From Candidatus Gastranaerophilales bacterium (GTDB lineage: Bacteria > Cyanobacteriota > Vampirovibrionia > Gastranaerophilales > Gastranaerophilaceae): a DNA stretch of 32,286 nt. Location: the NCBI GenBank assembly GCA_944326525.1, contig CALVEG010000017.1, forward strand, positions 1 through 32,286, in the 5' to 3' direction. The position numbers and the translations under genes are program-made. Under the pieces are notes generated by a model that did no database searches, had not been told where the DNA came from, and saw nothing but the letters and a program-made list of their open reading frames with translations. Shown here piece after piece: positions 1 through 32,286 of this stretch (its first letter is position 1; the number at the start of each line of letters is the position of its first letter).

Positions 1-71
<71 letters not shown>

Positions 72-85
72 TTTTTTTGTAAAAC

Positions 86-112
86 AGAGGGTTGATATGC
101 TTCAAACCCTCT
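86..112 (+). terminator. Rho-independent terminator after tRNA-Arg
   Basis: The 8-bp perfect stem AGAGGGTT (86-93) / AACCCTCT (105-112) has an 11-nt loop and is followed by a T-rich stretch. It lies 14 nt past the tRNA and should end its transcript before the antisense recombinase gene. Confidence 0.8.
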
Positions 113-130
113 TTATTATTGCTTTTTGAG

Positions 131-223
131 AGTTCGATTAAATAATATTTGCAATATTTGCTAAATTCACATAAAAAATCGCAAATTGTACGCTATAAGT
201 GCATTTGCAATAGTTCGACTAAA
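131..223. repeat. Direct repeats beside the recombinase gene, possible att region
   Basis: AGTTCGATTAAA (131-142) recurs as AGTTCGACTAAA (212-223), 81 bp apart, and each lies next to a copy of TTTGCAATA (148-156 and 204-212). The block sits between the tRNA terminator and the 3' end of the large serine recombinase gene. Large serine recombinases often lie next to their own attachment site, so this may be the attL region. No second copy was recognised, so the assignment is tentative. Confidence 0.3.
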
Positions 224-230
224 AACCGAA

Positions 231-1733
231 TTATTTGTTAATATTCTGCTTTATGTAGTCTACAATTCCGCTAACATCGTCTAAATCACATTGTGCAAAG
301 TAACAAAAGGGTTTCTTGTATGTGTAGTGTATAAGCCTATCTTTAACAGTTATGCTCTCAAAGATTACATCTAACAATCTGCGTTTTTCTTCTATTGTCT
401 GTTGTTTATACAAATTATATGTCTGTTTGGCAACCTCAATAATATTTTTCCCTTCATCTATAAACTGCTTTTCTGATAAATCCATCGTTTCAAGCTGTTT
501 TGTAAGTAAATTTAATTGTGTATCTATATCAGATGTTTTCTTTGTCCAAACATCTTTGTCTATATCATTATCCATATACATTTCAAGCAATTTATCCTTA
601 CGTGTCTGTGCCTTTTTAATCTCCGTTGTTAAATAATCATACTTCTGTTTTGTATTAACCTGCATTTCTTTATAGCTGTCTTCAAGTAGTACATTAATAT
701 AATCTGACAGACTATCATCTATTACAACACGTTTAATTGCTTCATCAACTTGTAAATCTAATTCTTCCTGTTTTATGTAATTTTTCTTCTGTACACATGG
801 AACTTTAGAATTTCCTGTACAATGATAATAAATCCATTTACCTTTTTTAATCTCACTTGTAATAGCACAACCGCATTCGGCACATTTGAGCATTCCTTTA
901 TACAAAAAATTATGTCCGCATTTTGTATCAGGTTTTCCGTCTTTTTTAAATGCCTTTTGTGTTTTCATAAACAACTGTTCTGATACTATTGAAGGATGTT
1001 TGCCACTATATAATTTACCTCTGTATCTTATACATCCGATATAACTTTCATTTTTCAACATTTTTTCAAGTTGACCTGATGATATTTTTGCATGGCTTGA
1101 TGTGTAAATATAACCTTCTTTGTATAACTGTTGTACTAGATTTTTTAATGAAATATTTCCTTGTGCATATAATTCAAATGCACGCTTAACAAATTTGGCT
1201 CTTTGCTCATGTAAAACAGTTGTACACTTATCAAGTTTTTTATATCCATAGGGAACTTGACCTATAAAAAAGCCTTCTTCCACTTTCTTTTTTCTACCTT
1301 TTTGTGTTTCTTCCCGCAAATTGTCTATGAAATTTTTTGCAATTAACACCTTTAAACCATGCATAAGTTTTTCATGTGATGAAGATTGTGAAGTCAGGAC
1401 TACACCTTCTTTAACTAAATACACGTTATAACCTGTTTTGTCTACATCTAAATCGACATAATCTTTAAAATTACGATAAAGCCGATCTGTTTTTTCTACG
1501 AGAATTGTATTAACTTCACTGTTCTTTTTTAAAAACTGCAACATCTCATTAAATTTATGTCTTCCTGCATTTTTTGCAGTTTCAGCCTCTGAAAACTCTT
1601 TTACTATTTCAATATTATTTTTTTCTGCAAATTGATTTAATAGTTCTTTTTGTGCAGATATTGAAAACCCTTTTTCCTGTTCCACACTTGATACACGACA
1701 ATAAGTTACTGCTTTAATTTTTTGCTTTAACAT
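231..1733 (-). CDS. Large serine recombinase (site-specific integrase) 1
   Basis: This 500-aa protein has the large serine recombinase layout: an N-terminal resolvase domain (about 1-150) with catalytic Ser15 in YCRVSS, the TDRLYRN motif, a Recombinase domain (about 155-265), a zinc ribbon (C-x2-C near 285 and CxGNSKVPC near 310) and a C-terminal coiled coil. Family members integrate and excise mobile elements between short attP and attB sites. The ATG has AAGGA 6 nt upstream. It lies 160 bp from tRNA-Arg and is transcribed towards it. It is homologous along its whole length to the recombinase at 8722-10215, down to the WTYKKPFCY-like C-terminus (here YTYKKPFCY), so two related elements probably inserted in tandem. 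Confidence 0.95.
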   Translation of the reverse strand: MLKQKIKAVTYCRVSSVEQEKGFSISAQKELLNQFAEKNNIEIVKEFSEAETAKNAGRHKFNEMLQFLKKNSEVNTILVEKTDRLYRNFKDYVDLDVDKTGYNVYLVKEGVVLTSQSSSHEKLMHGLKVLIAKNFIDNLREETQKGRKKKVEEGFFIGQVPYGYKKLDKCTTVLHEQRAKFVKRAFELYAQGNISLKNLVQQLYKEGYIYTSSHAKISSGQLEKMLKNESYIGCIRYRGKLYSGKHPSIVSEQLFMKTQKAFKKDGKPDTKCGHNFLYKGMLKCAECGCAITSEIKKGKWIYYHCTGNSKVPCVQKKNYIKQEELDLQVDEAIKRVVIDDSLSDYINVLLEDSYKEMQVNTKQKYDYLTTEIKKAQTRKDKLLEMYMDNDIDKDVWTKKTSDIDTQLNLLTKQLETMDLSEKQFIDEGKNIIEVAKQTYNLYKQQTIEEKRRLLDVIFESITVKDRLIHYTYKKPFCYFAQCDLDDVSGIVDYIKQNINK

Positions 1734-1747
1734 AAGTTTCCTTCTTT

Positions 1748-1764
1748 CTGGGGTTGTCGCCCAG
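1748..1764 (-). promoter_or_regulatory. Small hairpin in the recombinase 1 leader
   Basis: CTGGG (1748-1752) pairs with CCCAG (1760-1764) across 7 nt. On the minus strand it lies just 5' of the recombinase 1 ribosome-binding site, in the 56-bp gap after the small recombinase gene. It could tune read-through or initiation if the two genes are co-transcribed; this is inference. Confidence 0.3.
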
Positions 1765-1789
1765 TTATTATACTCAACTTTTTAAAGTT

Positions 1790-2386
1790 TCATGCATTAC
1801 AGAATTTCAAAAACCTATGCAAATTAGCAGTAGAAGTGTTGTATTGTCTTGCGATTATTGTTTTTGGCACTTTTAATTCAACTAGTTTTAATATTTCTTC
1901 TCTGTTTTCATCTAGTTTTGATTTGCCTCTGCCTTTTGGTCTGCCGAGTTTTACTCCGCTTGCTTTCTTTGCGTGCAAAGCTTCTATAGTTCTCATACTT
2001 ATTAAATCCCGTTCTATCTGTGCCACAAGTGCAAATATGGTTGTTGTTACGGTAGATGTTATTGTCTTATCATTGTTTGAAAAATCTTCTTTTATTGAAT
2101 ACAAGGTTATGCCTTTACGCTTGGTTATGTCTATTACTTCAAATATCTGCGTTATTGACCTTGCTATCCTTGAAAGCTCCGGAACAATTAAAATATCTCC
2201 CTGTTTCATTTTTTCTAACAATGCACCCAGTTGTCTATTTTTAAAATTTGCTTTGCCGCTGATTTGTTCTTCTACAAATTCAATGTTACCCAACTTCTTG
2301 TCATTTGCGAATTTCAATACATCAAGTTTATTTTTCTCTGTGTTTTGTTCTATTGTACTTACTCTTAAATAAGCATATGTTGCCAT
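1790..2386 (-). CDS. Small serine recombinase (Mpi/resolvase-invertase type)
   Basis: This 198-aa protein has a resolvase/invertase catalytic domain (about 3-140) with nucleophile Ser10 in LRVST, the ELSRIARS motif in place of the usual DRLxR stretch, the GRPKG linker, and a C-terminal Hin-type helix-turn-helix (about 160-198). The length is normal for resolvases and for the Bacteroides master invertase Mpi family. Such enzymes resolve dimers or flip promoter segments. The start has AAGGAG 9 nt upstream. It precedes the large recombinase on the same strand by 56 bp, so they may share a transcript. It could be a cointegrate resolvase for the element or an invertase; no flanking inverted recombination sites were recognised. 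Confidence 0.9.
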   Translation of the reverse strand: MATYAYLRVSTIEQNTEKNKLDVLKFANDKKLGNIEFVEEQISGKANFKNRQLGALLEKMKQGDILIVPELSRIARSITQIFEVIDITKRKGITLYSIKEDFSNNDKTITSTVTTTIFALVAQIERDLISMRTIEALHAKKASGVKLGRPKGRGKSKLDENREEILKLVELKVPKTIIARQYNTSTANLHRFLKFCNA

Positions 2387-2490
2387 GTTGTTTGTCTCCT
2401 TTTCAGTCTAAAATGCCTGCCGTTACTTAAAAACCTATCTTTTATATTTTTATTATCAACCCTTATATACAAAAAATCACGCCTTTTCAG

Positions 2491-2506
2491 TTTACTAATC
2501 AGTAAA
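2491..2506. promoter_or_regulatory. Dyad TTTACT-n4-AGTAAA in a divergent promoter region
   Basis: A perfect 6-bp dyad with a 4-nt spacer lies in the 181-bp intergenic region between the small recombinase gene (minus) and the coiled-coil gene (plus). Its position suits an operator for a dimeric repressor or a recombinase crossover-like site. No other copy was noticed. Confidence 0.3.
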
Positions 2507-2567
2507 ATAAAAACGTTCGTTTTTAAGTCATGTTACAACTTTTTCTATTAAAATAAAGGAGATGGAC

Positions 2568-2822
2568 ATGGATATAGAACTCATAGACAAATACATACAG
2601 CAGGAAAAAGATGACCATGCAAAAACAATAAACCGATTACAAAAAGAAATCTGTAAAGCTAATGAACGTCATCAACGTAACTTGGAATACTGGCGGAATA
2701 AAAAAGAACAGGTTAAAACATCTAAAGCAATTGAACAAAAAATTATCGGACATAAAACAAAAAACGAACTGCTTGAAAAATTATATAATGTAATTAAGCA
2801 GGCTAAGGATGATATATTATAA
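2568..2822 (+). CDS. Small coiled-coil protein, unknown function
   Basis: A highly charged 84-aa protein, predicted almost entirely helical with heptad-like spacing in DKYIQQEKDDHAKTINRLQK and onwards. No signal peptide or membrane segment is visible. I chose the ATG at 2568 because AAGGAG (2556-2561) is 6 nt from it, while the upstream in-frame ATG at 2562 directly abuts the Shine-Dalgarno sequence. It is divergent from the recombinase pair and ends 1 bp before the convergent TonB-C gene. It could be an accessory DNA-binding or structural protein of the element, such as a recombination directionality factor, but no family is recognised. Confidence 0.65.
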   Translation: MDIELIDKYIQQEKDDHAKTINRLQKEICKANERHQRNLEYWRNKKEQVKTSKAIEQKIIGHKTKNELLEKLYNVIKQAKDDIL

Positions 2823-2823
2823 C

Positions 2824-3525
2824 TTATTTTAAAAATACATTATAATCAAACGCAAATTGTATATCTATGCTTTCTTCTGTATATTCTTTTGGAAGTGGTT
2901 CATAAGGAGCAGATATGGCAATTGCCAATAATGCAGCTTTATCTGCTGCCTTATCGCCGGAAGTCTTAAAAATTTCACTTGAGAGTAAAGTTCCGTCTTT
3001 TCCAATCTTAAACAATACAACAACTTTTTTAGTCTCACTTCCTTTGGGTGGGTCCCAATTCCTCTTTATTCTGCGTTGTAATCTTCGCATATATGGTCTA
3101 AAATCCACATTATCTGCTTTATTGATACTTTGAGATTGTTGTTGATTTTTGTTATTTATTTCTATTGCTCTTGCGTTTGCATTAAACAGCAGTGAATTTG
3201 TATTTAGAGGTTTTAATTCAGGTGCAATTTTTGGGGTCATTGAATTCGCAAGAGATTTATTTTGTTGGTATTCATTAAATTTACAAGTTGATACAACTCC
3301 TGCGTTGCCTTCTTTATTTTGAATTATTGCAACTACATCTGCTCTAAGGTTGTTATCGAAATATTTTACACTGTAATACAAACTATCATTATGATAATTT
3401 ACGCTGTCCGTATCAATATAAATTTCTTTATCACCATTAAATGCCTCTTCCCAGTTTTCTGCATAACAGATATTTGAACAGGCAAATAGAAGTAATAAGG
3501 TTATAAACAAATTAGAATAACGCAT
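2824..3525 (-). CDS. Periplasmic/secreted protein with TonB-family C-terminal domain
   Basis: The 233-aa protein starts at an ATG overlapping the end of the upstream gene by 14 bp; a longer in-frame reading upstream lacks a start signal. Residues 1-22 form a signal peptide ending CSNICYA; Cys16 could alternatively act in an atypical lipobox. Next comes an adhesin-E-like beta region (about 23-90, with YIDTDSV), a Gln/Asn-rich linker, and a TonB C-terminal domain (about 145-230) with RRIKRNWDPP, FKIGKDGTL and AADKAALLAI. TonB-C domains bind outer-membrane partners or peptidoglycan. There is no N-terminal TonB anchor and no ExbB/ExbD nearby, so energy coupling is unlikely. It is the last gene of a four-gene operon with three zinc-ribbon membrane proteins. 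Confidence 0.8.
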   Translation of the reverse strand: MRYSNLFITLLLLFACSNICYAENWEEAFNGDKEIYIDTDSVNYHNDSLYYSVKYFDNNLRADVVAIIQNKEGNAGVVSTCKFNEYQQNKSLANSMTPKIAPELKPLNTNSLLFNANARAIEINNKNQQQSQSINKADNVDFRPYMRRLQRRIKRNWDPPKGSETKKVVVLFKIGKDGTLLSSEIFKTSGDKAADKAALLAIAISAPYEPLPKEYTEESIDIQFAFDYNVFLK

Positions 3526-4468
3526 TTTCTGCCTCTTTATTGTACTTTTCATCTGCTGCTGGTGCTTGTTGTACTGGTGGTTGTGGGGTTGAAGTTTGTA
3601 CAGGTTTAGGTTTTGGCGGAACATATTTGGTTTTAGCAACTCCATACGGGTCATATACGCATATTGCACGGTCTGTTGTTACATTATAATATCTGCTACC
3701 TATAAATCTTTCTGTATATCCTTTGTTAAAAGTATCTAAAAATCCAAGTCCACGTATATAAGCAGAACTTGAAGATTCCTCTGTATCTTCCCATAGTGCA
3801 TTTGGTGCAGTATAAAGATTTAATGCTTTTATAGGTACCGTATTTACTTCTGCTTGATTGGGTATATAAGAACGCTCATTAGGTACATTACTTATATTTA
3901 TCCCAAATATATCTTTTGCTAATGAAGTCAAATCATATTCACTTGGCAGTTTATACCCCCAATCTCTGCACATTTTTGTAGCTCCTGCCCAATTATCATA
4001 TTTATACCTGCATAATGTTATTCCATAAGAACGAGCTTCTTCTCCCGCAGGTCTTTCTACTTCATATGTTGTCCAACCGCCTGTACAATCATAATAGTCC
4101 ATTGGTGTAACCTTAAATATTTGTGTTGTAAAACATACTCCGTCAGAAGTTTCGTAAACACAATTCGGCTTTGGAGCTATTGGTCTTTGCGGTTCTTCTT
4201 CTGCGGTATATTCTGTAGTATCATCAACAGTAGTTGTATCTTCAACAACTTCATTATTTGCTTTATCATTTATTGTATCTGTTGGTGGATTATTGTTTTG
4301 CGTTGCAAGGATACATGTGCCAAAGACAAGAACTACAGCAACAAGTGATATTACAACCCATTTGATGTTAATAATTTCAAACATATCACTGTTGCCAATC
4401 TTTGCTCCGCATTCACTGCAAAACTTTTGATTTTCGTTTAATTCTTTTCCACACCTCGGACAGGGCAT
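3512..4468 (-). CDS. Zinc-ribbon, single-pass membrane protein with FISUMP/lectin-like exported domain
   Basis: The 318-aa protein begins with a zinc ribbon (C3-C6-C17-C20), then one transmembrane helix (about 32-55), an acidic Thr/Asp-rich linker, a Cys-containing exported domain (about 95-270) with WAGATKMCRDWGYKLPSEYDL, a motif style seen in FISUMP and C-type-lectin-like domains, and a Pro/Gln-rich tail. The ATG at 4468 is preferred because AAGGA is 6 nt upstream; the ATG at 4474 directly abuts it. The start lies 9 bp past the 60-aa gene and the 3' end overlaps the TonB-C gene by 14 bp, implying translational coupling. The domain outside the membrane probably binds a surface ligand or substrate; no enzyme motif is visible. 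Confidence 0.72.
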   Translation of the reverse strand: MPCPRCGKELNENQKFCSECGAKIGNSDMFEIINIKWVVISLVAVVLVFGTCILATQNNNPPTDTINDKANNEVVEDTTTVDDTTEYTAEEEPQRPIAPKPNCVYETSDGVCFTTQIFKVTPMDYYDCTGGWTTYEVERPAGEEARSYGITLCRYKYDNWAGATKMCRDWGYKLPSEYDLTSLAKDIFGINISNVPNERSYIPNQAEVNTVPIKALNLYTAPNALWEDTEESSSSAYIRGLGFLDTFNKGYTERFIGSRYYNVTTDRAICVYDPYGVAKTKYVPPKPKPVQTSTPQPPVQQAPAADEKYNKEAENALF

Positions 4469-4477
4469 AGTCATTCC

Positions 4478-4660
4478 TTACTGCGTGATATTAAGTAGCA
4501 GAAAAATTATTCCTATTGCAATTGCAATAATAGCACACTTTAATAGCACTTGTAGCTCTAAACTCTCATGTTTAAATATGTTATCGAATTTAGACATTCC
4601 ACAATTTGTACAAAATTTTTGACTATCAGTTATTTCATTTCCGCAATTTTTACAAATCAT
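4478..4660 (-). CDS. Mini zinc-ribbon membrane protein (60 aa)
   Basis: This very small protein has a zinc ribbon (C3-C6-C17-C20, the same spacing as its neighbour) followed by one C-terminal transmembrane helix (about 38-57). GAGGT lies 5 nt before the ATG and overlaps the end of the upstream gene, so translation is probably coupled. It looks like the cytoplasmic half of the downstream 318-aa protein without an external domain and may pair with its neighbours through the zinc ribbons. Function unknown. Confidence 0.72.
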   Translation of the reverse strand: MICKNCGNEITDSQKFCTNCGMSKFDNIFKHESLELQVLLKCAIIAIAIGIIFLLLNITQ

Positions 4661-4663
4661 ATT

Positions 4664-5182
4664 TTACCTCACAAAAACTGTAACACCTAAAAAAGATAGA
4701 ATAACAAAAATTATTATTCCAACACCAAAACCGAACCAAGTCAATAACCTTTGTGTTGCTTCTGGTTCTGCTAAATTCTGTATTTCTACAATTCTTTGCT
4801 CTATTCTATTGAACTTGAATACACTCCATAGTGCAAAAATAAATAATAAACCTATAACAATTACGATTGATTGTTCTACAAAAGTGATTGAAGCATACAG
4901 TTGCTCAAAAACATTATCTGTATTACTAATCCTAGTTTGTAATACATCTACAACATGAAATACTGGAGCTACAGATGTAAAAAATACAATTGTAAAAAAT
5001 GCTATAATTTCTGTTACAAAAGAAAACATTAAATTTTTTTTCGTTTGTATTTGTTTTAATGCTTTAGTTTTAATATTATCATTTACAATCTCTTTTAATT
5101 TCGCCCCACAAGATTGACAAAAATTATCTTTTCCGCTGTTTTCTAACCCACATTTCGGGCACTTAATTGTTTCATCAGACAT
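4664..5182 (-). CDS. Zinc-ribbon membrane protein, 3 TM segments
   Basis: This 172-aa protein has a zinc ribbon (C8-C11-C22-C25), a short Lys-rich stretch and hydrophobic helices at about 53-72, 102-120 and 148-170. AGGAG lies 6 nt before the ATG. It is the first gene of the zinc-ribbon/TonB-C operon and is divergent from an XRE regulator that probably controls it. All three membrane proteins share the CxxC-x10-CxxC spacing, which suggests either a common assembly or duplication of the zinc-ribbon module. No transporter family was recognised. Confidence 0.75.
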   Translation of the reverse strand: MSDETIKCPKCGLENSGKDNFCQSCGAKLKEIVNDNIKTKALKQIQTKKNLMFSFVTEIIAFFTIVFFTSVAPVFHVVDVLQTRISNTDNVFEQLYASITFVEQSIVIVIGLLFIFALWSVFKFNRIEQRIVEIQNLAEPEATQRLLTWFGFGVGIIIFVILSFLGVTVFVR

Positions 5183-5335
5183 AATGCACTCCTATTATTT
5201 TGAACTTCCATGTTTATATTAACACGAATAAAATATTTTTCTATATGTATTACGAATTATTAAGCTATTATTTATCGTCAATTTACGGTGTATAAATCTC
5301 TTACTTTTATCAAAAATTAAAAGAAAGAGGTGTTA

Positions 5336-5689
5336 ATGTTACAGAATAATCTAGGTGAAAAAATTCGTCTTTTAAGAAAATCTCAAGGGCTTACACAAGA
5401 ACAACTTGCAGAAAAAATCGGGATTGATAATAAACATCTTTCCAGAATTGAAAAAGGCAAACATATGCCGACTTATCATATACTTAAAAAGCTTGCTTTA
5501 GTTCTTAATTTTGATGTGTATGAGATTGATGATTTATCTGCAACAGATATTAAACAACCTGATAAAAATTATACAAAAGCTTTGCACATATTGAACTCTG
5601 CAAAAAATGATGCAGAAAGAAAATATTATCTTGAAGCTTTACAGATAGCACAAAAGGGATTAAAAATTGGTGCGGCAGAACAAAATTAA
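5336..5689 (+). CDS. XRE-family helix-turn-helix regulator
   Basis: The 117-aa protein has an N-terminal HTH_3 domain (about 6-62): LGEKIRLLRKSQGLTQEQLA, then NKHLSRIEKGKHMPTYHILK. The C-terminal 55 residues are helical and charged and may dimerise. The ATG at 5336 is chosen because GAGG sits 5 nt upstream; a GTG at 5330 overlaps the Shine-Dalgarno sequence. It is divergent from the zinc-ribbon operon across about 150 bp and is its likely repressor. Confidence 0.9.
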   Translation: MLQNNLGEKIRLLRKSQGLTQEQLAEKIGIDNKHLSRIEKGKHMPTYHILKKLALVLNFDVYEIDDLSATDIKQPDKNYTKALHILNSAKNDAERKYYLEALQIAQKGLKIGAAEQN

Positions 5690-5927
5690 TTTTATCATTT
5701 GTTGTTCTGCACATTAAATATAGCTGTTGTTTTAAAAATATTTCCATGCCAGTCCGCTCATTTTTCTTTCTGCAACAATTTTGCATTTTGGTACTACGTT
5801 TTTGCTATCTCTGTTAGTTCATTTTTAATGTTGCTTGCGGTTATCGTTGCAGGTATATATAAATTATCAGCAGTCGTCTAAAACTCCTGTTAAATCAGCG
5901 ATAAATCGCCAATGAGCAAATATTTAA

Positions 5928-5966
5928 AAAAGGTTGACTTCCTCGTGTATGGATTGTCAACCTTTT
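5928..5966. terminator. Hairpin terminator between convergent units
   Basis: A perfect 11-bp stem AAAAGGTTGAC (5928-5938) / GTCAACCTTTT (5956-5966) with a 17-nt loop. A-runs and T-runs on both sides suit termination in either direction. It sits 11 nt beyond the restored stop of the frameshifted gene at 5978, supporting that as the true gene end. In 5690-5927 I see no convincing gene; weak plus-strand frames there encode only a hydrophobic peptide without a ribosome-binding site. Confidence 0.7.
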
Positions 5967-5977
5967 GCATTTTGGGA

Positions 5978-6272
5978 TTAATCTTTATTTTTATTAAACT
6001 TTTCTGCTTGTTCTGTTTTATCAATTGTAGCAAGAAATTTATTAAAAGCATTTTTAATATTTTTTCTTAATAATTTGCTGTCTGAAATGCCTAAATAGTC
6101 TAAATACAGTTTTAAGCAAAATGTTTTCTTTAGCAATTGCTCTTTTCAGACCAGAGGCAAAGTTCTTATCTGCAACCTCTTCTATTCCTAAATTTAATGG
6201 AAGTAACTGTTTACGTATATTCCTTAATTTTATTATTTTCCTGTCTACTTTTACATCAACAAGTCTTGTCAT
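5978..6272 (-). pseudogene. Frameshifted last gene of the Rep cassette
   Basis: The first frame starts at an ATG with AAAGG upstream (MTRLVDVKVDRKIIKLRNIR) and runs out at a stop at 6054. A different frame stays open from about 6150 to 5978 and has better protein character (LYLDYLGISDSKLLRKNIK, ending NKNKD). The frames join if one base is removed from the A4 run in CTTAAAACTG (T4 at 6110-6113 on the plus strand), giving about 97 aa. This is a +1 frameshift: a mutation, an assembly error, or programmed shifting. The joined gene ends 11 nt before a terminator. Its product is basic and helical with no recognised family. It follows the winged-helix gene by 27 bp. Confidence 0.65.
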
Positions 6273-6299
6273 TGCTTCTATACCTTTCTGTTTTACTTT

Positions 6300-6743
6300 C
6301 TACGGCTCATCTTCTTGTATTTCTACATTATTTGATAACATAAATATAAACCCATTTCGTTGTAAGGAATACAGCTTATAATCCCATTGTTTGAAATCTT
6401 TTTCTGCCTCTATAGTTTTTTCAAAATCGTAAATTTCGTCTTCATTAATATAGACCCCATAAAAATCACCTTCTAGGTGTATTAAATCTATGAAATTTAG
6501 AGCAAATAAACTATTTATTGCTTCAATCACATCAGCTTTTGTAAAGCCGATGTAATCTGCAATATATACGATGTTAATACAGAAATAACCTTTATAAATC
6601 CACTCATGCCTGTTAGCATGTTGATATTCTGTTAGCAATCGTTCTAATACTAGGGCTGATAGACAACCGAGAGCTTTTAAAAAGCTATAACCCACCATTA
6701 AATAACCCTTTTTACGTATACGCTTAAACAAATTGGTTAACAT
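6300..6743 (-). CDS. Winged-helix protein of the Rep cassette
   Basis: This 147-aa protein has a basic N-terminus and a central winged-helix-like region (about 45-105: CINIVYIADYIGFTKADVIE, then SLFALNFIDLIHLEGDFYGV), typical of replication accessory or DnaD-like proteins of phages and plasmids. AGGAGG lies just upstream and the start overlaps the preceding gene by 7 bp, so translation is coupled. It probably helps load or regulate replication proteins; the specific family is not identified. Confidence 0.6.
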   Translation of the reverse strand: MLTNLFKRIRKKGYLMVGYSFLKALGCLSALVLERLLTEYQHANRHEWIYKGYFCINIVYIADYIGFTKADVIEAINSLFALNFIDLIHLEGDFYGVYINEDEIYDFEKTIEAEKDFKQWDYKLYSLQRNGFIFMLSNNVEIQEDEP

Positions 6744-6979
6744 CTGAATTCCTCCTTTAATATACGAAGAATAGTATCTTTCACAGAAGATGGAGAAATG
6801 CTTCTAAATTCTCGAGCCTTCTGCCGATTTTTTATAAGTTTCATGACATATTTCACACTATCAGTTTCAGCTATATGACATTCACGTATAAGATGTGCTT
6901 GTACCATTTTTAAATTATTCTGACACTTATCAAGAAGTGCATCAATTCCTAATTCCTTTATGTAACTTAATGGTTTCAT
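6737..6979 (-). CDS. Small helical protein of the Rep cassette, unknown function
   Basis: An 80-aa, mostly helical, basic protein without signal peptide or membrane segment. It overlaps the upstream Rep gene by 4 bp (ATGA) and the downstream winged-helix gene by 7 bp. GGAG lies 8 nt before the ATG. No known motif is visible. Its tight packing implies a role with the Rep protein. Confidence 0.65.
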   Translation of the reverse strand: MKPLSYIKELGIDALLDKCQNNLKMVQAHLIRECHIAETDSVKYVMKLIKNRQKAREFRSISPSSVKDTILRILKEEFRC

Positions 6980-7704
6980 TTTATAATCTCCTCGAAATTA
7001 CCTAACAAACTTTCAACTTTATCCGCAACCAAATCATAAGGATAATTAAATACATGCAATAAAGTAACCGTTTCACGCTGTGGAATGTGCAATGCTTTTC
7101 TTAATGCCTTTGCCCACTGTAAACGCCGTTCAAAACGTATAACATCTTTGTAATCTTTTTTAAAATTATCAGAGAAGCTATAATAATACCCTTTGTCATT
7201 ATTACGTTTTAGCCACATTTCATATAATTTGTCATATATGCAGATAGAATCTTTAACTGTTTTAAAAGTTGATTTAATTACCAAACTATTTTCATAACCG
7301 ACATCGTTATAATATGTCAGGATTTCATTTTTATAAGTACTGATACAGCACATTTCTCGAAAGCTTGATATAACATGTTTTAATGTATCTGTTTTAAAAT
7401 GTATATCCCTTTTTATATCTACACGTGTTAATCTCGCATTACAGAGACAATCTGTAGTTAGGCATACACCTGTATGACTTTTAATAATCGGCACAAGTCG
7501 TTCAATATCTGTTACTGATAAGATACTACCAGCTTTATCAGGGGTTTTAAGAACTTTTGCACTTACACGCAAACACAATTCATCACTCTTACGATCTATC
7601 CACGCATGTATAGAATCAAATTTTGAAGTTGGGATTAATGATTTTGCACAATAAGTGTCTTTTTCTGCTCTTACCATAAATGTGTCGATATCGTTCGTAA
7701 TCAT
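6976..7704 (-). CDS. Rep-like protein (phage/plasmid replication initiator, CRI/pII-like)
   Basis: This 242-aa protein shows a pattern like filamentous-phage CRI/gene II and related plasmid replication initiators: LTRVDIKRDIHF (near 93-104), a central SICIYDKLYEMW stretch (near 150-161), and IRFERRLQW (near 190-198). In these families Arg/Asp and Tyr-Asp-Lys segments form the rolling-circle nicking domain, but no textbook HUH motif is seen, so the call is by resemblance only. GGAG precedes the ATG. It follows the 46-aa gene by 21 bp and overlaps the 80-aa gene by 4 bp. Alternatively it may be a replication-associated DNA-binding protein without nicking activity. Confidence 0.5.
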   Translation of the reverse strand: MITNDIDTFMVRAEKDTYCAKSLIPTSKFDSIHAWIDRKSDELCLRVSAKVLKTPDKAGSILSVTDIERLVPIIKSHTGVCLTTDCLCNARLTRVDIKRDIHFKTDTLKHVISSFREMCCISTYKNEILTYYNDVGYENSLVIKSTFKTVKDSICIYDKLYEMWLKRNNDKGYYYSFSDNFKKDYKDVIRFERRLQWAKALRKALHIPQRETVTLLHVFNYPYDLVADKVESLLGNFEEIIK

Positions 7705-7725
7705 TGTTTAAGTCTCCTTTCCTTT

Positions 7726-7866
7726 TTAGCTATTACTATTTGCAAACCATTCTATGAGTACAATGAAGAAACTTTTCAGATTGTTTTCAATCTCTTCCGC
7801 TGTTTCATCTGAAATTGTTCTTTCTGCAAAATCTAGAAATGTTTTTTTATTTACATCTTTTTTCAT
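7726..7866 (-). CDS. 46-aa acidic small protein heading the Rep cassette
   Basis: This short gene reads MKKDVNKKTFLDFAERTISD and ends FIVLIEWFANSNS. AGGAG lies about 8 nt before the ATG, and the stop is 21 bp before the Rep gene on the same strand, so it is the likely first gene of the operon. The sequence is amphipathic and acidic in the middle. Function unknown; copy-control proteins often occupy this position in rolling-circle replicons (general knowledge, not shown here). Confidence 0.65.
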   Translation of the reverse strand: MKKDVNKKTFLDFAERTISDETAEEIENNLKSFFIVLIEWFANSNS

Positions 7867-8002
7867 CTTATTTTCTCCTGTATTGTTCCGTAATTTGTTT
7901 TACTTAGCCGTATACGTTTTATGTCTTAGGTCGTAAAATGCAGAATTGATAAACATTTCCGGGAAAAATTAAAAAAATAACAATATTTTTTAGCCAATAT
8001 GG

Positions 8003-8031
8003 TTGCAAAATAATAAATTTATGTTTATAAT
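8003..8031 (+). promoter_or_regulatory. Sigma70-type promoter for a leaderless mRNA
   Basis: TTGCAA (8003-8008), a 17-nt spacer and a perfect TATAAT (8026-8031). The ATG of the zinc-ribbon gene is at 8038, 6 nt past the -10 box, exactly where transcription should start. No Shine-Dalgarno sequence precedes the ATG, so the mRNA is predicted to be leaderless. Confidence 0.75.
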
Positions 8032-8037
8032 CAAATT

Positions 8038-8562
8038 ATGAGCGATAAAAACAACCCCCAAAAAAATAATCCTCTTTGCCCACAATGTGATGGAAGAGCA
8101 ATTAAATATGGTTCTCGTAATAATAAACAACGTTATAGATGTAAAAGTTGCAAGCACACTTTCTATGAGCCTGATACAATGGATTATAAATATACACGAA
8201 ATACCAAACGTATACTTTCGCTTTTGTTTAATATACTTGAAAATGATTTTTTTAATGCAAATGACTTAGAAACAGCATTACATCCAACAGAAAAATATTA
8301 TAAGCTAGCAAGAAAAGTACAATTTAATACTAAATGCATAGAAGAACAGTCGAACAAAAAAGATATAAGAATTAGTTGTTATAACGCAAAACTGTTAATA
8401 TGTCAGGATGATAAAAATATAACTTTTATACAAATACCTGTTTATAATCGTCAAAATTCTCCTGAAAATGAACGAAAAATTACTATATATGATCAGAAAA
8501 TGAATGCAGAATATAATAAAAAATGGAATAATCCATTGGTAAAAACTAAAAATAAAAAATAA
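8038..8562 (+). CDS. InsA/transposase-type zinc-ribbon protein without transposase
   Basis: The 174-aa protein begins with an InsA-type zinc ribbon: C14-x2-C17 and C35-x2-C38 around GSRNNKQRYRCKSCKHTF, as found at the N-terminus of IS1 InsA and related DNA-binding proteins. The rest (about 50-174) is charged, low in complexity and matches nothing I know. No InsB-like DDE domain or terminal inverted repeats lie nearby, so this is not an intact insertion sequence. It is divergent from the Rep cassette and could be its regulator. Its start coincides with the predicted transcription start. Confidence 0.75.
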   Translation: MSDKNNPQKNNPLCPQCDGRAIKYGSRNNKQRYRCKSCKHTFYEPDTMDYKYTRNTKRILSLLFNILENDFFNANDLETALHPTEKYYKLARKVQFNTKCIEEQSNKKDIRISCYNAKLLICQDDKNITFIQIPVYNRQNSPENERKITIYDQKMNAEYNKKWNNPLVKTKNKK

Positions 8563-8567
8563 AATGT

Positions 8568-8586
8568 AGCAACAATTAAAGTTGCT
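8568..8586 (+). terminator. Weak hairpin after the zinc-ribbon gene
   Basis: AGCAAC (8568-8573) / GTTGCT (8581-8586), a 6-bp stem with a 7-nt loop, 6 nt past the stop codon and followed by GTTTGTATT. Short stem, so a modest terminator at best. Confidence 0.4.
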
Positions 8587-8721
8587 GTTTGTATTAAAAC
8601 GTCGCTTTGAATTAAGCATAGCGATGTGTTTAAAAATATTTAAACAAAAAAAATTTCCAAAAATACATTAAGTTTTATCGCATGTATAACAATTATACTT
8701 TTGTTTAAATAATAACCAACT

Positions 8722-10215
8722 TTAGTATTTTATTCTACTATCAACCTCACTGGGGTAAATTTTTTCAGAATCAGCCTTTTCAGCTATGTAGCAGAAGGGC
8801 TTTTTATATGTCCAGCTTAGTTTTCCGTCTTTTAATATACAGTTCGAAAGTAGTGATTTTAATAAATTGACTTTATTTTCATCTGACACCTGCAAATATT
8901 TGCTATAAGTGTCTTTTAAGAGTTCTAAAGTAGAAATCACTTCATCCATGAATTTTTGTTTAGTGTTATCTAATGCTTCAATTTTTGTTTTTACAAAGAT
9001 TAAACGTTTTTGACGAAGTTCATTTTCTTCTCGCCATTGGTCTGTTGTAATAATTCCGTCCAGTTTATCTTGGTAGATTGCATGAATTTCATGCCGGAGC
9101 TTTTCAGCTTCAAAAGTTAATCTTGCCAGACTTTCATTTTGAAACCCCTCCTCTTGTTTATTCAACTCCTTTATAACTTCTAAAATTCGATTACACAAAT
9201 CCTCATCCAACTGAACAGCTTTTACCGCTTCTCCAAGCTGTTCCAACAACTGCTTTTCATTATAATATTTATGATTTCTACACTTTTCTTTGCCGTGTGC
9301 CCAAGTACACCTGTAATAAATATATTTTTCTTTCTTTATTTCTCCAACAATAGAACAACCACAATCGCCACATGTAATAAAATTTCCTAATAAAAATTTA
9401 TGCTTGCGATAAAGCGGTTTGTTATCTTTCTTAAAAGCCGTCTGTACTTTTGAAAATAATTCATTCGAGATAATAGGCTCATGAATTCCATCCATTAACT
9501 GCCCTCTAAAGCGAAAAAGGCCTATGTAAAAAGGGTTCTTTAACATATCCTCTAAAGCCCCGCAGGTAATTTTAGGAGAATAAGGACGGTATACATATCC
9601 CTCATTTAAAAGTTGCGCAGCGGTATCTTTTATAGAAATTTCACCGCTTGAATATATTTCAAAAGCTCTCTTGATAAAAGGTGCCGTAGCCGGATTAATT
9701 TCTATAATACTTTTTCCTTTTTCGTTTCTAACATTTTTATAACCGTAAGGTGCACGGTTTGGAAAAATACCTTCCTCTGCTTTTTCTTTAAGACCTTTTC
9801 GGGTTTCTTCTCTAAGATTATCTATGAAATTCTTTGCCATTAAAACCTTCAAACCATGAACAAATTTTTGATGAGAAGAAGCTTCATCATTAATAATTTC
9901 ATGTTCTTTTACAAAATGAAGTTCAAAATTGCCTTCATCAATCAAACCATAATCTGACGGATTTCTATAAAGCCTGTCCGTTTTTTCAACAAGAATAGTC
10001 TTTACATCCTTAGATTGTTTGAGAAATTTAACCATTGCATTGAATTCTTTCCGCCCTGATTTTTTGGCAGTTTCCGACTCTGTAAACTCTTTCACAATTT
10101 GAATATTATTATTCCGCGCATATTCTTGTAACAGCTTTACTTGCGCAGGTATAGAAAACCCTTGTCTTTCTTGTTCATCTGAAGATACTCTTGCGTATAA
10201 AACAGCTTTTTTCAA
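8722..10215 (-). CDS. Large serine recombinase (site-specific integrase) 2
   Basis: This 497-aa protein has a resolvase domain with catalytic Ser11 in YARVSS, TDRLYRN, a Recombinase domain (about 150-260), a zinc ribbon (C-x2-C in CGDCGC near 283, second pair CTWAHGKEKC near 304) and a coiled-coil C-terminus ending in a WTYKKPFCYIAE segment. It is homologous over its full length to the recombinase at 231-1733. The start codon is TTG (10213-10215) with AAGGAG about 9 nt upstream. It probably integrates element B. Its 3' end faces the junction with element A, mirroring recombinase 1 facing the tRNA. Confidence 0.95.
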   Translation of the reverse strand: MKKAVLYARVSSDEQERQGFSIPAQVKLLQEYARNNNIQIVKEFTESETAKKSGRKEFNAMVKFLKQSKDVKTILVEKTDRLYRNPSDYGLIDEGNFELHFVKEHEIINDEASSHQKFVHGLKVLMAKNFIDNLREETRKGLKEKAEEGIFPNRAPYGYKNVRNEKGKSIIEINPATAPFIKRAFEIYSSGEISIKDTAAQLLNEGYVYRPYSPKITCGALEDMLKNPFYIGLFRFRGQLMDGIHEPIISNELFSKVQTAFKKDNKPLYRKHKFLLGNFITCGDCGCSIVGEIKKEKYIYYRCTWAHGKEKCRNHKYYNEKQLLEQLGEAVKAVQLDEDLCNRILEVIKELNKQEEGFQNESLARLTFEAEKLRHEIHAIYQDKLDGIITTDQWREENELRQKRLIFVKTKIEALDNTKQKFMDEVISTLELLKDTYSKYLQVSDENKVNLLKSLLSNCILKDGKLSWTYKKPFCYIAEKADSEKIYPSEVDSRIKY

Positions 10216-10288
10216 AATTCTATACTCCTTTTTGTTTGTATTATAATTCTACATGAATTTTTTAGTCTTATAAATAAATTATTTCAGG

Positions 10289-10302
10289 AACTTCATGAAG
10301 TT
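10289..10302. promoter_or_regulatory. Perfect 14-bp palindrome in a divergent promoter region
   Basis: AACTTCATGAAGTT is a perfect palindrome 18 bp upstream of the winged-helix gene start and 74 bp upstream of recombinase 2. A homodimeric repressor could use it to control both divergent genes, and the downstream winged-helix protein is a natural candidate for autoregulation (inference). Confidence 0.45.
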
Positions 10303-10319
10303 AAGTAAAGGATTTTACC

Positions 10320-11318
10320 ATGCCAGACGTTATAGAAAAAATTGATGACAGGACATTTTTTATCTTGTACGCTTTGACTAAAAATCCTTGCATAGAAATC
10401 CCTATAATTTCTATGCTTTATAACAATCTCTCTTTCATTGAAATTGATCGAGAATTAAAATTTTTAAGTACCTTTGATATTAATATAAAAATAAAATATA
10501 CTACAAGGCCGGACTTAGATTTTAAAAAACTAGAAATGATTGAAAAATACGAAACCGAGATAATGAATTTTATAAAAAACGAAAATTTATATAACATTTC
10601 TCTAATCACTCAAAAATTATTACCTGACGTTATAAATTGTAAATTTAGCCACAACGAATCTCAAAACTTAAAGAAAGTCATTAATAATTATATTGAAAAA
10701 TCTCTAGAAAGCCGGAAATTATATTTTTATAACAAAGAAAAACATATAAAAATTTTAAAAAAAATAAAAGAATGGGCAATGGCAGGCATGTCCGCACCTT
10801 ATAAAATTGGCTTTGATAGGTTTTTAACTTACATAACAGAACCTAACAAAAGTAAATATGCCTTTTTTCATTTTTTATACCAACTTGAACAATCAAAAAA
10901 TATTCAGATTTCAGAATTAGGATTCCAAAACGGTTATCCGCTCATCATTTTTGACCACTTTAGAAATGACAGCCGTAAAAAAGCCTTAAAAAAAGATGTC
11001 CCTCAAAACAGAGAAATTGTAAATTTTGAAACATTACACTTATTTGAAAATAGTATTGTAGATACCGCGCAAGATAATAAATTCTTTCACTGTGACAATA
11101 TTGAAGTTGAAATATTTAAACACTTTTTTAGAAGTCCGTATATTAATTTTTCATATGCAGATATTGCAAAATTTCTATCACTAAATGAAAAAGATATTCC
11201 TAAAAGAATTTCAAAAGCAAGAAGAAAATTAAAAACGATAGTAATAAATAAAAATAGACTCTTTTTTATAAATGATCAAAAAAATAAAACTTATAAATTA
11301 ACAAATCCTGACTCTTAA
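10320..11318 (+). CDS. Winged-helix-type DNA-binding protein, unknown family
   Basis: This 332-aa Lys/Asn/Ile-rich protein has no signal peptide or membrane segment. The C-terminal 75 residues (about 255-328) look like a winged helix: VEIFKHFFRSPYINFSYADI, then LNEKDIPKRISKARRKLKTI and a hairpin-like tail. The N-terminal two thirds are helical and match no known family. AAAGG lies 8 nt before the ATG. It sits between recombinase 2 (divergent) and the replication genes and ends at a strong terminator, so it is its own transcription unit. Possible roles are regulator of integration or replication initiator; the sequence does not decide. Confidence 0.6.
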   Translation: MPDVIEKIDDRTFFILYALTKNPCIEIPIISMLYNNLSFIEIDRELKFLSTFDINIKIKYTTRPDLDFKKLEMIEKYETEIMNFIKNENLYNISLITQKLLPDVINCKFSHNESQNLKKVINNYIEKSLESRKLYFYNKEKHIKILKKIKEWAMAGMSAPYKIGFDRFLTYITEPNKSKYAFFHFLYQLEQSKNIQISELGFQNGYPLIIFDHFRNDSRKKALKKDVPQNREIVNFETLHLFENSIVDTAQDNKFFHCDNIEVEIFKHFFRSPYINFSYADIAKFLSLNEKDIPKRISKARRKLKTIVINKNRLFFINDQKNKTYKLTNPDS

Positions 11319-11331
11319 AATATTCACAAAA

Positions 11332-11355
11332 AAATCTTCACAAATGTGAAGATTT
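11332..11355. terminator. Strong bidirectional terminator
   Basis: AAATCTTCAC (11332-11341) / GTGAAGATTT (11346-11355), a perfect 10-bp stem with a 4-nt loop, preceded by an A-run and followed by a T-run. It lies 13 nt past the winged-helix gene stop. Confidence 0.85.
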
Positions 11356-11447
11356 TTTTATTTCTGCAAATCGAATAAATAACTAAATTTACAAATAAAA
11401 TATTCTCGAGTTTTTGGCAAAAGCTTTTCTGTAATTAAAGTGAACCA

Positions 11448-11453
11448 TAGAAT
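11448..11453 (+). promoter_or_regulatory. Predicted -10 element for a leaderless small gene
   Basis: TAGAAT lies 6 nt before the ATG at 11460, with no Shine-Dalgarno sequence between. The -35 region is poor (TTTTCT at 17-bp spacing), so support comes mainly from the shared geometry with 8038 and 24168. Confidence 0.4.
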
Positions 11454-11459
11454 AAAAAT

Positions 11460-11630
11460 ATGAAGAATTTTTTAAAAGAAAAAATCTTTTGGCAAAAATA
11501 TGCTAATGAAGAGCTTTCGAAAAATGATCTTTTCGAAATTGACCAAAACTTGCTTAATTTTGCAAAAGCTCTTTTAAAAATTCAAATGGAATTAAACTTA
11601 AAAAAAGGGACGAAAAATGAAAGAAAATAA
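11460..11630 (+). CDS. 56-aa small protein preceding the primase
   Basis: Reads MKNFLKEKIFWQKYANEELS, continues with a helical acidic/hydrophobic middle, and ends LKKGTKNERK. It overlaps the primase start (11617) by 14 bp in another frame, a classic coupling arrangement. There is no ribosome-binding site at its own start; a -10-like box 6 nt upstream suggests a leaderless mRNA. No known family; perhaps a translational leader or small replication accessory. Confidence 0.55.
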   Translation: MKNFLKEKIFWQKYANEELSKNDLFEIDQNLLNFAKALLKIQMELNLKKGTKNERK

Positions 11631-12117
11631 GAAGAATGTTTTAAAAGATATGCTTCGGCAAGGATTGAAAATTATAGAATTATATGGAATTAACAATCAA
11701 GGATACTGTACCTGTTATAGAGGTACAAAATGCAGTTCAGCAGGTAAACATCCTGTTCATAAAGAATGGAAAAATTCTTACATAAGAACAGAAAAAGAGT
11801 TAGAAGATTTAATTGATAAAAAACCACATGCAAACTTTGGAATCATTACAGGAAGCGGACTTGTAGTAATAGATGTTGATGCAAAATCAGGCGGACTGGA
11901 AACACTTAAAAGTATAAAAGCACTACTACCTTTAACCTTAACAATTAAAACAGGGGGAGGGGGCTACCATTTCTATTATAAGACCGACCAACATATAAGC
12001 AACCGCACTAACATGTTAAAAGGGATTGATATTAGAGGGGATGGGGGATTTGTTGTAGCTCCAACAAGTAAACATAAGTCCGGTGAATATTACACAATTA
12101 TTGAGGAAGGAGAATAA
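11617..12117 (+). CDS. Prim-Pol (AEP) primase-polymerase domain protein
   Basis: This 166-aa protein is a bifunctional DNA primase/polymerase N-terminal domain. It shows the CTCYRGTKCSSAGKHP signature (C31, C33, C39), catalytic acidic motif VIDVDAK (Asp86, Asp88), the GGYHFYY motif (His118) and DIRGDGGFVVAPTS. AEP primases start DNA synthesis on plasmids and phages. Here the domain stands alone, with the PriCT and helicase parts encoded by the next gene 1 bp downstream, so the usual fused protein is split. An AGGGA-like site precedes the ATG, which lies inside the 56-aa gene. It probably primes element B replication at the nearby candidate origin. Confidence 0.9.
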   Translation: MKENKKNVLKDMLRQGLKIIELYGINNQGYCTCYRGTKCSSAGKHPVHKEWKNSYIRTEKELEDLIDKKPHANFGIITGSGLVVIDVDAKSGGLETLKSIKALLPLTLTIKTGGGGYHFYYKTDQHISNRTNMLKGIDIRGDGGFVVAPTSKHKSGEYYTIIEEGE

Positions 12118-12118
12118 A

Positions 12119-14008
12119 ATGAAAATTGCAGATATTGATCCAAAAATGCTCCAAATTATTACTAAAAATGTATCAGAAAAAGTATCACAAGCTGCGCATA
12201 ATTCAAACAAAGATATAGAAGAAATTTGCGAAGGAGAGCGTCATAGTAGATTAGTAAGCATATGCGGAGCTTTATCGCGGCAAGGGCTAAGTTTGGAATC
12301 TCTTACCAAAGCTTTAATTAATATAAATAATACCTCCTGCAAGCCCGCACTTCAAGAATTTGAAGTGCGCTCTATTGCACAAAGTATTCATAAATATAAA
12401 AACTTTGAACGTAATCCCGCACTCCATAAAAATAAACCAATAAATAAAATTACTAGACTTCTTTTCTCCAATAAAGGGAATTCAAATGAACGCAATACCC
12501 AAATAGCCTCATTAATCATAAAGGATTTAGAGCAAAAAGGGATCTTTATTAAAACGGACTTAGATGAATTCTATTATTTTGATAATTCACAAAAGGAGCT
12601 TCTTTCTCTTAAAAAAGAAAAAAACAATTATAAAAAATTGATGATGAGATATAAAATTAATTTCAAAATGCCCGCATATGATTTTATATATCATGCAATA
12701 ACTGTACATTGTTATGAAAACGGCACAAAAACATCTGTGTATAAGTATGCACATTATGATAAATATAAAAATATTTTGTATATAAAATGCGGAAAAAACC
12801 AAATATTGAAAATTGATTTAAATTCCGTAACTAAATGCGATAATGGAATTGACGGCGTGCTGTTTTCAGACTTGATAGATGTTGAAGAATTTGAATATAT
12901 TGAGAATCTTGATAACAATGATTATATTAACAACCTAATGATTTCATTATGTAATTTTAATGAAGTTGCATTAGATTCCGCAACACAAAAAATTCTTGCT
13001 AAAGCATATTTTATAGCCTTATTCATGCCAGAATTTATGAATACAAAACCGATATTAACAATTGTAGGGACAAAAGGAAGTGCAAAAACAACTTTACTTA
13101 AAGCATTCACTAAAGTTCTGTACGGCGAAAAGCATAATGTTGCATTAATGCCCAACAAACCTGACGATTTAGATATACTGGTAGCAAATTCCCATTTTTT
13201 AGGTATAGATAATCTTGATACACACAAAGAAGGCTTAAATGATAAACTTGCAGTTTACGCAACCGGCGGACTAATAAAAAAAAGAAAGCTTTACACCGAT
13301 TCAGAAGTATATGAAGCTGATCTTAATGCTTATATCGGGATTAGTACAAGAGCACTATGTTTTAAACGGGATGATATTTTACAAAGACTTATACTGCTTG
13401 AATTAAGTCCGATAACTGGAGGGTTTATTGATGAAAATGAACTAATGAAACCGCTATTACAATATCGAAATAATATTTTGACACAAGCAATTAATGAAAT
13501 TCAAAAAATAATGCGAATTATTAACAGTCATAAATATAAAAACTACCGCAGCGCATTTAGAATGGCCGACTTTGCAAATTTTTTTACATGTTTATTAGAT
13601 GATTATAAGGTCGCTGAATCTCATTTAAAAATAATGACAAAACATCAACGAGAAGTTTCCATAGATAATGACTTAATAATAATTCATCTAGCTAGATTTA
13701 CAAATATAGCTGAACATAAATTTTATAGCGCATATGACATTTATAATATCATTATTGAACATGCCAGACCACATCTAGAAAAAATTTATATAAAAAGTGA
13801 CTTCGAAAAAAGTTATGAAACGGTCTTAGCATTTGCAAAACGTCTCAATAATATTAAAGATGATATTCAAGAATTTATAAAAATCGAAACTAAAAAAGGA
13901 CGTGCAAACCAAACTTTGTATAGCTTTTCAAAAGGAGAAAGGTTTGAAGAAATTAACGCTATTGCAGGTTATATAAAAGTTATAGGCTGTAATGATTGTC
14001 CATTTTAA
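12119..14008 (+). CDS. PriCT-helicase protein (replicative superfamily 3/AAA-like ATPase)
   Basis: The 629-aa protein starts at an ATG with GGAAGGAG upstream, 1 bp after the primase stop; a longer in-frame reading from 12083 has no start signal. Residues about 36-95 are a PriCT-1 domain (GERHSRLVSICGALSRQG). A central linker leads to an ATPase (about 300-460) with Walker A GTKGSAKTT near 318-326 and Walker B FLGIDNLD near 360, as in plasmid and phage primase-helicases. The C-terminal 170 residues are helical. It should unwind the origin and act with the separate Prim-Pol. It ends at a terminator followed by the candidate origin. Confidence 0.88.
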   Translation: MKIADIDPKMLQIITKNVSEKVSQAAHNSNKDIEEICEGERHSRLVSICGALSRQGLSLESLTKALININNTSCKPALQEFEVRSIAQSIHKYKNFERNPALHKNKPINKITRLLFSNKGNSNERNTQIASLIIKDLEQKGIFIKTDLDEFYYFDNSQKELLSLKKEKNNYKKLMMRYKINFKMPAYDFIYHAITVHCYENGTKTSVYKYAHYDKYKNILYIKCGKNQILKIDLNSVTKCDNGIDGVLFSDLIDVEEFEYIENLDNNDYINNLMISLCNFNEVALDSATQKILAKAYFIALFMPEFMNTKPILTIVGTKGSAKTTLLKAFTKVLYGEKHNVALMPNKPDDLDILVANSHFLGIDNLDTHKEGLNDKLAVYATGGLIKKRKLYTDSEVYEADLNAYIGISTRALCFKRDDILQRLILLELSPITGGFIDENELMKPLLQYRNNILTQAINEIQKIMRIINSHKYKNYRSAFRMADFANFFTCLLDDYKVAESHLKIMTKHQREVSIDNDLIIIHLARFTNIAEHKFYSAYDIYNIIIEHARPHLEKIYIKSDFEKSYETVLAFAKRLNNIKDDIQEFIKIETKKGRANQTLYSFSKGERFEEINAIAGYIKVIGCNDCPF

Positions 14009-14021
14009 CTCTTTAAATTAC

Positions 14022-14046
14022 GGGAGCCTTTTTTCTTAAGGCTTCC
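14022..14046 (+). terminator. Terminator after the helicase gene
   Basis: GGGAGCC (14022-14028) / GGCTTCC (14040-14046) with one G-T pair and an 11-nt loop, followed by TTTAATAAAATT. It lies 13 nt past the stop. Confidence 0.7.
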
Positions 14047-14129
14047 TTTAATAAAATTAAAATAGTTAGGTAGTTTTAAAAAATATTTTTTAATATATTT
14101 TTTACTATTTTAATTTATGTATATTTATC

Positions 14130-14246
14130 TTAACCAACTTAACCAACGTGTATACTTACATTTTTTTTCTCTTAAAAAAGCGATACTGTGTGTTTTTGTT
14201 CCCTAACCCAACCCCACCCCACCACCCCTAAAGGCGAAGCGGGGGT
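14130..14246. other. Candidate replication origin: iterons, G-quadruplex motif and hairpin
   Basis: Two perfect tandem 9-mers TTAACCAAC (14130-14138, 14139-14147) are followed directly by GTGTATACTTACATTTTT (14148-14165). A C-rich tract at 14201-14228 then gives, on the minus strand, five runs of three or four G separated by 1-4 nt, a strong G-quadruplex motif in an otherwise very AT-rich stretch. ACCCC (14224-14228) pairs with GGGGT (14242-14246). Very AT-rich DNA lies on both sides (14050-14130, 14250-14460), and the primase-helicase pair lies immediately upstream. Iterons, an AT-rich unwinding region and replication genes together are the usual make-up of plasmid origins. No protein-binding evidence exists. 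Confidence 0.5.
14148..14165 (+). repeat. 18-bp direct repeat, copy 1
   Basis: GTGTATACTTACATTTTT occurs here and again, perfectly, at 18225-18242. This copy abuts the tandem iterons of the candidate origin. The core GTATAC is palindromic. Confidence 0.7.
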
Positions 14247-14476
14247 AACGATAAATATTTTTTTTAAATCAATCCTTAGGGAAAAGTTATAAAGATTCAA
14301 AGTTTAACTTTATCAATATATTTTTAATTTTTATTACTCCGATAAAAAGTCCTGTAATATATAAATATTACCAGTTTATTTTTCAAAACATAATAAATCG
14401 TATTCATTTATACTGTTTTACGCTTTAAAAACAACCCTATTCTTAAATTATATTAATTAGCTTTATTACAGGCACT

Positions 14477-14632
14477 AAAAACCTCCTTATTCCTGATAAC
14501 TCATGAATTATACTAGCAGATCAGTTCCAATTTTAAAGGCACGCATAAAGCCTGCCGGAGGTTCCGCCTTGAAAATTTTCACTTATCTGCTTTGGGTAAA
14601 TACATGAGTTACAGGAATTGAAGGAGGTTTTT
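14477..14632 (+). promoter_or_regulatory. Large nested hairpin that sequesters the Shine-Dalgarno sequence of the 90-aa gene
   Basis: The outer arms 14477-14505 and 14603-14632 pair over 28 bp with only two small bulges (AAAAACCTCCTT with AAGGAGGTTTTT, ATTCCTG with CAGGAAT, TAACTCATG with CATGAGTTA). A second stem AGCAGAT (14515-14521) / ATCTGCT (14585-14591) and a third AATTTTAAAGGC (14529-14540) / GCCTTGAAAATT (14566-14577, one mismatch) nest inside, with a GC-richer tip. The 3' outer arm contains AAGGAGG, the ribosome-binding site of the gene starting at 14636. If transcribed, the structure would hide it. As DNA it could instead be a cruciform used in replication or recombination. Confidence 0.7.
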
Positions 14633-14635
14633 AAT

Positions 14636-14908
14636 ATGCCTGAAAATAATAATTTTAATTTATTACGTTTTGTATACGGGGAACTATTTTTAAACGCATA
14701 TAACAAAACAATCGGAACAATTATCATTGAAACTTGGAAAGCTGAATCTTGGTATAAGATTTTAACTTGGCTCAATAACAGGCAATATATTTCAGCTTTA
14801 AAAATTGAGCGCATAAGTTCAAAACAAAGGTGCATAAGCTATAGGTTTAATGAACAAAATCTTCTCTACCCCTACTATATACAATACTTAAAAAGACTAA
14901 TAAGTTGA
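14636..14908 (+). CDS. 90-aa protein under a hairpin-masked ribosome-binding site
   Basis: The ATG at 14636 has AAGGAGG 8 nt upstream, one of the strongest Shine-Dalgarno sequences in the window, located in the 3' arm of a long hairpin. The protein (MPENNNFNLLRFVYGELFLN at the start) is mixed alpha/beta in character, Tyr/Ile-rich and basic at the C-terminus, with no signal peptide or membrane helix. An overlapping minus-strand frame (14533-14835) has no comparable start signal and is rejected. No family recognised. It lies between the candidate origin and the ArdC-type gene; copy control or anti-restriction are only guesses. Confidence 0.6.
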   Translation: MPENNNFNLLRFVYGELFLNAYNKTIGTIIIETWKAESWYKILTWLNNRQYISALKIERISSKQRCISYRFNEQNLLYPYYIQYLKRLIS

Positions 14909-15039
14909 GTATACTTTCATCTTAACGCCAGATTCGATTTTAAGACAGACTAAATTTCACAACAATCAAAATCTATTGAATTATTTTTTCACCTGCCTTA
15001 AATGCTCATACAAAAGTTCTAAAACAGAAAGGATTTCTT

Positions 15040-15873
15040 ATGAAAAAAGATTACAAAGAAAAAATTACTAATCAAATTATTAAAACACTTGAACAAGGTC
15101 AAATCCCTTGGATCTCACCTTTTGAAAAACAAATTATACCTATGAATTACTTAACAAAAAAAACTTACAACGGACTTAACCTCATATCCTTGTGGGTAAC
15201 CGCGATGCAAGCAGGCTACACCAGCAATTACTGGATAGGATTTCAACAAGCAAACCAACTTGGAGGAAAAATTAAGAAAGGTGAAAAAGGAACTCCTATA
15301 ACAATTTGTTGTCCTGCTAAATTTGAAAACAAGAATGAAAATATAGAAGAGGATGAAAAAATCCGGTGTTACTATAAAACCGATTATGTATTTAATCTTT
15401 ACTCTCAAGTTGAAGGTATTACTTTTAAAACTGAATCATCAATACAATATAGACCTCTTAAAGAATTTGAAACGCTAATAGCGCGAACAGGCATGAAAAT
15501 AAGACATCAAGGGGAAAGAGCATATTATTCTCTAAAAGAGGATTTTATTAATATGCCGTTCCGAAGCAAGTTTAAGACACAGACAGCATACTATCAGACC
15601 TTAGCGCATGAACTTGTCCATTCAACAATGAAAGCCGACAGGTGCAGCCGAAACCTTTTAAAAGACAATCCGCAGAACGGCAGAGCGTTAGAGGAGTTAA
15701 CGGCAGAAATAGGAGCGGCATATTTACTTGCGGAATTTGGGCTAAAAGCTGACATGCAGAACTCGACAGCCTATATTCAAAGTTGGATCAAAGAACTTAA
15801 GAATGACACTAATTATATATTTAAAGCCTCTACCTTTGCCAAGGAATCAGTTAAATGGCTTACTAGTCAATAG
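15040..15873 (+). CDS. ArdC-type ssDNA-binding/zincin-like protein
   Basis: The 277-aa protein has an ArdC N-terminal domain (about 3-125: ITNQIIKTLEQGQIPWISPF, then KTYNGLNLI and KKGEKGTPI) and a C-terminal zincin-like peptidase domain with HELVH (about 190) and a downstream Glu in EELTAEIGAAYL. ArdC proteins bind ssDNA and protect incoming plasmid DNA from restriction. AAAGGA lies about 7 nt before the ATG. The C-terminal half (15550-15760) has visibly more G+C than the rest. It converges on the XRE gene with an 11-bp overlap. It probably shields element B during transfer, though no conjugation genes are present. Confidence 0.88.
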   Translation: MKKDYKEKITNQIIKTLEQGQIPWISPFEKQIIPMNYLTKKTYNGLNLISLWVTAMQAGYTSNYWIGFQQANQLGGKIKKGEKGTPITICCPAKFENKNENIEEDEKIRCYYKTDYVFNLYSQVEGITFKTESSIQYRPLKEFETLIARTGMKIRHQGERAYYSLKEDFINMPFRSKFKTQTAYYQTLAHELVHSTMKADRCSRNLLKDNPQNGRALEELTAEIGAAYLLAEFGLKADMQNSTAYIQSWIKELKNDTNYIFKASTFAKESVKWLTSQ

Positions 15874-16102
15874 TAATATCCAAAAGATTAGAAAGAGAAG
15901 TATCAAGAGCATTTGCAAGTATAAATAAACAATATATAGATGGACTCCTTGCACCCTGCTCAATAGCTCCAATATAAGTGCGATCAACACCTATTTGAAA
16001 TGCAAGTGCTTCCTGTGAAAGTCCTTTTTCAGTACGAAACATTCTTACACGACATCCTAAATTTTTTAAAATTCTTTTCTTCAATCTGATTTTTGTTTTC
16101 AT
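15863..16102 (-). CDS. XRE-family repressor (79 aa)
   Basis: A minimal Cro/CI-like helix-turn-helix protein: GCRVRMFRTEKGLSQEALAF, then VDRTYIGAIEQGARSPS, over residues about 16-72. There is no dimerisation domain beyond the HTH. No Shine-Dalgarno sequence precedes the ATG; CATAAT lies 6 nt upstream, so the mRNA may be leaderless. It is divergent from the plus-strand operon starting at 16322, and several palindromes fill the intergenic region. It is a likely repressor of that operon and of itself. Confidence 0.88.
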   Translation of the reverse strand: MKTKIRLKKRILKNLGCRVRMFRTEKGLSQEALAFQIGVDRTYIGAIEQGARSPSIYCLFILANALDTSLSNLLDITID

Positions 16103-16113
16103 AAAACAATTAT

Positions 16114-16226
16114 GTAACCGTTACTAATTGTCATCTACCGACAAATAGTCACATATAAAAATAGGGCTGTAACATGTGTTAACAAAGGTATTGAGAAAAT
16201 ATATAAATTTGTTATAATGAACATGT
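16114..16226. promoter_or_regulatory. Operator cluster between the XRE gene and its divergent operon
   Basis: Palindromes include GTAACCGTTAC (16114-16124), TTGTC (16128-16132) / GACAA (16140-16144), and two ACATGT-centred sites: AACATGTGTT near 16171-16180 and AACATGTT near 16220-16227. One of these flanks each side of the plus-strand promoter (TTGAGA 16191-16196, 16-nt spacer, TATAAT 16213-16218). The layout fits repression by the 79-aa XRE protein. Confidence 0.5.
16191..16218 (+). promoter_or_regulatory. Promoter of the 16322-18132 operon
   Basis: TTGAGA (16191-16196), 16-nt spacer, perfect TATAAT (16213-16218). It lies about 100 nt before the first gene, between two ACATGT-centred palindromes. 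Confidence 0.65.
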
Positions 16227-16321
16227 TACTAGTCGCAAACAAATTTAAATATACATTTTTAAATTTTTACCCCACGAAATAAATTAATGCACTAATGCCG
16301 CAATGCTTGAAAGGAGTTTTT

Positions 16322-17017
16322 ATGTTTAATGAAACTAATGAATCTAATGCTTTAATGCCGCAAAATCAAAATTTACCAGAACAATTTAAGATAGAGACCA
16401 GTAAAACGGACTTAATTATCCCAAATTTAAAAATTATACAAAGTCTTTCTAATGAGCTAACCCCAAATAATCCAAAATATAATCCTGATGTAAAAGCCGG
16501 AGATATTTACGATTCTGTTACTAAAACTATATTTACAAATGCTAAAGCTATTGTATGTGGAATGCTGAAATACTATGCAGAATGGACTCCTGAGGTCAGA
16601 GGGCATTTAGTAAACAAGTACTTAGAAAACTCTGAAATAGTCCAAAATGCAATCAATGCCGCACATGCCGGTAATGGCAAAACCACAAATATAAAATTAA
16701 AAACACCTGCCGGAAATGATTTACAAGAAAACTACGGTGCAGTTCTTGTCATAAAAAATGGAAATGGAATGATTCTTCCGGAAAAATTCACTTTTTCAAA
16801 AACCAGTTTTATGGTTGGTAAAGAATTGAACACGATTATAGCAGTATATCAAAATGGTGGTATTCCAGAATTTGATCTTAGCACGACACTTGTCACAAAT
16901 CAAAAAGGTTCATGGTATAAACCTTGTTTCAAATTCAGTGGGTATACAGTTGATAGACAGATTATTGATCTTGCTACAAGATTACACGCAATCGCTGAAG
17001 AAATTATCTTAAGCTAA
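16322..17017 (+). CDS. Phage-type DNA-metabolism protein, possibly ssDNA-binding
   Basis: The 231-aa protein starts at the ATG with AAGGAG 5 nt upstream; an in-frame upstream start at 16295 is disfavoured. It resembles phage early proteins found near replication and recombination genes, with DLIIPNLKIIQSLSNELTPN, then DVKAGDIYDSVTKTIF (about 30-75), and a C-terminal WYKPCFKFSGY segment. These proteins are usually of unknown function, sometimes proposed to bind ssDNA. It is first in an operon with a membrane WYL-like protein and two secreted proteins. A short near-repeat of its start region (CTAATGCCGCAATGC, TTTAATGCCGCAAAATC) overlaps the leader. Confidence 0.6.
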   Translation: MFNETNESNALMPQNQNLPEQFKIETSKTDLIIPNLKIIQSLSNELTPNNPKYNPDVKAGDIYDSVTKTIFTNAKAIVCGMLKYYAEWTPEVRGHLVNKYLENSEIVQNAINAAHAGNGKTTNIKLKTPAGNDLQENYGAVLVIKNGNGMILPEKFTFSKTSFMVGKELNTIIAVYQNGGIPEFDLSTTLVTNQKGSWYKPCFKFSGYTVDRQIIDLATRLHAIAEEIILS

Positions 17018-17032
17018 AGGAACGTCTATCTT

Positions 17033-17419
17033 ATGGAATATTTTATATTTTACCTGTTTTTACTTGCTCTAATACCATTTTTATTAGGTAAGAAAAAAGT
17101 AAATACTAAAAAACAACAAGCTAACTATAAAAACGAATCATATACTTTAGAAGAAATATTCAACATAGCAATAGCAAAAAGTTATAGGATAAAAATTCTA
17201 TATGAAACATCTCCGCTTTTCAGAGAAAATGAAATTACCGAAAGAATAATACAACCTCTTGAAATGAAGTACGGCAGAGACATATTAGATAATGACCTGA
17301 TTAAAAATTCTGAATATGGCAAAGATAAAATATATATCAAAGCATTTTGTGAACTCCGTCAAGCAGAAAGAACTTTCAGGCTTGACCGATTAAAAATTTT
17401 AGAAATACTAAAAGCATAA
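17033..17419 (+). CDS. Membrane-anchored WYL-domain-like protein
   Basis: The 128-aa protein has one N-terminal transmembrane helix (about 3-18), a basic linker, and a WYL-like domain (about 38-126): YTLEEIFNIAIAKSYRIKIL, IIQPLEMKYG, IYIKAFCELRQAERTFRLDR. WYL domains are ligand-sensing folds that normally follow a helix-turn-helix in regulators of defence and stress genes. Here the HTH is replaced by a membrane anchor. AAGGA lies about 12 nt upstream of the ATG. It sits in an operon with secreted proteins, suggesting signalling at the membrane rather than DNA binding. Confidence 0.62.
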   Translation: MEYFIFYLFLLALIPFLLGKKKVNTKKQQANYKNESYTLEEIFNIAIAKSYRIKILYETSPLFRENEITERIIQPLEMKYGRDILDNDLIKNSEYGKDKIYIKAFCELRQAERTFRLDRLKILEILKA

Positions 17420-17431
17420 GGAGTTTTTTGT

Positions 17432-17830
17432 ATGAAAAAGTATATTGTCTTATTTTTACTACTCACATGTATTTCACCGGCATTTGCAAATACATTTTTT
17501 GAACCTCAATGGAACGAGTTTTGTCCAAGCCAATATGCAGATCTTGATTTAGAAAAAGATTATATTCTTGCAGAAAAGAAATATTGGCAGCAACGCAAAA
17601 AAGATTTTAACAGAAAATTACGCTACTGTAATGTTTTAGCAGATGATAAGCGCGGAGCATGCTATGATAACCTTAGACTTGTTGAAGGAAATGCAACCTC
17701 AACACATCTGGCTGAAGTGAGAATTAAACAACAAGAATATGCAAATGCAGCAAGCATGACAAACACTTTCAATTATCAAATGAATACTATGAATAACTTA
17801 CTAAATAATCGCCCATATTACAGATATTAG
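17432..17830 (+). CDS. Small secreted protein with signal peptide
   Basis: A 132-aa protein with a signal peptide ending SPAFA-NTFF (about residue 20). The mature part is charged, with FCPSQYADLDLEKDYILAEK, three cysteines that could form disulfides, and an Asn-rich tail. AAGGAG lies 9 nt before the ATG. Third gene of the 16322 operon, 12 bp after the WYL-like gene. No known family. Confidence 0.75.
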   Translation: MKKYIVLFLLLTCISPAFANTFFEPQWNEFCPSQYADLDLEKDYILAEKKYWQQRKKDFNRKLRYCNVLADDKRGACYDNLRLVEGNATSTHLAEVRIKQQEYANAASMTNTFNYQMNTMNNLLNNRPYYRY

Positions 17831-17838
17831 GAGAACAT

Positions 17839-18132
17839 ATGAAAATATTGTTAACAATTGTCTTTTTATCATTATTTATTGCAACAAGCGCTTCTGCTTC
17901 TTCATACACCGACATAAATTCTGGAACAACATATTATGATCATGGATATAATATTAGCGGTTCTGACGGCTCTTTTTATACTCGAGATCATGCCGGTAAT
18001 ATATACGGTTCTGACGTTACCTATACAAAAGTAGGTGATAATTATTATGGATCAGATGGACAAAACTATACAAAAATCGGCAAAGATTACTTTGATAACA
18101 ATGGTTCTCGAATTATGAAAATTCTTGATTAA
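17839..18132 (+). CDS. Small secreted Gly/Tyr-rich repeat protein
   Basis: A 97-aa protein with a signal peptide ending ATSASA (about residue 20). The mature part has short repeats built on YGSDxxxYTKxGxxYYGSDG, suggestive of a small beta structure. GGAG lies 6 nt before the ATG and the gene starts 8 bp past its neighbour, so it belongs to the same operon. Together with the 132-aa protein it may modify the cell envelope, for example as an exclusion or attachment factor; this is inference. Confidence 0.72.
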   Translation: MKILLTIVFLSLFIATSASASSYTDINSGTTYYDHGYNISGSDGSFYTRDHAGNIYGSDVTYTKVGDNYYGSDGQNYTKIGKDYFDNNGSRIMKILD

Positions 18133-18179
18133 CTTTTTTAGATAACGAGTATCCGACAGGCATGTGATAGATTTTTATA

Positions 18180-18213
18180 GCTTTATTTTCTTTGAAAACA
18201 CTATAAATAAAGC
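18180..18213 (+). terminator. Hairpin after the secreted-protein operon
   Basis: GCTTTATTT (18180-18188) / AAATAAAGC (18205-18213), a perfect 9-bp stem with a 16-nt loop. It lacks a clear T-run, so termination is uncertain. Confidence 0.4.
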
Positions 18214-18222
18214 GTTCCTACC

Positions 18223-18396
18223 ATGTGTATACTTACATTTTTCATAAGACCATTCAAAAAACATCCCGCTTTTATAGGCAAAAACATGGAAAAATACTAT
18301 ACGGATATAAATTCAAACAAAGCTCCAAGAGTCATTAAAAGTCAACTTAAACTGATTAAAGCTCTTGCAAAAATGACACACAATCAAAGCAATTAA
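18223..18396 (+). CDS. Possible 36-57-aa small gene (doubtful)
   Basis: An open frame from ATG 18223 (57 aa) or ATG 18286 (36 aa) encodes a basic protein containing MEKYYTDINSNKAPRVIKSQ and ending MTHNQSN. Neither start has a ribosome-binding site. The composition from 18286 on looks protein-like. It ends 1 bp before the convergent nuclease-NTPase gene. It may be a remnant at the end of element B. Confidence 0.28.
   Translation: MCILTFFIRPFKKHPAFIGKNMEKYYTDINSNKAPRVIKSQLKLIKALAKMTHNQSN
18225..18242 (+). repeat. 18-bp direct repeat, copy 2
   Basis: Perfect second copy of GTGTATACTTACATTTTT (first at 14148-14165). The flanks differ. It lies past the end of the plus-strand operon, so the pair brackets 4.1 kb from the candidate origin to the end of the secreted proteins. 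Confidence 0.7.
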
Positions 18397-18397
18397 A

Positions 18398-20818
18398 TTA
18401 TTTTAAAACGAATTCTTGTAGCAAGGAACAAAGTTCAAGCTGATGTTTGTATTCGTCATTTGTACTAATTTGAATGTATTTTTGATCTTCGGCAATACAA
18501 TATTCAACAAATGCTGATATAACTTCTTTTGGAAAAGATATATAATTATCACTAGTTAATTCTTTAATTTGATAAAAATAATCATTTACTAATATTGGAG
18601 TGCGCAATGCCATATTAAACAAATATACATTTGAATGTGTAGCAAGGTTAAAATGTTCAGTTCCGCACGGATTCAAACAAATTCTATCTGCACAGTTTAT
18701 ATCAGATACACTCGCATCAAGACATCCTATAAGACCATATTCTAAAAACTCTTGAAGACACTGTTTTATACACGTTTCATTAAGCCCCAAACTATAAAAA
18801 AAGTTATATACATCATCAATACTTATGAAAACTTCATTCGAAGTATTTTTTAAAAGGGAATTTTTATATTTTAAAAAGGACAGTATCCTTAGTTTTAGTA
18901 GTGGTGTTGCATAATTTTCTGGATTTGATGTAAATAAATTTAGAATATAATTGTTACTTCCTTGATCAAAAATGTTACACTTATCCACAATTATAGCCTT
19001 CTCAATATTCCTTAGGCCTATAACTGATTTTTCAGAAAATGTACTGCTAAACAAATTTTCCGGAGTTATTACCGGTGATGTCATTATTGAACGTGACAAT
19101 AATAAGCATTTTCGGACTGAATAATTCGTCAGCTTACCAATAATTTTTGCTGTAAACTCAGTATTTATAAATGTTTCCTGAATATGACTTACAAATTTGT
19201 TTAGTTCTTTAATATTAAGCTTTATACCTGATTTAAAAAAATATTTGCTTTTATCGCTATTCCATTTTTCTTCTTGTTCTATCTCTTTTATTTTATTTTT
19301 CATATATTCTAAACGGCTTTGAATAATTTCCTTTGTTGGAGGAGCCGGAAGATATAAAACAGTTGTCACAAAGCTTTGCATAGGACCAGACTTTGAATGA
19401 ACCCAAATAGTTTTATCAGTTATCGGACAAAGTGTAAAGCTTAAAACTTTATCACGTATAGCTTGAGCATATTGAAAAACTTCATCCTGAACAGATTTTT
19501 CATGATGATCTAGGTTATCAAAAACTATACAAGGAACCCGTTTTCTTGAAGATACAACATGTCGAAGAATTTTAATCAAATATTCAAACTTATTTTCTCT
19601 TTCTTTTTCTAGAAATTCACCAAATCTTATATCAAAAGCATATCTGTCATTTTCATATAAACACTTAAAGGTTGCAGTTTTAAATCTATAATAGTCACTG
19701 TTATAAATTCCTTTTAAATCGTTAAAATCCGGTTCTCCATGATTTTTACGAAATAATTGTTTATGTATTTGTTCAATTAATCTTGACGTAATCCATTCTG
19801 GAAAATTTAAATTTCCCGGACTGACACCAATATCAACATTTAAAATTAGGCATTTTTTCTTAAGCGCAGGTTCTAAAACTATATTAAAAAATCTTTTTAT
19901 ATAAGTTGTCTTTCCAGAACCTTTATTACCGATAATTAATACCGTTCTGCCGCTTTTTGTTTCAATTGTCTCTTCAATTTCTTTAGAAAGTTGATTTGTT
20001 TTTGTATCTATTTTATCAATATCGGCTATTAAATTTTCAGAAATTGATCTTAAAGTGGCATCAGCAGATTGACTTTCCTTCGATTCGACAAAACATTTTT
20101 CTAGCATTTCGCTATCATCTTCATCAGTAATCTTGTCAAAAAATTTTTTAAAAACACTCTCAATGTCATGAGCCAAAGGCGACCTAGGCACAAGAATAGA
20201 CTTTTTGGAATAAGGCAGCTTTAAAACTTTTGGAGGTATTCCGCCTTTACCGGCTTCTGCGGATTGTATTTTTATTTTCAGGTTCTCTGATAATATCCCA
20301 TTTTTAGAGAATAATTCATAAAATTTTTCAAAATTATTTTCTATTGACTCAAGGTTCGGAAAAACAATAGCTTTACCCTCCGGCCATTCTACTCCGTCAG
20401 TCCTTATTCCCAAAAATCCTATCCAAGTAGTACCATTTGTGACAACAGTATTACCAACACTTTTATTGATAGCATAGTTTCTTGCCTGTTCAATTGCTTT
20501 CAATGCTTTTTTAAGTGCCGGACCGGAAATATTATAAGAATTAAGAGATTTATCGCACAAATCCCATAATTCATTAGAGGTTTTCTTAGCTTCAATAATA
20601 AAGCAGTTTCTAGAGTTTATTTTCATCAAATAATCGATATAACCACCGTCTTCAGTATATTCTTCAGTAAAAATTTGCTTTTTATTCCAATCTAAAACTT
20701 TTACTATAATATCATCAATTAATTTTAATCTGGTATCGGCTTCAGTTATAATGGTTTGCAACAATTCTTTATCATTAAAAATTGTGTCGAAATTTTTCTT
20801 AGCATCATCAATGGACAT
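18398..20818 (-). CDS. PD-(D/E)XK nuclease-P-loop NTPase, candidate anti-phage effector
   Basis: This 806-aa protein has three parts. Residues about 1-150 resemble the HsdR-type nuclease N-terminus: GGYIDYL (Asp62) then FIIEAKK (Glu76, Lys78) form a PD-(D/E)XK site, with QARNYA and VVTNGTTWIGF after it. Residues about 285-560 are a P-loop ATPase with Walker A GNKGSGKTT (297-305) and Walker B CIVFDNLDH (Asp434). The C-terminus (about 640-760) has a winged-helix-like region. Fused nuclease-NTPases of this layout (Avs-type and others) act as single-gene phage defences. It is a lone gene with AAGGAG upstream, convergent with element B. It lacks the TPR sensor of classical Avs proteins and the SF2 helicase of HsdR, so it fits no named system I know. 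Confidence 0.75.
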   Translation of the reverse strand: MSIDDAKKNFDTIFNDKELLQTIITEADTRLKLIDDIIVKVLDWNKKQIFTEEYTEDGGYIDYLMKINSRNCFIIEAKKTSNELWDLCDKSLNSYNISGPALKKALKAIEQARNYAINKSVGNTVVTNGTTWIGFLGIRTDGVEWPEGKAIVFPNLESIENNFEKFYELFSKNGILSENLKIKIQSAEAGKGGIPPKVLKLPYSKKSILVPRSPLAHDIESVFKKFFDKITDEDDSEMLEKCFVESKESQSADATLRSISENLIADIDKIDTKTNQLSKEIEETIETKSGRTVLIIGNKGSGKTTYIKRFFNIVLEPALKKKCLILNVDIGVSPGNLNFPEWITSRLIEQIHKQLFRKNHGEPDFNDLKGIYNSDYYRFKTATFKCLYENDRYAFDIRFGEFLEKERENKFEYLIKILRHVVSSRKRVPCIVFDNLDHHEKSVQDEVFQYAQAIRDKVLSFTLCPITDKTIWVHSKSGPMQSFVTTVLYLPAPPTKEIIQSRLEYMKNKIKEIEQEEKWNSDKSKYFFKSGIKLNIKELNKFVSHIQETFINTEFTAKIIGKLTNYSVRKCLLLSRSIMTSPVITPENLFSSTFSEKSVIGLRNIEKAIIVDKCNIFDQGSNNYILNLFTSNPENYATPLLKLRILSFLKYKNSLLKNTSNEVFISIDDVYNFFYSLGLNETCIKQCLQEFLEYGLIGCLDASVSDINCADRICLNPCGTEHFNLATHSNVYLFNMALRTPILVNDYFYQIKELTSDNYISFPKEVISAFVEYCIAEDQKYIQISTNDEYKHQLELCSLLQEFVLK

Positions 20819-20835
20819 ATAAACTCCTTTGCTAA

Positions 20836-20841
20836 ATTATA
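20836..20841 (-). promoter_or_regulatory. -10 element of the nuclease-NTPase gene
   Basis: On the minus strand TATAAT lies about 17 nt upstream of the ATG at 20818, leaving a short leader with AAGGAG. No good -35 at standard spacing; TTGGAA occurs with a 19-nt spacer. Confidence 0.4.
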
Positions 20842-20887
20842 CTATAGTTATACAAAACAATTCCAATTTATAAAGAAATATAAATTT

Positions 20888-21024
20888 TATGCAACATCTT
20901 TCATAATAGCCCAAGTTCTAATCTTGCAAGCTAGAGGGTAAATAAAAAAGGACGGAGTTTATCTCGTCCTTTTTTATTTGCTTGCGATAGCGATGAGATA
21001 AGCTTTTTTGCGTTCGGCGGATTT
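20888..21024. repeat. Island-flanking repeat, left copy
   Basis: A ~137-bp sequence matching 25684-25823: ATGCAACAT...CCCAAGTTCTAATCTTGCAAG, AGAGGGTAAATAAAA, a hairpin, then TTTATTTGCTTGCGATAGCG and TTTTTGCGTTCGGCGGATTT. The flanks are conserved but the hairpin stems differ between copies while keeping pairing. Both copies also share AAAATCCAAGACA about 100 bp further on. Confidence 0.75.
20944..20975. terminator. Terminator inside the left island repeat
   Basis: AAAAAAGGACG (20944-20954) / CGTCCTTTTTT (20965-20975), perfect 11-bp stem, 10-nt loop, A-run and T-run on either side. It can stop transcripts in both directions, including any from the toxin-like gene at 21205. Confidence 0.8.
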
Positions 21025-21204
21025 GCGTACGGATGGCGCGAACATAGTGAGCTAATCCGGATAGCGAGTAAATTGAGCCGACTCGGACATTGTCCGATTA
21101 GCGAAACTTTACGAGCGTGGAGAAAATCCAAGACAGCACGAGCGAACTGAAGGCGGAGGAAATTAATACGAGGATTGCAAGCCTGTTCGACCGCCTGCTT
21201 AATT

Positions 21205-22029
21205 TTATACCGAAGGAGCAGAGCGCCAGTAGCCTCTGACTTCCGTGCCGTCGCTTCTGGTGTAAGGTCTTACATAAACCAGCCCGCCACCCCGCATACT
21301 TGCAAGTTCAAGGTCTGATTCATAAGGTATGCCGATACTTTTCAACTGCGCCATTATGGCTGATTCGTTGCCGGCATACTCATCACCCGTCATTTGTGAG
21401 ATTGCTTCCCGTGAAAAGATTTTGCCGTCGCCCGTTGCGGGATTCAGGTAGCCGGAATAGTCTACTTGATGAGGTAATACTGGCATTGGTGCGGCTCCGC
21501 CGGTTGGTTTGCCTGTTGGTTTGTTCGTAAGTGCATATATGAAACTTTCTATTATCCCTCTAAATTTTCTTTTATCAGAAGGATGTGTAATCAATTCACC
21601 ATTTCTCATTTTCATCATAACTTTTGTTGCAATTACTGCGGATTTTTCCTTATCAGATAATCTGTCAAAAGTTTTGCCGTATTCTTTTTTTATTTCATCT
21701 GCTATTTTTCGGCCTTCATTGTTGTTCCAGGAGTCCATATTCCACTCTCCATAAGGATTGTTTTTGGTTTTGAATTCATGGTATATATCGCCTATAAGAC
21801 TTCCTAAATATCCCATATTTAAGACCATATCTGCACTTCCGAATGCATGTTTAAATGCATCTGCTTCGTTATTCCAAAATTCATGTCCTTGTCTCGGGCT
21901 TGTTTCAAACCCGAATTTTTTCTGGTATTCCCAAGTTTTTCTTACCATATCATCTTTAAAATCTTCTTGTTTTTGCTTTTTGGTAACCATTTCATTGATT
22001 TTTTTAATTTCGTCATATAATTTTTTCAT
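21205..22029 (-). CDS. Toxin-like protein 1: DUF6973-like domain plus shared C-terminal module
   Basis: The 274-aa protein starts with AAAGGA upstream. Residues about 45-125 match the DUF6973 style seen in polymorphic toxins and secreted cell-wall-type proteins: NNEADAFKHAFGSADMVLN, GDIYHEF, NMDSWNNNEGRKIA, with conserved Asp/His and Asn-rich motifs. A Gly/Pro linker leads to the module of about 87 aa (188-274) beginning VDYSGYLNPATGDGKIFSRE and ending DGTEVRGYWRSAPSV, also present in the protein at 22622-24127. No signal peptide. It is divergent from a multi-pass membrane protein across 44 bp, the arrangement expected of toxin and immunity genes. The toxic activity is inferred. Confidence 0.68.
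   Translation of the reverse strand: MKKLYDEIKKINEMVTKKQKQEDFKDDMVRKTWEYQKKFGFETSPRQGHEFWNNEADAFKHAFGSADMVLNMGYLGSLIGDIYHEFKTKNNPYGEWNMDSWNNNEGRKIADEIKKEYGKTFDRLSDKEKSAVIATKVMMKMRNGELITHPSDKRKFRGIIESFIYALTNKPTGKPTGGAAPMPVLPHQVDYSGYLNPATGDGKIFSREAISQMTGDEYAGNESAIMAQLKSIGIPYESDLELASMRGGGLVYVRPYTRSDGTEVRGYWRSAPSV
21215..21467 (-). repeat. Duplicated C-terminal module, copy 1
   Basis: Collinear with 22632-22884 over 253 bp without gaps. The first 116 bp (21215-21330 versus 22632-22747) are identical; the rest differs at scattered, partly silent sites. It encodes the shared C-terminal domain and is more GC-rich than its surroundings. Confidence 0.9.
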
Positions 22030-22060
22030 AATTTTTCCTTTCTATTTAAAATTTTTTATG

Positions 22061-22066
22061 TAAAAT
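22061..22066 (+). promoter_or_regulatory. Predicted -10 of membrane protein 1 (leaderless)
   Basis: TAAAAT lies 7 nt upstream of the ATG at 22074 with no Shine-Dalgarno sequence between. The -35 region is poor. The geometry matches the other leaderless candidates. Confidence 0.45.
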
Positions 22067-22073
22067 TCATAGT

Positions 22074-22523
22074 ATGCAAAATCTGATTTTCAAAAAGTTT
22101 TTTCATATTCTGAAAAATCTAGCAAAACTAAAGAACTATGTATTTCCTAATTTAATGGCAATCCACGGGTATTTTTATGCTGTAACGCTGCATCAGTTGA
22201 ATATAGAAAATGCAATTGTCTATTCTACTCCTGGTGCTGACACTACAGATGCTGGAATTATGCATACTTTTGACTGCGCAATAGCTTTAGCAAATTTTAT
22301 GATAAGTTCTTTTTTTCTTGCAATGTTAGGTATTGTAGAATATTTTTTAAGAAAAAAGTTTTTCCCTGATGGATTTTTAAAATGCAAACCGCCATTATTT
22401 ATAGAAATACTTCATTCTATCGTGTTCTGGATTGGGATGTGGTTCCCGTTGTCAAGATTTGCATGTGCAGTTTTATTCTTGATATTAGCCCCGATTTCAG
22501 AATTTCTCCTTAGGTTTTCATAA
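22074..22523 (+). CDS. Multi-pass membrane protein 1, candidate immunity protein
   Basis: This 149-aa protein has about three or four hydrophobic helices (about 25-40, 62-90, 108-122, 126-146) and a basic N-terminus. No family recognised. There is no ribosome-binding site; the start is 7 nt from a -10-like box. It is divergent from toxin-like protein 1 and followed by a repeated hairpin sequence also found after the second membrane protein. If toxin 1 acts on the envelope, a membrane immunity protein would be fitting; this is inferred from position only. Confidence 0.6.
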   Translation: MQNLIFKKFFHILKNLAKLKNYVFPNLMAIHGYFYAVTLHQLNIENAIVYSTPGADTTDAGIMHTFDCAIALANFMISSFFLAMLGIVEYFLRKKFFPDGFLKCKPPLFIEILHSIVFWIGMWFPLSRFACAVLFLILAPISEFLLRFS

Positions 22524-22540
22524 ATCTCACCGCCTTTCAT

Positions 22541-22596
22541 GTTTTCATTGCAAAATTCAGGTATCTTTTTTGATACCCGTCTGCTAGTGTAAAATC
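22541..22596. repeat. Intergenic repeat with hairpin, copy 1
   Basis: 56 bp matching 24601-24656 at 52 positions. It contains GGTATC (22560-22565), T6 and GATACC (22572-22577), a small hairpin. It follows the putative immunity gene and precedes the 3' end of the next minus-strand gene, the same place as copy 2. The similarity continues weakly to the stop codon of that gene. Confidence 0.8.
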
Positions 22597-22621
22597 GATA
22601 GTTGTTGTTATATTTCTGTTT

Positions 22622-24127
22622 TTATGCTGATGGAGCAGAGCGCCAGTAGCCTCTGACTTCCGTGCCGTCGCTTCTGGTGTAAGGTCTTACATAAACCAGC
22701 CCGCCACCCCGCATACTTGCAAGTTCAAGGTCTGATTCATAAGGTATTCCGATACTCTTTAACTGCGCCATTATTGCTGATTCATTGTCGATGTATTCAT
22801 CACCTGTCATTTGAGAAATTGCTTCCCGTGAAAAGATTTTACCGTCGCCCGTTGCGGGGTTAAGGTAGCCGGAATAGTCTACTTCTTGTTTTTGAGGTTT
22901 TATTAAACCATCTTTTAATTGCTGTTCTATAATCGGAAGGTTCCTGTAAAATTCATCAGGTGCCATATCGCCGATTTCCTGAGGCGTGAAGATTTGATTG
23001 CCGTTTTTATCTACATTCATCTCTACACTGCCTTCCAGCAAAAATGATGGCTGATTTGTTTCTTCAAGACTTTGCAGAATCTGCGCCGGAACTAGCATCT
23101 TCACTGGGTTGACTTTTTCGGAATTATCATTTATAATGTTATATGGACTCACAAGAGCATCCGTGCTAGTAGCATGTGAACCGCTCTTGTGAGTATCCTT
23201 AAGGATATCAACTTTGGAGCCCGGGCTTGAAGCCTGTGGTGTACCATTGTGGATAAAAGCACCACCGGAGCTAGTACCTTCTACTCGAGAAGGAGTGCCT
23301 TGATCGGTGGTGTATTTTTTTGTAAGATAAAATTTCTTATTACCCAGTTTATCTTCTGCAATAAAATGTTTATTTTCTCCATTTTTAAGAATATGAAATT
23401 TCTCTGTTGCTTTATCTTTTCTTACTTTATACAATGCATTAGTTTCCACGTAATCAGCTTTTCTTAAATCATTAATCAAATCAGGAAATAATTGTGCCAA
23501 TTCTACATTTTTACTAAAAATTTCATCTAATCCTTTACGTGTAATATCAATACTACCAATATCTTTATTGACAATAGTTCTACCTTGTAAATAATCCTTA
23601 TAAAAATTTTGAGCTTGCTGTTTATATTTTTTGTAATCGGCAGGTGTAATATTATTTAATTGATATTGTTTCAAAGTGTTACCTGCAAAAATCCTATTTA
23701 GATTTCCTCCAATTGCTCCCATACTTCCGCCAAGCAGCAATCCGCATGTCAAATCTTGCAATCCGGTAAGCAACGGATTTTTATCTTCAATCAGACCTCT
23801 GCCGGTTCCAAATACCCCACCTGAAGCCAAACCGGAAGCGACACCCGCTCCTATTTCCTGTGAAAGTTTGCGGCCTATCGATTTTTGAAATAGTTTTTGT
23901 CCTGCGGCTGCACCCAATTTGCCGGCTCCGCCAAAAGGCATTGCCGCACTCGCTATTTCCAGAAGTCCGCCTGACCAAATTTTTATCAGATAGTTTCTTA
24001 AATCTTCGTCTAGTTTTTCCTGATAATTGTTGTACACATAATTAATCCTCTGAATTTTTTCTGCCTGTGTTAATTTTTCGTCATCTAAAATCAATTCTAC
24101 ATAGGTTTTCGGCATAGTGTTTGTCAT
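22622..24127 (-). CDS. Toxin-like protein 2: BECR-RNase-like domain plus shared C-terminal module
   Basis: This 501-aa protein has four parts. A Gly/Ala-rich hydrophobic segment (about 52-150) resembles the pre-toxin or pore-like parts of polymorphic toxins. Residues about 158-270 resemble the phage-Barnase-EndoU-ColicinE5-RelE (BECR/PBECR) nuclease group: IDITRKGLDEIFSKN, LFPDLINDLRKADYVETN, KFHILKNGENKHFI. A Ser/Gly linker (about 272-327) comes from palindrome-rich DNA. The shared C-terminal module spans about 415-501 and ends DGTEVRGYWRSAPSA. AAGGAGG precedes the ATG. It is divergent from a membrane protein across 40 bp. The BECR call is by motif resemblance and needs a structure search. 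Confidence 0.62.
   Translation of the reverse strand: MTNTMPKTYVELILDDEKLTQAEKIQRINYVYNNYQEKLDEDLRNYLIKIWSGGLLEIASAAMPFGGAGKLGAAAGQKLFQKSIGRKLSQEIGAGVASGLASGGVFGTGRGLIEDKNPLLTGLQDLTCGLLLGGSMGAIGGNLNRIFAGNTLKQYQLNNITPADYKKYKQQAQNFYKDYLQGRTIVNKDIGSIDITRKGLDEIFSKNVELAQLFPDLINDLRKADYVETNALYKVRKDKATEKFHILKNGENKHFIAEDKLGNKKFYLTKKYTTDQGTPSRVEGTSSGGAFIHNGTPQASSPGSKVDILKDTHKSGSHATSTDALVSPYNIINDNSEKVNPVKMLVPAQILQSLEETNQPSFLLEGSVEMNVDKNGNQIFTPQEIGDMAPDEFYRNLPIIEQQLKDGLIKPQKQEVDYSGYLNPATGDGKIFSREAISQMTGDEYIDNESAIMAQLKSIGIPYESDLELASMRGGGLVYVRPYTRSDGTEVRGYWRSAPSA
22632..22884 (-). repeat. Duplicated C-terminal module, copy 2
   Basis: Partner of 21215-21467; the 116 bp at 22632-22747 are identical to the other copy. 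Confidence 0.9.
23147..23312. repeat. Palindrome-dense insertion within toxin-like gene 2
   Basis: In 166 bp: ACTCACAAGAGC (23147-23158) / GCTCTTGTGAGT (23183-23194) enclosing TGCTAGTAGCA (23164-23174); ATCCTTAAGGAT (23195-23206); AGCCCGGGCT (23218-23227); CACCACCG (23260-23267) / CGGTGGTG (23305-23312) enclosing CCTTCT (23277-23282) / AGAAGG (23288-23293). The reading frame stays open and encodes a Ser/Gly/Thr linker. This resembles palindromic elements inserted in frame into coding genes, as described in Rickettsia. Confidence 0.6.
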
Positions 24128-24152
24128 AAATTTCCTCCTTAGCTATTCTTTG

Positions 24153-24161
24153 TGCTAAACT
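24153..24161 (+). promoter_or_regulatory. Extended -10 promoter of membrane protein 2 (leaderless)
   Basis: TGC-TAAACT (24153-24161) fits the extended -10 pattern TGn-TAnnnT. The ATG at 24168 lies 6 nt downstream with no Shine-Dalgarno sequence. An extended -10 can work without a good -35, and none is seen. Confidence 0.55.
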
Positions 24162-24167
24162 ACATCC

Positions 24168-24545
24168 ATGAACCAGAAAACAAAACTAAAATTATTCAGG
24201 GCTTATTATTTATTCCAAAATGTTCTGCTTATTCTTTATTTGATTGCAGCCATTCCGGCTACGATATTATTATTAATAATCTTTTTCCTTATACCTGACA
24301 TGTGGAATGATCGAAGCCCCAGTGTTATTAAAGGGTATCTTACAATGTCTACTATCATACTCAGCACATTTGGAATCCCGTTAATTATTTCTGTTTTTTC
24401 AAGAAAAGCCGCTAAAAATCTTTCGCTGCAGAATAAACCTTCTGTAATTCAGATTATTGCTGCTATTTTATATCCCTTCTCTTCCTGTTTTGTCTGGTTT
24501 ATTTTGTATAAATTTATAAAGTTTTGGTTTTTCCATAAATTATAA
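24168..24545 (+). CDS. Multi-pass membrane protein 2, candidate immunity protein
   Basis: This 125-aa protein has about four hydrophobic segments (about 10-45 as one or two helices, 58-76, 91-118) and basic loops. It is not obviously homologous to membrane protein 1. It is divergent from toxin-like protein 2 across 40 bp, has a predicted leaderless mRNA, and is followed by the same 56-bp hairpin repeat. Immunity is inferred from this repeated layout only. Confidence 0.6.
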   Translation: MNQKTKLKLFRAYYLFQNVLLILYLIAAIPATILLLIIFFLIPDMWNDRSPSVIKGYLTMSTIILSTFGIPLIISVFSRKAAKNLSLQNKPSVIQIIAAILYPFSSCFVWFILYKFIKFWFFHKL

Positions 24546-24600
24546 TTTACTTCTTTTTTATCTTTTCGGCTATTGGTGTGTCATATTTTTCTCCTTTCTT

Positions 24601-24656
24601 GTTTTCATTGCAAAATTCAGGTACCTTTTTTGATACCCGTATGCCAGTGTAATATC
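24601..24656. repeat. Intergenic repeat with hairpin, copy 2
   Basis: Partner of 22541-22596 (52 of 56 positions). The hairpin arm reads GGTACC here, giving one mismatch against GATACC. It precedes the 3' end of the 175-aa secreted protein gene. Confidence 0.8.
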
Positions 24657-24669
24657 TGTATTTCTGTGT

Positions 24670-25197
24670 TTACTGCTGAAGTTTTCTTTCTAAACTTTTC
24701 GTTTGGTCGTTGTTTTGATAATACCCGTTTTTATACTTCGCAATAAACGGTTTAAAGTTATATGCTACTGAACCTGACAACTTTATATCCCTGTAACCAT
24801 TTGTTTTGGCATTCAATATCTTTAATTCATTTTGCGTTTCAATGTTTAGCACATAAGCTATATTTTTATACTCGCCATTCTGTAACTGTAAAATAAACAA
24901 GGAATATCCAGCAGTTCCAAGGTAAAATGTTGAATACACAATACCTACAATCTCTTTTTCTCCATCATCATTCAGGTCAACCTCAAAGGCTTTTACTGTT
25001 TCAGGTTCTATTCGTGCAAAATCTTTTGCTTCTTCCGGCGTCTTATTTAATTCTTTCAATACATATTCATAAAGAATTTTGCCTGCCTGTTTGTCTGATT
25101 CTCCGTCCGAAAAATCCAGCTTGCAATATGTGCCGGAGGCTAACGCAGTTTGTGCAAAAATCATTATTGTCATAACCAAAATCAGGAATCTTTTCAT
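24670..25197 (-). CDS. Secreted/periplasmic protein with FG-GAP-like segment
   Basis: A 175-aa protein with a signal peptide ending TALASG (about residue 20). The mature part has EVDLNDDGEKEIVGIVYSTF, the calcium-binding-like Asp motif of FG-GAP/VCBS-type repeats, followed by GYSLFILQLQNGEYKNIAYV. One Cys is in the mature part. It occupies the slot a third toxin-like gene would take after hairpin repeat copy 2, but it lacks the shared C-terminal module and has no divergent membrane partner. Its role is unknown. It may belong to the backbone. Confidence 0.7.
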   Translation of the reverse strand: MKRFLILVMTIMIFAQTALASGTYCKLDFSDGESDKQAGKILYEYVLKELNKTPEEAKDFARIEPETVKAFEVDLNDDGEKEIVGIVYSTFYLGTAGYSLFILQLQNGEYKNIAYVLNIETQNELKILNAKTNGYRDIKLSGSVAYNFKPFIAKYKNGYYQNNDQTKSLERKLQQ

Positions 25198-25358
25198 TAA
25201 CCGTATATACCTTATTTAAACGTCCTGTCTATTTTAACATTTGTTTCTTTATTCCGTCAATATTCAAGTTTAAAAATATCTCCGAAAATAAAAAAATATT
25301 ATCTTTTTATTATATTTTCACAAATCCCACCGCCTTTCCGGATTATTATTATAAAAAA
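25198..25358. other. Intergenic sequence with a possible gene-start remnant
   Basis: The stretch 25198-26127 holds no convincing gene. In this first part, 25316-25339 matches 22516-22539 (TTTTCAYAAATCYCACCGCC then TTTC). On the minus strand both read as a Shine-Dalgarno-like AAAGGCGGTG followed by ATTT and ATG/GTG-AAA, then a stop within a few codons, so they may be remnants of a conserved gene start. Confidence 0.4.
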
Positions 25359-25412
25359 AGAGTAAGACAGAATTTTAAATTTTAATTAATTTAAAATATC
25401 TTACCTTACTCT
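25359..25412. terminator. Long bidirectional terminator hairpin
   Basis: Outer stem AGAGTAAG (25359-25366) / CTTACTCT (25405-25412), inner stem ATTTTAAATT / AATTTAAAAT, with seven A before and six T after. Confidence 0.7.
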
Positions 25413-25485
25413 AATTTTTTGTTTTATTCAATTTTGTACTACAATTATAACATCTGTTTCATGATTCTGTAAAGCAGTGATGTTT

Positions 25486-25638
25486 GGGATTTATATAGCA
25501 AAAATTCCACAAAAAATTTCTAAACAGCGTCATCCTGAGCCGAAGGCGAAGGATCTAAATAAATGAGATTCTTCAGGCTTAAGCCCTCAGAATGACGTGC
25601 TTTTTTATAATATTAGTGGAATTTGCTATATAAGTCCC
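25486..25638. mobile_element. MITE-like element (153 bp) with terminal inverted repeats and 8-bp target duplication
   Basis: Left end 25486-25510 and right end 25616-25638 are inverted repeats (GGGAyTTATATAGCAAA...TTCCAC, a 2-nt length difference). TGATGTTT flanks it on both sides (25478-25485, 25639-25646). Inside, CGTCATCCTGA (25528-25538) pairs with TCAGAATGACG (25587-25597) around GAAGGCGAAGGATCT, a palindromic repeat type common in gut bacterial genomes. No coding capacity; it must be moved by a transposase encoded elsewhere. Confidence 0.8.
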
Positions 25639-25683
25639 TGATGTTTGCAATTGTCAATACATTGTATTGACTAAATTAAAAAT

Positions 25684-25823
25684 CATGCTACATATTTCAG
25701 AATTGCCCAGGTTCTAATCTTGTGTGCCAGAGGGTAAATAAAAAGAGGATAGGATGTTTCCTAATCCTCTTTTTTATTTGCTTGCGATAGCGATGAGAAC
25801 GCCTTTTTGCGTTCGGCGGATTT
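25684..25823. repeat. Island-flanking repeat, right copy
   Basis: Partner of 20888-21024 in the same orientation, bracketing the 4.8-kb toxin-like island. See that entry for the shared blocks. Confidence 0.75.
25741..25774. terminator. Terminator inside the right island repeat
   Basis: AAAAGAGGAT (25741-25750) / ATCCTCTTTT (25764-25773) with inner AGG/CCT pairing. The stem sequence differs from the left copy (GGACG/CGTCC) but the pairing is kept. Confidence 0.8.
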
Positions 25824-25912
25824 TTTGCAGAGAGCAAAGGTCTTTTGCCAAAAGAATATTTGTTCTTGCAGGCAAAAACCGAAGTCTCGTTTAACGCAAA
25901 AAATCCAAGACA

Positions 25913-25924
25913 AATCGCATCCAG
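25913..25924 (+). repeat. 12-bp match to the tRNA-Arg 3' half, possible attR remnant
   Basis: AATCGCATCCAG is identical to positions 56-67 of the tRNA-Arg gene (T loop into acceptor stem) and has the same orientation. It lies just past the right island repeat and before the probable backbone. A chance match of this length in 32 kb is unlikely but possible. Confidence 0.4.
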
Positions 25925-25941
25925 TGTAAATATAATAGATA

Positions 25942-25959
25942 AGCGGGTTTAAGCCCGCT
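25942..25959. terminator. Short GC-rich hairpin
   Basis: AGCGGG (25942-25947) / CCCGCT (25954-25959) followed by GTTTTATT. It may be a small terminator or REP-like palindrome. No gene is evident in 25825-26084. Confidence 0.5.
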
Positions 25960-26084
25960 GTTTTATTGCAAAATTTTATATAAAATTTACTATCCGTGGC
26001 AGATCCATGGCAAAATATTTTTGATGCATAAAACAATTTACACTACTTTCTGCTGCTCTTATTTTTTCTGCCGCATACTATGAT

Positions 26085-26110
26085 AAAAGAGCCTGCAATA
26101 AGGCTCTTTT
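26085..26110. terminator. Terminator of the His-rich protein gene
   Basis: AAAAGAGCC (26085-26093) / GGCTCTTTT (26102-26110), perfect 9-bp stem, 8-nt loop. It lies 17 bp past the stop of the minus-strand gene at 26128. Confidence 0.8.
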
Positions 26111-26127
26111 ATTGTATTTTTATTTAA

Positions 26128-26376
26128 TTAATCCCACCATTTATGAAAATGAAACTTCGGACCCTTTTTATGATGTTTTGGCTTTGGTTTGTGTTTGTGC
26201 TTATGGCAATGTCCGGGTGGATGACATTCCGATTCATGCGAAGATGTAGAAAATACAACTTCTGTATTATCTCTTCGTAACCCAAACCAAGTAAATCCTC
26301 CTTCATGAGCATTTACCGGCGAAAAAATCGACATTATTGTTATACAAACAATTACTCCAAATATTTTCTTTAACAT
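26128..26376 (-). CDS. Small secreted His-rich protein, likely metal-binding
   Basis: An 82-aa protein with a signal peptide (about 1-23, ending SPVNA) and a mature part rich in His, Lys and Pro: HPPGHCHKHKHKPKPKHHKK, with two Cys near the His cluster and an aromatic end HFHKWWD. GGAGG precedes the ATG. His/Cys clusters of this kind bind zinc, copper or nickel. It is a single gene with its own terminator. Periplasmic metal buffering is the simplest reading; it could also bind a polyanionic surface. Confidence 0.75.
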   Translation of the reverse strand: MLKKIFGVIVCITIMSIFSPVNAHEGGFTWFGLRRDNTEVVFSTSSHESECHPPGHCHKHKHKPKPKHHKKGPKFHFHKWWD

Positions 26377-26558
26377 ATATCCTCCAACTTTTGTATTTTG
26401 AAATTATCTTATTTTACATCTCAATTGTCAAGCCAAACTGTGTTATACTTTCTAGCTTAAAATACTGAAACCTACTATTTACAAATTATTTTATTATTTT
26501 TACTTTTTATTAAGCTCTTATAATAACAAAAATATTTTTGTTTAAATTTTATAAAAAT

Positions 26559-27074
26559 ATGAAAATTCTGACCTCTAAAACCTGCAATCCTCCAATTATT
26601 AAAACCAACTTAAAAAACACAAGAAATCCTTTAAACCTATACAGAATGATGAAAATGTATTCTGTTGAAAGAAAGGAAAGTTTTCCCCGCATTCGTGCAG
26701 TTTTAAATTGCATTGATTCTATGTTTCACAATTGCAAAATGAGATTAATAAAAGATGAAAACGGAAATATCCTTGCTTCATACACTTACAATTTTCAGAA
26801 AAATCCGCTGGAAGAAAAAACAATGTTTCTTGATGCTTTTGTAAGAAACCGAAAAAATCCTCAAAGTAAAAATATAATTAACGAAGTTTATCAGGATATG
26901 AAAAACATTGCTTTACGAAAAAAAGCAAAGGAACTCACTCTATTTTCGCTAGTTAATGACATAAAGTTGCGCAAAAAATACGAAAAATTAGGCTTTCAAA
27001 TCGACAACAAAACTTACATTGAAAAAGCTTACTTTATGAAAGTTCGAACTGAAGATTTCAATAAAAATGCCTAA
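26559..27074 (+). CDS. GNAT-like acetyltransferase-fold protein
   Basis: A 171-aa protein from ATG 26559 (an upstream in-frame TTG at 26538 has no better signal). The C-terminal half looks like a GNAT fold: LIKDENGNILASYTY (strands), MFLDAFVRNRKNPQSKNI (motif A position), then MKNIALRKKAKELTLFSLVN and YEKLGFQ, the typical last helix and strand. The usual Q/RxxGxG/A acetyl-CoA loop is not intact, so activity is uncertain. No Shine-Dalgarno sequence. It overlaps the convergent small membrane protein gene by 4 bp. Confidence 0.6.
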   Translation: MKILTSKTCNPPIIKTNLKNTRNPLNLYRMMKMYSVERKESFPRIRAVLNCIDSMFHNCKMRLIKDENGNILASYTYNFQKNPLEEKTMFLDAFVRNRKNPQSKNIINEVYQDMKNIALRKKAKELTLFSLVNDIKLRKKYEKLGFQIDNKTYIEKAYFMKVRTEDFNKNA

Positions 27075-27331
27075 TTACGCTCTTTAAAACTTTTGGCCAA
27101 TGTATAAGTTCCGGCGCCAAGAGCTAAAATCCCATTTATAAATAATGAATTTTTCATCGGAGATTTGAATACAGAAATTTTTCTGCTCACCATATCCAAT
27201 CCAATTCCAAATCCAAACCAAGCTCCGGCAGTTTCAAGTCCTTTTTTGTATGGAACTGACTTATTTGTTGTTGATATTTTAGGATAAACGTTTCTGCTGT
27301 TTTGGGTAAATTGTATACTTTGAATTTTCAT
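27071..27331 (-). CDS. Small Gly-rich membrane protein
   Basis: An 86-aa protein beginning MKIQSIQFTQNSRNVYPKIS, an N-terminal style I associate with Gastranaerophilales proteins. Two hydrophobic segments (about 35-48 with GAWFGFGIGLD, and 62-78). No Shine-Dalgarno sequence close to the ATG. No known function. Confidence 0.6.
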   Translation of the reverse strand: MKIQSIQFTQNSRNVYPKISTTNKSVPYKKGLETAGAWFGFGIGLDMVSRKISVFKSPMKNSLFINGILALGAGTYTLAKSFKERN

Positions 27332-27418
27332 AATTCCAAATTATTAATATTTAACCTCCAATAACGTATTCTATTATAAAATTTTTATTATGCAACAAAT
27401 ATGAAATTATTATATTTA

Positions 27419-27427
27419 TGGTAATAT
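27419..27427 (+). promoter_or_regulatory. Extended -10 promoter of the acyltransferase gene (leaderless)
   Basis: TGG-TAATAT (27419-27427) fits TGn-TAnnnT. The ATG at 27435 is 7 nt downstream, with no Shine-Dalgarno sequence. Confidence 0.55.
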
Positions 27428-27434
27428 CTAAACT

Positions 27435-28541
27435 ATGGATAAAGTTTTTTCAAACGAAATGAATGTTCTTAAAGCCCTAGCCATCTTGCTTGTAGTCTCG
27501 GGGCATTTGGAATTTTCACTGCTTGGAATTTTTCCGCCGTATTCTTTTCAGTTGGCGTTATTTTTCTTTATTTCAGGATGCTTGTTTAAAGATAAATACT
27601 TAAACGAAGTTTCAACTTTTGTTGAAAGAAGGATTAAAAGCCTTTTGGTTCCTTATTTTTGGTACAACTTGTTTTACCTTGGTGTAACCTGTTTTATCGC
27701 AAAATTAACAGGCAAATTCTGGGGTATGCCAATTAGCTTTAAAAACTTTTTTATTACACCATTTCTGAACGGACATCAGTTTGATTTGTCTTGCCCGCTG
27801 TGGTTTGTAACTCAATTATTTATGACAATGATTATGTTCTTGTTTATGTTTAGAGGTTTGAATGCTTTAACCAAAAACAAATTCATTCATCTGGGATTTT
27901 TTGCAATTCTTGGAATTTTAGCTATTCCTTTTGCCAAAATTTTCCCTGTAACGCCTTTGATGCTTATTGTTATAAGGACGATGTTTTCTTTATTTTTTGT
28001 ATATCTTGGGTATTTTTACACTCATTACATAAAAGACAATTACAATATTTTTACTCCGAAATGGTTCGGGGCAGTATTTGTTTTACAGTCAATTTTGTGG
28101 ATGTTTAACAGAGATTACGATCCCGAGCACGGGATAGGCTTAAGTTACGTACTTGTTTGGGCAAGATTTGACGATCAGCTTTTTGTCCCTATAATCACTG
28201 CTTTAACAGGGATTTGGGCATCTTTATTCACCGTAAAAATTCTATACCCTTATGTTAAAAATATCAAATTTGTTCAGGATATGGGAAAAGTTACATACCA
28301 TATTATGGCTAATCACCTTCTTGTTATGTACATAATTACGGCTATATTTATGTATATTAACGGAATTCCGATAGAAGAAAGAGCAAATCACGATATTTAT
28401 TGGATTTACAACCCTGTACAAACAACATACTTGTATTTTGTTTTGACAATGGTTATAACAACTTATGTTGGAATCGGGCAGAAAAAGCTTTATAGTCTTA
28501 TTTTTGGCGAAAAGAAACCGAACCAAACGCCGAAATCTTAA
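27435..28541 (+). CDS. Acyltransferase family 3 (OafA/YrhL-like) membrane protein
   Basis: A 368-aa protein with about ten membrane helices. It has the family start (NVLKALAILLVVSGHLEFSL) with the catalytic His24, ALFFFISGCLF, and VERRIKSLLVPYFWYN with the conserved Arg. These enzymes O-acylate surface sugars or peptidoglycan. The gene ends 4 bp into the convergent LysR gene. Its start fits a leaderless mRNA. Confidence 0.9.
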   Translation: MDKVFSNEMNVLKALAILLVVSGHLEFSLLGIFPPYSFQLALFFFISGCLFKDKYLNEVSTFVERRIKSLLVPYFWYNLFYLGVTCFIAKLTGKFWGMPISFKNFFITPFLNGHQFDLSCPLWFVTQLFMTMIMFLFMFRGLNALTKNKFIHLGFFAILGILAIPFAKIFPVTPLMLIVIRTMFSLFFVYLGYFYTHYIKDNYNIFTPKWFGAVFVLQSILWMFNRDYDPEHGIGLSYVLVWARFDDQLFVPIITALTGIWASLFTVKILYPYVKNIKFVQDMGKVTYHIMANHLLVMYIITAIFMYINGIPIEERANHDIYWIYNPVQTTYLYFVLTMVITTYVGIGQKKLYSLIFGEKKPNQTPKS

Positions 28542-29428
28542 CTAAATTTTTTCCGTAATCTTTCAAGAAAAATTCTGCCGGCAGGAGAAAACACCTGATA
28601 TTTTTTCCACACAATATCAAGCCCTGAAGAAAGCTTCGGTTCAAGAGGTTTAAAAATCAATCCGTCTGACCTTGAAGTATTTATCAGCTTATCCAAAGTT
28701 ATTGCATAACCCATTCCGGCTCTGACCATTATAGCTGCATTATATACAAGATTGTAAGTTGCAACTATATTCAAATTATCAAAATATTGTCCAAACCAAT
28801 CCAAAAAGCCGCTGTCTGCCGAATATTTTTTTGACATTTGCCTTGAAGTTATTAAAGGAACATTTACTAAATCTTCCAAAACAACAGATTTTTTGCCGGC
28901 TAAAGGACTGTCAGATTTCATAATTACTCCCCAAACATCTCTTGATGGAAGAGTTATATTGTCATATTTTGAAAGATCTATCGGTTGGATTAAAACGCCA
29001 AAGTCAAACAGTCCTTTATCTAATTTTTCAATAACATCTTCAGCATTACCGCTAAATATATGAAATTTAACATTCGGATAATCAATTTGCATATCCTTCA
29101 TAACTTCAGCAATATATTTCATTGAATCAGTTTCTCCGGAACCTATGTAGATATCTCCGCTAACAACTTCACTGATTGACTTAAATTCTTCTTCAGTTTT
29201 TTCAACCATTTGAACAATTTCTTCTGCACGTTTGCGCAAAATCATACCTTCTGCAGTCAGCGAAACCTTGTGTTTGCCTCGAATAAGCAGTTTTTGTCCA
29301 AGCTCTTTTTCCAAATCTTGAATTTGACGGGTTAAAGTCGGTTGAGTCAAATGAAGAAAATTTGCAGCACCGGTTATACTTCCCTCACGTGCTATTGCCA
29401 AAAAATATTTTAATACCCGAACTTCCAT
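28538..29428 (-). CDS. LysR-type transcriptional regulator
   Basis: The 296-aa protein has a LysR HTH (about 1-60: LKYFLAIAREGSITGAANFL, then HLTQPTLTRQIQDLEKELG) and a type 2 periplasmic-binding-like effector domain (about 88-290). It is divergent from the hydrolase-flavoprotein operon across 122 bp, the usual layout for a LysR regulator and its target. The effector is unknown. Confidence 0.93.
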   Translation of the reverse strand: MEVRVLKYFLAIAREGSITGAANFLHLTQPTLTRQIQDLEKELGQKLLIRGKHKVSLTAEGMILRKRAEEIVQMVEKTEEEFKSISEVVSGDIYIGSGETDSMKYIAEVMKDMQIDYPNVKFHIFSGNAEDVIEKLDKGLFDFGVLIQPIDLSKYDNITLPSRDVWGVIMKSDSPLAGKKSVVLEDLVNVPLITSRQMSKKYSADSGFLDWFGQYFDNLNIVATYNLVYNAAIMVRAGMGYAITLDKLINTSRSDGLIFKPLEPKLSSGLDIVWKKYQVFSPAGRIFLERLRKKFS

Positions 29429-29550
29429 AATAATCCTTTTATTTATAAAGTATATTATTTTATATTATGCCCGTCAAGCATTTTTAATTATGTAATATAA
29501 GCATTTGCTATTTCAAACAATATAGTAAATAATTAAAAAAAAGGAAAAAA

Positions 29551-30426
29551 ATGGAAATTTTAAGAATCACAACCCCTCGTGGACTTGAACTTAAAGGGGC
29601 AATATATGGAAACAGCAATATGGACACTGTTGTCATTATGCTTACGGGGATATGCTCAAACGTATTTCAAAATGACATTCTGGATGCAACCGGCAAATTA
29701 CTTAATCAAAATAACATAGCCTGTATTATTGCACATACAATGGATTCCTTTTCTTGTATTGCATATTCTGATTTTTCAACAAAAAAGCAACGCTTTACAG
29801 GAGTTATTTTTGATGAATTCAATTCAATTTACGAAGATGTGGAAGCTTACGTAAAATTTGCAAAAGCCAAAGGATATAAAAATATAATTCTTGCCGGTCA
29901 TTCACTTGGCTCAAACAAACTTATACATTATCTTGGAAACACTTCTGATGATTTTGTTGATTATTTTATAGTAAGCTCGCCAATAGATCTTGCATACTGG
30001 TGGAGTATAATTCCACAAAAAGATTACTATCTTGAAACTGCTCAAAAATACGTAAATGATGGACGTGGTGATGACATTATGCCATTTTTATTCGGCGGGT
30101 TTTCACCAATGAGCGCAAACACGGTATTAGGATTTTACAATGCAGAAAATCTTAAAAATTGCCCTGTATTAAGCAAAGACGGTGAAAGAAACTCATTATA
30201 TTCAATAAAACCAAACGGCTCTTTTATAATAGGTTCAAAAGACAGCGTTGTCGGGGATGACGCAGGTGAATTTATGATGAAAATAAATTCATGCTGCAAA
30301 CATCCCGAGGAAAATCAGGTAATAGTAATTCAAGATGCTTCGCATATTTTCTATGGAAAACATGAAGATTATGCACAAACTATTCTTAAATGTATTAACA
30401 ACCATTTTGCAATAAAGACTGCATAA
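29551..30426 (+). CDS. Alpha/beta hydrolase
   Basis: A 291-aa cytoplasmic protein with nucleophile Ser118 in GHSLGSNK and a C-terminal catalytic-His candidate in QDASHIFYGKH. The early strand VVIMLTGICSN supplies the usual oxyanion region. It resembles esterase/lipase-like hydrolases including the DUF1749 type. AAAGG precedes the ATG. First gene after the divergent LysR, with the flavodoxin-fold reductase 33 bp behind, so the pair probably converts a small ester or quinone-like compound sensed by the LysR protein (inference). Confidence 0.85.
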   Translation: MEILRITTPRGLELKGAIYGNSNMDTVVIMLTGICSNVFQNDILDATGKLLNQNNIACIIAHTMDSFSCIAYSDFSTKKQRFTGVIFDEFNSIYEDVEAYVKFAKAKGYKNIILAGHSLGSNKLIHYLGNTSDDFVDYFIVSSPIDLAYWWSIIPQKDYYLETAQKYVNDGRGDDIMPFLFGGFSPMSANTVLGFYNAENLKNCPVLSKDGERNSLYSIKPNGSFIIGSKDSVVGDDAGEFMMKINSCCKHPEENQVIVIQDASHIFYGKHEDYAQTILKCINNHFAIKTA

Positions 30427-30459
30427 TATAAATTAAAAATAAAATGAAAGGCGGAAATT

Positions 30460-30999
30460 ATGTCAAAAAAAGTTTTGGTAATAGGTACAAGCTTACGTAA
30501 AGAGGGAAATTCAAACAGACTTGTTCAAGAATTTGCAAAAGGAGCAAAAGATGCAGGGAACGAAGTTGATATTGAGTATCTTTACAACAAGAAAATCAAT
30601 TTTTGCAAAGGCTGCCTTGCATGCCAAAGATTAATGCACTGTGTAATAGATGATGATACAAACGCTATTGTTGAAAAAATGAAAAATTCCGACATAATCG
30701 CATTTGCTACTCCAATATATTTTTATGAAATGTGCGGACAAATGAAAACTTTACTTGACAGATCAAACCCGCTTTTCCCGTCAAAATACTGCTTTAGAGA
30801 TATTTACCTTCTTGCATCTGCAGCAGATACAGGCGAATACTCAATGGACGGCGCAATAAAAGGACTTCAAGGCTGGATAGACTGCTTTTCCAAAACCAAA
30901 CTTAAAGGTGTTGTAAAAGCTTTAGGTGCCGAAGGTGTCGGAGCCGTAGAAGATAGCGAAGCTTTAAAAGAAGCGTATGCTATGGGCAAAGCAGTTTAA
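30460..30999 (+). CDS. NADPH-dependent FMN reductase/iron-sulfur-flavoprotein-like protein
   Basis: The 179-aa flavodoxin-fold protein has the FMN phosphate loop near the start (IGTSLRKEGNSNRL), a Cys cluster FCKGCLACQRLMHC (about 48-61) like that of iron-sulfur flavoproteins, and the ATPIYFYEMCGQMKTLLDR motif. AAAGGCGG precedes the ATG. It probably reduces quinones, nitro-compounds or an electron-carrier partner. Second gene of the LysR-controlled pair. Confidence 0.9.
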   Translation: MSKKVLVIGTSLRKEGNSNRLVQEFAKGAKDAGNEVDIEYLYNKKINFCKGCLACQRLMHCVIDDDTNAIVEKMKNSDIIAFATPIYFYEMCGQMKTLLDRSNPLFPSKYCFRDIYLLASAADTGEYSMDGAIKGLQGWIDCFSKTKLKGVVKALGAEGVGAVEDSEALKEAYAMGKAV

Positions 31000-31020
31000 T
31001 TAAAAATAATCAAAATCAAT

Positions 31021-32286
31021 TTATGAGAAGATTTTGAAGCTTCTTTCAACGTTCTTTTCGATTACACTCTTGATGCTGTCGTATTCTGTCTGGAGTGCAT
31101 TGTGCTCTGTATCAAGTTTCTTGATCTGAGTATCATATTCTTTGTCTTTTGCTTCTATTTCTCTTAATGTTTGATTGTATTCGGTTTCTGCCTTCGTTAT
31201 TGCAATTTGATCTTTCTGTTCGGTTATATCCTGAGCGGTTGAGAATACTATTGATGTCCATTGTGCATTTTCTATTCCGCTTGTACTGTCGGATGGATCT
31301 ACAAACTGTACTTGTTCTAAAGTAATTAAACCGTTTTCTATTGCATATTTTAAGTATTCTTCACTGTTCATATCGCCGTCTTTTAAGACTGCCCAGTTTT
31401 GATCTGTTTCTGATTTGCTTGCCCAGCCGTTACCTGCAATGTAGTCTTCGCTGTTGCCAAAGCCCGCTTTAAAATCACTTGTGCCGTTCATTCTGTGCCA
31501 CAAGTTTACATACCATTGCGCTTTGTCCAAATCTTTTATCGCTCTGGTTTCTTGATCTATGTATTGAGCTACTGTCGGTTCGTTTGGCTTCTTTGCCTCC
31601 CATTCGGCAACATCTTCATCATAAGCTTCCTTATCAAATTCGTCTTCGGTTGCTTTAAATTGTTCTAAGTCATGCTCAATTAAATAAAAGAATTTTTGAA
31701 GATTTTCAGCACTTGCAGGCCCGCCTGTTGCGGTGCCGTTATATTCGTTGTGAACTTCCCATAACAAATCTACGATTCTTTGATAAACTGTCATATTAGG
31801 GTCTGATGCCGGCCCTCCTACGGTTACCGTTCCGTATGGAGCTTCTATCGTTTCGGTTCCTCCTGCTATAACATCTCCGGAACAATAAGTTTCTTTCAAT
31901 TTTGCAGTTATTGGATCCCATACTTCACGAGAATGATAAGCTGTATTCCAATTCCATGGAAGTGTGCTTACAACTTCAAAGGTATCACCATTACTTGTTG
32001 TATGAGTTCCGGGGCCTATTGCATCTGATAATACGTGCATATAACAACATGAACCGCCAACTGCACCGGACAAACATCCTCCTGTAGAAATAAATTTATC
32101 GTATACGGAATCTCCCGCAGCCTGTCCGGGGATTATGTAAATCGGGTCATTAGGATCAGGTTTTTCTGCCATCCACTGGTTATATCCATTGTAATACTCA
32201 TCCCAAGCAGCTTCATATTCAGGGTTTATTACCTGAATTGTGTCGCCGGTGCCAAGTTCACCTAAAACTCCGTATTTTTCCAAAAA
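31021..32286 (-). CDS. C-terminal part of a large protein, 5' end outside the window
   Basis: About 421 codons are visible. The frame is open to the window edge and its first candidate start there is a TTG with no ribosome-binding site, so the true start is upstream, beyond 32286. The visible part is acidic, Trp/Tyr-rich, with a Cys-containing segment (GGCLSGAVGGSCCYMHVLSD), and ends in a coiled coil (about the last 85 residues) closing with SVIEKNVERSFKIFS. The composition suits a secreted or surface protein. No family is recognised. Confidence 0.75.
   Translation of the reverse strand, partial: FLEKYGVLGELGTGDTIQVINPEYEAAWDEYYNGYNQWMAEKPDPNDPIYIIPGQAAGDSVYDKFISTGGCLSGAVGGSCCYMHVLSDAIGPGTHTTSNGDTFEVVSTLPWNWNTAYHSREVWDPITAKLKETYCSGDVIAGGTETIEAPYGTVTVGGPASDPNMTVYQRIVDLLWEVHNEYNGTATGGPASAENLQKFFYLIEHDLEQFKATEDEFDKEAYDEDVAEWEAKKPNEPTVAQYIDQETRAIKDLDKAQWYVNLWHRMNGTSDFKAGFGNSEDYIAGNGWASKSETDQNWAVLKDGDMNSEEYLKYAIENGLITLEQVQFVDPSDSTSGIENAQWTSIVFSTAQDITEQKDQIAITKAETEYNQTLREIEAKDKEYDTQIKKLDTEHNALQTEYDSIKSVIEKNVERSFKIFS

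What the first reader, a model, noticed from the sequence alone, without database searches (positions are those of the whole stretch)
14477..14632. 156-nt triple-nested hairpin that buries the strongest Shine-Dalgarno sequence in the region
The outer arms pair over 28 bp including AAAAACCTCCTT with AAGGAGGTTTTT, and two more stems nest inside. The 90-aa gene's ribosome-binding site lies wholly in the stem. This could be a translational switch, an RNA thermometer, a structured ncRNA, or a cruciform serving the nearby candidate origin. It matches no riboswitch class I recognise.
Basis: partly seen in the sequence, partly recalled or inferred. Interest (0 to 1): 0.7.

Follow-up and report, generated by a model that had tools for sequence, protein, structure and literature searches.

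The report
Hairpin promoter for single-stranded DNA
A long hairpin in a gut-bacterial mobile element probably works as a promoter that fires only while the element is single-stranded DNA, switching on a small unknown gene and an anti-restriction gene, as known for the E. coli F plasmid but here in a distant, unrelated branch of bacteria.

Summary
The hairpin is real (RNA -62 kcal/mol, z -7.8) and larger than reported: pairing runs from about 14455 to 14654, through the Shine-Dalgarno site, the start codon and about six codons of a 90-aa gene. The genome is a Candidatus Gastranaerophilales bacterium; the hairpin sits in a tRNA-integrated element.

The same hairpin precedes the same gene in four further lineages, with strong covariation (21 of 52 pairs changed on both sides; shuffles give 8.8). 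A more distant homolog has an unrelated but larger hairpin in the same place. Where the contig continues, the next gene encodes the anti-restriction protein ArdC.

The pattern fits a single-stranded-DNA promoter (Frpo/ssi type) on the minus strand better than an RNA switch. In five of five lineages an extended -10 (TGC-TAnTAT) has its last five bases unpaired, with a -35-like box 16 nt upstream in a stem. The minus strand folds more stably than the plus strand in all eight sequences, as in four F/ColIb-P9 Frpo regions. The double-stranded rightward version lacks the -10. The predicted transcript starts near 14605, leaving the Shine-Dalgarno site free.

No relaxase or coupling protein was found, so the source of single-stranded DNA is unknown. 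Nothing is shown experimentally.

The parts
14455..14654 (-). Complete hairpin, long inverted repeat; proposed functional form is the minus strand as ssDNA
   Evidence: DNA fold of the minus strand -49.1 kcal/mol, z -10.4; covariation in relatives
14477..14632 (+).
   Evidence: RNA fold -62.2, z -7.8
14532..14537 (-). -35-like box TTTAAA (TTGAAA, TTGAAT, TTGCAT, TTGCAT, TTGCGT in relatives), in paired upper stem
   Evidence: sequence
14516..14518 (-). TGC of the extended -10, invariant in five lineages; closes the internal loop
14510..14515 (-). -10 box TAGTAT (overlapping TATAAT on the minus strand at 14512-14507); last five bases unpaired in the folded minus strand
14591..14597 (-). Template-strand side of the internal loop facing the -10
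14540..14568 (.). Conserved apex GGCAC...CTGCCGGAGGTnCCGCC, function unknown
   Evidence: alignment A1
14605..14605 (+). Approximate predicted transcription start (inferred from the -10 position and pairing)
   Evidence: inference
14621..14627 (+). Shine-Dalgarno site AAGGAGG
   Evidence: sequence
14636..14908 (+). 90-aa gene of unknown function; no Pfam, NCBIfam or PADLOC family, no PHROG better than E 0.06
   Evidence: homologs
15040..15873 (+). ArdC-type anti-restriction protein
   Evidence: Pfam ArdcN E 2.5e-31, MPTase-PolyVal E 1.9e-38
11617..14008 (+). Prim-Pol primase and PriCT_1/ATPase replication genes upstream
8722..10215 (-). Large serine recombinase at the element's left end; in four relatives it lies directly beside a tRNA gene
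   Evidence: comparison with relatives

Best explanation
The hairpin is a single-stranded-DNA promoter of the Frpo/ssi kind. When the minus strand of the element is single-stranded (for instance just after conjugative entry), it folds on itself. The paired upper stem presents a -35 box and the internal loop presents an extended -10 whose -11 to -7 bases are already open. Host RNA polymerase starts at about 14605 on the right arm and transcribes the 90-aa gene and probably ArdC. This mRNA holds only the right arm, so its ribosome-binding site is free. Once the complementary strand is made the hairpin is gone, and the rightward double-stranded sequence has no usable -10. In addition (inferred), read-through transcripts from double-stranded DNA carry both arms and bury their own ribosome-binding site, so expression is locked to the single-stranded phase. 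Shown here: pairing and its conservation, positions of the promoter motifs, strand bias, gene context. Inferred: polymerase binding, start site, the single-stranded phase, the role of the genes.
For: Covariation: 21 of 52 pairs changed on both sides against 8.8 in shuffles (0/500) and 2-6 in slid controls. Minus-strand DNA folds of all five lineages leave the same five -10 bases unpaired next to a paired TGC. Sigma70-like score on the non-template arm: Fisher chi-square 33.7, df 12; the other three arm/strand readings give 12.5-17.9. The divergent homolog G076 has an unrelated hairpin sequence yet TTGCGT-16-TACAAT with a bulge in the -10. The minus strand is more stable than the plus strand in 8/8 sequences under DNA and RNA parameters, as in four F and ColIb-P9 Frpo regions. 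The rightward double-stranded -10 is absent in the aligned right arms. The hairpin model R1 matches only at the seven 90-aa loci in 383 genomes. ArdC follows. Tailed-phage homologs of the gene, which would enter as dsDNA, lack a hairpin over the start codon. Published model: PMC9849209, PMC11541004.
Against: No relaxase (PF03432, PF03389) or VirD4 coupling protein (PF02534) in eight genomes, so no route to ssDNA is demonstrated; other relaxase families were not searched. The -35 boxes are only 3-5 of 6 matches, and the sigma factor preferences of these bacteria are assumed to be E. coli-like. Single-lineage promoter scores are significant alone only in the window and G006. Summed over lineages, wobble counts differ little (36 favouring minus, 26 favouring plus). 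The lineages share ancestry, so tests across them are not independent. The conserved GC-rich apex is unexplained.
Confidence: 0.6

Rival explanations
1. RNA-level control: the mRNA from an upstream promoter folds and hides the Shine-Dalgarno site and start codon; a signal, a protein, heat or RNase III cleavage opens it, or it simply silences read-through transcripts as reported for IS10/IS50 transposase mRNA (from memory).
For: Shine-Dalgarno site, ATG and first codons are paired in all lineages, up to about codon 25 in G076; pairing covaries.
Against: No conserved promoter upstream of the hairpin; the plus strand, which has the mRNA sequence, is the less stable strand in 8/8 sequences; does not explain the invariant unpaired bases on the left arm that match an extended -10 on the minus strand. 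Stability (-62 to -139 kcal/mol) is far beyond what a thermometer could melt.
Confidence: 0.2
2. Single-strand origin: RNA polymerase or a primase uses the folded minus strand to make a primer for second-strand synthesis; gene expression is secondary.
For: Same folded-ssDNA logic; Frpo itself also makes primer RNA, and F and many rolling-circle plasmids use an RNA-polymerase-recognised sso (PMC4595007). Primase genes lie directly upstream.
Against: Position exactly over the start of the 90-aa gene, and one-to-one association with that gene, are not needed for an origin. The two roles are compatible.
Confidence: 0.1
3. Double-stranded DNA site: cruciform or binding site for replication or recombination proteins.
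For: Next to replication genes and to a candidate origin-like intergenic region.
Against: A protein-binding repeat need not keep covarying pairs along the whole stem; sequence changes freely while pairing stays.
Confidence: 0.06
4. Structured minus-strand RNA: a leftward transcript through the hairpin, or a normal double-stranded leftward promoter whose -35/-10 happen to lie in the left arm.
For: Explains minus-strand stability and, for the second form, the promoter motifs.
Against: Leftward there is only the 3' end of the replication gene on the other strand, and in G226 that gene is missing while the hairpin is kept; no reason for the internal loop to coincide with the -10.
Confidence: 0.04

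Closest known systems
Frpo1/Frpo2 of plasmid F and the related ssi promoters of ColIb-P9
   Same: Long hairpin formed by the strand that is template for the downstream genes; that strand folds more stably than its complement; paired apex and an unpaired patch on the non-template arm; precedes establishment and anti-restriction genes
   Different: No blastn similarity of the hairpin region to any plasmid record; smaller (about 200-280 versus about 350 nt); overlaps the Shine-Dalgarno site and coding region, whereas the Frpo2 hairpin ends upstream of ssb; host is Vampirovibrionota; no conjugation genes found
Structure-based Frpo-like candidates in leading regions (Samuel et al. 2024, PMC11541004)
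   Same: Found by the same criteria: hairpin plus -35/-10 upstream of anti-defence genes
   Different: Those lie in recognised conjugative elements; here there is additional covariation and strand-bias evidence, but no oriT
RNA-polymerase-recognised single-strand origins of rolling-circle plasmids (sso)
   Same: ssDNA hairpin read by RNA polymerase
   Different: sso makes a primer; here a gene start is built into the hairpin
IS10/IS50 transposase mRNA fold-back
   Same: Inverted repeat hides the ribosome-binding site in read-through transcripts (from memory)
   Different: No transposase; conserved minus-strand promoter motifs

Membership tests
ssDNA promoter (Frpo/ssi kind) | Hairpin in the strand that is template for the downstream gene | tested here: met
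   Minus strand folds at z -10.4, conserved in six lineages
ssDNA promoter (Frpo/ssi kind) | -35 and -10 boxes on the non-template arm, reconstituted by folding | tested here: met
   Combined score significant only for that arm; placement conserved; -35 weak
ssDNA promoter (Frpo/ssi kind) | Inactive as rightward promoter in double-stranded form | tested here: met
   Right-arm sequence lacks a -10 at the aligned place; sequence only, activity not measured
ssDNA promoter (Frpo/ssi kind) | Upstream of establishment or anti-defence genes | tested here: met
   ArdC is the gene after the 90-aa gene
ssDNA promoter (Frpo/ssi kind) | Located in the leading region of an element transferred as ssDNA (oriT, relaxase) | tested here: inconclusive
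   Two relaxase families and VirD4 absent from eight genomes; other relaxases and oriT not searched
ssDNA promoter (Frpo/ssi kind) | RNA polymerase starts transcription on the ssDNA | not testable with these tools
   Needs in vitro transcription
Frpo sequence family | Sequence similarity to F/ColIb-P9 Frpo | tested here: not met
   No blastn match of window 14300-15000 in the plasmid collection, which holds F and ColIb-P9
Known riboswitch, thermometer or other RNA family | Match to an Rfam model | tested here: not met
   Only a tRNA matches in the window

The most novel reading that the evidence does not exclude
One hairpin acts as a double lock: as folded ssDNA it is the only promoter for an anti-defence operon, and as folded RNA it silences any transcript made from double-stranded DNA, so the 90-aa protein is made only in the minutes after entry. 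It would be a non-homologous, probably convergently evolved ssDNA promoter in Vampirovibrionota, marking the 90-aa family as an anti-defence or establishment protein.
Probability: 0.3. Interest if true: 0.8.

Novelty: new variant of a known kind. Interest (0 to 1): 0.62.

Why it matters
The characterised ssDNA promoters met in the literature read here come from plasmids F and ColIb-P9. A sequence-unrelated one in uncultured gut Gastranaerophilales would suggest that the trick evolved more than once. It would also give evolutionary signatures (covarying stem, unpaired -10 on one arm, stability bias to the template strand) with which others can be found in genomes, imply that these elements pass through a single-stranded stage although no conjugation genes were found for them, and point to a new family of candidate anti-defence proteins.

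Tried and rejected
Rfam search: only a tRNA. DNA similarity in phage and plasmid records: none. Scan of viral contigs for the apical motif CTGCCGGAGGTnCCGCC: 55 hits, GC-rich chance matches without the hairpin. Viral-contig protein search: none. RNA thermometer rejected on stability. MITE or second copy in the genome rejected: single locus. Other ArdC genes in relatives: no comparable hairpin over their start. Relaxase and coupling-protein searches negative. AlphaFold model of the 90-aa protein was low confidence (pLDDT 67) with no fold match at E below 0.001. The distant, mostly longer homologs in phage-like elements have no hairpin over the start; several have a different inverted repeat farther upstream, not pursued.

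Full report
OBSERVATION. The hairpin is real. The 156 nt fold at -62.2 kcal/mol as RNA, against -30.0 +/- 4.1 for shuffles. Folded as DNA, 14455-14665 has z -9.8 on the plus strand and -10.4 on the minus strand. It is a single copy in its genome and matches no Rfam family.

SETTING. The two records that match by protein are titled Candidatus Gastranaerophilales. The hairpin lies in an integrated element. At the left is a large serine recombinase (8722-10215). In relatives G010, G007, G006 and G251 it sits directly beside a tRNA, and that tRNA matches the one at window position 1. Then come a 332-aa unknown, Prim-Pol and PriCT_1 replication genes, a 630-nt intergenic region ending in the hairpin, the 90-aa gene and ArdC.

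CONSERVATION. A protein search of 383 family genomes found close homologs in G007 and G010 (98-99% identity), G006 (67%), G251 and G226 (58%) and G100 (54%); an order-level search added G076 from another family (43%). All have a long hairpin over the start of the gene. For the first seven, 52 consensus pairs have 21 with changes on both sides, against 8.8 in shuffles, and sliding the partner by one to three columns drops this to 2-6. A covariance model of the core finds only the seven loci with the 90-aa gene in 383 genomes. The G076 hairpin has a different, branched apex and pairs about 25 codons of the gene. More distant homologs (20-40% identity, most with longer reading frames) include three loci that were checked and carry phage genes; they lack the hairpin over the start codon.

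WHICH STRAND, WHICH MOLECULE. Three observations point to the minus strand as DNA. First, on the minus strand the non-template arm reads, in the order window, G006, G251, G226, G100: TTTAAA, TTGAAA, TTGAAT, TTGCAT, TTGCAT, then 16 nt ending in TGC, then TAGTAT, TACTAT, TAATAT, TACTAT, TATTAT. G076 has TTGCGT-16-TACAAT. In all five aligned lineages the DNA fold leaves the last five bases of the -10 unpaired while the TGC is paired; in E. coli open complexes melting starts at -11 (general knowledge). In G076 the -10 is interrupted by a three-base bulge instead. Second, a simple sigma70 score against dinucleotide shuffles is significant when combined over lineages only for this arm and strand (chi-square 33.7, df 12, against 12.5 to 17.9 for the other three); the lineages are related, so this overstates independence. 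Third, the minus strand is more stable than the plus strand in 8 of 8 sequences under both energy models (six lineages, one-sided sign test 1/64). The same bias holds for four Frpo regions of plasmids F and ColIb-P9 used as positive control, where the template strand is more stable by 9 to 18 kcal/mol as DNA. Overall wobble counts are only weakly biased (36 against 26), with G076 the clearest case (13 against 2).

MECHANISM. Published work shows that F-plasmid Frpo1 and Frpo2 fold as ssDNA into hairpins that rebuild -35 and -10 boxes, are needed for early expression of leading genes in recipients and are thought to switch off when the second strand is made (PMC9849209). Frpo-like candidates recognised by structure precede anti-defence genes in many conjugative elements (PMC11541004). 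The hairpin here has the same anatomy. The predicted start, near 14605, gives a leader of about 30 nt with the Shine-Dalgarno site free. In double-stranded DNA the rightward sequence keeps a -35-like box but no -10. A transcript from farther upstream would carry both arms and bury its own ribosome-binding site; that second lock is inference. No conserved upstream promoter was found.

WEAK POINTS. A single-stranded stage is not shown. PF03432 and PF03389 relaxases and PF02534 coupling proteins are absent from the eight genomes. Other relaxase families, oriT and natural transformation were not examined. Promoter motifs are judged by E. coli preferences. The conserved apex is unexplained. The function of the 90-aa protein is unknown, and its model is of low confidence.

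VERDICT. Most likely a new, sequence-unrelated variant of the known ssDNA-promoter kind (0.6); an RNA-level read-through silencer or switch is the main rival (0.2).

Noticed in passing
window 14148-14163 and 18225-18240: Two exact copies of GTGTATACTTACATTT flank the hairpin-to-97-aa-gene module; the 10-bp core is kept in G007 and G010. Possibly an operator or origin repeat.
   Followed up: partly
window 14200-14245: C-rich stretch CCCTAACCCAACCCCACCCCACCACCCC followed by GGCGAAGCGGGGG in the AT-rich intergenic region; candidate origin or oriT.
   Followed up: no
window 14021-14050: GGGAGCC...GGCTTCC hairpin with T-run after the replication gene, a likely terminator that would separate it from the 90-aa gene.
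   Followed up: no
L023, L024, L025, L026, L029 upstream of the gene: Distant homologs of the 90-aa gene have another conserved inverted repeat (for example TTGTTACAGTTCCTAACAAC...GTTGTTAAGAACTGTAACAA) in the intergenic region before the gene, which in those checked is divergent from the replication genes; origin-like.
   Followed up: partly
window 231-8562: A second element with its own serine recombinase lies between the tRNA and this element, apparently in tandem.
   Followed up: partly
window 18398-20818: 806-aa P-loop ATPase on the minus strand, weak resemblance to STAND-type and Sll1717-family ATPases; present in G010 but not at the same place in G007.
   Followed up: partly
window 21205-22029 and 22622-24127: Two proteins share a nearly identical C-terminal stretch (VDYSGYLNPATGDGKIFSREAISQMTGDEY...), which looks like a repeated polymorphic C-terminal domain.
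   Followed up: no
L137 (G226) 16960-18159: In G226 the replication genes are lost and the 332-aa gene is shortened, but the hairpin, 90-aa gene and ArdC are kept.
   Followed up: yes
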